Below, in pieces: positions 1 to 64,000 of a DNA stretch of 64,000 bases. Positions within the stretch are counted from its first letter, which is position 1. Each line of letters begins with the position of its first letter. This stretch comes from Rhodoligotrophos appendicifer (GTDB lineage: Bacteria; Pseudomonadota; Alphaproteobacteria; Rhizobiales; Im1): NCBI RefSeq assembly GCF_007474605.1, contig NZ_VHKL01000015.1:1-64000 (forward strand), in the 5' to 3' direction. The position numbers and the translations under genes were made by a program. The notes under the pieces were generated by a model. The model did no database searches, had not been told where the DNA came from, and saw only the letters and a program-made list of their open reading frames with translations.

Positions 1-529
1 ACAGGCGAATGGACGGAGCCCGTTGCTGCACGATGATGCTGCCATCTTCGGCTTGGCGGTTCTCCGCACTCCGCTCGCGATACTGGCCGAGAGAAACCTG
101 CTGCTCATCGCTTGCATCGCTCATGCCTTGCTGATTTTCGTCATAGGCAGCAAGATTTCTGATCTGGTTCGGCTCTGTGCGGAACATGTAGACATAGTCG
201 TTCTGCAGGCCGAGTTGGTTGAGCGCGACCAGCCGCGGCTCCTCGCCAAGGCCGAGGGAGTTCCTGAACACGATGACAGCCTGGGGCTGGTTTCTGTTGT
301 TGACGATGACGCCGTCGATCCGTCCGATTGTCTCGCCATCGGGATCATAGACCATCTGGCCTCTCAGATCCGAAACGCGGGCCTGTCGTTCCCAGCTGGC
401 GGTGTTGTTGTTGGCGTTTGCGTTCTGCTCCGTGCGCTGAGCCTGGCTCGTGTCATTGGCCGTCTGTGCCATGGCCCCGACGGGAAGCAGCATTGTCGAG
501 GTTAGGAGAAGGACTGGAAAGATCTTCAT
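1..529 (-). CDS. PRC-barrel domain exported protein (3' end outside window)
   Basis: The gene starts at ATG 529 and runs off the left edge, giving 176 visible codons. A GGGAG ribosome site lies 8 bases before the ATG. A signal peptide covers about residues 1-22 (hydrophobic LLLTSTMLLP core, cleavage after AMAQ). A Gln/Asn-rich linker follows, and from about residue 52 there is a PRC-barrel-like segment containing VSDLRGQMVYDPDGETIGRI. PRC-barrel proteins of this secreted type are common in Rhizobiales and usually have no assigned reaction. The family call rests on the GxxVYDxxGExIGxIDxVxV pattern. The C-terminus is unseen, so a second PRC copy is possible. Confidence 0.72.
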   Translation of the reverse strand, partial: MKIFPVLLLTSTMLLPVGAMAQTANDTSQAQRTEQNANANNNTASWERQARVSDLRGQMVYDPDGETIGRIDGVIVNNRNQPQAVIVFRNSLGLGEEPRLVALNQLGLQNDYVYMFRTEPNQIRNLAAYDENQQGMSDASDEQQVSLGQYRERSAENRQAEDGSIIVQQRAPSIRL

Positions 530-627
530 TGAGATGACTCCCGTTAGATTTATGTATTTTGAAGCGTTTCGATGAACGCCTTGCGGTGATCAGCGGTCGA
601 TCGCTGTATCCATTCTTCAGCATCCGC

Positions 628-1248
628 TCAGTTGGCGGCGCTGGCCGAATTTGAGCTGCCGGATCCGGACTTGTTCCGCTGCTGCTCGATCACATCGGAT
701 GCGCGTTGATCCGGTGCCTGTTGGCAGGCCACGACGGTCTCCTTCACAGGGATCTCGAAATAGCCGCTCATGGCCGCGATCTGAGGAGATGCACTGCCGC
801 TCGAGGCTGAGCCTGTGGTCCCTGCTGAGGAGGAGTTCGCCGCCGCGTTGGGTTTGGACGTATCCGAGGAGCTCGCCTGGGAGCCCGTCGATGCGCCCGA
901 AGAGCCGCTCTGTGAGCCTGTGGCTGACGAGCCCGTGGCTGAAGAACTCGTTTGCGTATTCGTCGGGCCTTTACTGGACTGATTGTCGCCAGTGGAGCCC
1001 GACATGGATCCCGACGAGCGCTTCCCTTCGTTATATCCACTCACGAAATACAACACGCCCGCCACGGTTCTTGTGTCCATGGCGGTGATTTCCCGGCATG
1101 TGATGTCGCTCGCTTGACGCTCCGTGGACGCCGCTGAGCTCGTTGTTGAGCTGGATCCTGAGGCACCGGAGTTCGAGCTTTGGGCGAAGGCTGCCGGCAT
1201 GCTAGCCACCAGCGCGGCAGCAGATATAGCAAAAAGGTACCGTGACAT
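628..1248 (-). CDS. HdeA-like periplasmic protein with a Ser/Gly/Thr-rich insertion
   Basis: This 206-residue protein has a signal peptide (about residues 1-22, ending PAAFA). GGAGAG sits 7 bases before the ATG. The first conserved block (about 46-76) contains Cys51 in DITCREITAMDT and the hydrophobic GVLYFVSGYNEG. The second block (about 155-185) contains FEIPVKETVVACQQAP with Cys175. These resemble the two halves of the HdeA acid-chaperone fold, which is closed by one disulfide. About 75 residues of Ser/Gly/Thr/Asn-rich low-complexity sequence separate the halves, and the N- and C-terminal tails are also Ser-rich. A role as a periplasmic acid or stress chaperone is inferred from family resemblance only. 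The disulfide is likewise inferred. Confidence 0.6.
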   Translation of the reverse strand: MSRYLFAISAAALVASMPAAFAQSSNSGASGSSSTTSSAASTERQASDITCREITAMDTRTVAGVLYFVSGYNEGKRSSGSMSGSTGDNQSSKGPTNTQTSSSATGSSATGSQSGSSGASTGSQASSSDTSKPNAAANSSSAGTTGSASSGSASPQIAAMSGYFEIPVKETVVACQQAPDQRASDVIEQQRNKSGSGSSNSASAAN

Positions 1249-1758
1249 GGCATTTCTCTCCTAATAATTGAGGTTTTTTTGAGCCTGCATTGGGGCGACT
1301 CAATGGTTCAACAGGAGAACTCCTCCTCCGTTCCAATTTCACGAGAAAAATCTGATGTCAAAAAAATGTTACCTCATATTTATATTAGATAATTCTTGTT
1401 ATTATCTTTATGTTATTTGTTTTTTGGTCAGTAACTTATACTTTTATGCACGTATTGATTATAATCAGTTAAAAAGACTATCTTATACTAATCTCTAATT
1501 TATGTTACTTTAGTGAACCGACGGCGCAGCGATGCCCAGAGCCAGGTTAGAACGTTCCGCTCGGTCGCTCAGGCTTGCAATTTCTTCCGGATGTTTCAGC
1601 GACGGGTACGTTTCGCCTCGCCCGTAATCGGCGCCGATGGTGGTGCATCTCCCGGTTATACTTTGATGTCCTTCGCTTCGACCTGGAACCAGCATCGGCA
1701 AAGTCTCTTCTGTCTATGACGGGGGTGACGGAAACCAAAATTGAAAGAAGGAATGAGG
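1249..1758. other. Intergenic region with an AT-rich island
   Basis: No supported gene was found here. Bases about 1340-1515 are strikingly AT-rich (runs such as TTATTATCTTTATGTTATTT) in an otherwise GC-rich window. The stretch 1516-1740 returns to normal composition and has only short unconvincing open frames on both strands. The island probably carries the upstream control region of the HdeA-like gene and could be a nucleoid-protein (H-NS/MucR-like) binding region. No promoter could be defined with confidence. Confidence 0.5.
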
Positions 1759-2460
1759 ATGACGGCTCGACGGATACTCTTACCCTCGCTGCTGACGGGA
1801 CTGGCTTTGCTGGCGCCGATCCCTGCGCAGGCGAACTCGTGCGGCGCTCAGACGAAGGCGGCCGCAGGTGAAACAATCCAGGCGATTGCTGTGCGCTGCG
1901 ACGTGGCGCTGGACGACCTGCAAGGCGCCAATCCGAATCTGCAGAGTGGCCCATTGGCAGCGGGCATGGTCGTGGACATGCCGGGGTTCCTCGGCGGCTC
2001 CCTGTCCGAGAACGCGCGCAACGCCGTGCGCGAGGCCGGCGATCAAATCAAGGGTGCGGCAGGCCGCGCGGGAAAGTCGGTGTCGGATTTCTTGCGCGAT
2101 GAGCCCGATCTCAACCGTGACATTCTGGAGTTCGGCGAGAGCCTGGGCTTGCCCGGTGTGAAGGCGCCCCCTCCGGAGACGGGAGCCGAGGCGAGGGTCA
2201 CCCCGCAGTCAGGACGGCCTGGCGATCAGGTCGAGATCCGTGCGTCCGGATTTCGCGCCGACGTGGCGGTGAAGATCTACGCGACCTCCGCCGCGGGGCA
2301 ACAGGAGCTCCTCGGCAGCGCCGTTGCCGATGCCGCAGGCCGCGTGGAGCAGAAGGTGACGGTTCCCAACCGCCCGGTCGGCGATAAGCTGTCGTTTGCA
2401 GTCGAGACGGAACGGATGCGGCTGTCGACGGAGCCTTTCGCCGTGACCGCGGCGCCTTGA
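1759..2460 (+). CDS. Exported protein with N-terminal LysM-like and C-terminal Ig-like domain
   Basis: I chose ATG 1759 because AGAAGGA (1746-1752) lies 6 bases upstream; earlier in-frame TTG and ATG codons are too close to it or precede it. The 233-residue product has a signal peptide ending at about AQA. A LysM-like segment follows (CGAQTKAAAGETIQAIA through DDLQGANPNL), which in the family binds peptidoglycan or related glycans. A helical linker leads to a C-terminal beta-rich region (about residue 150 on, with the GRPGDQVEIRASGF pattern) typical of secreted Ig-like or filamin-like modules. Two Cys near the start of LysM could form a disulfide. A cell-wall-associated role is inferred. Confidence 0.62.
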   Translation: MTARRILLPSLLTGLALLAPIPAQANSCGAQTKAAAGETIQAIAVRCDVALDDLQGANPNLQSGPLAAGMVVDMPGFLGGSLSENARNAVREAGDQIKGAAGRAGKSVSDFLRDEPDLNRDILEFGESLGLPGVKAPPPETGAEARVTPQSGRPGDQVEIRASGFRADVAVKIYATSAAGQQELLGSAVADAAGRVEQKVTVPNRPVGDKLSFAVETERMRLSTEPFAVTAAP

Positions 2461-2530
2461 GGAAGAAGCCCGCCGCCGTACGAAGCCCTTTGGATGATCA
2501 GGCAAGCGGTCCGTTTGTTTGGAGGCCAAT

Positions 2531-2971
2531 ATGGATCTTTTTGATTTGCAGTGGCACCGGCTCCTGGAGGATCTGGTCACCGTCGCCGTCGCCTTCGTTC
2601 TCGCACTGCCGCTAGGCTGGCATCGCGAGGGGGGCAAGATTCGCGCAGGCTTGCGCACCTTTCCAGTGGTGGCCATGGCCGCCTGTGGATTTGCGCTCAT
2701 TGCCCGCTACGATCCAACCTCGAGCGCCGAGACTCGTGCGCGGATTCTTCAGGGGATCATTACCGGGGTGGGTTTCATCGGTGGAGGCGCGATCCTGAAA
2801 CGGGGCGACAACGTGCAAGGAGTGGTGACCGCGGCCAGCATCTGGAACACCGGCGCCATCGGCGTCGCCGTTGCCTATGCCCGGCTCGAGATTGCCATCG
2901 TGCTCAGCCTCATCAACTTTGTCTCCCTGATCCTTCTCACCCCCATGATCGACGACGACACCTCGACCTGA
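2531..2971 (+). CDS. MgtC/SapB-family membrane protein
   Basis: ATG 2531 is preceded by GGAGG at 2521-2525. The 146-residue product has four or five hydrophobic segments and the MgtC-family signatures: LGWHREGGKIRAGLRT early, TGVGFIGGGAIL in the middle, then GVVTAASIWNTGAIGVAVA. It is shorter than Salmonella MgtC and lacks the C-terminal soluble domain. Family members affect magnesium-limited growth and modulate F-type ATP synthase, but this short form has no established reaction. It stands alone between the LysM-like gene and the VTT-domain gene, with gaps of 70 and 169 bases. Confidence 0.82.
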   Translation: MDLFDLQWHRLLEDLVTVAVAFVLALPLGWHREGGKIRAGLRTFPVVAMAACGFALIARYDPTSSAETRARILQGIITGVGFIGGGAILKRGDNVQGVVTAASIWNTGAIGVAVAYARLEIAIVLSLINFVSLILLTPMIDDDTST

Positions 2972-3140
2972 CCGCTCCTCGCGCGGAGGGCGCGCGGGTG
3001 ATCGAACGGCTTGCAGTGTAATGGCTCGATTTCATCGGACAAGCGGAACCAAAAATCCTCGAGTCCTTTAGCAGTCGCGAGGACACATCGCCCGAGGGGC
3101 GGAGCTTAGATCGTTGCCTGGTCGCGCTGAAGGAGGAGAA

Positions 3141-3836
3141 GTGTCCACGAGCAACAAGACGATACTGAAGTGGACCGTTCCGGTGATCGCCATCTGCTGT
3201 CTTGCATTGGCTTGGTACTTTGTCCCGCTGAGGGAATGGGCGATCGCCTTCAGCAATTGGGCCGAGGACATGGGAGTCGCAGGGATCGCCCTTCTGAGTA
3301 TCGCCTATGTGATTTGCACGCTCCTTCTCGTCCCCGGCGTTCCCCTCACCCTCGCCGTGGCTTTCGTCTATGGCTGGTGGTCGCTGGCGATCTGTTTTCT
3401 CGGCGGCATGACGGCCGCCCTGATTGCATTCTTAGCCGGCAGGTATCTGGTTCGTGATCTGATTACGCGTTTCATCCGACGCCATCCCATGCTCAAGGCA
3501 GTGGACGCGGTGGCGCGCGAGGAAAGTTTCAAAACGATCCTCCTCGCCCGGCTGACGCCGGTCACGCCCTTTGCGATGGAGAACTACGCGTTTGGGATCA
3601 CCGGCGTGCGTCTGGTTCCCTATTTGGCGGCAACGGCAGTCGGCATCATCCCCGGCACCATCCTGAATGTCTGGGTGGGGGTCATCGGCCGAACTGCGGC
3701 GCGCGGCGGCGCCAGCGTCCTGGGTTGGAGCCTGCTGGGAATCGGATTGCTCGCCAGCATCGTCCTTGTCGTCTGGATCACCCGAAAAGCCAGGCGGAAG
3801 GTCCACCAGCAGAAGATCACGGAAGCGCGTAGCTGA
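3141..3836 (+). CDS. VTT-domain (TVP38/TMEM64/DedA-like) inner-membrane protein
   Basis: A GTG start at 3141 is favoured by AGGAGG at 3131-3136; the longer in-frame start at 3114 lacks such a site. The 231-residue product has about six membrane segments. The VTT core includes LLLVPGVPLTLAVAFVYGWW, then the charged loop LARLTPVTPFAMENYAFGIT, and GIIPGTILNVWVG. Proteins of this superfamily act as lipid scramblases or carriers, but the substrate of this one cannot be read from the sequence. The last 20 bases overlap the 3' end of the convergent glucose dehydrogenase gene. Confidence 0.8.
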   Translation: MSTSNKTILKWTVPVIAICCLALAWYFVPLREWAIAFSNWAEDMGVAGIALLSIAYVICTLLLVPGVPLTLAVAFVYGWWSLAICFLGGMTAALIAFLAGRYLVRDLITRFIRRHPMLKAVDAVAREESFKTILLARLTPVTPFAMENYAFGITGVRLVPYLAATAVGIIPGTILNVWVGVIGRTAARGGASVLGWSLLGIGLLASIVLVVWITRKARRKVHQQKITEARS

Positions 3837-5988
3837 TCACATAATCGCCGATAGGCGTTTCCATGAAGTGATGGCCGCCCGCCATGAAGCCGATATACTG
3901 CTTGCCGTCCACCTCGTAGCTGATGGGATTGGCCTGCCCGCCGGCGGGCAAGACATCCTCCCACACCACCTCTCCGGTCTTGATGTCCATGGCCCGGATC
4001 AGGTCGTCGGTCGCTGCCGCGATGAAGACCAGTCCTCCCGCTGTGATCAGGGGCCCGCCATTATTGGGCGTTCCGATCTGCACGTTGATATAAGTCGGCA
4101 GGCCGAAGGGACCGTTTCTGCGGGCTGTGCCGAGAGGGTGGTTCCACAATGTTTCGCCCGTCTTGAGATCGATGGCGCGGATGCCTCCATAAGGGGGTTC
4201 GGTGCACGGCATGCCCGTGAACGGCGCGCGCCAGCCGGCATTCACGTCGATGGCGTAGGGCGCACCTATCTGGGGATCTCCTTCGCCTTCGGCGCGGCCT
4301 TCCTCATCTGAGCGATCGTTGCGCTCATAGATCGGCGAAAGGTTTCGCCTCTCGGCCTCCTCCCGGGGCAACAGCCGGTTGAAGTTGGGGATGTTATTGT
4401 AGTTGGAGATGATGATGCCGCGCTCACGGTCGATGGCGATGCTGCCCCAATCCGCCCCGCCATTATAGCTAGGATATTGGATGTAATGGCGATCCGCCGT
4501 TGGCGGCGTGTAGATACCGTCATAGGACGCGCGCCGGAACTGAATCCGGCACCAGAGCTGATCGAGCGGCGTCATCCCCCACATGTCCTTCTCCTCCAGC
4601 CGGGGGAAGGCCAGGCTGTGATAGCGGGAGCGGGGCTGGGTCTTGGAGATCCAATCGGCTTCGACGCCGCCCGATGGGGCTTCGACTTCATCAACGGGGA
4701 AAAGCGACTCGCCGGTTCGCCGATCGAGCACGTAGATGTCCCCCTGCTTGCTCGCGAGGACGAGGGCCGGGACCGGTCCGCCATCTGCGGGGAAGTCCAA
4801 CAGGGTGGGTTGCGATCCGAGATCGTAATCCCAGACATCGCGGTGGACGGTCTGGAAGTGCCAAACCGGCTTGCCGGTGGTGACGTCTATCGCCACCAGG
4901 GAGGTCGCGTATTCGTTCTCGGCCTCGCTCCTGTTGCCGCCCCAATAGTCGACCGAGGAGTTCCCCATGGGGAGATAAACGTAGCCGAGCTGTTCGTCTC
5001 CGGCCGCCACCGTCCACATGTTGGGTGTGCCGCGGGTATAAGTTTCACCTTCAGGCGGCAGGCCGGTGAGCGCCGGATTGCCGAGGTCCCATGCCCAGGC
5101 CAGCGCGCCGGTCATGGCGTCGAAGCCCCGAATCACGCCCGAGGGAGCGTCCTCCGCCTCGCCGTCCTTCACTTGCGCGCCCGTGACGATGATGCCGCGC
5201 ACGATCGTGGGCGGCGCCGTGACGGCATACCAGCCCGGCACCTTTTTTCCGATGCCCTGCCACAAATCGACGGTTCCGTTCGGTCCGAAGTCGGCGCAGG
5301 GTTCGCCGCTTTCCGCATCGACGGCGATCAGCCTGGCGTCGAGGGTCGCCTCGATGATCCTCGTACCGCAGGCCTGACCTGCTGATGCATCGGGGGCACG
5401 ATAGTAGCTGACGCCGCGACAGCTGGCCCCATAGGGAATGGCTGCATTGTCGACCTGAGGATCATAGCGCCACTGCTCCTGTCCGGTGGCGGCATCGAGG
5501 GAGATCAGGATGTTCATGGCCGAGCAGAGGTACAGACGGTTCCCCACCTTCAGAGGAGTGGTCTCGGGTGCATATTTGCCTTCAGCCGAGCCCGTGGGCA
5601 TGTCGCCGGTACGGTAGGTCCACACCTTTCTGAGCTGGCCGACATTGTCGCGCGTGATCTGGCTGAGAGGGGAATACCGGGTGGCGTGTTCATCGCCTCC
5701 ATAGAAGGGCCAGTCCGCACCGACTTCGGGCTGCACGGCCGGAGGACGTGCTGCTGCGGCGGTTGGGATTTGCACCCCTGGACTTGGGGTTTGCACCCCT
5801 GGCGCCGCGTCCTGCTGTTCGATCGGGGGTGCCGCTTCGGGCGCGGCCCCGGGGGCCTGCAGCGGTGGTGCTGCGGGGGCGTTCTGGGCGGGCGGAACTG
5901 CAGGAGCATCTTGGGCGCTCACAGGGGGACCGAAAACCAGCACGCAGGCGATTGCTCCGAGAGGGATGATTTTGGTTGCCTTGAGCAT
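3817..5988 (-). CDS. PQQ-dependent glucose-dehydrogenase-type quinoprotein, catalytic polypeptide
   Basis: This 723-residue protein has its own signal peptide (about residues 1-25, ending PVSA) and a Pro/Ala-rich linker with a repeated GVQTPSPGVQIPT unit. An eight-bladed PQQ propeller begins at about residue 90 with DWPFYGGDEHATRYSPL. Repeated Trp-docking motifs (LVAIDVTTGKPVWHFQT, AIDLKTGETLWNHP, AMDIKTGEVVWEDVLP) are visible. In classical membrane glucose dehydrogenase this domain follows five membrane helices in one chain. Here those helices are encoded by the next gene upstream (6020-6409), with 31 bases between them. The likely reaction is periplasmic oxidation of glucose or a related polyol or sugar with quinone as acceptor. 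GAGGAG lies just before the ATG. Sugar specificity is unknown. Confidence 0.85.
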   Translation of the reverse strand: MLKATKIIPLGAIACVLVFGPPVSAQDAPAVPPAQNAPAAPPLQAPGAAPEAAPPIEQQDAAPGVQTPSPGVQIPTAAAARPPAVQPEVGADWPFYGGDEHATRYSPLSQITRDNVGQLRKVWTYRTGDMPTGSAEGKYAPETTPLKVGNRLYLCSAMNILISLDAATGQEQWRYDPQVDNAAIPYGASCRGVSYYRAPDASAGQACGTRIIEATLDARLIAVDAESGEPCADFGPNGTVDLWQGIGKKVPGWYAVTAPPTIVRGIIVTGAQVKDGEAEDAPSGVIRGFDAMTGALAWAWDLGNPALTGLPPEGETYTRGTPNMWTVAAGDEQLGYVYLPMGNSSVDYWGGNRSEAENEYATSLVAIDVTTGKPVWHFQTVHRDVWDYDLGSQPTLLDFPADGGPVPALVLASKQGDIYVLDRRTGESLFPVDEVEAPSGGVEADWISKTQPRSRYHSLAFPRLEEKDMWGMTPLDQLWCRIQFRRASYDGIYTPPTADRHYIQYPSYNGGADWGSIAIDRERGIIISNYNNIPNFNRLLPREEAERRNLSPIYERNDRSDEEGRAEGEGDPQIGAPYAIDVNAGWRAPFTGMPCTEPPYGGIRAIDLKTGETLWNHPLGTARRNGPFGLPTYINVQIGTPNNGGPLITAGGLVFIAAATDDLIRAMDIKTGEVVWEDVLPAGGQANPISYEVDGKQYIGFMAGGHHFMETPIGDYVISYALP

Positions 5989-6019
5989 AGGCGTCTCCTC
6001 AGGCCGTGTTCCAGGATGA

Positions 6020-6409
6020 TTACAATCTGCCGTCGCGTTTGTGTCTCGAGCACCGCCTCAGGATCGGAAGGCAGATCAACACGAGCAAGAGAACGACCGT
6101 GGGAGCGACCAACCGTGGAACCTGAGCCCACCAATCGAATCCCTTTTCCCACAGCGCCCACACCACTGTGCCTGCATAGGTAACGAGATAGACCCAGAGC
6201 GCGGCCATCGATGGGCGAAAGAGGAAGTAGGCAGTCAGCAGCAGGCCGAGCCCGGCAAAGCCGTAATACCAGGAGCCACCGAGCCCGATCAGCCAGAGTC
6301 CGCCGAGAAAGATCGGGAGGCCGAAGGCGATGACGAGAAGACCCAGCGCGAACAGCCAGAGATAACCCGATGACCCTCCTGCCGCATGGTCCCGTTGGAT
6401 GGGCGGCAT
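6020..6409 (-). CDS. Membrane anchor/quinone-site subunit matching the N-terminus of membrane glucose dehydrogenase
   Basis: ATG 6409 is placed by AGGAGG 5-6 bases upstream (a GTG at 6415 overlaps that site). The 129-residue protein has four or five transmembrane segments. Its core, LWLIGLGGSWYYGFAGLG and then WALWEKGFDWWAQVPRLVAP, matches the conserved N-terminal membrane domain of single-chain Gcd-type dehydrogenases. The Gcd domain anchors the enzyme and takes part in ubiquinone reduction. The gene is first in a two-gene operon with the catalytic quinoprotein, so the two products presumably assemble in the inner membrane. That assembly is inferred from the family and gene order. Confidence 0.75.
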   Translation of the reverse strand: MPPIQRDHAAGGSSGYLWLFALGLLVIAFGLPIFLGGLWLIGLGGSWYYGFAGLGLLLTAYFLFRPSMAALWVYLVTYAGTVVWALWEKGFDWWAQVPRLVAPTVVLLLVLICLPILRRCSRHKRDGRL

Positions 6410-6762
6410 CGGCACCTCCTATGTAGTTCCTCACCAGCAGATTTTTCTGCGTCTTGTATTGGCTAACTTTCCAGGCAGGGAACCGTTCCGGCCGAAACGC
6501 AAATCATCGCGGAGTCGTTTTTATTTGAGGGTCTGCGACACAGCCTTTTCCGAACCTCCCTGCCTCGGTTGACCTGCGAGCAGACACTGGGCGGAAGGAG
6601 GTCAACAGGAATCGCGGATGTTGCCCGTTGGCTCCGCTGCAGGAATTCGTTCCGGGGGCCAGGGAACTCCGGCACTGAAAATGCGTTCGCTGGAGGTGAG
6701 GGAACGCGGCTCCTTGCCAGAGACACCGCGCACATCGATAGGCAACGACCGGGAGAGTCGGG
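6410..6762. other. Divergent intergenic region between glucose dehydrogenase and oxidase operons
   Basis: About 350 bases separate the two divergent operons. It must hold both promoters, but no sigma-70 pair, operator or hairpin was convincing. Open frames on either strand are Arg-rich shadows without family features. The frame of the downstream CtaG-like gene is closed by TAG at 6739-6741, so that gene cannot extend into this region. Confidence 0.45.
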
Positions 6763-7317
6763 ATGGCGGGAGGCCTTGGCCCGTTTGCAATCCACATGCT
6801 GCAGCACATCCTGGCGATGAATGTTGCTGCACCCTTGATCATTCTCGCGCTGCATCGCCGCCTGCCGACGGACCTTTGGCGCTTCTGGCCCGTGGCGACG
6901 ATCTGCCAGATCGGTCTCCTATGGGGCTGGCATGCGCCGCCCGTCATGGCGTCTGCCATGGCGCATCCGGGCCTGCTGTTTGCCATGCATGGCTCCCTGT
7001 TCGTGTCTGCGCTGCTCTTCTGGGGCGCGCTGGCGACCATGCCGCAAGACAACCAGTGGCGGTCGATTTTCGCCTTGCTGGTCACAGGCAAGCTTTTCTG
7101 TCTCCTGGCTGTGCTTCTGGCGTTTTCGCCCCGGCTCCTGTTCGGGCATCTGCACGCTATTGGTGGAGATGGCGCGATGCTGGCGGACCAGCAGCTGGCC
7201 GGCCTTTGGATGCTGGTCGCCTGTCCTCTGACATATGTTTTGGCGGGAATCATCATTTCGTGGCGGTGGCTGCGGGATCTCGAGACGCGATACGAGAGCG
7301 ATGGCGGAACAGCCTGA
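6763..7317 (+). CDS. CtaG-like (caa3-type) cytochrome c oxidase assembly protein
   Basis: The 184-residue product is almost entirely membrane-embedded (five or six segments). It carries the family signatures HMLQHILAMNVAAPLIIL near the start, LLWGWHAPPV, and FAMHGSLFVSALLFWGAL. Caa3_CtaG proteins help copper delivery and assembly of aa3/caa3 oxidases in the inner membrane. GGGAGAG lies just before the ATG. It is shorter than the common 250-300-residue members and begins directly at the first His-rich helix, so it is either a short subtype or N-terminally reduced. It leads the first oxidase operon and overlaps the triheme cytochrome gene by 17 bases. Confidence 0.78.
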   Translation: MAGGLGPFAIHMLQHILAMNVAAPLIILALHRRLPTDLWRFWPVATICQIGLLWGWHAPPVMASAMAHPGLLFAMHGSLFVSALLFWGALATMPQDNQWRSIFALLVTGKLFCLLAVLLAFSPRLLFGHLHAIGGDGAMLADQQLAGLWMLVACPLTYVLAGIIISWRWLRDLETRYESDGGTA

Positions 7318-8428
7318 TCATGTCACTCGACTGACGCGATGGCAGCGGATCGGGATCGCGGCCCTCGGTCTGCTCTGCGCGGGGTTGGTCGGTGCCGTGC
7401 TCTTCATCTGGTCCGGCTATTACAACGTGGCCGCCGGTCGCGAGCATCTATCGTTGACGACGTGGATCCTTGAGCAGGTTCGGGATCAGTCGATCAAATC
7501 CCACAGCGACGACATCGAAGTCCCGGAGCTGGATGATCCGAATCTCATCCGTCTCGGCGCCGCTCATTATCAAGGGGCCTGCGTGTTCTGCCATGGGAGC
7601 CCCGATCAGCCGCGCAATCCCATCGTAGCGAACATGCTGCCGGCGCCGCCGGATCTGTCGGCCTCCAGCGAATATTCACCGGCGGAAGTCTACTGGATTG
7701 TCCTGAATGGCTTGAAATATACCGGAATGCCGGCTTGGCCCGCCGAGGGCCGCGGCGATGAGGTTTGGGCGCTCGTTGCTCTAATCGAGAGCTTCAAGAC
7801 CTCTGCCGGCGGATCTGGCCATGGGCTGGCGAATGACGACCGGCCGGCGGCGAAGCCGGGGCACGCACTTGCGGAAGGCAGTGAGCCGCCGGTTCTGACC
7901 GATTGCGTTCGCTGTCATGGCGACGAGACGGCCGCACCGATCAGTAATCTGGTGCCCAGCCTGTCCGGGCTGTCGAAAGACTACATCATGCGCTCACTTG
8001 AGGAATACCGCAGCAATCGCCGGCAGAGCGGGATTATGGAGCCCGTGGCCTTCGCGCTGACGCCTGAGGTCATGGAGAAGCTCGCAACCTATTACGCATC
8101 TCTCACGCCGCTGCCGCTGCCTGAGATCAACGCGCCGGAAGCGATCGACAATGGCAGAAGGATTGCCGCAGAGGGTGTGCCTGAGGCGGATGTCCCTGCC
8201 TGCCTCGCCTGTCATGGTGCCAGTCGGAGCAATAATTTCCCCGCGCTGGATGGCCAGCCCGCGGCCTATCTGGAGGCGCAGCTACGACTATGGCACAGCG
8301 GCGGTCGCGCCTTGACCGGCTACGGTGCGATCATGGCGCCGGTGGCTCGGCGCATGACCGCGCAGCAGATCCGCGATGTGAGCCTTTATTTCCAGGCACG
8401 CTCGGTACAGGGAGGGTCGTCGCCGTGA
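7301..8428 (+). CDS. Membrane-anchored triheme cytochrome c
   Basis: ATG 7301 follows GAGAG and overlaps the end of ctaG. The 375-residue protein has one N-terminal membrane segment (about residues 17-38) and then a periplasmic part with three CxxCH haem sites: CVFCH (94-98), CVRCH (202-206) and CLACH (301-305). These mark three class-I cytochrome c domains. Candidate Met ligands lie in LKYTGMPAWP and GYGAIMAPVARRM. In this operon it most likely passes electrons to the cytochrome-c-fused subunit II encoded next, whose GTG start overlaps this stop by 4 bases. The electron path is inferred from gene order. Confidence 0.85.
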   Translation: MAEQPDHVTRLTRWQRIGIAALGLLCAGLVGAVLFIWSGYYNVAAGREHLSLTTWILEQVRDQSIKSHSDDIEVPELDDPNLIRLGAAHYQGACVFCHGSPDQPRNPIVANMLPAPPDLSASSEYSPAEVYWIVLNGLKYTGMPAWPAEGRGDEVWALVALIESFKTSAGGSGHGLANDDRPAAKPGHALAEGSEPPVLTDCVRCHGDETAAPISNLVPSLSGLSKDYIMRSLEEYRSNRRQSGIMEPVAFALTPEVMEKLATYYASLTPLPLPEINAPEAIDNGRRIAAEGVPEADVPACLACHGASRSNNFPALDGQPAAYLEAQLRLWHSGGRALTGYGAIMAPVARRMTAQQIRDVSLYFQARSVQGGSSP

Positions 8429-9420
8429 GCCTGCGCCGATGGCTTGCCACCAGCCCTGTGGTTGTCGCCCTTGCAGCGAGCGGATGCGCCGGCAACCAGT
8501 CTGCCTTCGCCCCGACGGGAATAGATGCCGATCGCATCAACCTGTTGTTCTGGATCATGACCTTGGCGGGGGGCGTCATCCTGCTCGCTGTCATGATTTT
8601 GACGGCCCTTGTCATCGCCCGGCCCGCGTGGTTTCGCCGGCGCATTGCAAATGACCGCTTCGTCATCGGCGCAGGAATCGTCTTCCCCATGGTGACTCTG
8701 ACCGTCCTGCTCACCTACGGGCTTCTGATGATGCGCGCCGGCGCTCCCCTCGCCGCAGGACAGGAGACACTGCGGATCGCGGTGAGCGGCGAACAGTGGT
8801 GGTGGCGGGTCACCTATCGGGATTCCCGGGGGCAGCAGATGGAGAGTGCCAACGAAATTCGCATCCCCGTGGGTCGCCCCGTCGCTCTCGAACTGACGAC
8901 GGCGGATGTCATTCACAGCTTCTGGGTTCCGAACCTCGCCGGCAAGCTCGACATGATCCCGGGTCGCACCAACGTGCTGACCCTCCAGGCGACCGAGAAA
9001 GGGATCAGCCGCGGTCAATGTGCCGAATATTGCGGCGGTGCCCACGCGATGATGTCCCTTCACGTGGTGGCCTTGCCGGAGAACGAGTTCCAGGATTGGT
9101 GGCTGCGGGAGGCAGCCCCCGCATCCGGCCCCGATTACGCGGAACAGCAATGGGGTCGGCAGGTCTTCCTGGAGAGCGGCTGCGGCAGCTGCCACACGGT
9201 TCGGGGCACGCCGGCGCAAGGCAAGATTGGTCCGGATCTCACCCATGTCGGCAGCCGCCTGTCGCTGGCGGCCGCCACGCTCCCGAATGATGCGGAAGCT
9301 TTCGCGCGCTGGATCAGGGACAACCAGCACATCAAGCCGGAGAACAGGATGCCGGGCTACACCATCTTCTCCGTTGAGCAGCTCGCGGTTCTCGCCGCCT
9401 ATCTCGAGGGGCTGAAATAG
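8425..9420 (+). CDS. coxB: Cytochrome c oxidase subunit II with fused cytochrome c domain (caa3-type, first oxidase)
   Basis: GTG 8425 overlaps the previous stop (GTGA), with GGAGG at 8411-8415. The 331-residue product has a lipoprotein-type signal ending AASGC (Cys21), two membrane helices, and a CuA cupredoxin domain with His164, Cys199, Cys203, His207 and Met210. A C-terminal cytochrome c domain carries CGSCH (253-257) and the likely axial Met in ENRMPGYTIF. This fused architecture defines caa3 oxidases: electrons from periplasmic cytochromes enter the haem c, then CuA. All CuA ligands are present. It sits directly before the CaCA exchanger gene and the coxA/coxC fusion. Confidence 0.92.
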   Translation: MSLRRWLATSPVVVALAASGCAGNQSAFAPTGIDADRINLLFWIMTLAGGVILLAVMILTALVIARPAWFRRRIANDRFVIGAGIVFPMVTLTVLLTYGLLMMRAGAPLAAGQETLRIAVSGEQWWWRVTYRDSRGQQMESANEIRIPVGRPVALELTTADVIHSFWVPNLAGKLDMIPGRTNVLTLQATEKGISRGQCAEYCGGAHAMMSLHVVALPENEFQDWWLREAAPASGPDYAEQQWGRQVFLESGCGSCHTVRGTPAQGKIGPDLTHVGSRLSLAAATLPNDAEAFARWIRDNQHIKPENRMPGYTIFSVEQLAVLAAYLEGLK

Positions 9421-9428
9421 CGAAGCCG

Positions 9429-10493
9429 ATGCTCGATTTCACTCAGCTCAATCTCGTCATCAATCTGCTGATCTTCGCATCGGCGGGCGTTGCGGTGTGG
9501 ATGGCGGGAGCGCGGATCACGTCCTATGCGAACTCGTTCAGTGTCAAGACCGGCATCGGACAGGCGACTGTGGGATTGCTTCTCCTCGGCGGGATCACCT
9601 CGCTGCCGGAAATCGGCGCCACTGTCACGTCCGCGTCCATCGGCGCAGCCAACCTCGCCCTGAACAATCTGTTCGGCAGCATTGCCTTTCAAGTCGTCAT
9701 TCTGGTCATCGTGGATTTTGCTATAGGCCGGCAGGCTCTCACAGCGGTGGTGCCGGACCCCATGGTGATGCTGCAGGGCGGCCTGAACATTCTTCTGCTC
9801 ACCCTCATGACGGCAGGAATGATCACTGGCGACATTGCCGTCCTCGGGATCGGCGCCTGGGCCTGGGCAGGTCTTCTCGCCTATGTCTTCAGCGTCTATC
9901 TGCTGGCACAGTCTCAAGACCGCAGGTCCTGGTTGGCGGCAGACCGGGGGCAGCTCAACCGAAGTCTCCAACGAAAGCAGGACGATGCACAGAAAACCGC
10001 CGATGAGGCGCATCAGGCCATCAGCCTCCGCAGAACGATCGCCTGGATCGTCGGCCTTGGCGCAGTCATCCTCGTCGCTGGTTATTTTCTCTCCTTGACC
10101 GGCGATGCCATGGCAAAGCAGACAGGACTGGGCGGCAGTTTCGTGGGCTTCGTGCTCCTCGCCGGGGCCACCTCCCTTCCGGAGTTTAGCACCGCGCTGG
10201 CGGCGGGGCGGCAAGGGCTCTACACCCTCGCGATCTCCGACATTCTCGGCACCAATCTCATCAATATTGGGCTCGTCTTCCTCGTCGATGCGATCGCAGA
10301 TGGAGAACCGGTTCTCAACAGCGCTGGTCCTTTTGCGGCCTTCGGCGCTTTGCTCGGGATCGCCGTCACCACTTTGTTCGTGATCGGGATGGCCGAGAGG
10401 GGCGATAAGACCATCGCTCGGATGGGGCTCGACTCCCTAGCGGTGCTGATCACCTACGGGACCGGGCTCGTCATTTTGTTTTTCCTGCGCTGA
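9429..10493 (+). CDS. Sodium/calcium-exchanger-family (CaCA, YrbG-like) membrane protein
   Basis: The 354-residue protein has about ten membrane segments in two halves separated by a charged cytoplasmic loop (about residues 160-195, rich in Gln, Arg and Asp). Each half has the alpha-repeat ion-binding pattern: GGITSLPEIGATVTSA in the first and GATSLPEFSTALAAG in the second. CaCA proteins exchange Ca2+ or other cations against Na+ or H+. It lies 8 bases after coxB and 14 before coxA, so it is an integral part of the oxidase operon. A link to calcium supply for the oxidase or to the ion gradient is speculation. Confidence 0.82.
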   Translation: MLDFTQLNLVINLLIFASAGVAVWMAGARITSYANSFSVKTGIGQATVGLLLLGGITSLPEIGATVTSASIGAANLALNNLFGSIAFQVVILVIVDFAIGRQALTAVVPDPMVMLQGGLNILLLTLMTAGMITGDIAVLGIGAWAWAGLLAYVFSVYLLAQSQDRRSWLAADRGQLNRSLQRKQDDAQKTADEAHQAISLRRTIAWIVGLGAVILVAGYFLSLTGDAMAKQTGLGGSFVGFVLLAGATSLPEFSTALAAGRQGLYTLAISDILGTNLINIGLVFLVDAIADGEPVLNSAGPFAAFGALLGIAVTTLFVIGMAERGDKTIARMGLDSLAVLITYGTGLVILFFLR

Positions 10494-10507
10494 GGGAGGA
10501 GAAGCTC

Positions 10508-13039
10508 ATGGCCCTACCCAATGTCGGCCCCCGCCCCGAAGGTGAGTTGGAAGAACTCAAGCGCATCTGGGCTACTCCGCGGGGTTGGCGCATCCTCACG
10601 GCCGTCAACAATACTGTGATCGGCATCCTCTATATCGGTGCCGCCTTCGCCTTCTTTTTGGCGGCGGGCGTTCTGGCCCTGCTCATGCGCACTCAGTTGG
10701 CGGTCGGGGACAATGATTTTCTGAGCCAGGATGTCTACAACCAGATCTTCACCATGCATGGAACCACCATGATGTTCCTGTTCGCGGTGCCGGCCGTCGA
10801 GGCTCTGGGCGTCATGCTTCTGCCGCAGATGCTGGCGGCGCGCGATCTGCCCTTCCCGCGGCTCAGCGCATATGCCATCTGGGCCTACATCATCGGCGGC
10901 ACGGTTTTCTTCTCCACGGTCTTCTATGGGCTTGCCCCAAAAGGCGGTTGGTTCATGTATCCGCCGCTCACCACGCTCGAGTACTCGCCCGGCGATAATG
11001 CCGATTTCTGGCTCCTCGGGATCGGCTTCATCGAGATCTCCGCCATCGCCGGCGCCATCGAGATCATCGTCGGCACGCTGCGCACCCGACCGCCGGGGAT
11101 GACGCTGGCGCGGATGCCGATCTTCGCCTGGGCCATGCTCATCTTTGCCGCCATGATCGTCTTCGCCTTTCCGGCCGTAATCCTGGCGACGATGCTCCTT
11201 GAGCTGGAGCGTGCCTTCGGCTGGCCCTTCTTCTCGTCAGACAAGGGCGGCGACGCCCTGCTCTGGCAGCACCTGTTCTGGTTCTTCGGCCACCCGGAAG
11301 TCTACATCATCTTTTTGCCGGCTGCGGGGCTGGTCTCCATGATGATCCCGACCATGGCGCAGACTCCCCTCATCGGCTATCGGCTGATCGTGGTGGCCCT
11401 TGTCGGCACCGGCTTTTTCAGCTTCGGCCTGTGGGTCCACCATATGTTCACCACCGGCATCCCGGCCCTGAGTCTGGCCTTCTTCTCGGCCGCCAGCATG
11501 GCGGTCGCCGTGCCCTCCGGAATCCAGGTCTTTTCGTGGATCGCCACCATGGCGGCGGGCCGAGAGCGCTTCCGGATCACCGTGCCGTCGCTGTTCATTC
11601 TCGGCTTCCTGTTCATCTTCGTTCTGGGCGGGCTCACCGGCGTCATGGTCGCCATGGTCCCTTTCGACTACCAGGCGCACGACACCTATTTCGTCGTCGC
11701 CCATTTCCATTATGTGCTGGTGGGCGGGATGGTGTTCCCCCTCTTTGCCACCTTCTATTACTGGGCGCCCATGGTGAGCCGAAACATGCTCTCCGAGCGT
11801 TTGGGGCGCTGGGCCTTCTGGCTCATGTTCTCGGGCTTCAACATCGCCTTCCTGCCCATGCACATCACCGGTCTGGCGGGAATGCCGCGACGGGTCTGGA
11901 CCTATTCCAGTGGTATGGGTTGGGACACGCTGAATTCGATTTCCACTGCCGGCGCCTTCATCATGGCAAGTGGCGTTCTCGTCTTCGTCCTGGATTTGAT
12001 CCTGAACTTCCGCACCGGTGAGGGGGGTCCGGACAATCCTTGGAACGCCGGCACATTGGAGTTCCTGCCGAACGACGTCTACTCCACCCGCAGCATTCCT
12101 CACGTCACCAGCCGGGAGCCCTTGTGGGACAACCCGGACTTGGCGCGCGAGGTGAAGGAAGGGCTTCACTACCTTCCCAACGCCCCCACCGGCGGCCGCG
12201 AGACGATCGTCACCTCGGTGGTGGATGCCAAGCCGCAATACATCATCCAGATGCCTGGTCCCAGTTGGACCCATCTGAGCGCGGCCGTCTTTACCGCCGC
12301 CTTCTTTCTCCTTCTGACCGTGAAGATGGTGACGCTGGCAGTCAGTTGCGGTGTTCTCGCGGTCCTGTCCTGCATCGTTTGGGCCTGGCAGCTCGACAAG
12401 CCGTCACAGGGCGATGTCGAGATCGGCTCCGGTATCAGGATCCCCACCTATATGACCGGGCCGCAATCCCATAGCTGGTGGGCCATGGTCGTGCTGATGC
12501 TCGTCGCGGCCTCGCTCTACCTCGCCTATGTCTTCTCCTATTTCTACCTGTGGGTCGTCTCGCCCGAAGTCTGGGCTCCGGCCGGATCCCCCGCCCCTCC
12601 GTCACTGGGATTTCCCTTGGGTTCGGCAGCTCTGCTCCTGGGTGGCTGCCTTGTCTTGTTCTTGACCGACAAGGCGTTGCCGCCGTCGGGCCGGCGCAGC
12701 GGACCGGTCGTGGGCGGCCTCATGATTGCGGCAGTCGCCCTCGGAGCGGCCGTGGTCCTGGAGATCTGGGGACACTGGACGACGGGATTGCGCCCGGATG
12801 CGAGTGCCTACGGCGCCATGGTCTACCTAGCCGCCGCGCTCACCGGCCAGGCCGCCGCTGCGGTGATCATCATGTGTCTGTTCGCCTGCGGCCGCATGGT
12901 CGCCGGGCAGCTCGATAAGGAGCGCAGGATTACCTTCGACAATGCGAAGCTGTTCTACGTTTACACCGCGGCACAAGGCCTCGTTGGTCTGCTCCTCATT
13001 CACGGCTTCCCGCGCTTGGTTGCTGAGGCCACGCCATGA
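10508..13039 (+). CDS. coxA: Cytochrome c oxidase subunit I/III fusion, A1-type catalytic subunit
   Basis: The 843-residue protein fuses subunit I (about 20-560) with a subunit III-like domain (about 640-843, starting HSWWAMVVLMLV). AGGGAGGAG precedes the ATG. Subunit I has all metal ligands: His84 and His401 for haem a, His399 for haem a3, and His262, His311 and His312 for CuB with Tyr266 in GHPEVY. Glu264 in that motif is the D-channel glutamate of A1-type oxidases. The enzyme reduces O2 to water and pumps protons in the inner membrane. The fusion parallels caa3 enzymes such as that of Thermus. The stop overlaps the next start by 4 bases. Confidence 0.93.
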   Translation: MALPNVGPRPEGELEELKRIWATPRGWRILTAVNNTVIGILYIGAAFAFFLAAGVLALLMRTQLAVGDNDFLSQDVYNQIFTMHGTTMMFLFAVPAVEALGVMLLPQMLAARDLPFPRLSAYAIWAYIIGGTVFFSTVFYGLAPKGGWFMYPPLTTLEYSPGDNADFWLLGIGFIEISAIAGAIEIIVGTLRTRPPGMTLARMPIFAWAMLIFAAMIVFAFPAVILATMLLELERAFGWPFFSSDKGGDALLWQHLFWFFGHPEVYIIFLPAAGLVSMMIPTMAQTPLIGYRLIVVALVGTGFFSFGLWVHHMFTTGIPALSLAFFSAASMAVAVPSGIQVFSWIATMAAGRERFRITVPSLFILGFLFIFVLGGLTGVMVAMVPFDYQAHDTYFVVAHFHYVLVGGMVFPLFATFYYWAPMVSRNMLSERLGRWAFWLMFSGFNIAFLPMHITGLAGMPRRVWTYSSGMGWDTLNSISTAGAFIMASGVLVFVLDLILNFRTGEGGPDNPWNAGTLEFLPNDVYSTRSIPHVTSREPLWDNPDLAREVKEGLHYLPNAPTGGRETIVTSVVDAKPQYIIQMPGPSWTHLSAAVFTAAFFLLLTVKMVTLAVSCGVLAVLSCIVWAWQLDKPSQGDVEIGSGIRIPTYMTGPQSHSWWAMVVLMLVAASLYLAYVFSYFYLWVVSPEVWAPAGSPAPPSLGFPLGSAALLLGGCLVLFLTDKALPPSGRRSGPVVGGLMIAAVALGAAVVLEIWGHWTTGLRPDASAYGAMVYLAAALTGQAAAAVIIMCLFACGRMVAGQLDKERRITFDNAKLFYVYTAAQGLVGLLLIHGFPRLVAEATP

Positions 13040-13419
13040 CCGAGGATCTGCGCGGCGAGCGCCCGATGATGGGAGTGTTCGTCTATCTGCTATGGGGACC
13101 GCTTCTGTGGTCGCTGCACTTGCTCTTGGTTTATGCGAGTCATACCGGGCTGTGCCGGATGGAGCTTGCCGACTGGCATGGTCTCCCTCTCGTTCAGGGC
13201 ATCATCATTGGGGTTACGGTTGCCCTGGCTGCGGCGGCGACAGCGCTTCTGATTTGGCCGAAGACCTTTTTTCGAGCCTTCGTGGGCAGCCAGCCTGGGG
13301 CCGATCTCGACACCTTCATCATGCGCACCATGCGCCTCCTTGCGGTTCTGTCGATCGGCGGCATTCTCTGGTCCGGGATGGCAGCCATTGTCCTGCCCTC
13401 GTGTCTGCAGCTGCGATGA
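13036..13419 (+). CDS. Small three-helix membrane protein of the oxidase operon
   Basis: I do not recognise a named family. The 127-residue product has three hydrophobic segments (about 12-33, 48-72 and 100-122), a conserved-looking GPLLWSLHLLLVYASHTG in the first, and a soluble loop between helices two and three. ATG 13036 overlaps the coxA stop (ATGA), so translation is coupled. Its position last in the operon suggests an accessory or assembly component of the oxidase, which is inference from context. The convergent AI-2E-family gene ends 12 bases beyond it. Confidence 0.7.
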   Translation: MTEDLRGERPMMGVFVYLLWGPLLWSLHLLLVYASHTGLCRMELADWHGLPLVQGIIIGVTVALAAAATALLIWPKTFFRAFVGSQPGADLDTFIMRTMRLLAVLSIGGILWSGMAAIVLPSCLQLR

Positions 13420-13431
13420 TCCGGCCGGCCT

Positions 13432-14472
13432 TCACTCCGCATCATCCCCCGGAACGTCTACCGGCTCCTCGAGCACCTCTCTCACATAGAGAAGTTTCAC
13501 CATCACGAAGATGACAACGGTCAAGGGCATGCCGAACAGGAACCCCAGGGGACCGAACAGCAGGCCCAACGCCAGGACGACGAACAGGCCCAGCACCGGC
13601 GGCAGGTCCACCGTCTGCCTCTGGACCAGCGGAACGACCACGTTGTTCTCGATTTGCTGGATGAGAAGATAGAGGCCCATCACCCAGTACACGGTCGTAT
13701 CTCCCACGGACAGCGCCACGAGGATCGCCGGAATCGCGCTGAGGATAGGACCAAAATAGGGGATGAATTCGAGCAGCCCCGCCAGGATCCCCAGCGTGAG
13801 CGCGGAAGGGACGCCGATGATGAAGAGCCCGATGGTCGTCGCCACCCCGACGAACAGCATCGTCAGCAATTGGCCCAGGAGCCAGAGCTTCAGCGCCTCC
13901 CCGGAATGGTCGAGTGCAGCACGGGCGTGCTTCCGGCTTTCGCGCGGAAACAGGGTGACGAAACCACGTTTGTAAAGGTCTGGATCCACGGCCAGATAGG
14001 CGCCCGCCACCAGGATCAGGATACCGCCCGACAGCGCGGTGACGACGTTGGATGTGTATCCCGCGATGCTCCCGAAGACCCCGCCGCGGTTGAGGATCTG
14101 GGTTGCCTGCTCGCCCAGCCTGTCCCAGAGATCGGGAATTCCAACTTGGTGTCCTACGGACGAAATCATGCTTGGAAAGGTCTGGATCAGAGCCATGACC
14201 TGGGCCTGAATCTGGCTGCCGAAGACAAACAGGAATCCGCCGATGCTGACGGCGACGAGGATGAGGACGATAGCCAGCCCCGCCATCCGCCCGATCGGCG
14301 TGTACTTCTCCAGGAACTGTGACGCAGCCACCAGCAGCGATGCGAAGATGATGGATCCGAAAACCAGCAGCAGCAGCTGCGACAATTGGTAGATCAGCAG
14401 GATGGCGACGAGCGCCAGAGCGGTCCCCAGGGTCTGCGTGATAAACCGCCTCGAGGGCTGGAGATGGTCCAC
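13432..14472 (-). CDS. AI-2E-family membrane transporter
   Basis: The 346-residue product (start taken at GTG 14472 after a GGCGG-like site; the open frame continues to TTG 14553) has about seven or eight membrane segments. It has the AI-2E/PerM architecture: paired N-terminal helices, a soluble amphipathic domain (about 100-170), then the signature GLLEFIPYFGPILSAIPAIL and LIQQIENNVVVPLVQRQTVD. Members include TqsA-type autoinducer exporters, Na+/H+ antiporters and many unassigned proteins, so substrate is not assignable. It lies alone between the two oxidase operons, convergent with the first. It seems unrelated to respiration. Confidence 0.82.
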   Translation of the reverse strand: MDHLQPSRRFITQTLGTALALVAILLIYQLSQLLLLVFGSIIFASLLVAASQFLEKYTPIGRMAGLAIVLILVAVSIGGFLFVFGSQIQAQVMALIQTFPSMISSVGHQVGIPDLWDRLGEQATQILNRGGVFGSIAGYTSNVVTALSGGILILVAGAYLAVDPDLYKRGFVTLFPRESRKHARAALDHSGEALKLWLLGQLLTMLFVGVATTIGLFIIGVPSALTLGILAGLLEFIPYFGPILSAIPAILVALSVGDTTVYWVMGLYLLIQQIENNVVVPLVQRQTVDLPPVLGLFVVLALGLLFGPLGFLFGMPLTVVIFVMVKLLYVREVLEEPVDVPGDDAE

Positions 14473-14908
14473 TGTGTATCCGCCGCGATCTGACTGCCAT
14501 GGCAATGAGGGTGATGGTCGAACTCCTCGGCGACGCTGCCTGAACTCTCCCAAGGCTTAAAAAAGCAGTTCCGGGAACTTCTACAAGACAGGAAACGTGT
14601 CAAGAAAGCAGATATTGTTGTGATCTCCTCTTTCGCGAGCTCGTTATCCGACTGCCGATAACGCCGCTCCATCCGGCGGGGTGAACGGTTCCGACCATGA
14701 GCAGGCGAGCATCTCGGGCAGTATTCAGCAATCGCGTCGTCCTCGATTGTTCACTGTGGATGTTGAGCCTGAAGCCTTTGCTCTGGATGCTGCGATCGTT
14801 CTGTGGTGTCCGCCTCACCGCGCGGGGCGCAATGATCGACCCGGCGGTGCAACCATTCTGCCGCGTCTCTGTTTCAAAAGGGCAGTGTACGAACGCGAAA
14901 GCCCTTCC
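14473..14908. other. Upstream region of the alternative complex III operon
   Basis: This gap of about 435 bases lies between divergent genes. The frame of actA stays open back to 14681, but that stretch has no family similarity and no good ribosome site, so I treat it as leader. It must contain the promoter of the long act-cta operon. I could not identify convincing -35/-10 boxes or a regulator site. Confidence 0.4.
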
Positions 14909-15577
14909 ATGCCGCAGATCTTCACGGCGTCGGCGGATACGTGGCTCCGAGCCATGCTCCTGCTGGCCGTGCTTGTGATCTGTGCAGGGATCCTGCTCAT
15001 CGGCGGCTACATGGACTCGAGCTACGCCACGCTGGTGGGGTGGGTACGCGATCAGCCGGTGCCCTTCAGTCACGAACACCATGTGCGCGGCCTTGGCATC
15101 GATTGTCGCTACTGCCACACCTCAGTCGAGATTGGGCCGCAAGCCGGACTGCCCGCGACCCATATCTGCATGACCTGCCACTCACAGGTCTGGACGGGCG
15201 CTCCCATGCTTGCACCGGTGCGCGAAAGCCTAGCCAAGGACACGCCCTTGCAATGGCATCGAGTCGCGCGTGTGCCCGACTACGTCTATTTCAACCACTC
15301 GATCCACATCGCCCGCGGCGTCCCCTGCGTCACCTGTCATGGCCGTGTCGATCAGATGCCTCTGCTCGCCCGTGCGGAACCCTTTCAGATGCAATGGTGT
15401 CTTGATTGTCACCGTAACCCCGCACCCAATCTGCGCCCGCCCGATCAGGTGACGCGGATGGACTGGAGTGATTGGGACAATCATCCCGAACAGCACAAGG
15501 AGTATGGTGCACTCATGGTGAAGGCATATGGAATTGAGCCCTCGAAGCTCGATGACTGTAGCATCTGCCATCGATGA
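14909..15577 (+). CDS. actA: Alternative complex III pentahaem cytochrome c subunit ActA
   Basis: The 222-residue protein has one N-terminal membrane anchor (about 13-33) and five CxxCH sites: CRYCH (66-70), CMTCH (87-91), CVTCH (140-144), CLDCH (164-168) and CSICH (217-221). This is the haem count and size of ActA in alternative complex III. There it forms the periplasmic electron wire from quinol to the acceptor oxidase. The ATG at 14909 begins the part with family features. The stop overlaps actB by 4 bases. The ribosome site is weak, so the exact start is less certain than the identity. Confidence 0.88.
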   Translation: MPQIFTASADTWLRAMLLLAVLVICAGILLIGGYMDSSYATLVGWVRDQPVPFSHEHHVRGLGIDCRYCHTSVEIGPQAGLPATHICMTCHSQVWTGAPMLAPVRESLAKDTPLQWHRVARVPDYVYFNHSIHIARGVPCVTCHGRVDQMPLLARAEPFQMQWCLDCHRNPAPNLRPPDQVTRMDWSDWDNHPEQHKEYGALMVKAYGIEPSKLDDCSICHR

Positions 15578-18555
15578 AACGGATGCCGCATAGGGATGCC
15601 GGGACATCTGTTCACCGCCTGCGCGACACTCGGGGGGAGCGGACCGGCCCGCGGTTCTGGCGTAGCCCCGATGAGTTGGCGCAGTCACCTGATTTCCGAG
15701 CCTTCCTCGAAGCCGAGTTTCCATCCTCGGCTCCGGCAGGCGCGGACGTCGATCGTCGTGCGGTCCTCAAGGCGATGGCTGCGTCCTTAGCGCTCACCGG
15801 TCTCGCCGGCTGCTCGGCCGAGGCCGATGACAATGCCTTGCCCTATGTAAATGCGCCTGAATTTGTGATCCCCGGGGTGCCCAGGATGTACGCGACGGCC
15901 GTCACTCTGTCAGGATATGCCCAGCCGGCAATTGGCAAAACCTATGTGGGGCGTCCCGTGAAGCTCGAGGGGAACGACGAGCATCCCGCCACCCGCGGCG
16001 CGACCGACCCCTTCCTGCAGGCAGCGATCCTTGGTCTTTACGATCCGGAACGGTCTCAGTCTCCCCTTTTTCTGGGACGCGCTACCGCCTGGGAGGCCTT
16101 CGATGCAACCATGATGGCGCAGGCGGGGGCGCACGATGGTCGCCGGGGCGAAGGATTTCGCCTGCTGACGGGAGCCGTCACCTCCCCGACCATGCTTCGG
16201 CAGATCGATGAATTGATGGCGCGCTGGCCCATGGCACGGTGGCATGTCACGGAGCCGGTGAACCAGGCTTCGGCTCTTGCGGCGACGCGAGAGGTGTTCG
16301 GGCGGCCGTTGGATCACCATCTCCAGCTTGATCGCGCCGAGCTCGTGATCAGCTTCGATCATGACGTCTTGGGCCCCGGACCCTGCCAGGCAGTCCACGG
16401 CAGGCGCTGGTCCGACCGCAGGCTCGCTGCCCAGCAGGGTCATGGAGGATCGCGGCTGTTCGTGGCCGAGCCGAGCTTGTCGATCACGGGATCGCGTGCC
16501 GAAGACCATCTGATCACGCGCTTCGAGCACACGGGTAAGCTCGTATACGCGCTTGCCGCGGCAGTGGGCGTCGCTGGCGCCAAGATGCCGGAATTGACTC
16601 CGCCGGAGCGCGTCTGGCTTGAGCGGATAGCCGATGCCCTTGATGGCCAGGCTGGGCGCGCTCTGGTAACCGTCGGCCCACAGCATTCAACGGAGATCCA
16701 TGCCTGGGCCATCCTGATCAATGAGCGGATCGGAGCCCTGGGCAAGACGCTTCTGTACACCGATCCCATCGCCACCGCGCCCCCTGACGGAGAGCGATCG
16801 CTGGAGGCATTGGTCTCCGAAATGGCTGCCGGCCGGGTGACGACCCTGGCCATGATCGACGTCAATCCAGTCTATGCCACCCCGGCCGATCTCGGCTTCG
16901 CCGCCGCCTTGGACAAAGTCGGGCTGCGCATCCATGCCGGTCTCCATGCCGATGAAACGGCGGCCCTTTGTCATTGGCACCTGCCGCTGCAGCATGAATT
17001 GGAGAGCTGGAGCGATGCTCGGGCAGTGGACGGTACAGTCAGCATCATTCAACCGTTGGTGCGCCCCTTCTATGCCGTCCGCTCGCTTCATTCGGTTCTG
17101 CAAAACCTGAGCGGCTCCGGCAGCGGCGATCGCGACATCGTCACGAGCACCTGGCGTGCTGAATGGGGGCAGCAATTCGAGGCAAACTGGGCGGAAGCCC
17201 TGGTGCGGGGCTTCGTGCCCGACAGCGCGGCACCTTTAATCGCGCCCGACATCGCGACACGCTCGATCAATCCTCCTTCACAGGTCGAGGAAAGAGGGCT
17301 CGCGCTTGTGATCCGGCCGGATCCCACCATCTGGGACGGTCGCTTTGCCACCAATGCCTGGCTGCAGGAAACGCCGAAACCACTGACCAAGATCACCTGG
17401 GGCAATGCTATTCTGATCAGTCCGCAGCTGGCGACTGCCCGGGGCATTACCAACGGAGACGAGCTTTGCGTCGAGGCGGATGGTCAGACTGTGACGGGCG
17501 GTGCCTGGGTCATGCCCGGCCAGGAGCCGAACACGGTGCTCGTGACGCTGGGATACGGTCGCAGCCGCGCCACGCTGGCGAACGATCTGGGCGTCAACGC
17601 CTATGCGCTGTGCCGGCAGACAATGCCTTGGTACGTCGGCGGCGTCACCCTGACAGCGACGGGCGAGAGGCAAGTGATCGCCAGCACACAGCTGCACCAG
17701 GCTATGGACGGCTTCGACTTCGTACGTGTGGTGGATCGCGCTCGACCCGATGCCACAAAGCAACGCACCGTACCCGGTCCTGAAGACGCCCATCAGAACG
17801 GAGCGTGGGCACCCACCTTCTATCCGGTGCGAGAGTGGGACAGCCCTTCCTGGGGCATGTCCATCGATCTTGATCTCTGTATCGGCTGCAATGCCTGCGT
17901 CGTTGCTTGCGTCGCCGAGAACAATGTTCCCGTGGTCGGCAAGGAGCTCGTGGCCCAGGGGCGGGAGATGCACTGGCTCCGCGTCGATCATTATTTCGAG
18001 GGCGACCCCGAGGCCCCACGCTCGCATTTCCAACCTGTGCCCTGCATGCATTGCGAGCAGGCGCCTTGCGAAATGGGCTGTCCCGTGAACGCCACGGTTC
18101 ACAGTTCGGACGGATTGAACCTGCAGGTCTACAACCGCTGCATCGGGACCCGTACCTGTTCGTCCTATTGTCCCTACAAGGTGCGCCGCTTCAACTGGTT
18201 CGACTTCACGGGCGATGACCCGGAATCGATGCGCGCCATGCGCAACCCGGACGTGACGGTGCGCAGCCGCGGGGTAATGGAGAAGTGCACCTACTGTGTT
18301 CAACGGATCAGCGAGGCGCGCATCGCCGCAAAGAAGGAAGGCCGCGAGTTCACCGGCGGAGAGGTGACGACTGCCTGCCAGCAGGCCTGCCCCACAAAAG
18401 CGATCGTGTTTGGCAACGTCGAGGATCCCGCATCGGAAGTGAGCGGACGTAAGGCGAGCCCGCGCGATTACAGCCTGCTCGAAGAAGCGAACACCTGGCC
18501 TCGCACCACCTATTTGGCGCGGATCGAGGACAGGGGTGGGAGCGGCACGCAATGA
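15574..18555 (+). CDS. actB: Alternative complex III iron-sulfur/molybdopterin-fold subunit ActB
   Basis: At 993 residues this matches ActB, a fusion of a molybdopterin-oxidoreductase-like domain lacking the cofactor with a ferredoxin-type domain. A twin-arginine-like signal (DRRAVLKAMAAS, residues 60-71) runs into a lipobox ending at Cys80. The C-terminal part has Cys clusters for four Fe-S centres: CIGCNACVVAC (from 769), CMHCEQAPCEMGC (from 824), the following CIGTRTCSSYC, and CTYC from 905 with the later CQQAC. It transfers electrons from the membrane quinol site to the haems of ActA and ActE. Start ATGA overlaps actA and the stop overlaps actC. Confidence 0.9.
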   Translation: MKRMPHRDAGTSVHRLRDTRGERTGPRFWRSPDELAQSPDFRAFLEAEFPSSAPAGADVDRRAVLKAMAASLALTGLAGCSAEADDNALPYVNAPEFVIPGVPRMYATAVTLSGYAQPAIGKTYVGRPVKLEGNDEHPATRGATDPFLQAAILGLYDPERSQSPLFLGRATAWEAFDATMMAQAGAHDGRRGEGFRLLTGAVTSPTMLRQIDELMARWPMARWHVTEPVNQASALAATREVFGRPLDHHLQLDRAELVISFDHDVLGPGPCQAVHGRRWSDRRLAAQQGHGGSRLFVAEPSLSITGSRAEDHLITRFEHTGKLVYALAAAVGVAGAKMPELTPPERVWLERIADALDGQAGRALVTVGPQHSTEIHAWAILINERIGALGKTLLYTDPIATAPPDGERSLEALVSEMAAGRVTTLAMIDVNPVYATPADLGFAAALDKVGLRIHAGLHADETAALCHWHLPLQHELESWSDARAVDGTVSIIQPLVRPFYAVRSLHSVLQNLSGSGSGDRDIVTSTWRAEWGQQFEANWAEALVRGFVPDSAAPLIAPDIATRSINPPSQVEERGLALVIRPDPTIWDGRFATNAWLQETPKPLTKITWGNAILISPQLATARGITNGDELCVEADGQTVTGGAWVMPGQEPNTVLVTLGYGRSRATLANDLGVNAYALCRQTMPWYVGGVTLTATGERQVIASTQLHQAMDGFDFVRVVDRARPDATKQRTVPGPEDAHQNGAWAPTFYPVREWDSPSWGMSIDLDLCIGCNACVVACVAENNVPVVGKELVAQGREMHWLRVDHYFEGDPEAPRSHFQPVPCMHCEQAPCEMGCPVNATVHSSDGLNLQVYNRCIGTRTCSSYCPYKVRRFNWFDFTGDDPESMRAMRNPDVTVRSRGVMEKCTYCVQRISEARIAAKKEGREFTGGEVTTACQQACPTKAIVFGNVEDPASEVSGRKASPRDYSLLEEANTWPRTTYLARIEDRGGSGTQ

Positions 18556-19904
18556 CCGAGAGGCCAGCCGACGCGCGCCAGGACCATTACGCCGCCGTGA
18601 CCGATGAGATTACCCGCCTCCCCCTCGCCTATCCCGATCCGCGCGGCTGGTGGATCTGCTTCGGATTGTCTCTTTGTCTGCTGCTGTTGTTTGCGGTCTC
18701 CGCCGGAGTGCTGTTCTGGTACGGCGTCGGCATGTGGGGCAACAACATTCCCGTGAATTGGGGGCTGGCGATTTCCAATTACATCTGGTTTCTCGGCATC
18801 GGCCACGCGGGAACCTTGATTTCAGCGCTGCTCTTGCTGCTCAATGCCCATTGGCGCAATTCTCTCAACCGTTTTGCCGAGGCAATGACGCTCTTCGCCG
18901 TCATCTGCGCCGGGCTGTATCCGATCCTTCATCTCGGACGACCGTGGCGCTTCTACTGGATGGCGCCCTATCCCAACACCATGGACATCTGGCCGCAGTT
19001 CAAGAGCCCGCTCACCTGGGATTTCTTTGCAGTGCTGACCTATCTCATCGTGTCGGTCTTGTTCTGGTATATCGGGATCGTTCCCGACCTTGCAGCCACC
19101 CGCGACCGGGCGCGCAAACGGTGGCAGCAGGTCTTCTACGGCCTTTTCTCGTTGGGCTGGCGGGGTTCGGCCCGGCATTGGGCGCGCTGGCGCCAATCCT
19201 ACCGCCTGACCGCCGCCATTGCGGTGCCGCTCGTTGTCTCCGTGCATTCCGAGATCTCGCTCCTGTTTGCCGCCGGCCCTATCCCCGGGTGGAACTCGAC
19301 CGTCTTTCCCCCCTATTTCGTCCTTGGTGCGGCTTTTTCCGGGTTTGCGATCGTCTCCATGATCGCGGTCATCCTGCGTGACGTTCTGCACCTTCGGGAT
19401 CTGGTGACGCCGCGCCATCTCGATCTGCTCGGCAAGCTGCTCCTCGCCACCGGGCTCATGACCGCCTACGGCTATTTCGCCGAAGTCTTCGATGGCCTTT
19501 ATGCCGGCGGCAAGCAGGAACTGGGCACACTTTCGGACAGGATGACCGGTGTCTACGCCTGGAGCTACTGGGGTGCCATCATCGCCAACTTCGTGCCCTT
19601 GCAGCTTCTCTGGTGGCGCTGGGCGCGGACGGCTCCCCTCGTGCTCTTCCTGATCGGCGTCTCGGTCGCCATCGGCATGTGGTTCGAGCGCTACATGCTG
19701 CTCGTGACGTCACTCTATCGCGATTATCTGGTCTCCTCCTGGGGTGAATATCACGCGTCCTTCTGGGAATGGAGCCTGTTTGCCGGCATGATCGGCGTCT
19801 TCCTTGTGCCTTTTCTTCTGTTTGTCCGCTTTCTGCCGGTGATTTCCTCCTTCGAAGTGAAAGAGGCCTTCTTCGAGGAGCAGCAGGAGCGCCGCCATGC
19901 GTGA
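18552..19904 (+). CDS. actC: Alternative complex III NrfD-like quinol-binding subunit ActC
   Basis: The 450-residue integral membrane protein has about ten helices and is of the NrfD/PsrC type. Landmarks are SNYIWFLGIGHAGTLISALL early, LGRPWRFYWMAPYP, SVHSEISLLFAAGPIPGW, and GYFAEVFDGLYAGG. In alternative complex III it carries a quinol oxidation site and a putative proton path. ATG 18552 overlaps the actB stop by 4 bases and the end overlaps actD by 8. Family and operon position agree, so the call is firm. Confidence 0.9.
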   Translation: MTERPADARQDHYAAVTDEITRLPLAYPDPRGWWICFGLSLCLLLLFAVSAGVLFWYGVGMWGNNIPVNWGLAISNYIWFLGIGHAGTLISALLLLLNAHWRNSLNRFAEAMTLFAVICAGLYPILHLGRPWRFYWMAPYPNTMDIWPQFKSPLTWDFFAVLTYLIVSVLFWYIGIVPDLAATRDRARKRWQQVFYGLFSLGWRGSARHWARWRQSYRLTAAIAVPLVVSVHSEISLLFAAGPIPGWNSTVFPPYFVLGAAFSGFAIVSMIAVILRDVLHLRDLVTPRHLDLLGKLLLATGLMTAYGYFAEVFDGLYAGGKQELGTLSDRMTGVYAWSYWGAIIANFVPLQLLWWRWARTAPLVLFLIGVSVAIGMWFERYMLLVTSLYRDYLVSSWGEYHASFWEWSLFAGMIGVFLVPFLLFVRFLPVISSFEVKEAFFEEQQERRHA

Positions 19905-20457
19905 ACCGACGCCGCACGAAGAGGTCTTTGGCCTCCTGGCAGAGTTCGATGATCCCGATGCCCTCAAGAAAGCCGTCCACAAAAGCTGCGATGCAGGCTA
20001 CCGGTGCATAGACGCCTATACGCCGTTTCCGATCGAGGGTTTGGCGGAAGCGATGGGCTTCAAGGATCGGCGCGTCGCCTGGCTGACACTCGCCGGTGGT
20101 TTCTTGGGCGCGGCGACCGGCTATGGGCTGCAGGTCTATACCAATCTGGATTTCCCGATCGACATCGGCGGCCGCCCGTTGATCGCCTGGCCGGCCTTCA
20201 TGCTGATCACCTTCGAGGTCACCGTGCTGTTTGCGGTCCTGTTCTCGATATTCGGCATGTTGGCGCTCAATCACCTCCCGCGGCTCCATCATCCGATCTT
20301 CGACATTCCCGAATTTCACCTCGCCAGTTACGACAAGTTCTTCCTCGTGCTGTTCAGCACTGATGAGAAGTTCGACCGGGAGAGCACGCGCGGCTTCCTC
20401 GAAGGTTTGGATCCGGTGACCATCGTTCCGGTCGAGCATACGGAGGAGCCGGAATGA
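19897..20457 (+). CDS. actD: Alternative complex III subunit ActD (DUF3341)
   Basis: The 186-residue product has a soluble N-terminal part with EEVFGLLAEFDDPDAL and DAYTPFPIEGLAEAMG, both typical of DUF3341. Two membrane helices follow (about 60-80 and 95-125), then a cytoplasmic tail with LFSTDEKFDRE. It is a structural membrane subunit of the complex without a redox centre. It overlaps actC by 8 bases and actE by 4. Confidence 0.88.
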   Translation: MREPTPHEEVFGLLAEFDDPDALKKAVHKSCDAGYRCIDAYTPFPIEGLAEAMGFKDRRVAWLTLAGGFLGAATGYGLQVYTNLDFPIDIGGRPLIAWPAFMLITFEVTVLFAVLFSIFGMLALNHLPRLHHPIFDIPEFHLASYDKFFLVLFSTDEKFDRESTRGFLEGLDPVTIVPVEHTEEPE

Positions 20458-20987
20458 AGCTCCACCTGCTGGTCCTGCTGGCGGCGCTTGCTGTTTCTGC
20501 CTGCGATGAAATGAGCGACCAGCCGCGCTATGACGAATATGCGCCGAGCACCCTCTTTCCCGACGGCAAATCGATGCAGTCACCGCCCGCCGGCACCATG
20601 GCACGCGGTGACCCTGAACCGCTCACATCGCTGCGCGAACGGCCACCCATGAGTTTGGCACTGCTCAAGCGCGGCCAGGAACGCTTCGGCATCTACTGCA
20701 CGCCATGCCATGACGCTGCTGGAACGGGGCATGGAACGGTCCCGTCGCGCGGCTTTCCAAACCCGCCGAGCTTTCATATCCAGCGTCTGGTCGATGCCCC
20801 CTCGCGCTATTTTGTCGATGTCATCACCCATGGCCATGGCGTGATGTACTCTTATGCGGATCGGGTGGTGCCCGCTGACCGGTGGGCGATTACGGCTTAT
20901 ATTCGCGCGCTGCAACTGAGTGCGAATACACCCGTCGCGGCTCTGAGCCGCGCGGAGCGGACACGGCTTCGCGAGGCTTCGCCATGA
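20454..20987 (+). CDS. actE: Alternative complex III monohaem lipoprotein cytochrome c ActE
   Basis: The 177-residue protein has a lipoprotein signal (LAVSAC, Cys17) and a single class-I cytochrome c domain with CTPCH near residue 82. The likely axial Met is in HGHGVMYSYADRV. This matches ActE, which lies on the periplasmic face and can hand electrons to the caa3 oxidase. The start is in a 4-base overlap with actD and the stop overlaps actF. Confidence 0.88.
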   Translation: MKLHLLVLLAALAVSACDEMSDQPRYDEYAPSTLFPDGKSMQSPPAGTMARGDPEPLTSLRERPPMSLALLKRGQERFGIYCTPCHDAAGTGHGTVPSRGFPNPPSFHIQRLVDAPSRYFVDVITHGHGVMYSYADRVVPADRWAITAYIRALQLSANTPVAALSRAERTRLREASP

Positions 20988-22048
20988 GAGCCTTCAGGAT
21001 GCAGGGGCCACGACTTCAGCGGCTTACAGCCTTCGGGTCATGTGCTCTGCTGTTCGCACTAGTTCTCATGCTGGTCTCGCCCAAAGCGGCAGTGGCCGGG
21101 TGGCTCTCCGGCTTTGTCCTCGTCGGCAGCATACCGATGGGGGGGCTGGTCCTCACCATGATGATCCGCCTGATTCCTGGCGCGTGGGCGGCTGATCTTG
21201 CGCCGGACGCCGAGGCCACGCTCCTGTCTCTGCCACTGGCCTTCCTGGCCGCGCTGCCGCTTCTGTGGGGACTTCATGCGCTCTATCCTTGGGCGCAGGC
21301 TGCTCCCCAGAAGGCGTTTCAAGCGATCTATCTCACGCCGCTGTTCTTCGCCCTGCGGACGGTTGCCTTCTTTCTCGTCACGATTGCACTCGCCTATCTG
21401 CTGGTGTCCCGCCGCGATTGGTCGGTTCCCCTGGCATCGGGCGGTCTCATCGCCATTGTACTCATCGACACGCTGATCGTCACGGACTGGCTGATGTCGT
21501 TGGAGCCGAATTTCCATTCATCCGGGTTCGGCCTCTACATCCTGTCGATCCAGGTGACCATTGCGCTTGCCTCGCTCATCCTGTTCCGCCTCGCCCAAGG
21601 GCGACCGCCAGCGCGAACGGGAATACTGGGCGCGCTGTTGCTGACGGCCATCCTGGTCTGGGCCTATCTTGCCTTCATGCAATATTTCATTCTCTGGTCG
21701 GGCAACCTGCCCGACGGGGTGCTCTGGTATCAAAGCCGCAACGAAGGCATCTGGACAGTCACCGCCTATGCCATCGCCATTCTTCAGTTGGGCCCGGGTT
21801 TCCTGCTGTTGTTTCCCCCGATCCGCGCGGGCCGCTGGTGGGTGCTGATGCTCGCCGGCTCAGTGCTGGTCAGCAAATGCTTGGAGATTGCCTGGCTGGT
21901 ATTCCCAGCGGTTGCGGCACCTCTTGGCACCGGCTTCTTGGTCATGATCCTGACCTCTGCTGGGCTCGTTCTGACCGGAGCGGCGTGGATCGGGATGGTC
22001 AGCCAATCTCCTGTGGCGCCTGTTTACAACAAGGCGGTGCATCGATGA
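20984..22048 (+). CDS. actF: Alternative complex III membrane subunit ActF
   Basis: ATG 20984 overlaps the actE stop (ATGA). The 354-residue protein is almost wholly hydrophobic with about ten helices. Signatures include WLMSLEPNFHSSGFGLYIL, FMQYFILWSGNLPDGVLWY and KCLEIAWLVFPA, as in the ActC/ActF group (quinol:cytochrome c oxidoreductase, second membrane subunit). It lacks metal-binding motifs; in the known complex it forms a second four-helix bundle of uncertain role. The next gene overlaps its stop by 4 bases. Confidence 0.87.
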   Translation: MRAFRMQGPRLQRLTAFGSCALLFALVLMLVSPKAAVAGWLSGFVLVGSIPMGGLVLTMMIRLIPGAWAADLAPDAEATLLSLPLAFLAALPLLWGLHALYPWAQAAPQKAFQAIYLTPLFFALRTVAFFLVTIALAYLLVSRRDWSVPLASGGLIAIVLIDTLIVTDWLMSLEPNFHSSGFGLYILSIQVTIALASLILFRLAQGRPPARTGILGALLLTAILVWAYLAFMQYFILWSGNLPDGVLWYQSRNEGIWTVTAYAIAILQLGPGFLLLFPPIRAGRWWVLMLAGSVLVSKCLEIAWLVFPAVAAPLGTGFLVMILTSAGLVLTGAAWIGMVSQSPVAPVYNKAVHR

Positions 22049-22416
22049 CCGAACGAGAAAATCCGTGCTTCGAACCGCGTGACATGCCGGCGCGGGGCGT
22101 GGTCTACGCTCTTGGTGGGTTATTCGCGGGCATTGGACTTGCGATCGCGCTGGTCGGAGGCTTGTCGACGGTGCTGACGCCTGGGGATCGCAGCCCATCC
22201 ACACGGCTCGAGCGGCAACGCATCGTTCCTCCCCCGCCGCGGCTGCAGACCGATCCGCAGGCGGATCTCGTTCGCCAAGGGACCATGCAAGCTAAGCAGC
22301 TCGAGCGCTATGGCTGGACTGACAGGCTGGCGGGCCGGGCACGCATCCCCATAGAGCGCGCCATGGACCTGCTCGCCGAGAGCGGTTGGCCTGACTTCGA
22401 CAGGAACCGCCCATGA
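22045..22416 (+). CDS. Small single-helix membrane protein of the act-cta operon
   Basis: The 123-residue product is not a member of a family I can name. It has one transmembrane helix (about residues 20-43, GVVYALGGLFAGIGLAIALVGG) and a periplasmic tail ending in WPDFDRNRP. The segment VPPPPRLQTDPQADL followed by an ERYGWTD motif resembles small accessory proteins encoded with alternative complex III or cytochrome oxidases. It starts in a 4-base overlap with actF and ends in one with the SCO gene, so it is surely translated. It may stand in for ActG or link the two complexes; this is inference. Confidence 0.7.
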   Translation: MTERENPCFEPRDMPARGVVYALGGLFAGIGLAIALVGGLSTVLTPGDRSPSTRLERQRIVPPPPRLQTDPQADLVRQGTMQAKQLERYGWTDRLAGRARIPIERAMDLLAESGWPDFDRNRP

Positions 22417-23201
22417 GCCGGTTTCTCGCCTTGCTCATTCTGGTGCTTGCCGTCTGCCCTGCTGCCGCTTTCGACCCCTTTGATCGGGCCGGAATCGATC
22501 AGCGCCCCGGAGTTCAGGTCCCGCTTGACCTCACATTCCAGGACGAGAGCGGGAAGACGGTCACCTTGCGCGAAGTGGCTGGCGGAAAGCCGATCCTCCT
22601 TGCTCCGGTGCTGCATCAATGTCCCAATATCTGCGGCGTCACACTTGCGGGCCTCGCCCAGGCCATCGAGGCGCAGACATTCGTGCCCGGGCAGGACTTC
22701 GCACTCGTCGCCTTCGGCATTGATCCTAAGGAGGGCCCTCCGCAAGCAGTGGCGTCACTGGCCCGACTGCAGCAAGCATTCCCCTCGCTTTCTGGCGGGG
22801 TCGTGCACGCTGTCACCGGCATCAAGCCCAATATTGCCGCCGTGACGGACGCGCTGGGGTACAGCTATGCCTGGGACCCGCAGATCGGGCAATATGCTCA
22901 CGTGGCGGCTGTCGCCGTGCTCACCGCGCAGGGCAAGCTGACACGCTGGCTCTATGGCGTTTCGCCTGGCCCTACGGACGTCAAGCTCGCATTGACGGAA
23001 GCCGGTGAAGGCAAGCTCGGCCGATGGAGCGATCAACTTCTCCTGCTCTGCTATCACTATGATCCACAAACGGGACGTTACGGCCCCGTCATCTGGGGAA
23101 CACTCCGTGTTGCAGGAGCCGCCACCGTTGCCGTCGGCCTCGGGTTCATCGGCTTCTCCCTCCTGAGGGAACGGCGCAAGAATGGGCGGAGCGCGCCATG
23201 A
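22413..23201 (+). CDS. SCO1/SenC-family copper chaperone
   Basis: The 262-residue protein has a signal peptide (ending PAAA), a thioredoxin-fold SCO domain with CPNIC (Cys70, Cys74) and the distal copper ligand His163 in GQYAHVAAV. A C-terminal membrane helix (about 223-245) follows. SCO proteins load the CuA site of subunit II, which is encoded immediately downstream. The C-terminal rather than N-terminal anchor is seen in other SCO genes within caa3 operons. It overlaps neighbours by 4 bases on both sides. Confidence 0.88.
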   Translation: MSRFLALLILVLAVCPAAAFDPFDRAGIDQRPGVQVPLDLTFQDESGKTVTLREVAGGKPILLAPVLHQCPNICGVTLAGLAQAIEAQTFVPGQDFALVAFGIDPKEGPPQAVASLARLQQAFPSLSGGVVHAVTGIKPNIAAVTDALGYSYAWDPQIGQYAHVAAVAVLTAQGKLTRWLYGVSPGPTDVKLALTEAGEGKLGRWSDQLLLLCYHYDPQTGRYGPVIWGTLRVAGAATVAVGLGFIGFSLLRERRKNGRSAP

Positions 23202-24138
23202 GCGGTTTCGTCGCCATTTGGCCGGGTCAGGCCTCCGCCTATAGTGGTCAAGTCGACACGCTGATCCTGGCCTTCACGATTCTCATCATCGCGCTGTCCG
23301 CACCCGTATTCATCCTGATGCTGGTCTTCGCAATCAAGTATCGCCGCGGAAAACCCGCCGACCGCAAGCACCCGGTCAATCAGCGTGTCGGTCTCGAAAT
23401 CTCCTGGGCCTTAATTCCCTTCGTGCTGATCCTCGTCTTTTTCGTCTGGTCAACGGACCTCTTCTTCGAACTCCACACCAATCCAGTCGATGCCCTGGAG
23501 ATCGACGTCATCGCCAAGCAATGGATGTGGAAGTTCCAGCATCCGGGAGGCCAGCGTGAGATCGACGAAGTGCATGTGCCCGCAGGGGAACCGGTGAAGC
23601 TCACCATGGCCTCTCAGGACGTGATCCACAGCCTGTTCATTCCTGCCTTGCGCATCAAGCAGGACCTCGTGCCTGGCCGCTACACGAGCTTGTGGTTCAC
23701 CGCCGACAAGCCCGGCAGCTATGCGCTCGCCTGTGCGGAGTTTTGCGGGGCGGAGCACTCCTCCATGGGAGGCAGGTTCATCGTTATGACGCCGACCGAT
23801 TATTCCGCTTGGCTCGAGCAGTCGACGGTCGACTCGTCACTTGCCGAGCAAGGCGCCGCGTTGTTCCGCAGCCGTGGCTGCAGCGGCTGCCACGGTCCTT
23901 CCGCGACCGTCCACGCACCGTCCCTGGAGGGGCTCTATGGCAGTCCCGTGCCGCTGGAGGATGGTCAGGTGGTCACCGCGGATGAGCAATACCTTCGCGA
24001 CAGCATCCTCCTGCCGCAGTCCCAGATTGCGGCAGGCTATCCACACATCATGCCAACATTTAAGAGTGTCCTGTCGGAGGAGGAGGTCCTGAAGCTCCTG
24101 GCCTACATCAAATCCCGAGCCGGCAAAGGGGGCCCGCA

Positions 24139-24142
<4 letters not shown>
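23198..24142 (+). CDS. ctaC: Cytochrome c oxidase subunit II with fused cytochrome c (caa3-type, second oxidase)
   Basis: The 314-residue protein has two N-terminal helices (about 20-47 and 68-88) and a CuA domain with His144, Cys179, Cys183, His187 and Met190. A C-terminal cytochrome c domain has CSGCH (228-232) and the likely axial Met in [12 protein letters not shown]. All CuA ligands are present. It is only distantly similar to the first coxB of this window and lacks its lipobox. It is the entry point for electrons into the oxidase that follows alternative complex III. It overlaps ctaD by 4 bases. Confidence 0.92.
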
Positions 24143-25801
<1,659 letters not shown>

Positions 25802-25809
<8 letters not shown>

Positions 25810-26437
25810 CCGAGTTCAGTTGCACGAGCCCTATAGTGACTCAGGTCAGCAGCACGAAGCCGACATGATGGGAATGTCGGTCTTCCTGGCCAGTGAGATC
25901 ATGCTGTTCGGGGGGCTCGTGATTGCGATCCTGGTGATCCGGTACCTGCATCCGGCTGAGACGGTAGAAGCCTCGAAAAGCCTGCATCTGTGGATCGGCG
26001 CACTTAATACGGTTGTACTGCTGACTTCGAGCCTCCTGGTCGCCTTGGGCGTGACCGCCGCGCGCGCGGCCTCTGCGTGGTGGACGACGCGCTGTCTGTT
26101 CGGGGTCGCCATCCTCGGGCTGGTCTTTCTCGGCCTTAAAACCTATGAATATTCTCTGGAATATGCCGACGGCGTGTTGCCTGTGCTCAGCGATCCGCCC
26201 CGCTTTTCCGGTTCGATCGAGCACCTCTTCATGAACGTCTACCTGATGGCCACCGGACTACATGCTGTTCACGTCAGCATTGGCATCGCGCTGTTGGCGG
26301 GGCTCGCCTGGCGCGTCGGCCGCGGTGGTCTGCAACTGCCGCAAGAAACTGTGACGATTGAAGTTTCTGGCCTCTATTGGCATCTGGTCGACGTGATTTG
26401 GGTGTTTCTCTATCCCATCCTCTATCTTGCGCGATGA
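25802..26437 (+). CDS. ctaE: Cytochrome c oxidase subunit III
   Basis: ATG 25802 lies inside the end of ctaD and follows GAGAGGGCGGAG; the longer open frame upstream is a shadow of ctaD. The 211-residue product has five helices with the subunit III signatures [35 protein letters not shown] and [19 protein letters not shown]. It stabilises subunit I and supports proton uptake. Its stop overlaps the subunit IV gene by 4 bases. Confidence 0.9.
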
Positions 26438-26715
26438 GGCTGATGAAACAGATCAGACCAATACTACTGACTTGGGCAGCGCTGCTGGGTTTGCTTGCCG
26501 CCACGGTCGGCGCCAGCTTCGTTCTGACGGGGCCGCTCAGCCTGGCCGCGGGTCTGGTGATTGCGGCAGCCAAGGCCGCATTGATCTACTGGGTCTTCAT
26601 GCATCTGCGTGAGGAGAGCGGCCTCGTGAGGATCTTCGCCATGGGTGCCGGCGCGTGGCTGATGATTCTCTGCCTTCTCTCGATGAGTGACTACGTCACC
26701 CGCAGCACAGGATGA
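26434..26715 (+). CDS. Cytochrome c oxidase subunit IV-family protein
   Basis: The 93-residue product has three helices and the COX4_pro pattern AAKAALIYWVFMHLREESG, with the conserved Lys and MHL motif at the middle helix. It is the last gene of the operon that began with actA. ATG 26434 overlaps the subunit III stop (ATGA). It is a small structural subunit; no redox site is expected. The convergent antiporter gene ends 76 bases further on. Confidence 0.83.
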   Translation: MRLMKQIRPILLTWAALLGLLAATVGASFVLTGPLSLAAGLVIAAAKAALIYWVFMHLREESGLVRIFAMGAGAWLMILCLLSMSDYVTRSTG

Positions 26716-26791
26716 TAATGCGAAACAATGTCTGGTTTGCCGATCCAAGCAGCGAAGTACCGTGCATCAAAAAAGATGCGGATCCAGGAGT

Positions 26792-28060
26792 TCAGCCGCC
26801 ATTCCCGGTAGAGGCACTCACTCCGCGCCTTTTGACGAAGCGACCGAGGCTCAAGCCTTGGACGATGATCGTGAACAGCACAACCGCGTAAGTGCCGGCA
26901 AGGATCAGAGGGCGGGCCTCGGTGTCCGGCAAGGACAGTGCGAGGGCGACTGAGATGCCGCCTCTGAGTCCGCCCCAGGTGAGCACGGAGATCGTTCCCG
27001 GAACGAAGCGCTGCCAGCAGCTCAGGATGGTGACCGCAGAGGCGACGGAGATGAAGCGGGCCGCGGTGACGAGAGGAATAACGATCAACGCGATCCAGCC
27101 AAAGGAAGGATCGAAGCGCAAGACCAGCACCTCAAGGCCAATCAATAGGAACAGCACGGCATTGAGCATCTCGTCGATCAGAGTCCAGAAGCCAAAGACA
27201 TATCGCCTCGTGACGTCGCTCATCGCATGCGACGCCCCGCGATTGCCGATCAGCACGCCAGCGACGACGACGGAGATCGGGCCGCTCATATGCAGCTGGT
27301 CGGCAATCGCGTAAGTGGCCGTTACGAGTGCGAGCGAGATCATCACTTCGACTGAGAAATCGTCAATAGCCCGCATGGCCTGATAGGCGACGATCCCGGT
27401 CACCAAGCCAAGCGCTGCACCACCCCCTGCTTCCAGGAGGAGAAGGCGAGCGATGGTGCTTGCGCCGAGGTCGTCTCCCCCAGCCGTTGCTGCCTGCAGA
27501 GCAATCGTGAACAGGACGACAGCCACGCCGTCGTTAAACAGAGACTCGCCCGAAATATCAGTCTCAAGCGATTCCGGCACCTTCACAGCCCTTATGGTCG
27601 AAAGCACGGCGACCGGATCCGTCGGGGCGATCAGCGTGCCGAACACGAGGCACCAGGCAAATCCGATCGGCAGGTTCAAGCCTCTCGCGGCCAGCCAAAG
27701 CCCGGTCGCAACGATGAACATTGAGATGACGACGCCCCCTGTCGCGAGGAGGCCGACCGCGGCAGCCCGAGAGCGCAATCGTCCCAGGTCTACATGAAGA
27801 GCACCCGCAAACAGCAGGAAGGCTAGCATTCCGTGCATGACGGCTTCGTAGAAATCGATCTGTTGCAAAGCGTTGGTGAGTACATTGTAAACTGGTGTGT
27901 TGGGGAAGAGCACTTCGATCGCAATCAGCACCAGGGAACTGCCGAGGCCCATCAATAAAAGCCCGATATTGGCCGGCAGGCTCAGAAACCGCTCGTTCAA
28001 CCAGGCAAAGATGGCAGTCAGCGTCAAGAGGGCGGCGCTCAACTGAAAGAGCGTAAGCAT
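26792..28060 (-). CDS. CPA1-family Na+/H+ antiporter
   Basis: The 422-residue membrane protein has about 12 helices and the CPA1/NhaP signatures: LLFAGALHVDLGRLRSRA, GTLIAPTDPVAVLSTIRAVKVP, and ESLFNDGVAVVLFTIALQ, whose Asp lies in the ion-binding site. It would exchange Na+ (or K+) for H+ across the inner membrane. It stands alone, convergent with the oxidase operon. A second, frameshifted antiporter of related type lies at 49181-50204. Confidence 0.87.
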   Translation of the reverse strand: MLTLFQLSAALLTLTAIFAWLNERFLSLPANIGLLLMGLGSSLVLIAIEVLFPNTPVYNVLTNALQQIDFYEAVMHGMLAFLLFAGALHVDLGRLRSRAAAVGLLATGGVVISMFIVATGLWLAARGLNLPIGFAWCLVFGTLIAPTDPVAVLSTIRAVKVPESLETDISGESLFNDGVAVVLFTIALQAATAGGDDLGASTIARLLLLEAGGGAALGLVTGIVAYQAMRAIDDFSVEVMISLALVTATYAIADQLHMSGPISVVVAGVLIGNRGASHAMSDVTRRYVFGFWTLIDEMLNAVLFLLIGLEVLVLRFDPSFGWIALIVIPLVTAARFISVASAVTILSCWQRFVPGTISVLTWGGLRGGISVALALSLPDTEARPLILAGTYAVVLFTIIVQGLSLGRFVKRRGVSASTGNGG

Positions 28061-28547
28061 AATCGGCCTCTGCGAGTGCCTCTCAAATGAGAGATCGCAA
28101 TGTTTTCATCTGTGACTTCGTAGTCGATGAGCCCACCTCAGTCAAAGCCACAGGCGGTTGCTTTGACTTCGGAGATCGCCTCAGCAGGTCGACGGCAGCA
28201 TTTAGACGCGGCCACACTGCGTGTACACACGGCGATAGATGTTGAACAGGCTCATTAGGACCCTCGACGCTCTCGATCAGCGCGATGGTGATCAGCGCGA
28301 AGGGAACATGACGGTCATAGCGCTTCACACTTCACACGGAGGCAGTGGTCATCGACAGGATGCACCCACAATCTCCAGAATCTGAGTGTTCGCTCGCGTA
28401 TAGGTACGCTGCAGCGTTGATGCCTCCCGGCTGTAGTCCGCCCATTTTCCGATGCATTTTCGACTCAAGTCGCTTGAGCCTCTGCATGCATGGTGGTCCG
28501 CTTTGCAGCCTGCTTCACGAGCAGGAAAGCGATCGGCTCTGGGTTTC
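28061..28547. other. Intergenic region without a supported gene
   Basis: About 490 bases between two leftward genes. A short leftward open frame (28083-28328) and rightward frames at 28345-28584 lack family features, start signals or helices. The promoter of the antiporter gene must be near its start. The sequence near 28345-28400 looks like the end of an earlier unit, but nothing is assignable. Confidence 0.4.
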
Positions 28548-29060
28548 TCATTGCGCGGTCGCCGGTGCGCTGCGTTCGCGATAAGAGGGAAGGTCCGACG
28601 CATCATCGGGAAGGGGATGTGCCTCAAGATCCGCGATCAGCGATTCCATCTCCCCGATTTCGCGGACCTGCGTTTCAATAATTCCGTCGGCCAGCTTTCG
28701 CACGCGCGGATCCCTGATATGCGCGCGCTCGCTGGTCATGATTGCTATTGAGTGATGAGGGATCATCGCTTTCATGTAGCTGACATCGTAAACCGTATTC
28801 TGACTGCGCACGAGCCATAGCGACGTGGCAAAGATCACAATGCTCGTTGCGATAATGGCTGCGTTCAACGCCTTGTTCTTATACATCGACCACATGAACC
28901 CGATCATGATAATGGCCATTACGGCGCCCATCAGCAAAGCCATCCATGTCCTGGTCTGGCTGTAGGTCACGTGATCGAGAGCATAGGTATTCAAGTACAT
29001 CAGTCCGAACATGACCACAGTCGAGGCGACGATCATGGCGGCGAAACGGCCGTAAGTCAT
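28548..29060 (-). CDS. Membrane-anchored DUF305 protein
   Basis: The 170-residue protein has three N-terminal helices (about 5-27, 37-57 and 65-84) followed by a short DUF305 domain. The domain signature is YMKAMIPHHSIAIMTSERA and DPRVRKLADGIIETQ. The paired His and Met residues are those thought to bind metal in this ferritin-like helical family, some of which are copper-related (CopM). GAAGGAAG lies upstream of the ATG. It is 21 bases downstream of a MauE-like gene, a pairing that suggests a small redox/metal unit. Function is not established. Confidence 0.8.
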   Translation of the reverse strand: MTYGRFAAMIVASTVVMFGLMYLNTYALDHVTYSQTRTWMALLMGAVMAIIMIGFMWSMYKNKALNAAIIATSIVIFATSLWLVRSQNTVYDVSYMKAMIPHHSIAIMTSERAHIRDPRVRKLADGIIETQVREIGEMESLIADLEAHPLPDDASDLPSYRERSAPATAQ

Positions 29061-29081
29061 AGCTGTCTTCCTTCTGTTATT

Positions 29082-29444
29082 TTACGAGCATCCAACGGCC
29101 ACTGCGATCATCATCAGGTCTTCGGTCAGTGAGATGAAGCCCAGCGGGCCGTTGCTGTTGCCGCCAACGCAGGCGCATTTAAGCTCACGCCGGTCAATGT
29201 AGACGGCCTTGAACATTGAGACGGCACCGATCGTGGCGATCACGAGTGTGACAGGAATGGCGAGCCACAGAAGTACCCCGGCGATCATCAGGACGCCTGC
29301 CAGTGCTTCTCCAAAGGGATAGAGATAGGAATATCGCATCCCATCACTGGCAAGCAGATCATATCCGAGAAACATATTGGAGAAGCTCTCGACGTCGCAA
29401 GCTTCAAGATCGCCAAGATGCACATCGATATAGCGATAAGCCAT
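29082..29444 (-). CDS. MauE/DoxX-like redox-associated membrane protein, N-terminus probably altered
   Basis: The 120-residue product shows the MauE/DoxX-like core: FLGYDLLASDGMRYSYLYPF, EALAGVLMIAGVLLWLA, and a conserved FKAVYIDRRELKCACVGG with a Cys pair. Such proteins act in disulfide or electron-transfer steps in the membrane. The usual first transmembrane helix is missing: residues 1-20 are hydrophilic (YIDVHLGDLEAC) and no ribosome site precedes the ATG. The gene start coincides with the junction to a methyltransferase relic, so the 5' end may have been replaced or deleted. It likely forms an operon with the DUF305 gene. Confidence 0.62.
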   Translation of the reverse strand: MAYRYIDVHLGDLEACDVESFSNMFLGYDLLASDGMRYSYLYPFGEALAGVLMIAGVLLWLAIPVTLVIATIGAVSMFKAVYIDRRELKCACVGGNSNGPLGFISLTEDLMMIAVAVGCS

Positions 29445-29507
29445 TCAGTCGCTCAGATTGTCAGTAGATTTCCAAATGCTGCCCAAGCAAAGGCCAGGAC
29501 GCCCGAC

Positions 29508-29882
29508 ATCCCAGCCGCCGACTACGTAGACGATCCGCGAGCGCAGGTGATCGCCGCTGCGGTGGCGCGGCTGAACGAGCTGTGCGAGAATTGGCTGAAC
29601 CCTGCCGACCTGGCAATTCGGGAGCCCGAACCGGTCTCCGGCTGCCCCAATCGTGTCCTGCCGAAGGATGAGGGGGCTGCGAAGGAGCTAAAGAAGCGAA
29701 CGCTCCCTAACCTCTACAACGCTCTCCCGCAATGGCTGGTGAACGCGTACGCCGCGCTCGATGCGGCAGTCGCTGATGCCTACAGCTGGGGAGAGGACTG
29801 TCGCACCGGCCGACTGGATGACGACGAAAGCCTCTCCCGCCTGTTCGCGCTCAACCAGGCCCGTTCCGCTGAAAGATGTTGA
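29508..29882 (+). pseudogene. C-terminal relic of a DNA methyltransferase (type IIG/MmeI-like)
   Basis: The open frame (from 29418) encodes only the tail of a much larger class I DNA methyltransferase. Recognisable pieces are VARLNELCENWLNPADL, KELKKRTLPNLYNALPQWL and YAALDAAVADAYSW, ending with a DDDESLSRLFALN block. In full-length proteins these segments are the last about 120 residues, after the catalytic and target-recognition domains. No catalytic motif (FxGxG or NPPY) is present, so it is non-functional as an enzyme. It marks the left border of the defence-like island. Confidence 0.6.
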
Positions 29883-30123
29883 TGTCGGCTGTTGCCCAGA
29901 TACCAGTTTAGTTTGATCCGAAGCAGACATTCGGCGAGCCTATAAGGTAGAGGATCTTAAGTCAGAAGCCCCCGATTTGGACTGGAGTTGGCCCATTCCA
30001 TCCTCATGGAAATAAACGACGTTCATTCAATATTTGGCAGAACGTAGGATTTCCAGTTCAATTCTAGCACGTACGGCTGGGATCGTCGTTGACAACGCCT
30101 CAGTTAGGCTGTGAATTTTCTAC

Positions 30124-32421
30124 ATGGGGATCATCACCAACATCCGGTCGATGCAGGGCATGGGCATCCATGCTGACCGGAATGCTCGATCTCCTTCACT
30201 TAACCTGCGCCAGTACAATCTCATCTACGGTTTCAACGGATCGGGTAAAAGCACCCTGTCGCGCCTGTTCTCGAGTTTTCAGGCGGGAGAGCGGCACGCG
30301 AAGTTGCCCGAAGGGTGTTCGTTCGAGGTGACACTGGATGACGGTGCCACGCATGGGTGCCCGACAAATCCGCGCGGCCTCGAACAGCGCCTGCTGGTCT
30401 TCAACAACGATTACATCGAGCAGAATTTGCAGTGGACCGCCGGCCTCGCGAATCCGGTTTTCTACATCGGTGCCGATCAAGCGGATGCGGCCACTGAGCT
30501 AATCAAAATCGAAGCTGCGATCGCGAAGGCCGAAACTGCCAAGGCTCTGGCGCTCGCGGCAGAGAAGGTTGCCGACAAATCCTTCGCGACCTTCAAGCGG
30601 GAGCGCGCCAAGTCAGTCGCGTCGCGTCTTCATCTGGGCAGCCGCAAATATGAGGCACCCGCTCTCGTCAAGGATTTCGAAGCATGGAAAGACGAAGTTG
30701 GCGCTGCGTTGACCGATGACGAACTTAGAGCGGCCGAAGATTCTCGGCGGCTGGATGAACCGATGCCGCGAGTCGGGCCGATCGCCTTCGATGCATCCAG
30801 TATCGGTACCGCTTACCGATTTATCGTCGACATCTGCAACCAGTCACTCACCACGGTCGCACTCGATGAGGTGCAGCGCTATCCCGACATGCTGCTGTGG
30901 CTAAAGCACGGCCAGGAATTCCATCATGCGAACGAGGTCGCCGACTGCCTTTATTGCGGCAACGCGATTTCGGACAAACGACGTGCCCAACTAACCGCCG
31001 CGCTCGACGACCAGGTCGACCAGTTCGTTGCGCGCCTCGCCAAGACTGCCGAACGCCTCGACGCTGTGATCGCGACACTCTCCGATATCGAAGAACGTGC
31101 GCCATTGAGGGATACGTTTGTCGCTGAGCTGCGGGAAAGCTCCGGCGAGCTAAGGAAGTTAGTCTCACAAGAAGTAGGAAACACGATCGCGCATCTTTCC
31201 GGCCTGCAGCAGGTTCTCGGTGCCAAGCGCGCGCGCCCCGCATCACCCGCGGATACTGGCAAACTTTCAGCCGAGGCCGACGTTGTCGCAACCGCGAACG
31301 AGTTGGCCAAGGCAATTGCGTCGATCAACGAGATGATAACGGCCCACAATGGCGTCGTGGACAATTTCGCCAAGCATAAGGACGACGCCGAGACGGAGAT
31401 CCGTCGCCATTTCCTGCTCGAGTGCCGGAGCGATTTTGCCCAGCTGGCACAGGACTTGGCTGACGCGACCGCCAATGTCGTCAAGGAAAGCGATGCGCTG
31501 GATTCGTTGAAGTTGACCGCGACCGACCTGCGGCAGAAGATCAGGGTTCATGGCCCGGCCGCGACGGCGATTAATAAGCTCGTTGCAGCCTACCTCGGAC
31601 ATGCTGAGCTGACAATTCACCCGATGGAGGACGGCTACAAGCTTCATCGCCACGGAACGCCTATTACCGGAGTGCCGAGTGAGGGAGAGAAGACCGCGAT
31701 TGCGATCTCGTACTTCCTGTCCTCGATCGAGGCGGACAATCGCAAGCTAAAGGACGTTATTGTCGTCATCGACGACCCCGTATCGAGTCTCGATACCAAG
31801 GCGCTCAACTTCGCGTGCTCGCTTGTGCGCGGCAGGCTCGACAAGGCCGGTCAGGTGATCGTGCTCACTCACAATCTCCAGTGCATGAACGAGTTTCGGA
31901 AGGCGTGGAAAGTCAAGGCACGTCCTCCCGAAGGCAAGGATCCGACAGCGACTTTCTTGTTCATCGACGTCGCCATTCCGGAAGGACAAATCAAACGATC
32001 ATCGACGATCGTCGAGATGTCGAAGTTGCTGCGGGAATATGATTCCGAATATCATTTCCTCTTCAGCCATGTCCTTCGCTTCATCGAGAAGACCGACGCT
32101 TATGATGATCACGGTTATATAGTTCCCAACCTCATGCGTCGTGTGCTCGATGTCTTTCTCGCCTTCAAATGCCCCGGGAGCTCCGGTTTGGCAGGTCAAA
32201 TGGCCAAACTCTACGCCGACTATCCAGAGCTCGATCGCGACAAGCTGATGGCGCTTGAACGGCTCGCACAAGTCGAATCGCATTCCGACAATTTGGACGA
32301 CCTGCTGTCCTTTTCGTCAATGACACTGGAGGAAACTCGAGCCGCCGCAGGCGCGCTCGTCGAGATGATGGATCATGTTGATGCCAAGCATCTGGCGAGT
32401 TTGAAGCAGCTCTGTCGGTGA
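30124..32421 (+). CDS. RloC/PrrC-like AAA ATPase with single CxxC hook
   Basis: The 765-residue protein is an SMC/Rad50-like ABC ATPase of the AAA_13 group. Walker A GFNGSGKST is at 36-44, long helical arms flank a CLYC motif at 275-278 (a possible Zn hook), the ABC signature SEGEKTA starts at 519, and Walker B VIVVIDDPVSSLD with Asp550/Asp551 follows. The C-terminus (about 665-765) has an Arg672-Arg673 pair, Asp676 and His720 in VESHSDN, roughly where RloC and PrrC have their Arg-Glu-His anticodon-nuclease triad. The Glu is Asp here, so nuclease activity is uncertain. It is first in the operon with the nuclease-like and helicase genes, its stop in a 4-base overlap. Role in phage defence is inferred. 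Confidence 0.72.
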   Translation: MGIITNIRSMQGMGIHADRNARSPSLNLRQYNLIYGFNGSGKSTLSRLFSSFQAGERHAKLPEGCSFEVTLDDGATHGCPTNPRGLEQRLLVFNNDYIEQNLQWTAGLANPVFYIGADQADAATELIKIEAAIAKAETAKALALAAEKVADKSFATFKRERAKSVASRLHLGSRKYEAPALVKDFEAWKDEVGAALTDDELRAAEDSRRLDEPMPRVGPIAFDASSIGTAYRFIVDICNQSLTTVALDEVQRYPDMLLWLKHGQEFHHANEVADCLYCGNAISDKRRAQLTAALDDQVDQFVARLAKTAERLDAVIATLSDIEERAPLRDTFVAELRESSGELRKLVSQEVGNTIAHLSGLQQVLGAKRARPASPADTGKLSAEADVVATANELAKAIASINEMITAHNGVVDNFAKHKDDAETEIRRHFLLECRSDFAQLAQDLADATANVVKESDALDSLKLTATDLRQKIRVHGPAATAINKLVAAYLGHAELTIHPMEDGYKLHRHGTPITGVPSEGEKTAIAISYFLSSIEADNRKLKDVIVVIDDPVSSLDTKALNFACSLVRGRLDKAGQVIVLTHNLQCMNEFRKAWKVKARPPEGKDPTATFLFIDVAIPEGQIKRSSTIVEMSKLLREYDSEYHFLFSHVLRFIEKTDAYDDHGYIVPNLMRRVLDVFLAFKCPGSSGLAGQMAKLYADYPELDRDKLMALERLAQVESHSDNLDDLLSFSSMTLEETRAAAGALVEMMDHVDAKHLASLKQLCR

Positions 32422-32492
32422 ACAACAACGTCCTTATCCCTGCAACTGTCGCCAAGCGCAAACAGCAGCCCGCCGACAAGGTCGACGAATGA
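32418..32492 (+). CDS. Micro-ORF of 24 codons linked by start/stop overlaps
   Basis: A GTG at 32418 overlaps the ATPase stop (GTGA). The frame encodes 24 residues starting MNNNVLIPATVAKRKQQPA and ends at a TGA that overlaps the next ATG. The peptide is basic and has no known domain. The coupled overlaps on both sides suggest it is translated, but a relic of a longer gene broken by a frameshift cannot be excluded. Confidence 0.3.
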   Translation: MNNNVLIPATVAKRKQQPADKVDE

Positions 32493-32620
32493 CCCTAAGC
32501 GTTCTGCCCACCGCGACCCCGCCACAATGTCTCGGCGCGGACTGGACCGTAGCCGACGACGATGCGCTCGCCGAGGTCTGTGCGCAAATCATGATCGGTC
32601 GCGCGCTCCATGCAGCATGA
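32489..32620 (+). CDS. Small ORF of 43 codons between ATPase and nuclease-like gene
   Basis: ATG 32489 overlaps the previous stop, and its own stop overlaps the ATG of the nuclease-like gene at 32617. The 43-residue product is acidic in the middle (WTVADDDALAEVCAQI). It may be a genuine small subunit, or the N-terminal segment of the next protein separated by a frameshift, since some 40 residues before the next start would fit such a domain. No family recognised. Confidence 0.35.
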   Translation: MTLSVLPTATPPQCLGADWTVADDDALAEVCAQIMIGRALHAA

Positions 32621-33288
32621 TTCTCGACGGCTCCCACCCCGTGGGCACACCGCCGATCATCAGCGCCGCGCTCAAGGAGAAATTGCGGATCGAACTTCAT
32701 CCCACGAGCAGTCCCAAGATCTACCATCGCGACGGCCTGCTTTTCGAGATTATCAGCTGGGTCGCGGCACGCCTGACCGCGACGCCGAGTGATGCCATTT
32801 CCGATCCCCATCTGAAGGCGACCAACCAGGGCACCGATTGCGTCAAGGTGACCGTTGATCTGGTGACGCGAACCCTCACCCGGGCCACCGTCTACGAATA
32901 TAAATGCACCACCAACTGGCGGCAGCTATTCTCCCAAGACGTGCTAACGGCGTTCCGAGAATATGTCTCGGGCGAACGCGACAACCAGCTCGCCCAAGCG
33001 GCCATCACCCTCCTGATCGAACTCGGCTTCACTCGTGACGAGCGCAATGCCGCCTATGATGAGTTGGTTCGCGCCCGGCCTCTTGCTTTCCAGGCGTCGC
33101 TGACCGTGGCGCCGAGTGGTTTTGGCGCCGCCGAGCGGCCTGCGCTTTTCGCAGGCTATGACGCGATCGCAGGCGACATCACCACACGCGGCGGCAATAC
33201 GATGCCGCTAGACGATGTCCGCGGCTGGTTCACGGTCTTCGCCGCCCTCGTATGGATGAAGATCGAGGCGTTCGATGTTCGACGCTGA
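32617..33288 (+). CDS. HamA/DUF1837-like putative PD-(D/E)XK nuclease subunit
   Basis: ATG 32617 overlaps the preceding stop (ATGA); the frame extends to 32527 but that part is Arg-rich and unlikely to be translated. The 223-residue product has a helix with HRDGLLFEIISWVAARL, then GTDCVKVTVDL (Asp74) and VYEYKCTTNW (Glu94, Lys96). That spacing fits a PD-(D/E)XK nuclease core. The following segment VLTAFREYVSGERDNQLAQ is helical. Its position directly before a Ski2-like helicase resembles HamA-HamB of the Hachiman defence system. The family call is inference from motif and context; another nuclease family is possible. Confidence 0.5.
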   Translation: MILDGSHPVGTPPIISAALKEKLRIELHPTSSPKIYHRDGLLFEIISWVAARLTATPSDAISDPHLKATNQGTDCVKVTVDLVTRTLTRATVYEYKCTTNWRQLFSQDVLTAFREYVSGERDNQLAQAAITLLIELGFTRDERNAAYDELVRARPLAFQASLTVAPSGFGAAERPALFAGYDAIAGDITTRGGNTMPLDDVRGWFTVFAALVWMKIEAFDVRR

Positions 33289-33724
33289 AACCGCTGCGCT
33301 GATCCGCTCGGCACCGCCGCTGCGCGGCGTCGATCCGGAAACCCTGCCGCAAGAACTCACCGCCATTTATGCCGAGCTCGCGGGCCTCCGCCTACGCGCC
33401 GCACAACTCGCTGATGCGCCCGAGTATCTTGCCCAGATTGAGCGCCTCGCCCGCATCGCAGCGGTTTGCGAGGCACAGGTCGACGACACGATCGATGGCG
33501 AGGCCCGTCGCGCCGCCGCTTTCGTCGCGGGCACCGCTTACCAAATCCTCGGCCGGGTCATGCCGATTGCGCCGGATCGTGCGGCTTTCTTGAGCGCCGG
33601 CGCCATCCATCCGCGCATCGCAGCACCTTTGCTGTTCCTAATCGCCGAGCAGAGCCCCGACGCCCGAGAAGCGGCGCGCGGACTTGGTGTCGGACGTCTC
33701 GGGGATATCCATCGGACGCCCTAG
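33275..33724 (+). CDS. N-terminal segment of the island helicase (frame broken at about 33700)
   Basis: This 149-residue frame overlaps the nuclease-like gene by 14 bases and begins MFDAETAALIRSAPPLRG. It is helical and ends abruptly with GLGDIHRTP-like sequence after a probable frameshift. From about 33700 another frame continues smoothly with ALVESIRDLAQERFTLILERA to about 33935, and the helicase frame takes over with LAIADVAPAAAGARL. Read together these form the N-terminal helical region expected before a HamB-type helicase core. As it stands the product would be a truncated protein without catalytic motifs. Confidence 0.5.
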   Translation: MFDAETAALIRSAPPLRGVDPETLPQELTAIYAELAGLRLRAAQLADAPEYLAQIERLARIAAVCEAQVDDTIDGEARRAAAFVAGTAYQILGRVMPIAPDRAAFLSAGAIHPRIAAPLLFLIAEQSPDAREAARGLGVGRLGDIHRTP

Positions 33725-33877
33725 TCGAAAGTATCCGGGATCTGGCGCAGGAAAGGTTCACCTTGATTCTCGAACGCGCCGAGCGCCTCGCCCGACTCCA
33801 GCCGTCTCCCGACGATGATCTGACCGAACAGGCGACCCAGGGGCTTTACGGTCTCTGCTGGGCAGGGCTCACTCATC

Positions 33878-35938
33878 TTGTGGCGCGTCTGCTCGATCAG
33901 CCGCCGCCGGAGCTCGCCTATCCATTGCGGGAGACACCAATTGGCGATCGCCGACGTTGCCCCAGCCGCGGCCGGGGCCAGGTTGGTCTCGGCCTATGCC
34001 GGACCGCGCCACCTCGCGCGCTTGCTGCGCCATGTCGCCGACGGCCTCGAAGGAGCTGGCATCGCGAACCTGCCGGCACCGGCTGGAGCTGCGGAACCCG
34101 TCTGGCGGCGCTGGCTCCGTCACCGCGCCGATACCAAGCCCACCCTCTGGCCCAACCACCGGAAGGCAGTGGCGACCGGCCTACTCGACGCCGGAACGTC
34201 GGCGGTGCTGGAACTCCCGACAGGAGCGGGTAAGACCACTCTGTCCGAACTCAAGATCGCCGCGACGCTTAGCGCTGGCCGCAAGGTGATCTTCCTCGTG
34301 CCGACGCTCGCGCTGGTCGACCAGCTTCGACGATCTTCCGATAATTTCCCCAAGAGCCTCGCCAATTACGAGATCTCGGCCGATGGCGACCTTGTTGCCT
34401 TTATCTCTGGCCCCGAATTCGGTGCAATCGAGGTGATGACGCCCGAGCGCCTGCTCGCAGTGCTCAGCTTCGCCGACGCTGACGTCGCCGAGCTCGGCCT
34501 CATCGTCTTTGATGAATGCCACCTGTTGAGCCCGGCGGGCGGCGGCGCGCGCAGCGTCGATGCCATGTTGTGTCTGCTCCATGCGCTTCGTCGCGCTCCC
34601 CAGGCCGACTATCTGCTCCTCTCTGCGATGTTGCAGAACGCTCCGGATGTCGCTGAGTGGCTCGAACAGCTTTCCGGACGGCGCTGCATCAGCTTCGTCG
34701 ATCCGTGGAAGCCAAGCCGTCAGGCGCGCGGCGTCGTGATCTACGCCAAGAATCAGCTCGACTGGGCCCACACGACTGTCCGCGCCGCAAACTTTGCGAA
34801 GCGGACCGACCAACCGGCCCACAAGCCGCCGCTTAATCTGACGCCGTTTGCCTTGTTCGGGCTGAATAATGCCTGGGCACGAAACGCGCCTCAGGATCGG
34901 CGGATCATTCGGCTCTCCGATGGCACTGTGTCGCTTAATTATGGCGTCACTGGCGCAACGCCAAATTCCAACGAGGTTGGCGCTTCCTTTGCCGCGTGCG
35001 CGGCGCGGGCCGGTCTTAAGACGATCATTTTCGTCAACCAGGCCGATCACGCACCGACGACCGCGAAAAAGATCAAGGCCCGCGTCCCGGCTGTCGGCGC
35101 ACTGAACGAACTCGAGAATGACCTGTGGCAAGACATCATCGCCGAATTGGGCGGAGCGCAGCATTCGCTGCTCGATCCGACCGCACCCGCCTTGCCCCAT
35201 AATGGCGACATGATTTCGATCGAGCGACGCATGGCCGAGTCGCTGTTCCGCAGGCGTGACGGCGCCAGCGTGATCGTCGCTACGCCGACACTTGCCCAGG
35301 GGATGAACCTCCCGGCTGAGGTCGCGATTCTTGCTGGCACGATGCGCCACGACGAGGACGGGCGCGAGCCGCTCAAGGATCATGAGATCCTCAACGCCGC
35401 CGGCCGGGCAGGTCGCGCCGGCCATCTGGCCAACGGTACCGTCCTGCTCATTCCGGAGCCGCCGGTCTCCTTCCGGATGGACTGGACACCGACTGGTGAG
35501 GCATTCGCCATGCTGGAGAAGGTCCTGCCTGGCAGCGACCAGTGCGTCATGATTGACGATCCGTTAACGACACTGCTCGACCGGATCCAGCTCGGCGACG
35601 TCAGCAGTCCGGATGTTCGCTATTTCCTCAGCCGGCTGCGGGCCGGCGAGGGCGAGGAAGCGGATCCTGATCGACCAATCCAAATGATGGATCGATCCTT
35701 CGCCGCCTTCCAGGCTCGCAAGACGGGCGCCGAGGCCGCGTTCGACGTGAAGCTCGTGTCACTGAAAAGTGCGTTTGCCGCCGACGCCCAAGCTACCGAA
35801 GTCTCGACCCTCAAGATCGCCGTCTTCAGCGGCATGCAACTTGAGCCATTAACCGCACTCGCTTCCAAGATCGTAGCCGAGATCGACATGCTGCCGACCA
35901 CGATCATTGAATGGTGCAATGGCTGGTCGATTTCCTGA
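33878..35938 (+). CDS. Ski2-like DECH-box helicase (HamB-like), frame-disrupted
   Basis: The frame gives up to 686 residues; native sequence starts near TTG 33941 and the part before looks out of frame. Superfamily 2 motifs are complete: LPTGAGKTT (I), FLVPTLALVDQ (Ia), FDECHLLSP (II, DECH), LLSAMLQ (III), VATPTLAQGMNLPAEVAI (V) and NAAGRAGRAG (VI). Such helicases translocate on DNA or RNA, and HamB acts with the HamA nuclease. The frame stops at 35938 while the neighbouring frame continues with a plausible C-terminal domain. With three frame breaks over 33275-36498 the gene is probably a pseudogene, or the indels are sequence errors. Confidence 0.65.
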   Translation: MWRVCSISRRRSSPIHCGRHQLAIADVAPAAAGARLVSAYAGPRHLARLLRHVADGLEGAGIANLPAPAGAAEPVWRRWLRHRADTKPTLWPNHRKAVATGLLDAGTSAVLELPTGAGKTTLSELKIAATLSAGRKVIFLVPTLALVDQLRRSSDNFPKSLANYEISADGDLVAFISGPEFGAIEVMTPERLLAVLSFADADVAELGLIVFDECHLLSPAGGGARSVDAMLCLLHALRRAPQADYLLLSAMLQNAPDVAEWLEQLSGRRCISFVDPWKPSRQARGVVIYAKNQLDWAHTTVRAANFAKRTDQPAHKPPLNLTPFALFGLNNAWARNAPQDRRIIRLSDGTVSLNYGVTGATPNSNEVGASFAACAARAGLKTIIFVNQADHAPTTAKKIKARVPAVGALNELENDLWQDIIAELGGAQHSLLDPTAPALPHNGDMISIERRMAESLFRRRDGASVIVATPTLAQGMNLPAEVAILAGTMRHDEDGREPLKDHEILNAAGRAGRAGHLANGTVLLIPEPPVSFRMDWTPTGEAFAMLEKVLPGSDQCVMIDDPLTTLLDRIQLGDVSSPDVRYFLSRLRAGEGEEADPDRPIQMMDRSFAAFQARKTGAEAAFDVKLVSLKSAFAADAQATEVSTLKIAVFSGMQLEPLTALASKIVAEIDMLPTTIIEWCNGWSIS

Positions 35939-36498
35939 TCGCGGATCGCGCTAGCTATGCACTGTTGTTCGGCGGGGATGTCGAGACCGTCAAGGCTGTC
36001 ACCCGCGGCAAGAAGACCGGAGGCGACAGCACTGTTGCCGAAATCGCGTTGCTTAAGCCCGCACTGCGTGCCTGGTTGACCGGTGCGCCGTTTGCGTCAA
36101 TCGAGGCGGCGCTCGGTGTCGCCCCGTCCAAGTTCAAAACCTGCAAGCGCTCCCGCGATTTCGTGCTCAAGCTGATGAATCGTCGCTTCTACATGATCGC
36201 TGGCGCACTGGCCGCCCTGGTTCAGCATGCGCTTCAGGAGGCTGGGAAGGTGACTGCTAATCCAGCAGCACTAGAGGTTATGGCGGTGGCGATACGCAAG
36301 GGCTTGGACTCCCCCGACAAGATAGCCTTCGCCCATCGGTCCACGGCGATCCGTTCTCCCGTCATCCTGCACCGCTCCTATGCAGACCGCTTTCCTAATC
36401 GGGAGGATCAGATGGGTACGGACTTTCAGACAATCCTGCGATCGATCGACGCGCATTTGGCGTTTGCAGATTTAGGGCTGAGCACTTCTCGCGTCTGA
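35911..36498 (+). CDS. C-terminal segment of the island helicase or separate small protein
   Basis: This 195-residue frame starts at ATG 35911, 28 bases inside the helicase frame, with MVQWLVDFLIADRASYALLFGG. The helicase frame reads the same bases as a short tail ending in WSIS. The smooth join of the two frames suggests one original protein. It continues as a helical domain with KSRDFVLKLMNRRFY-like basic segments. No enzyme motif is visible. A short inverted repeat follows the stop. Confidence 0.45.
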   Translation: MVQWLVDFLIADRASYALLFGGDVETVKAVTRGKKTGGDSTVAEIALLKPALRAWLTGAPFASIEAALGVAPSKFKTCKRSRDFVLKLMNRRFYMIAGALAALVQHALQEAGKVTANPAALEVMAVAIRKGLDSPDKIAFAHRSTAIRSPVILHRSYADRFPNREDQMGTDFQTILRSIDAHLAFADLGLSTSRV

Positions 36499-36525
36499 CC
36501 TTCCCAGCCGTTCTAGGAGGAAGGT
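36498..36525 (+). terminator. Inverted repeat after the helicase operon, possible terminator
   Basis: ACCTTCC (36498-36504) and GGAAGGT (36519-36525) can pair across a 14-base loop immediately after the last stop codon. There is no T-run, so a factor-independent terminator is uncertain. Confidence 0.25.
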
Positions 36526-36689
36526 TCGACGATAACCACCTTCATAGTTACCTGAGCAGACGACCGCTTTCAGCGCCGGGGCGCGAGAGCCTGAATGGAG
36601 ACAATTATTGCTTTGATGCCAATGCTGGAGCCGCACGCAGATCAACTGGAGCGCTGCGGTAGAGATGGTGAGGAGCGGCAAAGCACACA

Positions 36690-36998
36690 TCACTCGACTC
36701 CCGCCAACCCTCTCTGAGCATCACCATAGAACCCCTGCCACCCTGCCCGCTTGCTTTCGCAATTGGCGATCTCGACCAGCGCCTCGCCCAGCAGCGCCTT
36801 GGCATTGTCGCCTGGCTTGATGTCGGGGCCGACGCACTTCTCCCGCAGATGTGAATCCACTCGCTCGACCCGGGGCAAGCTGATCAGGCGACCGATGTCA
36901 CCGGTAGTTTCGCCGCCGCCGAGCGTCGTCATCATCGAGAGCGCAAGGATCGACAGCACAGCGCGACAACGGCTGGGTCGCCGACGACCGGCCGGCAT
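36690..36998 (-). CDS. Small phage lysis-cassette protein (Rz1-like position)
   Basis: ATG 36998 starts a frame of about 102 residues with an N-terminal hydrophobic stretch (CRAVLSILALSMM). A soluble tail with RVERVDSHLREKCVG and GEALVEIANCESKRAGWQ follows. It is nested out of frame in the 3' part of the endolysin/membrane gene, an arrangement typical of spanin or lysis accessory genes in phages. I infer a role in lysis from position; the sequence has no diagnostic lipobox. Confidence 0.45.
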   Translation of the reverse strand: MPAGRRRPSRCRAVLSILALSMMTTLGGGETTGDIGRLISLPRVERVDSHLREKCVGPDIKPGDNAKALLGEALVEIANCESKRAGWQGFYGDAQRGLAGVE

Positions 36999-37917
36999 GG
37001 CCCGGCTTTGCGCCCGGGATGGGCACGCGGCGCTCGACGGTTTCAGGTTCACCGTCACGGGCCTTTGCCAACGTGCCGCTCTTCTCCGCCAATTGCCGCC
37101 TGTATTCATGGGCATCCTCCTCGAGCTGCTTTAAGCGGTTGCGGTCGGCGCTGATGCGCGTGCCGAGACGGCTCTGCGCTTCCTCGACGACGACTTTGAT
37201 TTCGGCCACCACGCGAACCCGCTCGGCGGCATGCCAGCGTTCCCAGCGGCCATCCATCCAGCGGGCGCCGGTGATGAAGGCGATGCTTCCGATGAGGATC
37301 GCCCAGGTGAAATATCTGACCGGGCCGGTGAACAGTAGGCGGAGGGCGAGGCCGATGACTTGGCCGCCCGGGATGAGGCTGAGGAGCATGGTCACCCCCC
37401 CAAGGTTCCAGCCGTCTGCGTGATCCTCGACGCGCGCCTTGGTGATCCGCATCGCCGCCCACCACACCAGGCCGCCAGCCGGCAGGCTGAGGATCCACCA
37501 ATTGTCCGCGATGAACTGGCCGAGGCCGGCAAAGGCCTCATGGAGACCTCGGAAGCGGCTCGCCAGGCCGATCGCGGTGTCGACCTTGTCGAGGATGCCA
37601 TCAGCGCCGGAGACGATGTCGCCGGGAAGACCCGTGGTGTCCTGCGCGGCAGCTACGCCCGAGACGACGGCGGTCACCCCACCGACCACCTTCGGGATAT
37701 CGGCCTTCTCCACGATGTTGGATCCGGCCTGGCGCAGCGTCTCCGCTGTCGTCGACGCGCGCTTTTCCGAGAGCAGCCGATCGCCGGCGATCGCGATCGC
37801 CTCGAGGAGGGCTTTGTCAATCAGGCCGGTCTTGGTCAGGCCATTGTACGCCTGGAAGGCGAGGATCGCGTCGCAGTTCAGGTTGCCATATTTGCCGTCG
37901 ATATCCCGACTGGATAA
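36898..37917 (-). pseudogene. Truncated phage endolysin/lysis protein: peptidoglycan-binding domain plus membrane segments
   Basis: The open frame (ATG 37713) encodes three membrane helices (FIADNWWILSLPAGG, GGVTMLLSLIPGG and FTWAILIGSIAFITG) and a coiled basic tail. Before that ATG the same frame reads DIDGKYGNLNCDAILAFQ and NGLTKTGLIDKALLE, a peptidoglycan-binding motif of GH108-type phage endolysins, back to an in-frame TGA near 37926. The catalytic N-terminal domain is absent, and a one-base loss near 37912 shifts the frame. It is therefore a broken remnant of a prophage lysis gene. Confidence 0.6.
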
Positions 37918-37936
37918 CCTTGTCTGTCAGCACGTC

Positions 37937-38110
37937 CTAGACCCGCGCATTCCGTCCCAGTCCGATGATCGTGGGTCCGCGGATCTTGCCCTCGGCAAGC
38001 CACCGCGACACGCGGCCCGGCGTCACCTTCAAAAGGCGCGCAAGCTCGCCCTGGTGACGACTCCATTTGCTTTGTTCACGCTCAAAAGTGTGCCTCGTGT
38101 TTAGGGGATA
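37937..38110 (-). pseudogene. Small helix-turn-helix protein relic
   Basis: On the minus strand a frame reads HQGELARLLKVTPGRVSRWL, then EGKIRGPTIIGLGRNARV and a TAG stop near 37937. This is a clear helix-turn-helix of phage or excisionase type. The frame stays open upstream, but no ATG or GTG with a ribosome site is in phase, so the gene has probably lost its start. It lies between the endolysin relic and an unknown prophage gene. Confidence 0.4.
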
Positions 38111-38168
38111 AAGTCGAATGTTTAGGCTTCTGGAAAGCCGTCAGACTGGTGAACACTCGCCGCCCGAA

Positions 38169-39035
38169 TTACCCGCAGGAGCAATATCTTCCAGGGGCCC
38201 CGTCACCGCATCCTAGCTGGGGCCTGCGCGATCGAGGCTTGGAAAGAGTGCGATCCGTTCTGGCCAACCGGGCAGCGACGATCCCGAAGGAGTGGAAGCG
38301 CGGCGTGTCGCACACTTTGGCGACGAGGATCAGGACGGGCGCGATCGTGCTTCCCACTCCAAGGCTCACTGACGAGCCATTTCGCAAGCGGCTGACCCTT
38401 CTCAGCCATACGGTCGTGAAGGGCATGAGACAGTCCCCGAGGCGGTCGACCCTCGCATCGGCTTCGGCATGCGCCTTGCTGATCTCCTCGACGGAATAGC
38501 CGACAAATTCGACGAGGCAGATGTAAGGCTCGTGCGTGCGAGGGTGCCTCAGCATCTTCGGCTTCGGCCCGGCACTGGTCTGGCGCAGCACCGGGCGGCA
38601 CTTCAACGGCGGCAGCTTGACCACCCGGCTTGGCATCTCGCCCTTCTCTGCGTGATCCACGATCAGCCAGTAACCGTGGCGGGACAGGTTCCGAACCCAA
38701 GCATCCACGGCAACCGCATCCTCATGCACCTGCAGCCAGCCATTGATCAGGCCGCCGCGACGCTCCGCCATGCACAGGGAGGAGCGCTCATGCCGCAGCG
38801 ACCAATCCTCGGTGCCGCCGGCCGCTGCCCTTACGCACTCGTCCTTGTAGGGCCACACCAACAATGACCAGGCATCGATCTCTCGCCGCAGATCCGCCTT
38901 GCGAGGGTTGCGAGGGTCATGCGAGGGTTTCGGATCAACCCTCGCAGCACTTTTTTCTTTTGATTTCAGATCGTTATAAGTCTCTTGCGAGACTTGCGAG
39001 GGTTTTTCTCCCGTGTGTGTATAGAAACTTTTCAT
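38169..39035 (-). CDS. Unknown prophage protein with probable 3' frameshift
   Basis: The 288-residue product is not recognised. Residues 45-210 look like a folded basic/aromatic domain (SLLVWPYKDECVRAA, INGWLQVHEDAVAVDAWV, GYWLIVDHAEKGEMPSRV). Near residue 222 (about 38370-38400) the neighbouring frame reads more plausibly (EKGQPLAKWLVSEP) before the first frame resumes, suggesting two compensating indels. The first 50 codons lie inside the GCGAGGGTT repeat field, so translation may begin further downstream. Its position between lysis relics and the repressor is in a prophage early or replication region. Confidence 0.4.
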   Translation of the reverse strand: MKSFYTHTGEKPSQVSQETYNDLKSKEKSAARVDPKPSHDPRNPRKADLRREIDAWSLLVWPYKDECVRAAAGGTEDWSLRHERSSLCMAERRGGLINGWLQVHEDAVAVDAWVRNLSRHGYWLIVDHAEKGEMPSRVVKLPPLKCRPVLRQTSAGPKPKMLRHPRTHEPYICLVEFVGYSVEEISKAHAEADARVDRLGDCLMPFTTVWLRRVSRLRNGSSVSLGVGSTIAPVLILVAKVCDTPRFHSFGIVAARLARTDRTLSKPRSRRPQLGCGDGAPGRYCSCG

Positions 39036-39189
39036 TCCATCCTTCCTCTAAGACTCTCTCATGCGTGACGCGCGCGAAACCCTCGAAACCCTCGCAACCC
39101 TCGCAGAGCTCCTCTAAGTCATTCGTGCGAAACGATTTTCAGCCGCGCGAGGGTTTGTCCAATCCCTCGCAAAGCCTCGCAACCCTCGC
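38901..39189. repeat. Iteron-like field of GCGAGGGTT 9-mers in both orientations
   Basis: Exact copies of GCGAGGGTT or its complement AACCCTCGC start at 38901, 38921, 38937, 38996, 39087, 39096, 39147 and 39181. One-to-two-base variants lie at 38910, 38987, 39078, 39162 and 39172. Several are in direct tandem at 9-base spacing. Such clusters are typical of iterons or primase/initiator binding sites near a phage or plasmid replication origin. Thirteen sites in 290 bases exceed chance, but the function is inferred. Confidence 0.6.
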
Positions 39190-39437
39190 AGCATCAGGCG
39201 TCATCGGCCGGATGCGGCGGCTCAGGCGCACGGCCCTCGTTCCGCGCCGGCACATCATGCAGCCGCACATCGAGGTAACGGCGGATGCGTTCCGACGTCT
39301 TGAGGAAGCCCTTCTGCGAGCATCACCCGTCCGAAGGTCGCCTCTTTCCCCGGCCGTCCTTTATGGGGCGCCTTCGAAACAAAAATCCGTCGATCACGAG
39401 CCTACCGGCTCCAGTGCGATTCCTCGTAGTCTAAATT
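39036..39437. other. Prophage control region upstream of the repressor
   Basis: No gene is supported between the unknown leftward protein and the repressor operators. The first 150 bases contain the right half of the 9-mer repeat field. The remainder (about 39190-39437) has open frames on both strands without family features. Confidence 0.4.
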
Positions 39438-39497
39438 GCGATAATCGCGGCATTCCGTCAATGCGATTTTCGCGATTTCATTCTGCGCGAAAATCGC
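39438..39497. promoter_or_regulatory. Three phased palindromic operators upstream of the repressor
   Basis: Three 11-base palindromes share the arms GCGA/TCGC: GCGATAATCGC (39438-39448), GCGATTTTCGC (39463-39473) and GCGAAAATCGC (39487-39497). Centres are 25 and 24 bases apart, so the sites are on nearly the same helical face. They lie just before the repressor start at 39510, the layout of a lambda-like operator row. Binding by the adjacent repressor is inferred. Confidence 0.6.
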
Positions 39498-39509
39498 AAA
39501 GATTACGCG

Positions 39510-40184
39510 ATGAATGAAAATGATCGGATACGAGATTGGCTTGAGGGCCAGGTGGCAAAGCGGGGCCGCGGAGCAAAGGCGGCTCTCGCAGCACATTTGG
39601 GAGTGCGGCCAGATGCCATAACGAGAATGCTCAACCTTGGCGGAAAGGAAACGCGCCTCATAAAGGCGCATGAACTCTCGAGAATTGCCGAGTTTTTTGG
39701 AACACCCTTTCCGGAGCAGTCTCAACGATCGCTGGCGTCTAACGCCACACTACCTCCCAGCTATCGCCCGTTCCCCGATCGGGCCCTACCGGTCTTTGGG
39801 CAGGCAGAAGGCGGCATTGACGGCCGCTTCGTGCTGAACGGTCAGCGGGTCGCGAGCGTTTTTTGTCCACCGGTCCTTGCCGATGTGGAAGGCGCCTATG
39901 CCGTGTATGTGCACGGTGACTCTATGGCGCCAAAATTCGAAGCGGGAGAGACCGTTTGGCTTCACCCTTACGTGCCCGTGAAGAAGGGCGACTACGTCGT
40001 TGTCCAGCTGACGATCGGAGGAGACGAGATGCTGCATGGATATGTCAAACAGTTCATCTCGAGAAATTCAAAACACTTGGTGCTACGGCAACTCAATCCG
40101 CCGGAGGGTGAGGAGGAAATTTTCCAATTACCCACAAGCCAAGTTTTTTCTATTCACAAGATCGTCTTTTCGCAGCTGCTTTAA
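39510..40184 (+). CDS. cI/LexA-like phage repressor (HTH plus S24 peptidase)
   Basis: The 224-residue protein has an N-terminal helix-turn-helix (about 20-60, GAKAALAAHLGVRPDAITRML). A C-terminal S24 peptidase domain follows, with the catalytic Ser138 in HGDSMAPKFEAGE and a candidate Lys180 in GYVKQF. Such repressors hold the prophage silent and self-cleave when RecA filaments form. The gene is flanked upstream by three palindromes and followed about 390 bases later by a fourth. It reads toward the integrase side of the prophage. The start ATG 39510 is the first in frame and sits just after the last operator. Confidence 0.82.
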   Translation: MNENDRIRDWLEGQVAKRGRGAKAALAAHLGVRPDAITRMLNLGGKETRLIKAHELSRIAEFFGTPFPEQSQRSLASNATLPPSYRPFPDRALPVFGQAEGGIDGRFVLNGQRVASVFCPPVLADVEGAYAVYVHGDSMAPKFEAGETVWLHPYVPVKKGDYVVVQLTIGGDEMLHGYVKQFISRNSKHLVLRQLNPPEGEEEIFQLPTSQVFSIHKIVFSQLL

Positions 40185-40439
40185 ATCAACCCCTGCATAG
40201 TCTTCAAGGGTTCTCCACCGTGGGCGAATTGTGAGGTTTCTATTCCTCACAGGTAGCCGCGGGCACTCGCCACACCGAACTTTGCGGCACAAATCCCCAT
40301 ATGTGTGAATACCTAGGGCCTGGATCTCCCTCAGTCGGCTGATCGATATCTCGCGCTCTCGTCCGCAATCATCACACGCGACATAAACGCTGAGGATCTC
40401 CGATAACAGCCGGCGCGCATCGGGTGGAAGCCTATGCAT
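40128..40439 (-). CDS. Small zinc-ribbon-like protein
   Basis: The 103-residue product has two Cys pairs, CDDC (about 22-25) and CRKVRCGEC (about 51-59), suitable for one zinc site. A helical block RLLSEILSVYV precedes them. AGGA lies 6 bases before the ATG. Small proteins of this type are common in alphaproteobacterial phages and may bind DNA. Its 3' end overlaps the repressor gene by 57 bases on the opposite strand, which is odd but open throughout. No specific family name is claimed. Confidence 0.5.
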   Translation of the reverse strand: MHRLPPDARRLLSEILSVYVACDDCGREREISISRLREIQALGIHTYGDLCRKVRCGECPRLPVRNRNLTIRPRWRTLEDYAGVDLKQLRKDDLVNRKNLACG

Positions 40440-40542
40440 GACACATCCTATGTTCTCTTATTGTTCTCATTGATTCCCGATTTTCCCGGCGGAGTCCAGA
40501 ATTGATTCTGCTCGAAGAAATCGGGCATCTGCAAAATAAATT

Positions 40543-40588
40543 GCGATTACCACAGATGGCGCCGTTGACCTTTAATCGCGATTATCGC
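40543..40588. promoter_or_regulatory. Second operator region with GCGATTATCGC palindrome
   Basis: GCGATTATCGC (40578-40588) matches the operator at 39438. It overlaps the perfect palindrome TAATCGCGATTA (40573-40584). A half-site TTGCGATTACC begins at 40541. The sites lie 38 bases before the start of the rightward early genes, so the repressor probably controls both its own promoter and this one. Confidence 0.55.
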
Positions 40589-40625
40589 AATTTACCTTCG
40601 GTGAAACTTCGTGGGTCCTGGACGA

Positions 40626-40898
40626 ATGAACCTCAGCGTCCGCCTGTCCGCTCTTGATAAACTGCGTCACTTCGGTGCGCCGGCAAGCCCCGGCATATGG
40701 GCCGAGGTCAAAACCTATGACCGAGCCCATCCCCGCCCCAGCAAGCGCTGCGCGCTGAGTGTCGGCAAGTTCACCCTCAAGCAGACGTTCGGCCTCGGTC
40801 TGATCGACGACGGTGAAGCCGCTGCCCTGCCGATCTTCCTCCATCTTGGGCCCATCGAGCTTTGGGCTGGCATCGTTCGTCCGGAGGCGCGGCATTGA
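40626..40898 (+). CDS. Prophage early-region hypothetical protein
   Basis: ATG 40626 opens a 90-residue frame starting MNLSVRLSALDKLRHFGAP. It has no recognised domain. It is first in a tightly coupled rightward series (hypothetical, hypothetical, ssb, small membrane protein, HTH) just downstream of an operator. Its stop overlaps the next start (TTGA). A C-terminal segment LPIFLHLGPIELW is hydrophobic but short. Confidence 0.55.
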   Translation: MNLSVRLSALDKLRHFGAPASPGIWAEVKTYDRAHPRPSKRCALSVGKFTLKQTFGLGLIDDGEAAALPIFLHLGPIELWAGIVRPEARH

Positions 40899-41080
40899 TC
40901 AGCAATTTGATCGATATCGCCGTGCAGGTCCGCCATACGACGGAGCGGGCCGCCCTGGTGCACGAAGGCGCCCGCGAAGCCTGGATCCCGCTGCCCAAGG
41001 CAGAACTCATCTCCAATGGCGACGGCACACACACCCTCACCTGCCCGGAATGGCTGGCGAAAGACAAGGGATTGATGTGA
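40895..41080 (+). CDS. Small prophage protein upstream of ssb
   Basis: TTG 40895 is chosen because GGAGG (40882-40886) lies 8 bases before and it forms a 4-base overlap with the previous stop. The 61-residue product starts LISNLIDIAVQVRHTT-like and contains AWIPLPKAELI and LTCPEWLAKDKG, a pattern recurring in small alphaproteobacterial phage proteins before ssb. Function unknown. Its TGA overlaps the ssb ATG by one base. Confidence 0.55.
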   Translation: MISNLIDIAVQVRHTTERAALVHEGAREAWIPLPKAELISNGDGTHTLTCPEWLAKDKGLM

Positions 41081-41559
41081 TGGCAGGCTCGCTCAATAAG
41101 GTCCAGCTCATCGGCCACCTCGGCAAGGCCCCCGAGATCCGGCACACCCGTGATGGACGCGGCGTCGCCTCGTTCAGCCTCGCCAAGTCCGAGAGCTGGC
41201 GCGACAAGACCACCGACGGGCGCAAGGATCGAACGGAGTGGCACAATATCGTCGTCTTTACCGACGGCTTGGTGAAGATCGCCGAGCAATATCTGAAGAA
41301 GGGTGGGCCGGTTTATGTCGAGGGCCAGCTGACGACGCGAACATGGCAGGATCAGAGCGGCAATGATCGCTGGTCGACGGAGGTGGTGCTGCAGGGTTTC
41401 AACGCCACCCTGACTATGCTCGACGGAAGGCGCGACGATGGCGGCCGATACGACCCCGAGCAGCGCGGCCTGGATCCCGATCGCACCGCCGGCCGCAGCA
41501 CCACCACAGCGCGGCCAAGCTCGATCCATGAAGAACTCGACAATGAGGTGCCGTTCTGA
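41080..41559 (+). CDS. ssb: Single-stranded DNA-binding protein
   Basis: ATG 41080 shares a base with the previous TGA. The 159-residue protein has the OB-fold SSB pattern: SLNKVQLIGHLGKAPEIRHT, GVASFSLAKSESW and TEWHNIVVF, then GGPVYVEGQLTTRTWQD. A disordered linker leads to an acidic tip LDNEVPF, the protein-interaction tail of SSBs. It protects single-stranded DNA during phage replication or recombination. It is a second, phage-borne copy in type. The next small gene starts on its stop. Confidence 0.88.
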   Translation: MAGSLNKVQLIGHLGKAPEIRHTRDGRGVASFSLAKSESWRDKTTDGRKDRTEWHNIVVFTDGLVKIAEQYLKKGGPVYVEGQLTTRTWQDQSGNDRWSTEVVLQGFNATLTMLDGRRDDGGRYDPEQRGLDPDRTAGRSTTTARPSSIHEELDNEVPF

Positions 41560-41720
41560 TGCGCCACTGGTCACCCGCCGAATTCTTCATCGTCGCGCTC
41601 TGCGTCACCATCGCCCTGCTCCTGGCAGTCATCGGCGACTTAGCCGAGCAGGCCCGGCTTATCCGCAGCTGGTCAGCCATGCGGAGACCATCAACGGCAG
41701 GCTGCCGGCCATTCGCGTGA
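41559..41720 (+). CDS. Small single-helix membrane protein
   Basis: ATG 41559 overlaps the ssb stop (TGATG). The 53-residue peptide has one hydrophobic helix (FFIVALCVTIALLLAVIG, about 9-26) and a basic tail. Its stop overlaps another ATG at 41720. Translational coupling is the main support. Function unknown. Confidence 0.45.
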   Translation: MRHWSPAEFFIVALCVTIALLLAVIGDLAEQARLIRSWSAMRRPSTAGCRPFA

Positions 41721-41776
41721 TGCCGTCCAAGGAAAAGGTGATCGGCCGTGGTAAGTCGACATATGGAGGGCAGAGA

Positions 41777-42031
41777 ATGACCCGCGCGAAATCCACCATC
41801 GCAGCACGCCTGACCATCCGGCGTGGGCTTTCAGAAGCGGAGGCGGCTCTGTATGTCGGGCTTGGCTCGACGAAGTTTCGCTTTCTCATCGCTGAAGGTC
41901 TGATGCCCGAACCCCGGATCATCGGCGGCCGAAGGCTTTGGGATGTCGATGACCTCGATGCTGCCTTCCGCTCGTTTCCACTGGAGGGTTCCGATAAGCT
42001 CGGCCAGCAGGAAGAAAATCCCTGGCATTAA
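41777..42031 (+). CDS. HTH (AlpA/excisionase-like) protein
   Basis: ATG 41777 is preceded by GGAGGG at 41765-41770; the frame also has an ATG at 41720 in the upstream stop. The 84-residue product has a MerR-like winged helix: LSEAEAALYVGLGSTKFRFL, then PEPRIIGGRRLWDVDDLDAA. Proteins like this act as excisionases or prophage regulators. It is 9 bases upstream of the integrase gene, consistent with an excisionase partner. Confidence 0.7.
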   Translation: MTRAKSTIAARLTIRRGLSEAEAALYVGLGSTKFRFLIAEGLMPEPRIIGGRRLWDVDDLDAAFRSFPLEGSDKLGQQEENPWH

Positions 42032-42040
42032 AGGTGGGCA

Positions 42041-43111
42041 ATGACGCGTCTAAAGTTGCGATATATCAAGGCCTATACCGACAGAATCGGGAAAACCCGT
42101 CGTTACTTCAACAAAACCGGGTTCGCCAAAACCCCACTTCCTGGCCTCCCTGGATCGATTGCCTTCATGGAAGTTTACCAGAGGTGTTTAGCCGAAGTTG
42201 AGGCTACGAAACGCAGCACCGCATCTGTCTCAGAAGCAGTGAAGCCGGGCTCGTTCGCCGATTTAGTGCAGCGTTATTATGGATCTTCATCGTTCAAGAC
42301 GTTGAGACCCATTACCAAATCGACTTACCGCAACGTCATCAACCATCTTGTCAAGGAAAACGGCGATAAGCCCGTCGATCGGCTAGATCGAAAGGGCATT
42401 ATGAAGTTGGTCGACCAGAAATCGGAGACCCCTGGCACCGCAAACAAAGTGCTCCGGACGCTCCGAATGCTAATGCGCTTTGCGATCAAACAGGAAATGC
42501 GAACGGACGATCCGACCGCTGGGCTGGCGAAGCTGCGAGTCAGCAAAGAGGGGTTTCTTGCGTGGGATGAAGATCACATTCGCCTATTTGAGGGCCATCA
42601 TCCGATCGGATCGAGAGCTCGGCTTGCCTTTGCCCTGCTGATCTTCACCGCTCAGCGGCGAAGCGACGTGATCCGGCTTGGCCCGCAACATATTCGAAAC
42701 GGCAGGCTGAGTTTGCGGCAGCAAAAGACTGGCACCTTCCTGGATATCCCCGTTCACCCCGAGCTCGCGATGATCATCGATCGCTCAGCGGTGAGCGATA
42801 TGACCTTTCTTAGGACGGAGCAGGGAAAATCATTTGCGCCAGCAGGTTTTGGAAATTGGTTCGGCGATTGCTGCCGGCAAGCTGGGCTGCCCTTAGGATT
42901 CAATGCACATGGCTTGAGGAAGGCGGCAGCCCGCCGCCTGGCTGAAGCCGGAGCGACGACGCAGGAGATCATGGCGATCACGGGCCATCAGTCGATCTCA
43001 GAAGTCGAGAGGTACACACGGGCGGCAAATCAGCGGCATTTGGCATCGAAAGGGATGTCGCGCCTAACAGAACTTTCTAACGATCCCAAAGTTTCCGTTC
43101 TAACCCGTTGA
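42041..43111 (+). CDS. Tyrosine-type integrase
   Basis: The 356-residue protein has a basic N-terminus and a core-binding SAM-like region (about 70-170). A catalytic domain has the Arg in FTAQRRSDVIRL, HGLRKAAARRL (HxxR), GHQSISEVERYT with the nucleophilic Tyr. It integrates and excises the prophage together with the HTH protein upstream. It is the outermost prophage gene, so an attachment site should lie just downstream. None of the catalytic residues is missing. Confidence 0.88.
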   Translation: MTRLKLRYIKAYTDRIGKTRRYFNKTGFAKTPLPGLPGSIAFMEVYQRCLAEVEATKRSTASVSEAVKPGSFADLVQRYYGSSSFKTLRPITKSTYRNVINHLVKENGDKPVDRLDRKGIMKLVDQKSETPGTANKVLRTLRMLMRFAIKQEMRTDDPTAGLAKLRVSKEGFLAWDEDHIRLFEGHHPIGSRARLAFALLIFTAQRRSDVIRLGPQHIRNGRLSLRQQKTGTFLDIPVHPELAMIIDRSAVSDMTFLRTEQGKSFAPAGFGNWFGDCCRQAGLPLGFNAHGLRKAAARRLAEAGATTQEIMAITGHQSISEVERYTRAANQRHLASKGMSRLTELSNDPKVSVLTR

Positions 43112-43563
43112 AAAACAATGGGGGTGGTGGTGGTTTCAGTCACTGCCGAACCAGTCTCCGAATTCCCTGCTCTGAGGGAATTCTGCAGGGAATTACTTCG
43201 TCAGAGGCGAAGCCGCGATCGCCGCAATCCGAATGTCCTAATACAACTTATGGTTGATTTTGGCCCGGAACTTATCCGATAGCTCCTGGTCGTTCTCGTG
43301 CCTAGACACTTCGCGCGCGGACCAATGGTGAACCTGGGTTCGCGAGCGGAAAGACTCTGACGAGCCACTTCGGCCATTGCTCTTCGATCTGCATCTGCTT
43401 AACGCAAGATTTTGTGAATCGTGCCCTTGATGTTTTCCCCACCATTCTGGTAGATCTTTTATTAGTTGGTCATATCGGCAGTCGACATATATTTCTATAG
43501 ACCAAAGATCGGGTCGACCCTAGTGACGATGTACTTACTCATTTCTTGATTTGGAGTGTTGTA
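43112..43563. other. Intergenic region after the integrase, likely attachment-site end
   Basis: No gene is supported. A perfect inverted repeat GAATTCCCT/AGGGAATTC (43160-43168 and 43175-43183) with a six-base loop is followed by another GGGAATT, and could be a terminator or part of the attachment site. I could not find a matching direct repeat at the other end by eye. No tRNA gene is visible. The methylase cassette begins at 43564. Confidence 0.4.
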
Positions 43564-44964
43564 ATGAGCGGGGATAGTAAGTTGGGGAGCGCCGAGAGGG
43601 CCCTCTCTCCAGAACGATTGCGGCTGGAGACTACAGATGTTCCAGTTGAAGCCATCAAGACCTATGCACGCAATGCGCGGCGGCATACGAGAAAGCAAGT
43701 AGAGCAGATCGCCGAGTCTATTCGAGCGTTCGGCTTCGTATCGCCCCTGCTCATCGATGAGCAGGGCGTCATCATCGCCGGCCATGGCCGCCTGGCTGCC
43801 GCCAAGAAGCTGGGGTATTCGACGGTGCCCGTGGTGCGGGTCGAGCATCTCGATGATGCGCAGAAGCGGGCACTCAGGATTGCCGACAACAAGCTGTGTG
43901 AGCTCGCCGGCTGGGACGAAGAGCTCCTGAAGCTCGAGTTCTCGGACCTTTTGAAGATCGACTTGAGGCTCGATTTGAGCTTCGACCTGGAGATTACCGG
44001 CTTTGCCAGTGCCGAGATTGACCGTCTCGTCAACGATAGCGCCGAAGATCCAGATGACGACAAAAGCCCTGAGCTTCCAGCGCAGGCGCCAGTTACGCGT
44101 CCAGGCGACCTCTGGATCCTAGGAGGTCACCGCTTGATCTGCGGGGACGCCCTGGAAGAGGCAACCTATGAGAAGCTCATGGGCGAAGACACAGCTCAAA
44201 TGAGCATCTCGGATCCTCCTTACAACGTGCCTATAGGAGGCCATGTCTCCAGGACCGGCAGACATCGTGCTTTCGCCATGGCATCGGGTGAGATGAGCGA
44301 AGACGAGTTTACCCGATTCCTTCAGACTTACCTCACCCATGCCACGAAGCGTTGCGATCCCGCTGCCATCCATCTGACATTCATCGACTGGCGGCATATG
44401 CGCGAAATGCTGAATGCCAGCCGTCAAGCAGAGCTTGAGCTCAAGAATCTTGTCGTGTGGGACAAGGGCTCAGGTGCCATGGGTTCGTTCTACCGCAGTC
44501 AGCACGAGCTAGCGTTCATTTTCAAGTCGCCAGGCGCATCCCACAAGAACAATGTCCAGCTCGGCAAGTTCGGTCGCAATCGGACGAATGTATGGAGCTA
44601 TCCGGGAGCTCATAGCCTTCGCAAGGAGCTGGAGCTTCATCCAACGCCGAAGCCGGTTGCGCTGATCGCGGATGCGATCCGGGACGTGAGCGACAGGAAC
44701 AACCTTGTGCTGGATTGCTTCGCCGGCTCTGGCACCACAATCATTGCCGCCGAGAAGGTGGGTAGGCGGTGCCGGGCGATCGAGCTTGATCCCGGCTATG
44801 TCGATGTCGCAGTCAAACGATGGCTGCTACGGACAGGTGAGACGGCGATCCATGCCGATACCGGGCTTTCCTTTGCCGACAGGGCCAAACAAATGGCCGG
44901 CAAGCCTTCACGGATTCGGAGGCGGCCCACTCCCTTTGTCCTTAATGCCGCAAATGGGGAGTAA
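43564..44964 (+). CDS. ParB-domain DNA methyltransferase (beta-class)
   Basis: ATG 43564 gives 466 residues. An N-terminal ParB/sulfiredoxin-like domain (about 10-110) contains TYARNARRHTRKQVEQIAES and GHGRLAAAKKLGYSTVPVV. The methyltransferase domain has DPPY at 217 before FAGSGTT at about 386, an order seen in beta-class N6-adenine or N4-cytosine enzymes. Such proteins modify phage or mobile DNA. Here the gene is followed in a 1-base overlap by a DUF5681 gene and a terminase, a recurring three-gene set in alphaproteobacteria. The target sequence is not predictable. Confidence 0.85.
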   Translation: MSGDSKLGSAERALSPERLRLETTDVPVEAIKTYARNARRHTRKQVEQIAESIRAFGFVSPLLIDEQGVIIAGHGRLAAAKKLGYSTVPVVRVEHLDDAQKRALRIADNKLCELAGWDEELLKLEFSDLLKIDLRLDLSFDLEITGFASAEIDRLVNDSAEDPDDDKSPELPAQAPVTRPGDLWILGGHRLICGDALEEATYEKLMGEDTAQMSISDPPYNVPIGGHVSRTGRHRAFAMASGEMSEDEFTRFLQTYLTHATKRCDPAAIHLTFIDWRHMREMLNASRQAELELKNLVVWDKGSGAMGSFYRSQHELAFIFKSPGASHKNNVQLGKFGRNRTNVWSYPGAHSLRKELELHPTPKPVALIADAIRDVSDRNNLVLDCFAGSGTTIIAAEKVGRRCRAIELDPGYVDVAVKRWLLRTGETAIHADTGLSFADRAKQMAGKPSRIRRRPTPFVLNAANGE

Positions 44965-45383
44965 TGATCATGAACAAGAAAAAAGGATCCGACTCGCAAG
45001 TCGGCTATGGCAAGCCTCCCAAAGGATCACAGTTCAAGCCGGGTCAAAGCGGCAATCCCGGCGGGCGCAAAAAGGGCAGCCTTGACTACAAAACCATGGT
45101 CGAGCGAATAGCGGATACCGAGATTGAGATATCGGAAAATGGCACAAAACGCAGAGTGCCTGTCGTGGAGGCGCTCTTTCGTGTCCAAGTTAGAGAAGGA
45201 TTGAAGGGCAACATCCGAGCCTCCGACAGCCTGCTCAATCGGTTCGAGCGGCTAATGAGCGATGGAGATGTGCACTATGAGCTGCCGGAAGAGGATCGCG
45301 AGTTGCTCAATTGCGCCTTGAACCAACCAGCAGCTGTGCGCCCGGCACCCAACCGTAGAGCGAGGGGAGGAGGAGGACGATGA
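44964..45383 (+). CDS. DUF5681-domain protein
   Basis: The 139-residue product starts MIMNKKKGSDSQVGYGKPP and has the DUF5681 signature SQFKPGQSGNPGGRKKGS. A helical region follows with TKRRVPVVEALFRVQVREG and a basic Gly/Arg tail. It is encoded between a methylase and a large terminase, where it may act as a small-terminase-like DNA-binding partner; that role is inferred from position. The stop overlaps the terminase start by 4 bases. Confidence 0.8.
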   Translation: MIMNKKKGSDSQVGYGKPPKGSQFKPGQSGNPGGRKKGSLDYKTMVERIADTEIEISENGTKRRVPVVEALFRVQVREGLKGNIRASDSLLNRFERLMSDGDVHYELPEEDRELLNCALNQPAAVRPAPNRRARGGGGR

Positions 45384-46861
45384 CTGATGACGCTCGCCTC
45401 CTTCGGGCCCTTCTGCGGCAGAGACTATCCGTCTTTGTCCAGAAGTCCTTTGCAACCTTGGAGCCCGGAACCCCCTATCTGCACAATTGGCATATTGATC
45501 ATCTCTGTTGGAAGCTTGAACAAATCGAACGCGGCGCAATCAAGCGTCTCATCATCAATGTGCCTCCGCGATCCATGAAGTCGATCACGGTGTCCGTTGC
45601 CTTCTCCGCCTGGATCCTGGGCAAACATCCCTCGCACAAGATCATCTGCGCCTCCTATGCCGATGATCTCGCGCGCAAACTCTCCTCCGATACCCGTCTT
45701 CTCATCGAGAGCGACTGGTATAGAAGCCTCTTCCCTCAGTTGCGGCTGAACTCGCGGCGGCCAAGAACACACGAACTCACCACCACCCAAAGAGGATACC
45801 GGTTTGCTGCCGGCCTCAATGGTTCTATCCTGGGACGTGGTGCCGATCTCATCATCATCGATGATCCTATCAAAGCCACTGATGCGATCTCCAAAGCCGA
45901 ACGACGGCGTGTAAACGAGGCCTTCGACAACACGCTCTATACCCGGCTCAATGACAAGCAGAACGGCGCCATCGTCATTATCATGCAGCGCCTGCACGAG
46001 GAGGACCTCGCCGGTCACGTGATCTCCCGAGGCGAGTGGGACATCATCTCCCTCCCCGCCATAGCAACCGAGCCGCAGAACTTCCAGCTCAGCGATGACC
46101 CCGAGCATCTCTACGTCCGGCCAGCCGGCGAACTCCTGCATGAGGAGCGTGAACCCCGGGAGATCCTCGAGCAGCTTCAGCGCGCTCTGGGAAGCCTCAC
46201 CTTCTCCGCGCAGTATCAGCAGGCGCCGCTGCCGTTAGAGGGCAATGTGGTCAAGCGGGAGTGGATCCGGTTCTTTGAACAGGCTCCTACCCCCTTCGAT
46301 CTCGTCATTGCGAGTTGGGACACGGCGAGCACCATCAGCGAAGAAGCAGATTATTCTGTCGGCACTGTCTGGGGCGCCAAGGGACTCGACTTCTATCTTC
46401 TCGACCTCGTCCGAGGCAGATTCGAGGTGCCGGACCTGCGCCGCAAGGTCACCGAGCTTGCAGCAAAATGGGAGGTCGACCAGACCATCATTGAGGACAC
46501 AGAGCTTGGCCGGGCCATCAACCAGGACCTGCGTCGCTCCGGGCAATACAGCACCTATCTCCACAAGGTTCGGATCGACAAGGAGGCTCGCTTTCTCGCC
46601 CAGTCCGCACGCTTCGACAATGGACAGGTCTATGTTCGCGAGAACGCCGCCTGGGTTGCAGAATGGCTAAACGAGCTCCTCGCCTTCCCCAATGGCCGCC
46701 ACGATGATCAAGTCGATTCGACTAGCCAGGCTCTGCATTATCTGACCCGCAAGGTGACACCGCTGCACAGGAAGCGGCTAAATCAGCAATCGAGCCAGCG
46801 CCCCTCCCGGTCTAAGCCTCTAAGAAGTCGGAGGAGAACCCGTATCAAGCAAGCTGCGTGA
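45380..46861 (+). CDS. Phage large terminase
   Basis: The 493-residue protein has a terminase ATPase domain with a Walker-A-like NVPPRSMKS (about 58-66). Walker B LIIIDDP is near 156, followed by a TRLNDKQNGAIVIIMQR coupling region. A C-terminal RNase H-like nuclease begins with SWDTASTISEEADYSVG, whose Asp is the first metal ligand. It packages DNA in phages. No portal, capsid or tail gene follows, so here it is in a stand-alone cassette and may serve a mobile element or phage satellite. A basic tail ends the protein. Confidence 0.85.
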   Translation: MTDDARLLRALLRQRLSVFVQKSFATLEPGTPYLHNWHIDHLCWKLEQIERGAIKRLIINVPPRSMKSITVSVAFSAWILGKHPSHKIICASYADDLARKLSSDTRLLIESDWYRSLFPQLRLNSRRPRTHELTTTQRGYRFAAGLNGSILGRGADLIIIDDPIKATDAISKAERRRVNEAFDNTLYTRLNDKQNGAIVIIMQRLHEEDLAGHVISRGEWDIISLPAIATEPQNFQLSDDPEHLYVRPAGELLHEEREPREILEQLQRALGSLTFSAQYQQAPLPLEGNVVKREWIRFFEQAPTPFDLVIASWDTASTISEEADYSVGTVWGAKGLDFYLLDLVRGRFEVPDLRRKVTELAAKWEVDQTIIEDTELGRAINQDLRRSGQYSTYLHKVRIDKEARFLAQSARFDNGQVYVRENAAWVAEWLNELLAFPNGRHDDQVDSTSQALHYLTRKVTPLHRKRLNQQSSQRPSRSKPLRSRRRTRIKQAA

Positions 46862-46901
46862 GGTGAGATCCAATCGGATCGCTTACCACTACTGCTTCAG
46901 A

Positions 46902-47525
46902 TCACTCGCTCTTCGATGCCGCAGGCTCAACCGTGAACCAAAGACCCAATCCAGAGGTCCTTGTCAGACTATAAGCGACGCCACCCTGCCGCTCCTCGTG
47001 CTTGCCACTGTCCATCGTGCCTTCAACCAACGCACTCATTAGTTCACCGCGCTGATTGGCAGTGAGCTCGGGAGAGAAGATGGCGATCAACAAGCCGAAC
47101 GCATTTGCGGCGTTCACCGCATTGTCGTGGGCCGAAGTTTGATCCGCAAAGATCATGAAGTAGCGAAGCGCATTGCTCTCTGGACTTGCAGCCCAGCTGC
47201 TTCCGACGAGATATTCTTCCAGTTGAAACTTGCAGGTATGCGGCTCCGCGCCCTCGCAGTCGCCTGGCAGCATGCGCAACTCTGACTTGGCTCTGCGGGC
47301 AAGGGCATTGAAGCGTTTGTTGATGTCGTGAATCGGCACGCCAAGTGTTGCCGCTTCGGTCAGCTGTTGCTCCGACGCCTCTGCAAAAATGCCAAATGTT
47401 TGCAGGATTAAAGACAATGCAAGCGCAAACCTAATAGATGACCTGGGCATTTCTCCAGAATATTTCACTGATTTTTTGAATATTTTTTGAACCTTTTTAG
47501 CAAACGCGACCATTCTGTCCTCCAC
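46902..47525 (-). CDS. Exported hypothetical protein
   Basis: The 207-residue product has a basic start, then a signal-like hydrophobic segment (SSIRFALALSLILQTFGIFAEA, about 29-51) that is unusually far from the first Met, so the true start may be MPRSSIRF at about 47450. The mature part is helical with DINKRFNALARRAKSEL and two Cys (GDCEGAEPHTCKF). No known family. It is lower in GC near its start than its neighbours. It lies between the terminase and IS relics. Confidence 0.55.
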   Translation of the reverse strand: MEDRMVAFAKKVQKIFKKSVKYSGEMPRSSIRFALALSLILQTFGIFAEASEQQLTEAATLGVPIHDINKRFNALARRAKSELRMLPGDCEGAEPHTCKFQLEEYLVGSSWAASPESNALRYFMIFADQTSAHDNAVNAANAFGLLIAIFSPELTANQRGELMSALVEGTMDSGKHEERQGGVAYSLTRTSGLGLWFTVEPAASKSE

Positions 47526-47789
47526 ATATAATTTACAGGACAGCTGTCGCTCCGTTTCGCAAAACAGTCGAGCGGAGATTCAAACAGTTAGTAAGTTATA
47601 AAACGACCAGGGACCGTGGCAGTTCATTGGCTCCAAGCCTCCTCCCGCGTTCGAAAGGCTCGAAGACTCCACGGGTGCGGCGCGATCGGCAAGGTGGGTC
47701 GGCGACGACGCTTCCTCTCAAACACACCAACACCATAGCTCGGTGCTGGCGGGAGGGGCGGGCCATTCCATAAAAGACGGGCCATGCAG

Positions 47790-48064
47790 CCGAACAGGCA
47801 CGCAAAGACGTTGCTGCCGCCCGACAATCCTGGTTCGACAGCCAGCTCGATCTCGCCCCCGAGAAGCTGATCTTCATTGACGAGACCGGGGCTTCCGCGA
47901 AGATGGCCCGCTTGCGCGGCCGCGCGCCGACGGGCGAGCGCTGCCAAGCCAGTGTCCCCCATGGCCACTGGAAGACCACGACATTCACCGGCGCCCTTCG
48001 CCTGTCGGGGCTGACCGCCCCCATGGTACTCGACGGGGCGATGAACGGGGTGGCCTTCTCTTGA
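47790..48064 (+). pseudogene. IS630-family transposase fragment
   Basis: One frame encodes WFDSQLDLAPEKLIFIDETG, the segment around a catalytic Asp and Glu of IS630 transposases, then MARLRGRAPTGER and HWKTTTFTGALR. It ends at TGA 48064 where an IS5-type fragment begins. N- and C-terminal parts are missing, so it is a remnant. Confidence 0.65.
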
Positions 48065-48355
48065 GCGAGCGCCCGATGGCGCGGATTAAGCCGTATTTCC
48101 CTTTGGAACGCGGCGTTCCGTGCGTCGATGATCGACGGGTCGTCAGTGGCTCCGTTTACGTCATCAAGCATGGCCTGCAATGGAAGGATGCTCCCAAGGA
48201 ATACTGTCCGCACAGGGCGGATTGAACTCAAAGCTTCACACCGTCTGCGACGGTGACGGCCGTCCATCATCATGCTCTTGAGCGAGGGTCAGATGAACGA
48301 TTACAAAGGTGTAGGCCTCGTGCTGTATGCCTTGCCGTCAGTCAAGACGTTGAAC
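48061..48355 (+). pseudogene. IS5-family transposase fragments with internal deletion
   Basis: Sequence from 48061 reads ARIKPYFPLERGVP, then VVSGSVYVIKHGLQWKDAP and EYCPH, the N-terminus of an IS5-type transposase. After a deletion it resumes with GLNSKLHTVCDGDGRP and MLLSEGQMNDYKGVGLVL. A frame change lies between. The catalytic C-terminus is lost. Confidence 0.65.
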
Positions 48356-48529
48356 TCAGCCATCTCAGTGTTTCTGTCCATAGATTGCGCTTCTACAACC
48401 GCAATCCTTCAAAACAGAACTCTGAACCAAAAATCGATCCACCAAATGCCGCATCAGCGGCATCGTTCAATCTCTCGAGAGTCAGCGCATGCAGCTGTTG
48501 GTCTTAGGCTCGGGACGCCATGTTGAGCC

Positions 48530-49072
48530 TCACTTTGCCTTGCCGAGGGCAGCGGTGAGCGCGGCGAACCCCTCCTGGAGCCCGTTCAGACTGATCGGGA
48601 CGAGAAATCCTTATCGTCAAGGGATCGGTAAACGATGCTCAGCTTCTTGGCCTCGAGCAGCACCGTCGTAACTTCAGGCGTCATTGCAAAAGCGGGCCTC
48701 GCAATACTCGGCGCCACAACTGAAATAGGGCACCGAATATTTCTCCGGCCCATCGATCAGCAGCCTGATGGGTGCGGCAAGCGCGATCGGCTGGGGGACC
48801 TGGATCGCGGAGACCGTCGCGGCCTTTTCGCCCGGAATGATCGTCCACATCACGACCATGCGCCCCGACTTGGTATCGGCCAGACGCTGAAAGAGCAGGC
48901 AGTCGCGAGGGCGCGGCCCGGGCTTTTGGCTGCGATTGCATTGCAGAGCCCAGGATTGAAAATCCGTCCGGTCCGTCGCTGCGGTGGTAGGCGCATTTGA
49001 TTGCGCATGGGACGGCACGACCAGGCCCAGGATGACCAGCAGCGCCGCGCCACATTGGCCCAATGCACTCAT
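48530..49072 (-). pseudogene. Frameshifted IalB (invasion-associated locus B)-family gene
   Basis: ATG 49072 starts a secreted protein (signal to about AHAQ) with the IalB pattern FQSWALQCN, CLLFQRLADTKSGRMVV and PIRLLIDGPEKYSVPYFSC. The frame stops at 48674, but the next frame continues with MTPEVTTVLLEAKKLSIVY. A third gives ISLNGLQEGFAALTAALGK, ending at 48530. The first break is one extra T in a TTTT run. IalB proteins are periplasmic and of unclear biochemical role. The gene is either decayed or affected by sequence errors. Confidence 0.65.
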
Positions 49073-49180
49073 GACCGCTCCGTAGTTAAAAGCGGCGCCC
49101 ACTTCTCAGGCCAAAAGCGAAGAAACGCGGCTGGGGGGAACCAAGCCGCGTCTCCTCTCTCGCTCCCCCAGCTAAGAGCT

Positions 49181-50204
49181 CTATCGCTTCTCTTCGAGGC
49201 GCGAAAACGCCCAAACCCACACGAAACGGAGCGCGACCAAGCCGGTATAGATGGCCAGAACGAAGACCAGCAGCCACCATGACTCGTGATGACCGGCCAA
49301 CCTGACTGTTTCGGCCGCTTTCCCGAGGATTGAAGGCAGCTGCTCACCGAGAAGCACGAAAATGACGCCATTGGCGGCAAACTGGATTGTATCCCACACC
49401 GTATTGCGGCGCATTCGAGTTACAGCCATTGCTTGGCCTGAGGCTTCGACAGAACTCATGGTCAGACCGGCCGCCACCGCGGCAAGAATTCCCGAGCAAT
49501 GAAGCCTCTCGGCGAGCAGATAGGCTGCGAACGGAAGCAGCAAGCTGATCAGGATCTGCGATCCGCTTTCTTCCCCAATGCGACCGGCAATCCATTCCTT
49601 CCCCTTCGCGGTCAGCCATGTGATGGCGACGCCGACCGCAAGGCCGCCGAGCGCAATCCATACGAAGCTGAGCGCAGCATCGGAGAATGAGAACGTACTG
49701 GTCAATGTAGCGGCGATCGCGAATCGGAGACAAACGAGGCCGGACGCGTCGTTGAGAAGCGATTCTCCTTCCAGGATGTGCATCAAGCGTCTTGGGACAG
49801 GGACACGCGCCGCGATGGCTGAGACGGCGATCGGATCGGTCGGCGACACCACCGCCGCCAGAGCGATGCGACGGTCAGAGGCATGGCCGGGATCATCCAG
49901 TGCACAAAGAAGCCGATGCCGATCACGGTGAGAAACACGAGGCCAGTTCCAGGACTACCGTTCTGTCCTTCAGCAGTTCATCGTTCGGAATGCGCCAACC
50001 ATCAAGGAACAGCAGCGGCGGAATGAAGAGGAGAAAGAATATCTCGGGATCGAGCTCGACGCGCAGGTTGGCGGCAAGGCCGATCATCCCGCCCATAACG
50101 ATCTGGACCAGCGGTCGGGGAATCGGAAGCGGCAGCATGCGGGATACGAAGCCGCTCACGACCACCGCGACGAGGAGGACAAGAACAGTTGTAATGGCTT
50201 CCAA
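49181..50204 (-). pseudogene. Frameshifted CPA1 Na+/H+ antiporter
   Basis: The N-terminal frame (50204 to 49923) reads MEAITTVLVLLVAVVV and FFLLFIPPLLFLDGWRIP. The second frame (49852 to 49181) has VSPTDPIAVSAIAARVPVP and GESLLNDASGLV. Between them two single-base losses break the frame (the missing piece would read LVFLTVIGIGFFVHWMIP). The final frame stops after helices expected in the middle of a full 500-residue antiporter. It is thus a pseudogene, distinct from the intact antiporter at 26792-28060. Confidence 0.7.
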
Positions 50205-50464
50205 TGGCTCGCCTTATCCTTGCTGTCCTCCGAGCCATCATTCTAAAGCGGTTCACGGCATTCGTCCTCCAATGCCATACTTCCTTCTTGATATTGCCTG
50301 CGGAGATTTTCGCAGAAACCTGAATGAGAAGCAGGTTTGCTCCCCAGGATGGACAGCCAGGGGTACCCCTCACAACAGAGATTTGGGTGAAAGCATTTTG
50401 GTTAGCAAGCTGAACGTTAGGGAGGATGGATCCGCCGTAGCGCTCATTACATCTGGCAAGCCGA

Positions 50465-50792
50465 ATGTTGGCCGAACGGCAGCGCGACCCTCTCCCCCGC
50501 GGGCGACCTCGCGCTGCACGCCGCGCTCGCTCTTGCTGGTGCGCGTAGCGACTGCGGCGGTGAAGCGGTCGCCCCGTTCTTCCGGGTTGCCATTTTGGCG
50601 ACCCGACGGGCGACCTTTTTGAGGGCCGTCTCGTATTTTTCCTCTCAGGATGCTTCGCCTCATAGAGCGCCTTGCGCCGGGCCAACTGGCGTGCCGCTCT
50701 GCCGGCGACAGTCGGCGCGAGATAGGTTCTCGTCCATGATCGATCGGTGTGTTGTCATCGTCCAGGTCGCTTACGATGGCGGGGCTTAGTTT
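50465..50792 (-). pseudogene. RepB/ParB-like partition protein relic
   Basis: Two alternating minus frames together give RRLSPAER, ARRKALYEAKHPERK, and GNPEERGDRFTAAVATRTSK followed by SERGVQREVARG. These match the middle part of ParB/RepB proteins of rhizobial plasmids. Neither the ParB N-terminal domain nor the C-terminus is present. It suggests plasmid-derived DNA in this region. Confidence 0.45.
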
Positions 50793-50830
50793 CAAAGCCA
50801 GGGCGCAGAGCCTCGACGCAGTGTGGCCGC

Positions 50831-51223
50831 CTAAATCGGATGTTCCAAGCCTCGGAGAATCGGGCAATTCGGACGCGCGTCGCCTTCGCAAGCGTCAGCA
50901 AGTTTCCGCAGGAGATTTGCCATTTCGTGCAGTCGCTGGGACTTTTCTTCCAGCTCCTGCACATGGTTTAAGGCAAGGGCTTTCACGTCGAAGCTGGTGC
51001 GGTCCTGGTCCTCCCACAGTTTGAGCAATTCCGAAATCTGCTTTAGGGAAAAGCCAAGGTCGCGTGACCTTCGGATGAAACTCAGACGCGCCACATCCTT
51101 CGGTCCATAATCGCGATAGTTGCTGTCCCTCCGATCCGCGGCGGGTACCAAGCCGATTCCTTCGTAATTTCTGATCATCTTTGCCGAAACGTTAGAGACC
51201 CTAGCCGCTTCTCCGATCTGCAT
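50831..51223 (-). CDS. cueR: CueR-like MerR-family copper(I) regulator
   Basis: ATG 51223 is supported by GGAGG 5 bases upstream. The 130-residue protein has the MerR winged helix (MQIGEAARVSNVSAKMIRNY, then RRDSNYRDYGPKDVARL), a dimer coiled coil, and a C-terminal Cys-containing loop, CEGDARPNCPI. Two Cys spaced seven apart are typical of Cu(I)/Ag(I) sensing. A dyad of CueR type lies directly upstream and faces a DUF305 gene. It probably activates copper-responsive genes; its neighbour is broken, so its targets may lie elsewhere. Confidence 0.83.
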   Translation of the reverse strand: MQIGEAARVSNVSAKMIRNYEGIGLVPAADRRDSNYRDYGPKDVARLSFIRRSRDLGFSLKQISELLKLWEDQDRTSFDVKALALNHVQELEEKSQRLHEMANLLRKLADACEGDARPNCPILRGLEHPI

Positions 51224-51240
51224 GGCCACCTCCATAGGAC

Positions 51241-51264
51241 TTGACCTTACCGGTATTGGAAGGT
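51241..51264. promoter_or_regulatory. CueR-type operator between cueR and the DUF305 gene
   Basis: ACCTT (51244-51248) and AAGGT (51260-51264) form an interrupted dyad within TTGACCTTACCGGTATTGG. This overlaps a good -35 TTGACC (51241-51246) reading toward the DUF305 gene. MerR-family activators bind such dyads in promoters with long spacers. No clear -10 was seen in the expected place. Confidence 0.55.
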
Positions 51265-51396
51265 GCAGAGCTTTCATGGGGCAAATATGTCCCGTGCGCC
51301 TCAAGAACAAGCGGCGGCCATGATTGCGGGCGCGCCGAGCATTCGATGAGCGCGAGCTTGCTAACAGACATTTCGATTGATGAAACAGGAGACAAT

Positions 51397-51768
51397 ATGA
51401 AAACCGTTTTGGCGCTCGTTTTATGCTTGTTGATTGCCGTTCCCGCTATCGCTCAAACCGTTCAATCAGGCGCCATGGACGGCACGTCCATGCCAATGAG
51501 CAGTGCCTCAAGCCCAGCTACGAAGGCGTACATGCAAGCAATGCAAGGGATGCATCAGCAAATGATGGCCATGTAGCCCACCAATGATGCAAGCCAGGAC
51601 TTCGTCATGATGATGAAGCCGCACCATCAAGCTGCTGTCGACATGGTGGAAGCCTATCTCAAATACGGTTCTGATCCCCAGCTGAAAAAGATGGCGAAGG
51701 ACATAATCAACAGCCAAAATAAAGAAATCACGCTCATGAATGATTGGGAAGCTAGGCACGGCATGTAA
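51397..51768 (+). pseudogene. CopM-like periplasmic DUF305 gene interrupted by an amber stop
   Basis: ATG 51397 (AGGAG upstream) begins a signal peptide (MKTVLALVLCLLIAVPAIA) and a Met-rich linker. The frame hits TAG at 51574-51576 and then continues open to 51768 with DFVMMMKPHHQAAVDMVEAY and LKKMAKDIINSQNKEI, the metal-binding helical core of DUF305. One base change (for example AAG to TAG) explains the break. The protein would be a periplasmic copper-binding factor. The upstream CueR operator fits a copper response. Confidence 0.68.
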
Positions 51769-51904
51769 TCCTGATGCTCTGTATTGTCGGGTGAGTTTGG
51801 TGAAGGTGCTGGTCAGACATTGCACACGGGACGCCAGCTGCCGAGCGAGTCGGGGACCCAGGAAGTCACTTCCAAAAAATTAAATTTGGCCCTACCCTCG
51901 GGCC

Positions 51905-51955
51905 ACGGGGATGGGGTTCCCCCGAAACCGCCGTCATGGCTGATGACTCCTACTG
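51905..51955 (+). ncRNA. Fluoride riboswitch (crcB motif)
   Basis: The stretch CGGGGATGGGGTTCCCCCG (51905 on), then AAACCGCC and GGCTGATGACTCCTAC, holds the conserved core of the crcB/fluoride riboswitch in the correct order with both stems. The 3' strand TCCTACTG (51948-51955) can instead pair with CAGTAGGA (51980-51987) to form an alternative hairpin, a likely expression platform. It lies 70 bases before the crcB gene, its usual target. Confidence 0.85.
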
Positions 51956-52024
51956 CAACAGGCGCTTGCGGTCTGTCGACAGTAGGATGGTAAGTCCCGC
52001 TCCGGCAGTCCTGATCGCCAAACC

Positions 52025-52416
52025 ATGAAGGCGACGATGGGCTACATATACGTCTTTATCGGTGCCGGGCTCGGCGGCATGGCGTCAATCTCGCGGCTGG
52101 CCGGCTAATCCAAGATGGAGGGTTCCCATTGGGCACTCTCTCCATCAATGTCCTCGCCTCGCTCTTGATGGGCGTAGCGGTCGAATATTTTGCGTTCCGG
52201 AGCGGATTGAGCCAACATTTCTGCCTTCTTGTGACGACCGGAATCCTGGGCGGTTTCACAACCCTTTCGACCTTCTCGCTTGAGACAGCCTCGCTTTATG
52301 AGCGCGGTGAAGCGATCGCGATCTTCGCCTATGTTCTAGCCTCGGTCATCGTCTCGATCGGAGCACTGTTCGCGGCCATGGGCGTTTTCCGTATCCTAAT
52401 TAGTAGGAGCAACTGA
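52025..52416 (+). pseudogene. crcB: crcB fluoride channel gene with a 10-bp deletion frameshift
   Basis: ATG 52025 starts MKATMGYIYVFIGAGLGGMA, then the frame runs into TAA. The remaining protein is intact in the next frame: NLAAGRLIQDGGFPLGT, INVLASLLMGVAVEYFAF and TTGILGGFTTLSTFSLET, the Fluc channel core. The break at about 52075-52090 is explained by loss of 10 bases between two copies of GGCATGGCG, which would encode ARHGVN in the normal gene. Fluc proteins export fluoride. The last codons overlap the next gene. Confidence 0.78.
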
Positions 52417-52849
52417 TGAAATCCGGGCTATTAACTTGGCAGTTCTGGGCCCTGCTCTCCGCTGGTTTCGCGGCATTGACCGCCATCTTCGCAAAGATCG
52501 GCGTCGGGAACGTCAATTCCGATTTCGCAACCCTCCTGCGCACGGTCGTCATCCTCTGCGCCTTGGCGTTGATCCTGGCGAGCACCGGTCAATGCCAGCG
52601 CCTTGGGTCAATCTCCGGCCGCAGCTATGCTTTCCTGCTGCTGTCCGGGCTCGCCACGGGGGCCTCCTGGATCTGCTATTTTCGAGCTCTCAAGATTGGC
52701 GATGCCGCACGGGTCGCCCCCGTCGACAAGCTCAGTGTCGTCCTGGTAGCGGTCTTCGGCGTCATTTTTCGGGTGAGCGCCTGTCGGCGGCCAATTGGGC
52801 GGGCGTGGTCTTCATCGCGGCAGGCGCAATTTTGGTGGCCTGGCGATAA
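52416..52849 (+). pseudogene. Frameshifted EamA/DMT-family transporter
   Basis: ATG 52416 overlaps the crcB stop. The frame encodes four helices (TWQFWALLSAGFAALTAIFA to APVDKLSVVLVAVFGVIF) of a 140-residue EamA-type transporter. It shifts near 52768, after which the neighbouring frame gives GERLSAANWAGVVFIAAGA and ends at TAA 52849. One or a few bases are missing in a TTTTTC/GGG context. Substrate unknown. Confidence 0.65.
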
Positions 52850-53065
52850 AGCCATGACCCCCCACTGGTGGCACTGGTCGGGCCGGACCCCACGAGCCTA
52901 GGCGTATGTCCGGCAGTCCGCGATTTCTTACAAATCCGTATAGCTGGCGAGAGGGTGAGGCAAACAGCGAGGGCTTAGAAGAGCGGCATCGATGGGGCCG
53001 TCATTGATTTGCGCCCCGTTAGTTTCCGCCGCTCAACGCGCGGCGTTACCGCATGAGGTAAGCCC

Positions 53066-53329
53066 ATGTTCAAGGAAATCTTGCTTACAGCCCTGCTGCT
53101 TAGCGCATTCCACGGGATCCAAACGTCCGAGGCAAAAGCGGACGCCATCATCCCCTGCGAGACCATGCTGAGGCAACTCCGGACGGGGAAAGCCGATGCC
53201 AGGATCAGCGACGCCGACATGACCAAGGTAGTCGTGATCGAGAATAAAGGCATCGAGCGCTGCAACGCCGACGACGACAAGCGTGCAGATGATTTCTTCG
53301 CGCAGGCCCTCAAGATCCTTGGCAAGTGA
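53066..53329 (+). CDS. Small exported hypothetical protein
   Basis: The 87-residue product has a signal peptide (FKEILLTALLLSAFHGIQT, cleavage about AKA). A mature helical part carries two Cys (IPCETMLRQL and GIERCNADDD) that may form a disulfide. Proteins of this length and pattern occur in Rhizobiales without known function. It ends one base before a potential start of the next gene, so the two are probably co-transcribed. Confidence 0.6.
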   Translation: MFKEILLTALLLSAFHGIQTSEAKADAIIPCETMLRQLRTGKADARISDADMTKVVVIENKGIERCNADDDKRADDFFAQALKILGK

Positions 53330-53344
53330 ATGGAGGCCTCCACC

Positions 53345-54160
53345 ATGATCACTCAAGGAATCGCAGCTTCTCGTTTCGAGACCATGAGCCTCGTGTTCCA
53401 AACCAACAGGGTCCCTCCCGTCACCCCGGATTTCTGGCTGGTCAAGCTGTTGGCCGTGACAGTCGGGGAAACGGCTGCGGATTATCTCGCGGTCAACATG
53501 GGTATCGGGCTCACGACCACGTCCATCATCATGACGCTCGTGCTGTGTCTCGCTCTTACAATACAGTTTGCCCAGAAGCGCTACGTTCCTGCGCCGTATT
53601 GGATCACGGTCGTCCTGATCAGCATCGTCGGCACCTTGGTAACGGACAACCTTACGGACAACTTCGGCGTCGCTCTGCTGTCTTCGACTGTGTTTTTCAG
53701 TGCCGGTCTGCTGGCCATTTTCGCCGTCTGGTATTTCGTTGAAGGAACGCTCTCGATCCATACCGTCTTCACGGCGCGCCGCGAGGCCTTCTACTGGCTG
53801 GCGATCATGTTCACCTTTTCGCTCGGGACTGCGGTGGGCGATCTTCTGGCTGAATCGATGGATCTCGGATATTTGGCCACCGGTTCAATATTTGCAGCCT
53901 CGATCGCATTGATTGCCTCTGCCTATTACGTCCTGGGCATGAATGGCATCCTGGCTTTCTGGATGGCCTATATCTTCACGAGGCCGTTGGGCGCTTCTCT
54001 GGGCGATTTGCTGTCGCAGCCCACCGAATATGGCGGCCTCGGCTTCGGGACGATAGCGACGAGCCTCCTGTTCCTGATCTGCATCGCGGCCGTCATTTTC
54101 TACATGACGCTCACCTACAAGCGCGACGGCCGGGCCAGGAAGGTCGCGCGCCGCGCTTAA
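53345..54160 (+). CDS. DUF347-repeat (COG4705-like) integral membrane protein
   Basis: ATG 53345 has GGAGG (53332-53336) 8 bases upstream. The 271-residue protein has about eight helices with repeated units containing a K..xTxGExxxD pattern: WLVKLLAVTVGETAADYLAV, then related TDNLTDNFG, FSLGTAVGDLLAESMD and RPLGASLGDLLSQP. This is the DUF347 repeat, found in uncharacterised membrane proteins sometimes linked to metal resistance. Transport role is plausible but unproven. It follows the small exported gene. Confidence 0.75.
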   Translation: MITQGIAASRFETMSLVFQTNRVPPVTPDFWLVKLLAVTVGETAADYLAVNMGIGLTTTSIIMTLVLCLALTIQFAQKRYVPAPYWITVVLISIVGTLVTDNLTDNFGVALLSSTVFFSAGLLAIFAVWYFVEGTLSIHTVFTARREAFYWLAIMFTFSLGTAVGDLLAESMDLGYLATGSIFAASIALIASAYYVLGMNGILAFWMAYIFTRPLGASLGDLLSQPTEYGGLGFGTIATSLLFLICIAAVIFYMTLTYKRDGRARKVARRA

Positions 54161-54276
54161 GCGGGCCGGCCGAGAAACCGCCCACGCCTGGCAGCCACCT
54201 CTGCCCCCTCATCGTCGGCGCCCGCTGACAGGCCGAGCGCTCCATCACGCCTTCCTTTCACAATGGTTCGATCACC

Positions 54277-55206
54277 GTGAGTCAAGAAATGATGCAGCAC
54301 ATGCTGAAATCGAGAACGAGCCTTTTCACCCGCCACGGAATTGTCGCCGCATATCGCCGGGTCGCAACGATCGTCGATACCGTTCGGTTCTCGGAACATC
54401 GGGGGATCGGCTTGCGAATGGCCGTCTTGGCCAACAATATCAGTTGGAAATTCTTTCGGTTGCGGAACCCGGACGCGACTTTCGCGGACTTCTATGCCGA
54501 CCAGATCGGCAGGAAGCTGGATCGCGGGCGGCCGCACAAGACCCTCGGCGGACGCGCGTTCAAGGCGAAAAGTGCGATCCCGGTGGGGGCCGAGCATGAC
54601 ACGACGAGCTTTGCCCAGACCGGCAAGAGGCAATTTGACATGCTCCTGGCCTGTGGCCTACAGCCTTCCCATGTCCTTGTGGATTTCGGCTGCGGCAGCC
54701 TGCGCGTCGGTCAGCATGCGATCAGATATCTCGATCCGGCTCACTATTGGGGGCTCGATGTGACGAGCCGCTTCATCGGTGATGGCCTCAGCCTCATCGG
54801 CGAAACGGTGACAGCGGAAAAACAGCCCCAGTTGCGCAGGATCTGCGGCGACGCTCTCGCAGAAGTCCAGGCGGTCGGTCCCGACTTCGTCATCTCGATC
54901 GCGGTGCTCAAGCATGTACCGGAGGCTGAGATCGATACATATTTCGACCGGCTCACGAGCCTTGTCGTGCCCGGGACGACGCTGCTGCTCAGCTTCAGCG
55001 CGGGCCCCAGAGGCCACCGAATTCTCGGCAAATCCTGGTCGTACCCTATCGAATTCGTCGAGGGGCATATACTGTCGCGTCGACCCGGAGCGACGTTCGA
55101 ACGAATGTGTACAGTCAAAAAAACCGGCGCTTCCGTCGTATATCTGACGGCCCGATGGGGTTGCTCCCGGAGCCTCCCGATATCGGCCAGTAGAAGAGCA
55201 GCGTAG
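54277..55206 (+). CDS. SAM-dependent methyltransferase
   Basis: The 309-residue protein has a helical N-terminal region. A class I methyltransferase fold has motif I VLVDFGCGSLRVGQHA (about 128-143), the acidic loop in YWGLDVTSRFI, and a motif IV-like PDFVISIAVLKHV. Substrate cannot be inferred. The last about 15 residues look less native (GCSRSLPISASRR). It ends 3 bases before the response regulator gene, so they may be co-transcribed. Confidence 0.7.
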   Translation: MSQEMMQHMLKSRTSLFTRHGIVAAYRRVATIVDTVRFSEHRGIGLRMAVLANNISWKFFRLRNPDATFADFYADQIGRKLDRGRPHKTLGGRAFKAKSAIPVGAEHDTTSFAQTGKRQFDMLLACGLQPSHVLVDFGCGSLRVGQHAIRYLDPAHYWGLDVTSRFIGDGLSLIGETVTAEKQPQLRRICGDALAEVQAVGPDFVISIAVLKHVPEAEIDTYFDRLTSLVVPGTTLLLSFSAGPRGHRILGKSWSYPIEFVEGHILSRRPGATFERMCTVKKTGASVVYLTARWGCSRSLPISASRRAA

Positions 55207-55209
55207 AGC

Positions 55210-55887
55210 ATGCGAATATTACTCATCGAGGATGACCGGACGACCGGCGAATACGCCGCGCGTGGCTTCATCGAGGCCGGTCATGCCTGCGACCTGATCA
55301 CCGACGGACGGCAGGCGCTGATTCATCTTGCGGATGTCACCTATGACATAATCGTGGTGGACAGGATGCTTCCGGGTCTGGATGGCCTGTCGCTGGTGAA
55401 AGCGGCGCGCGCTGCCGGGATCAAGTCGCCGGCGATCTTCCTGACATCCATAGGAGGCGTGGACGATCGGGTCGAAGGTCTTGAAGCCGGGGGCGACGAT
55501 TACCTGGTAAAGCCCTTTGCGTTTTCAGAGCTGCTGGCGCGTGCCAATGCGCTTTCGCGGCGGCCTCCCCTTCAAGATCAGAAGACGCTGCTGAGAACAG
55601 CGGATCTTGAAGTCGATCTCATCAAGCGAACGGTGACCAGAGGCGGTCGCACGATTGACCTCCAGCCTCGGGAATTCTCGCTTCTTGAGATTCTGATGAG
55701 GAACGAGGGCCGCGTTCTAACTCGAACCATGCTGCTGGAACGGGTCTGGGATTTCCATTTCGATCCCAAGACCAGCGTCGTCGAAACCCATATCAGCCGG
55801 CTCCGCGCGAAGATCGACAGGCCTTTTGAAGTCCAGCTTCTGCATACGGTCCGCAACAGCGGATACAGTCTGCATGCGCCACGCTAA
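55210..55887 (+). CDS. OmpR-family response regulator
   Basis: The 225-residue protein has a receiver domain (acidic pocket EDD at 7-9, phosphorylatable Asp in VVDRMLPGLDG near 52, Lys in LVKPFAFSELLAR). A winged-helix DNA-binding domain contains LQPREFSLLEILMRNEG and VWDFHFDPKTSVVETHISRL. It resembles QseB/CopR/CzcR-type regulators. It overlaps the sensor kinase gene by 14 bases and forms a two-component pair with it. Confidence 0.88.
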   Translation: MRILLIEDDRTTGEYAARGFIEAGHACDLITDGRQALIHLADVTYDIIVVDRMLPGLDGLSLVKAARAAGIKSPAIFLTSIGGVDDRVEGLEAGGDDYLVKPFAFSELLARANALSRRPPLQDQKTLLRTADLEVDLIKRTVTRGGRTIDLQPREFSLLEILMRNEGRVLTRTMLLERVWDFHFDPKTSVVETHISRLRAKIDRPFEVQLLHTVRNSGYSLHAPR

Positions 55888-57235
55888 ACTGGTCCGGAGC
55901 ACACCTTTTCGATTGGCAATCGCCTTTGCGGCGATGGTGGTCGCCGGCTATGCCGTCGCGGGCCTCATCGTGCTTCGGTCGATCGAGGCCGACCTTGCCA
56001 AGAGGTTGGATCGATCGGTCAGCGACACTTACTTGGTACTGATCGGCGCCTATGGCGAAAAGGAACTCGACGACCTCGTTTCGTCCGTGGTCACCCATGT
56101 CAATCTCAGCGATGCGGAGGATGAGATTTTTCTTCTTGTCGGAGAGAATGGCACACAGCTGGCCGGCAATATCAGGGCGAGGGATTTCCCGGCAGGCTGG
56201 TCGACTCTATCGCCGGCTGCTCTCGGGGTTCCGGGCGACGAGTCCTATCGGGTCTATTCCGGCTCGTTCGATGGCAACCAACTTGTGGTCGGCATGAGCT
56301 TTGCCGAGACGGACGAGATCCAGGATATCGCGCTTGCCAGCTTTGCCTGGGCGTCCATCGTCGTCTTCCTGCTGGCCACAGCCGGAAGCGTCCTGTTGGC
56401 GGCCCGCGTTCAAAGACGGATGGATGCCCTCGGCGGCACCATGGCGAAGGTCTCCGAGGGGGACCTCACTGTCCGGGTTCCGCTCCTGGGCAATGGTGAT
56501 GATATAGACGTGGCGTCTCAGCAGATCAATTCGGCGCTGGATCGGCTATCCGCTCTTATAGAGGGAATAAAGCAGGTCAGCACGGACATCGCCCATGATC
56601 TCAAGACACCGCTCAACCGGCTCATGGTCCACATCGAGATGGCGATCGGTCGCGAGGCGAAGGGGCTCCCTGCCGGCCAGGAATTGTCCCTGGCACAGAT
56701 CGAGGGTGAGCAGATCAACGCGACTTTCGATGCGCTGCTCCGGATCGCCCAGATCGAGTCGGGCGCGCGGAAAGCCCGCTTCACCGCGATCAATTTGCAG
56801 GACATTGTCGAGACAATTCACGAGGCTTATGAGGGCGTCGCCAATGATGCGGGCAAGTCTTTCGAGCTAGTCGGGGAGCCTTCCACAAGTTCACGAATTC
56901 TGGGCGACCGGGACCTGCTCCTCCAAATGGTCTCGAACCTCGTCGAAAACTCGATCAGGCACTGTCCCGCGGGAAGTCATCTCACCCTTGCCTTGAGCGC
57001 CGCAGACGGTGCCGCCTCCATCTCGGTCATTGACAACGGGCCGGGCATCCCGGAGATCGAACGGGAAAAGGTCCTTCGCCGTCTGTACCGGCTCGAAAAG
57101 AGCCGAAGCACACCGGGAAGCGGGCTTGGCCTCAGCCTGATCAAGGCGATCGCCGATCTTCACGGCGCCGAGCTTACATTGGCCGACAACGGGCCGGGCT
57201 TGAAAGTGAGCGTCACCTTCGGCTCAATTCGGTGA
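55874..57235 (+). CDS. Sensor histidine kinase
   Basis: ATG 55874 lies inside the end of the regulator gene. The 453-residue protein has two membrane helices (about 10-33 and 162-185) flanking a periplasmic sensor region. A HAMP domain follows, then the H box TDIAHDLKTPLNRLMVHIEM with the phosphorylated His, the N box NLVENSIRHCPAG, and the G boxes DNGPGIP and GSGLGLSLI. It phosphorylates the regulator just upstream. Context with copper and fluoride relics hints at a metal or ion signal, but the ligand is unknown. Confidence 0.88.
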   Translation: MRHAKLVRSTPFRLAIAFAAMVVAGYAVAGLIVLRSIEADLAKRLDRSVSDTYLVLIGAYGEKELDDLVSSVVTHVNLSDAEDEIFLLVGENGTQLAGNIRARDFPAGWSTLSPAALGVPGDESYRVYSGSFDGNQLVVGMSFAETDEIQDIALASFAWASIVVFLLATAGSVLLAARVQRRMDALGGTMAKVSEGDLTVRVPLLGNGDDIDVASQQINSALDRLSALIEGIKQVSTDIAHDLKTPLNRLMVHIEMAIGREAKGLPAGQELSLAQIEGEQINATFDALLRIAQIESGARKARFTAINLQDIVETIHEAYEGVANDAGKSFELVGEPSTSSRILGDRDLLLQMVSNLVENSIRHCPAGSHLTLALSAADGAASISVIDNGPGIPEIEREKVLRRLYRLEKSRSTPGSGLGLSLIKAIADLHGAELTLADNGPGLKVSVTFGSIR

Positions 57236-58547
57236 CTCGTAAGTCGACAGGAAGCGCAATTTTCAATGTAAACCTGACGGCCGGATGAACACAGGTCGTG
57301 GCCAATAGCTGGAAGAACGTGAAGCAAGAGGGCGGCTCCCGAAGACGACCGCAGTGACCAATGCGACTTGCCTTCGCCCAAAACCTCCCGGGGGTGGTTC
57401 TGAACTTTCCGAACCCTAAGGAGACCGGCGTGTGGTCCAACGCGCAAGGTTTGTTCTATTTAGGATTTTTACCCAGGAGCTCGTCGCCATAGCCGTCCGT
57501 CGTGAACCAAAATTCATCCATGGCCGTCCGACGAAATCCCCAGTCTTCCAATCTTTGTCGGGGGAAGCAGTGGGGGAAGTGAAATCAAACCGCCTAAAAA
57601 CACCATTATAGATCAATAATTTAACGGGAAAGTATGGCGGAGGGAGAGGCTGAAGGTGCCTGCAAAACAAGCGAGAAAAGAGCCGGTTATGGCTCAACGA
57701 CGGGTCCTGCATCCGTCTGCCGCCGGAGCGTCTTTGGCGATCCGAACCGGCGATAGCCTTTTCATCGGCCGTGTCGTCGCCGCAAACGGCTCTTTTTTGC
57801 TCGGATCGCCCCAGGATTGGCCCCAAAGAAGCCGACCATCCTGGCCTTGGACTTCCATGGTTACAGTGATCTCAGTCACTCGCGCGGCGTGGCCTCCCCT
57901 GCGGATGCGGAATGATAGGCGTTTGTGCCATAGATGACGGTTTTCCATGGGCCAGGTTAAACATCTTTGAGATCGGGCAACGCCATCTCCTGAGGCTATG
58001 CGGTCGATCCGATGCCGAGCAGAAGCATAGCCAACAAGACAAATCGCATATTGGCCTCCAGTTTTGAGCGCTGAACAGTACTGGCAGATCGGCTCCGCCT
58101 AATCAGCCGGGTTCTTTCATTATCTGCTCCGTGTTGCGGAGCATGCAGATGCAGGACATGATGACAATGGGCGGCGTGATTCCGTCCATGGCTGCCGGCC
58201 CTCTCGCTGCCCCCAGGAGCGGTCGGCGGCGCGGTTGCCACTGCGCTTCAGAAGGAACGCGGTTATGATCCTGACTGGTTCAAACTGCAAAATGGTTCGT
58301 CGCGATACCCTGCCCCCTGAAAAGTTCTCTAATCGCATTGGTCAAGCTGGTTGATCGGGCTTTGCGCCCACGCCGGGTTCATGGTTCTCTCCGCGGTCGG
58401 TCTCGGTGGATCGCCGCATGTTGGCGTCAGATGTTCGGATCGACCGAAGTGGTCCTCGTGGTTGCCGAAGGCACCGCATTTTCAGGGACGGCCTGATCCG
58501 CGCCAAGCGTCCCGGCGGGGACGCATCCGTCAAAGTCAGTCTAGCAG
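57236..58547. other. Degraded accessory DNA without an intact gene
   Basis: About 1.3 kb holds only fragments. At 57635-57727 the sequence reads a piece of IS3 OrfB (RLWLNDGSCIRLPPE). Around 58000-58060 on the minus strand a 17-codon frame (MRFVLLAMLLLGIGSTA) with GGAGG upstream is a bare signal peptide. At about 58205-58320 a plus frame ends KERGYDPDWFKLQNGSS with a stop. None can be assigned a product. Confidence 0.45.
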
Positions 58548-59588
58548 TTATGCCGCCTCCTCCTGGCTCCAACGGAATGGGGTGTTGGTCTTCCACATGG
58601 CGTGCAGGATCACGGCCATCTTCCGGGCCACGGCGATCCTCGCCTTCTTGAACCCGGACGCCTTCGCCAGCTTCAGGCCCCAGGCTTTGAGCGTTGAGAA
58701 TCGTAGGTTGCGTGTCAGAAGCGTCGTGGCCGCTTCATAGAGGTGCTTCCTGGTCATCACGCTCCCTTGCTTGGAGATGCGCCCGTTTCGGCTTGTCTCG
58801 CCGGACTTGTATCGTCGGGGTGTCAGGCCGAGATAGGCGCCGGCGCTCGATGATCGACTGAAGCGTGATCCATCGTCGAAGGAGGAGGTGACGGACAGGG
58901 CGGTGATAACGCCAACGCCGGGCACGGTCATGAATAGGCGCGCGGTGGGGTTTGCCCTCGCGACTGCCATTAGACGACGGTCCAGAACCCTGATCTGATC
59001 GAGAATCGAGGCTCTGGCCTTCATCAATGTCTCGGCGATGAGACGCATCTCCGGGGACGCATCGAGTTCACCGGCGATGATCTCGTCGGCCCGTCCGGTA
59101 AACCCGCCGACGCGCTTGCCGAACAGAACGCCAAAGGTGCGCAGGAGACCACGGATCTCGTTCTCGATCTTGACCCGGATCCGCACCAGCATCTCGCGGG
59201 CGACCAGAAGGGAGCGAACCCGGTAGCTGTCGCGGCTTTTGATGCGCACCTGCTTAAACCAGCCGGTTCGCATGATCTGCGCCAGGCCAGCAGCGTCGTT
59301 GCGGTCCGTCTTCACCGGTCGCATCTTCAAAGCTGCGTTGGCATGACGGGCATCGATGCACAGAATTGGAAGACGGCGCGCGGCGAGTTCGTTCCAAAGC
59401 CACACGGCCAACGGTCCCGTCTCGAGCCCGACCCGGACGAGGCCTGGCGCTTTCTGATTCAAATATGCGGCGATCACTTCGGGGCAGGTTGCGACTTTCT
59501 TCTCGGCCAGGACCCGACCGGCATCGTCGATGACGCAGATCGCTGTCGTCTCCTGGGAAACGTCCAAAGCTGCATAGGAGGGCATCAT
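58548..59588 (-). CDS. IS110-family transposase (first copy)
   Basis: The 346-residue protein has an N-terminal RuvC-like DEDD domain (Asp in YAALDVSQE, Glu in VGLETGPLAVWL, KTDRNDAAGLAQIM). A C-terminal Transposase_20 domain has FMTVPGVGVITALSV and GAYLGLTPRRYKSGETSRNG. IS110 elements move by an unusual site-specific route and lack long terminal repeats. The frame is intact. It lies just outside the IS3 element that carries the second IS110. Confidence 0.88.
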   Translation of the reverse strand: MMPSYAALDVSQETTAICVIDDAGRVLAEKKVATCPEVIAAYLNQKAPGLVRVGLETGPLAVWLWNELAARRLPILCIDARHANAALKMRPVKTDRNDAAGLAQIMRTGWFKQVRIKSRDSYRVRSLLVAREMLVRIRVKIENEIRGLLRTFGVLFGKRVGGFTGRADEIIAGELDASPEMRLIAETLMKARASILDQIRVLDRRLMAVARANPTARLFMTVPGVGVITALSVTSSFDDGSRFSRSSSAGAYLGLTPRRYKSGETSRNGRISKQGSVMTRKHLYEAATTLLTRNLRFSTLKAWGLKLAKASGFKKARIAVARKMAVILHAMWKTNTPFRWSQEEAA

Positions 59589-59738
59589 GGTTCTCCGTTA
59601 CTTGTCGGCCGAGCCGATCGTTGCTGGATCGCCAGCTTGGGGGACCGCTTCGCTCTCGGCGAGGGGTGCCACCTGCGATTACGCTAAGTGGTGGTTCTCC
59701 CTGAAGTAGGCTATTTGCCTTTAGAGAGGACGTTTGGA

Positions 59739-60131
59739 ATGCCCCAGAAGAAGCACAAGCCCGAAGAGATTGTCGCAAAGCTGCGCCAGGTCGATGTCTT
59801 ATTGTCGCAAGGTCGATCGGTTGGCGAAGCGGTTCGCTCACTCGGTGTGACGCAGTTCACGTATTATCGCTGGCGCAAGGAGTTTGGTGGCCTGAAAGGC
59901 GACCAGGTGAAGCGTCTGAAAGAGCTAGAGAAAGAGAACGACCGGCTGCGCAAGGCGGTGTCGGATCTGACACTTGAGAAGCTGATCCTGAAAGAGGCTG
60001 CTTCGGGAAACTTCTTCTCTATTCGGGGTTCATCGGTCAACTCTCCTTTTGAACCTTCTTCCGTCGCGGACTGCATGGTGCCTGCGGGGCTCTTGCTTCT
60101 CTCCGAGGTCGACGATCGCGTCGCCTCATGA
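59739..60131 (+). pseudogene. IS3-family OrfA, interrupted by an IS110 insertion
   Basis: ATG 59739 starts MPQKKHKPEEIVAKLRQVDV, the helix-turn-helix of IS3-group OrfA, with the leucine zipper LEKENDRLRKAVSDLTLEKL. Native sequence ends at LKEAASGNF (about 60014). The next 39 residues come from the inserted DNA and have no similarity. The matching OrfB resumes at 61406. Confidence 0.75.
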
Positions 60132-61405
60132 TGGGATCAGAAGGAGTGGGCGGAGCCATCTGAGCCGCGCGATCGGCGTTGAGCTGTCGCACTAGTTTCC
60201 CCGGTCTCGCCCGCTCCCGTCGTCCCCGCAGGGACCTTCTCCCGCGAGGGAGAAGCTGGATGTGTTCGTCGCTGCCTTTCCTGCTTCGTCAGGCGGATTG
60301 GGCGGCGGACCAGCGGAAGTCTACTCCGTCCCGCCACATGCGGTGAAGGACGATTGCGAGCTTGCGGGCGACTGCCACGATCGCCTTCTGCATACCTCTT
60401 CGCTTGGCTACCGCCACACCCCAGGCCTTCAACGGATTCCAGCGTCCGCGGGCACCCGTCAGCAGCACCAACGCCGCCTCGTAGAGGGACGACCGGATCA
60501 GCGCATCGCCGCACTTCGAGACCCGACCATGCCGTGCCGTTTCCCCGGACTGGTAGAGCTTTGGCGTCAGCCCGTAATGAGCTCCAACGCAGTTGGATCG
60601 GCTGAAACGGGCGGGGTTATCGACGCAGGCGCGATTGGTAAGCGCCACGATCGGACCGACCCCGGGCGCCGTCATCAGTCGCCGGCAGATCGGGTCGGAC
60701 CGGACCTCGTCGAGCAGCATCTTGTGCAGTTTGGCCAACTGGGTCCGCAAGGACGAACGAGCTTGAAGGAGCGGTACCAGGACCGCTTCCACGAACGGAA
60801 GCGGGGCGATCAGATCACGGACACGAGACTCGAACCCGGCAGCTCCCACGATTCCGACCTTCAGGCCGAAGTTGCGGAGCTGGCCGCGCAGATCATTCTC
60901 GATGTCGTAGACCTTGCGCTGCAAAAGCTTGCGGGATGTGAGCAGCAGCCGTCGCTGCTGTGAGGCCAACGTTTTGACATGAACGGGCTTGAACAGCCCG
61001 ACGCGCATCATCTGGGCAATTCCGAGCGCGTCGTTGCGGTCCGTCTTGTTGATGCGGGCGGACAGCACGGCGTGCATGTGGCGTGTCTCGACGCAGATGG
61101 CTGGAAGTCCCGCTTCCACTAGGCCTGCATAGATCCATGCCGAAAGCGTGCCCGCTTCCAGACCGATCCGGCTGAGGGAGAGGCCGAGTCCGACAAGATG
61201 ATCGCGGATGGGCACCGGGTCGCTTTCCACAACGGCGCGATGAACAACGCGGCCCTGAGCGTCGACGATACAGATCGCTGTCGTTCTAACGGAGATGTCG
61301 AGACCGACATGGTAATGATGCTGTGACATGGCGAAGGCTCCAGTCAAGAGTGAGGACGCCATCCTGGAACGTGTGCGACGTGCGCGGCGCCCCGAATATC
61401 CCATC
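60015..61405 (-). mobile_element. IS110-family element nested inside an IS3-family element
   Basis: The bases to the left (ending GGAAACTTC at 60014) and to the right (starting TGAGCCCCGC at 61406) join to restore an IS3 OrfA/OrfB boundary. The inserted 1391 bases therefore define the IS110 element to within a few bases (TCT is shared at both edges). Its single gene runs leftward (60289-61329). Flanking about 270 bases on the gene's 3' side and 75 on the 5' side are noncoding, as in IS110 elements that encode a guide RNA. Confidence 0.7.
60289..61329 (-). CDS. IS110-family transposase (second copy)
   Basis: ATG 61329 (MSQHHYHVGLDISVRT) is chosen over upstream starts because it aligns with the start and 346-residue length of the first copy. 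The DEDD Asp is in VGLDISV, Glu in IGLEAGTLSAWI, with KTDRNDALGIAQMM next. The C-terminal part has LMTAPGVGPIVALTN and GAHYGLTPKLYQSGETARHG. The two copies in this window are clearly different elements, not duplicates. Confidence 0.88.
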   Translation of the reverse strand: MSQHHYHVGLDISVRTTAICIVDAQGRVVHRAVVESDPVPIRDHLVGLGLSLSRIGLEAGTLSAWIYAGLVEAGLPAICVETRHMHAVLSARINKTDRNDALGIAQMMRVGLFKPVHVKTLASQQRRLLLTSRKLLQRKVYDIENDLRGQLRNFGLKVGIVGAAGFESRVRDLIAPLPFVEAVLVPLLQARSSLRTQLAKLHKMLLDEVRSDPICRRLMTAPGVGPIVALTNRACVDNPARFSRSNCVGAHYGLTPKLYQSGETARHGRVSKCGDALIRSSLYEAALVLLTGARGRWNPLKAWGVAVAKRRGMQKAIVAVARKLAIVLHRMWRDGVDFRWSAAQSA

Positions 61406-62205
61406 TGAGCCCCGCGCGGCTACGGCGCTCCATCGATCATGTACGACGAAAGCTTCCGGTGTCCGAGCGACGGATATGCCGGGTACTGGGTCAGCATCGA
61501 TGGACACAGCGCAAGGTCCTGCGGGGGGGCAGCTGACGAACAGGCACTCACGGAGGATATCATCGCATTGGCAAAGCAATATGGTCGCTATGGCTATCGC
61601 CGGGTTACGGCATTGCTGTGCCATGAGGGTTGGACGGTGAACCATAAGCGTGTCTAGCGGATCTGGCGCCGCGAAGGGCTCAAGGTTCCACAACGCCACC
61701 CAGAGCGTGGGCGCCTGTGGCTTAACGACGGATCATGCATCCGCCTGCGGCCTGAGTATCCTGGGCATGTATGGGCCTACGACTTCGTCGAGGGCCGCAC
61801 GCATGATGGGCGCAGGTTCCGTATCCTCACCATAATCGACGAGGCCAGCAGGGAACGCCTGGCGCTCACAGTCGCGCGACAACTCAAGCATGAGGATGTG
61901 CTGGCCGCCTTGGTGGACCTGTTCATTTCGCGCGGCCCGCCAGCCAATATCCGGTCCGACAATGGCAGCGAATTTATCGGGACAGCCGTCCAGCGATGGC
62001 TGGGGCGGATCGGCGTGAAGACACTCTACATCGCGCCTGGATCATGATGGGAGAATGGCTACAATGAAAGCTTCAATGGGGGTCGCCGCGCGACGAACTG
62101 CTCAATGGCGAGATATTCTACAGTCTCGCCGAGGCCAAGATACTGATCGAAGCGTGGCGGCGGCATTACAACACCATCCGTCCGCACAGCAGCTTGGGCT
62201 ACTGA
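61406..62205 (+). pseudogene. IS3-family OrfB with stops and a frameshift
   Basis: The frame begins with SPARLRRSIDHVRRKLPVSE, then GYRRVTALLCHEGWTVNHKR and a TAG near 61657. It resumes with the DDE core: WAYDFVEGRTHDG, IRSDNGSEFIG and, after a TGA near 62046, ENGYNESFNGG. A shift follows before HYNTIRPHSSLGY near 62200. The catalytic residues are visible, but the gene cannot make a full protein. Confidence 0.7.
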
Positions 62206-62494
62206 CCACCGGCACCGGAAACGGCTTCACCGCCATGTCCGGCCTCCGGTTCCGCTTCGCTCCACCTCCACCCGGATATGGCGGCAGCGAGCGCAATCCA
62301 TTAAAAAACCACCCGGTCCACTCGGTGGGGGCAGATCAGTTCCGCACTGAGAAGAACGTTTTTGCGTATGATGTGAGAAATACATCCAGGGAACGCTGTC
62401 AGTCAATGCCTCGATGTTATTCACTATGGTCGTGGAGCCATCTCCCACAGGTGCGCGTTCCCGTCTGGATAGTCGCCTACACAAGAAGGGCACG

Positions 62495-62860
62495 ATGTCG
62501 CCAAAAATCTGTGTACTGATAGTTGAAGACGAAATTCTAATCCGCATGGACCTCGCGGATTTCTTGACGGAGGAAGGCTTCGAGGTGCTCGAGGCCGCAA
62601 ATGCCGATGAGGCCATCGCAATTCTGGAGGCCAAGGACGAGATCCAGGTGATGTTCACTGACGTTGACATGCCCGGAAGCATGGATGGCCTGAAGCTTTC
62701 ATTAGCTGTGCGCGACCGCTGGCCGCCGATTAGGATTGTGGTGACGTCTGGCCACCGTGCGGTGGCATTATCCGATCTTCCCGAAAACAGCCTATTTTAC
62801 GCCAAACCTTATGACCATGCAGCGATCGCCGCATCTTTGCGCGGCATTCTTTCGGATTGA
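62495..62860 (+). CDS. Single-domain response regulator
   Basis: ATG 62495 follows AAGGG. The 121-residue protein is a lone receiver: acidic residues in VLIVEDEILIRMDLADFL, the phospho-acceptor Asp in VMFTDVDMPGSMDG, and the conserved Lys in YAKPYDHAAI. There is no output domain. It faces the convergent HWE kinase gene 46 bases away, which may be its partner. Such pairs often act in phosphorelay or stress control in alphaproteobacteria; this link is inferred. Confidence 0.82.
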   Translation: MSPKICVLIVEDEILIRMDLADFLTEEGFEVLEAANADEAIAILEAKDEIQVMFTDVDMPGSMDGLKLSLAVRDRWPPIRIVVTSGHRAVALSDLPENSLFYAKPYDHAAIAASLRGILSD

Positions 62861-62906
62861 CTGAGTCGATTACCAATCTGGCGTGTTGTACTCCAACCGA
62901 AACCTT

Positions 62907-63917
62907 TTATTTAGCGAGGAGGTCAGGATCGACTATTAGTGTGACCACTAACCCAACAGTTGCCCACTCATAGTCAATCGAGCCTCGGAGGTGCCCCGTA
63001 ACGCTGCGCTCCAACAGCTTGCTTCCATAGCCACGGGGACCTGCAGGCTCCTTGACATCCGGCCCTCCACTTTCCGTCCACACAATCGTGACTGCTTTGT
63101 CACGTGCGGAGCAGGAGATATCCAACGTGCCAGTATCAACTGAGAGGGCCCCATATTTGAGGGAATTGGTCGCCAGTTCGTGGACAACGAGGGCAAGGAT
63201 GGTCGTCGCGGACTCACCGACGCGCATCCGGGGCACAGAAACTCGAATCCGACCGCTAAACGCTCCTAGATCATTATAAGGCGCGAGCAGGACCGTCAGC
63301 AGATCGCCGAGCAGCACCGACGCCGCGTCCGTCTGGCCAGGAACCGGCCGCACCAGATCGTGCGCTCGCCCCAGCGCTGTTAGCCGCAGGGTTAGCTCCT
63401 TGGCCATCTCATCGGTGGTCGACGTCGAGCGAGAAGTGATGGCGGTTAATCCAGAGGCAATGGCGAGCAGGTTCTTCACCCTGTGGCTCATCTCGCCCGC
63501 CAAAAGCTCGCGGCCCTCTTCCGCCTGCTTGCGACCGGTCACGTCGATAAAGATACCGAACATAACTCTGCGGACCATCCCGACATCGTCGCCCTGCCCA
63601 CGGGCGGAAATCCACTTCAACTCATCGCCGATCATGATGCGGAAGTCTATTTCGTAGGGTCCAACAATTGCCCGCGTTGCGTTGAACGCGGCTCGCACGC
63701 GATCACGGTCGGCAGGGTGGATATGGGCCGATAGGTCTTCGAACTTGACGTCAGTGCTGCGCGGAATACCCCAAAGGTCATAGGCGCGGTCATCCATTGC
63801 CAGCGCATCTGTGTCCACGTTCCATGACCAGAGTGTTACGCCGGCTGCTTCGATCGCACGAACCAGATTCTCCGGCTTCCAGAGAAGCGGCTTTAGTTCG
63901 TCTGCTGTAGCGGGCAT
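62907..63917 (-). CDS. PAS-domain HWE-family histidine kinase
   Basis: The 336-residue soluble protein has an N-terminal PAS domain (about 18-135, with AIEAAGVTLWSWNVDTDAL and IFIDVTGRKQAEE). The HWE/HisKA_2 phosphoacceptor box is GEMSHRVKNLLAIASGL, with the His near 145. The ATPase region has VHELATNSLKYGALS. HWE kinases are typical of Rhizobiales and often sense light or redox through PAS cofactors; no flavin-binding Cys (NCRFLQ) is visible here. GAGGGTCC precedes the ATG. Confidence 0.85.
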   Translation of the reverse strand: MPATADELKPLLWKPENLVRAIEAAGVTLWSWNVDTDALAMDDRAYDLWGIPRSTDVKFEDLSAHIHPADRDRVRAAFNATRAIVGPYEIDFRIMIGDELKWISARGQGDDVGMVRRVMFGIFIDVTGRKQAEEGRELLAGEMSHRVKNLLAIASGLTAITSRSTSTTDEMAKELTLRLTALGRAHDLVRPVPGQTDAASVLLGDLLTVLLAPYNDLGAFSGRIRVSVPRMRVGESATTILALVVHELATNSLKYGALSVDTGTLDISCSARDKAVTIVWTESGGPDVKEPAGPRGYGSKLLERSVTGHLRGSIDYEWATVGLVVTLIVDPDLLAK

Positions 63918-64000
63918 GGACCCTCAATGTGCGCAAAGATGACGCAAGAACGCAGTTTTATGGCGAGAATACGGCAGGCGCGCAATGTTGCCTTAAACGA

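Follow-up and report, generated by a model that had tools for sequence, protein, structure and literature searches.

We found that positions 30124–36498 of the window (the whole 64,000-nucleotide stretch analysed, which is contig C15, positions 1–64000, of an alphaproteobacterial-looking assembly of 33 contigs) are best explained, with a probability of about 0.77, by two unrelated defence elements that adjoin: an intact, stand-alone RloC-like ATPase gene and a recently inactivated, divergent nuclease–helicase pair of the Hachiman type. Judging from predicted folds and helicase profiles, the pair (32489–36498) most likely represents a divergent Hachiman family, and this new HamA family, not a composite system, is the main result. 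A sequence-only reading of the same DNA had joined all of these genes into a single operon; the genes that it named are there, and the operon did not hold up, the adjacency of ATPase and pair being by chance. The features are as follows.

29418–29882, plus strand: relic of an MmeI-like restriction-methyltransferase of type IIG, reduced to its C-terminal part; a neighbour outside the pair
30124–32421, plus strand: AAA_13/RloC-like ATPase, 765 aa, intact (Pfam AAA_13, PADLOC PDC-S06, motifs)
32418–32492, plus strand: 24-codon ORF, rejected as a gene (no conservation 5΄ of the nuclease in relatives)
32489–32620, plus strand: 43-codon ORF, the detached N-terminus of the HamA-like nuclease (homology to intact relatives)
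32617–33288, plus strand: HamA-like PD-(D/E)XK nuclease, remaining 223 codons (18-sequence alignment, AF2 model); catalytic codons D74 at 32836–32838, E94 at 32896–32898 and K96 at 32902–32904
33275–33724, plus strand: N-terminal fragment of the HamB-like helicase, 149 codons (86–92% to residues 1–147 of the L004, L005 and L008 helicases)
33722–33940, plus strand: second helicase fragment, with a change of frame and a 26-nt deletion at its end (84–88% to L004, L005 and L008; DNA alignment)
33938–35938, plus strand: helicase core with Walker A PTGAGKT and DECH (DEAD, Helicase_C and HamB1 matches; 83–86% to L004, L005 and L008)
35911–36498, plus strand: C-terminal helicase fragment, in another frame (79–88% to the C-terminus in L004, L005 and L008)

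Breakage of the pair in the window

In Acetobacter cibinongensis (L004), Croceicoccus gelatinilyticus (L005), a cyanobacterial MAG (L006) and the Sinorhizobium fredii plasmid pSfreNXT3c (L008), intact relatives at 72–92% amino acid identity consist of one nuclease gene of 264–266 aa and one helicase gene of ~1075–1090 aa, and the two genes overlap in all four loci. In the window, the nuclease lies in two reading-frame pieces and the helicase in four. The 43-codon ORF is in frame with the nuclease N-terminus of these four relatives and 67–77% identical to it, and the 24-codon ORF is unconserved; the two micro-ORFs that had been listed are accordingly dismissed as separate genes, also as antitoxin or leader genes. 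Programmed frameshifting was ruled out because close relatives carry single uninterrupted frames. The DECH Ski2-like helicase that had been recognized at 33878–35938 is present (DEAD, E 8e-16; Helicase_C; PADLOC HamB1, E 4e-35, which answers the proposed search for HamB), with the first 21 codons of the ORF listed from 33878 being out of frame.

We aligned the DNA of the window with that of the S. fredii copy, and found 81% identity over 4010 bases, with five deletions and no insertion in the window. The losses are three single bases (near 32616, 33713 and 35919), a stretch of 26 nt (near 33937) and a total of 3 nt (near 34327–34335). The ratio of amino-acid-changing to silent substitutions was 27:106 in the window lineage and 30:151 in the S. 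fredii lineage (P = 0.46). Because the window lineage shows no excess of amino acid change, either the pair was inactivated recently or the single-base shifts stem from errors in sequencing. The latter possibility, in which the frameshifts arose in sequencing or assembly and the window copy is functional, would account for the three single-base shifts and for a substitution pattern that is not relaxed; however, the 26-nt and 3-nt deletions are present as well, and the former is hard to explain in this way. Moreover, long intact genes, including the adjacent ATPase gene, flank the pair on both sides, and other copies of the family are also broken, the helicase being split in L009 and L010 and truncated in L028. 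We therefore regard sequencing error as improbable, and the pair of the window as probably a dead, recently inactivated copy, which itself should do nothing.

Relationship to HamA and HamB

The residues D74 and E94-x-K96, which had been pointed out in the 223-aa ORF at 32617–33288, are present and correspond to D117 and E137-x-K139 of intact family members. Since they are invariant among 18 homologues (24–80% identical to the S. fredii protein), together with R81-D82, G115 and R145, they are not a matter of chance. Sequence models did not place this nuclease: ten intact members gave no Pfam or PADLOC match to HamA/DUF1837 (PF08878) at E ≤ 1, with only insignificant, unrelated Pfam scores; the window copy gave no significant match in NCBIfam, and a PDB sequence search with the nuclease gave none either. 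No PF08878 match was obtained in the genome of the window. In a comparison of the family profile with collected HamA sequences, GLDG...EDK was aligned with GADG...GESK at a probability of 11%, which is near noise, and the probability was 1–5% when more HamA sequences were included. Assignment to DUF1837 by sequence was thus rejected. Assignment to PDC-M23A, for which no family member had a PADLOC match, was rejected as well.

Structure models, built on 9–10 sequences, gave a different picture. For the nuclease of A. cibinongensis (mean pLDDT 76.7, pTM 0.81), the best match among 350,542 PDB chains was E. coli HamA (8vx9_A; E 0.013, probability 0.97), aligned over 258 columns, i.e. the full length (HamA has 259 residues), with TM 0.44/0.45, a similarity of moderate strength; the next PDB entry had a probability of ≤0.25. 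The catalytic E137 and K139 lie near the positions of E138 and K140 in HamA. The search for HamA that had been proposed hence failed for the DUF1837 and HamA models, and the nearest PDB fold was nevertheless HamA.

The helicase was more readily placed. The top three PDB matches of its model (pLDDT 71.1, pTM 0.71) were HamB chains (E 2e-24 to 5e-21, TM 0.64–0.66), ahead of PolQ and Hel308 (TM 0.41–0.46), and the model contains a helical N-terminal region of ~270 residues. HamB aligned over ~1210 columns, compared with ~850 for Hel308. At the profile level, HamB in the PDB was matched with E 3e-34, and PADLOC HamB1 with E 1e-35 in 8/8 sequences. In a phylogenetic tree, the 15 helicases of the family formed one clade (support 100/99), which included neither canonical HamB nor PDC-M23B nor Lhr. 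Canonical HamB did not form one group, branches were long, and the tree gave no firm deeper order, including the place of the family beside canonical HamB. The likeness of the pair to HamA and HamB that had been suggested from the sequence was thus right, each being the best PDB match of the respective model.

We considered whether the nuclease is an independently recruited PD-(D/E)XK protein instead of a HamA homologue, so that the pair would be a distinct two-gene system working like Hachiman. The missing HamA model match and the weak profile similarity speak for this idea, as does PDC-M23, which seems to combine the same architecture with another D..ExK protein. On the other hand, HamA ranked first among all PDB chains over its full length and well ahead of other restriction-type nucleases, the E and K of the active site occupy nearly the HamA positions, and the helicase resembles HamB from end to end. 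Independent recruitment hence appears unlikely, although it is the most plausible of the competing explanations, and the pair is probably homologous to HamAB in spite of failing the sequence-model test for HamA.

Comparison with known systems shows what the family shares with them and where it departs. Like Hachiman of E. coli ECOR31 (PDB 8VX9/8VXA/8VXY, PMC12278908), it consists of two adjacent genes with the nuclease first, a D..E-x-K site at nearly the same place and a Ski2 helicase. Unlike in Hachiman, its nuclease is missed by the DUF1837/HamA models and barely seen by profile comparison, it has its own invariant R81-D82 and GxD...ExK.T...R pattern, and its helicase forms a separate clade. 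The PADLOC candidate PDC-M23 likewise combines a 265-aa D..ExK protein with a 1090-aa helicase (L068), the helicases being similar at E 4e-29, whereas the nuclease of our family has no PDC-M23A match and the PDC-M23 helicase falls outside its clade. AbpAB (PMC12278908) also comprises a nuclease with a HamA-like domain and a Ski2-like helicase; in AbpA, however, the HamA site is inactive and a further nuclease domain is present at the N-terminus, whereas the single HamA-like domain of the present family keeps D..ExK. Among open-licence papers, we found none describing this nuclease–helicase family.

Two observations were made in passing. At the PDC-M23 locus (L068, 2427–3221 and 3221–6490), the 265-aa protein carries GADLVGF...FGEVKTS next to the PDC-M23B helicase, so that PDC-M23 may be a further nuclease–helicase pair of HamAB type. 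A second distant HamA group (L035, L042, L043) has weak PF08878 matches and a GEAKS motif; one member is paired in L060 with a HamB of 1168 aa, a length near that of E. coli ECOR31 HamB.

Possible action of the intact pair

HamB of the E. coli Hachiman system patrols DNA and holds HamA via its N-terminal helical domain; upon DNA damage, ATP-driven movement of HamB frees HamA, which degrades all DNA (PMC12278908). Intact homologues of the window pair have the parts for such a scheme, namely the D/E/K active site, the Walker A and DECH motifs of the helicase, and a predicted helical N-terminal region of ~270 residues. By analogy, we infer that the helicase would patrol DNA with the nuclease held inactive. 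It might be triggered by ends or single-stranded gaps arising from phage replication or DNA damage, and would then spend ATP to free the nuclease, which could degrade DNA and abort the infection. Each of these biochemical steps, and the defence function itself, is carried over from HamAB.

The nuclease is annotated as 'hypothetical protein' and the helicase merely as 'DEAD/DEAH box helicase'. Because current defence-annotation models miss the nuclease half, Hachiman-type systems are under-counted. In addition, a strongly diverged natural HamA offers a way to find the features that are indispensable for the action of a nuclease held by a helicase and released by damage.

Distribution, neighbours and the ATPase gene

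The adjacent pair is conserved in 20 loci from Alpha- and Gammaproteobacteria, a cyanobacterial MAG, plasmids and two viral contigs, with a few copies broken. In a sample of ~800 genomes, the nuclease family occurred in 3/385 genomes of the class and 4/399 of the phylum, including the genome of the window; for comparison, PF08878 HamA occurred in 10/289 and 6/150 genomes. The pair family is thus found in ~1% of the Pseudomonadota genomes sampled. Ten plasmid records, including six for conjugative plasmids, carried the nuclease family. It was also present on the two viral contigs, and had no match among phage genome records. Neighbours of the pair include a Zorya-like set (L027), ABC-3C/DUF2326 genes (L008) and, by sequence appearance, type I RM genes (L006). 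This distribution fits a mobile defence gene pair, often located in defence islands or on plasmids. In L027 (7544–13363), an intact HamAB-like pair immediately follows the Zorya-like set, which comprises OmpA-family, EH_Signature and SNF2 helicase genes. On the Shewanella plasmid pSA70-3 (L010, 2947–10500), the neighbour of a broken HamAB-like pair is an array of genes that includes predicted qnrVC1 and dfrA15.

We examined the gene preceding the pair. The ORF at 30124–32421 matches Pfam AAA_13 (E 1e-155), as had been anticipated, and PADLOC PDC-S06 over its full length (E 8e-142); a PDB sequence search gave no significant match. It contains Walker A (GSGKST at 39), the ABC signature (SEGEK at 519), Walker B (IDDPVSSLD at 549) and a linchpin His motif (VLTHNLQ at 580). 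The CxxC that had been noted, C275-LY-C278 in a putative coiled-coil zinc-hook insert, is kept in the homologues of L050 and L051. RloC of Geobacillus kaustophilus requires R692/E696/H737 (PMC2610378), and the degenerate Arg/Asp/His set of the ATPase, R672/D676/H720, lies at the place of this triad. With RloC (PMC2610378) the ATPase thus shares ABC-ATPase motifs split by a CxxC insert and the C-terminal Arg..His of the anticodon-nuclease triad, and differs in having Asp for Glu. The homologue with 55% identity also has Asp, and that with 32% identity retains Glu. On the strength of these motifs, the gene can reasonably be regarded as encoding a stand-alone RloC-like ABC-ATPase and a candidate anticodon nuclease. 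Homologues were found in 3/189 other genomes (E 1e-30), and these nearest relatives (L050, L051 and L052; 55%, 32% and 24% identity) are solitary amid housekeeping genes.

The operon that had been proposed, in which the RloC-like ATPase and the HamAB-like pair act jointly as a composite system with two effectors, draws on their common strand, on the 67 nt that separate the ATPase stop from the nuclease start, and on the roles that both parts are linked to in known systems, where damage or phages are sensed. The gene order, for which a search in other genomes had been suggested, recurs in none of the other loci: the ATPase was found 5΄ of the pair in 0/20 (tblastn, 1e-5), with upstream DNA of only 1.7–1.9 kb available in L004 and L025. 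Elsewhere this position is occupied by a gene for a SEC-C protein with a stop/start overlap (L004, L005), a DUF2326 ATPase gene 20 nt upstream together with an ABC-3C protein gene (L008), a Fic gene (L011 and L025, a near-copy of it), a phage integrase gene (L030) or an oppositely oriented DUF4365 gene (L012), and at some loci by no gene at all. The DNA similarity of 30000–36600 to the S. fredii plasmid begins at ~32521, i.e. with the pair and not with the ATPase gene. Furthermore, the homologues of the ATPase stand alone, and the ATPase gene of the window is intact next to a broken pair. A composite two-effector system is therefore largely refuted, and we consider it very improbable.

The variety of upstream genes also allows another view, in which divergent HamAB would serve as a chassis for interchangeable partners (SEC-C, DUF2326 ATPase, Fic and RloC-like ATPase genes) within a modular Hachiman superfamily. 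If so, the upstream genes would supply separate triggers or effectors; at present, we think that such modularity is doubtful. The SEC-C protein of 477 aa (L004, 490–1923; L005, 5442–6875), encoded by a gene with a stop codon that overlaps the HamA-like start codon, was rejected as an obligatory third component: it is absent from most pair loci, and distant relatives occur in defence-like neighbourhoods lacking the pair.

The methyltransferase relic that had been noted beside these genes is real and represents a type IIG C-terminus (PADLOC REase_MTase_IIG, E 1e-19, profile positions 923–1027 of 1136; MmeI_C, E 0.007). The pair of the window is situated between this relic (29418–29882) and prophage-type genes at 39510–46861, which encode a LexA/CI-like repressor, SSB, an integrase, a ParB-methyltransferase fusion and a terminase large subunit, and which lie a few kb from the broken pair. 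Further downstream, at 58548–61404 on the minus strand, are two IS110-type transposase genes, <3 kb apart.
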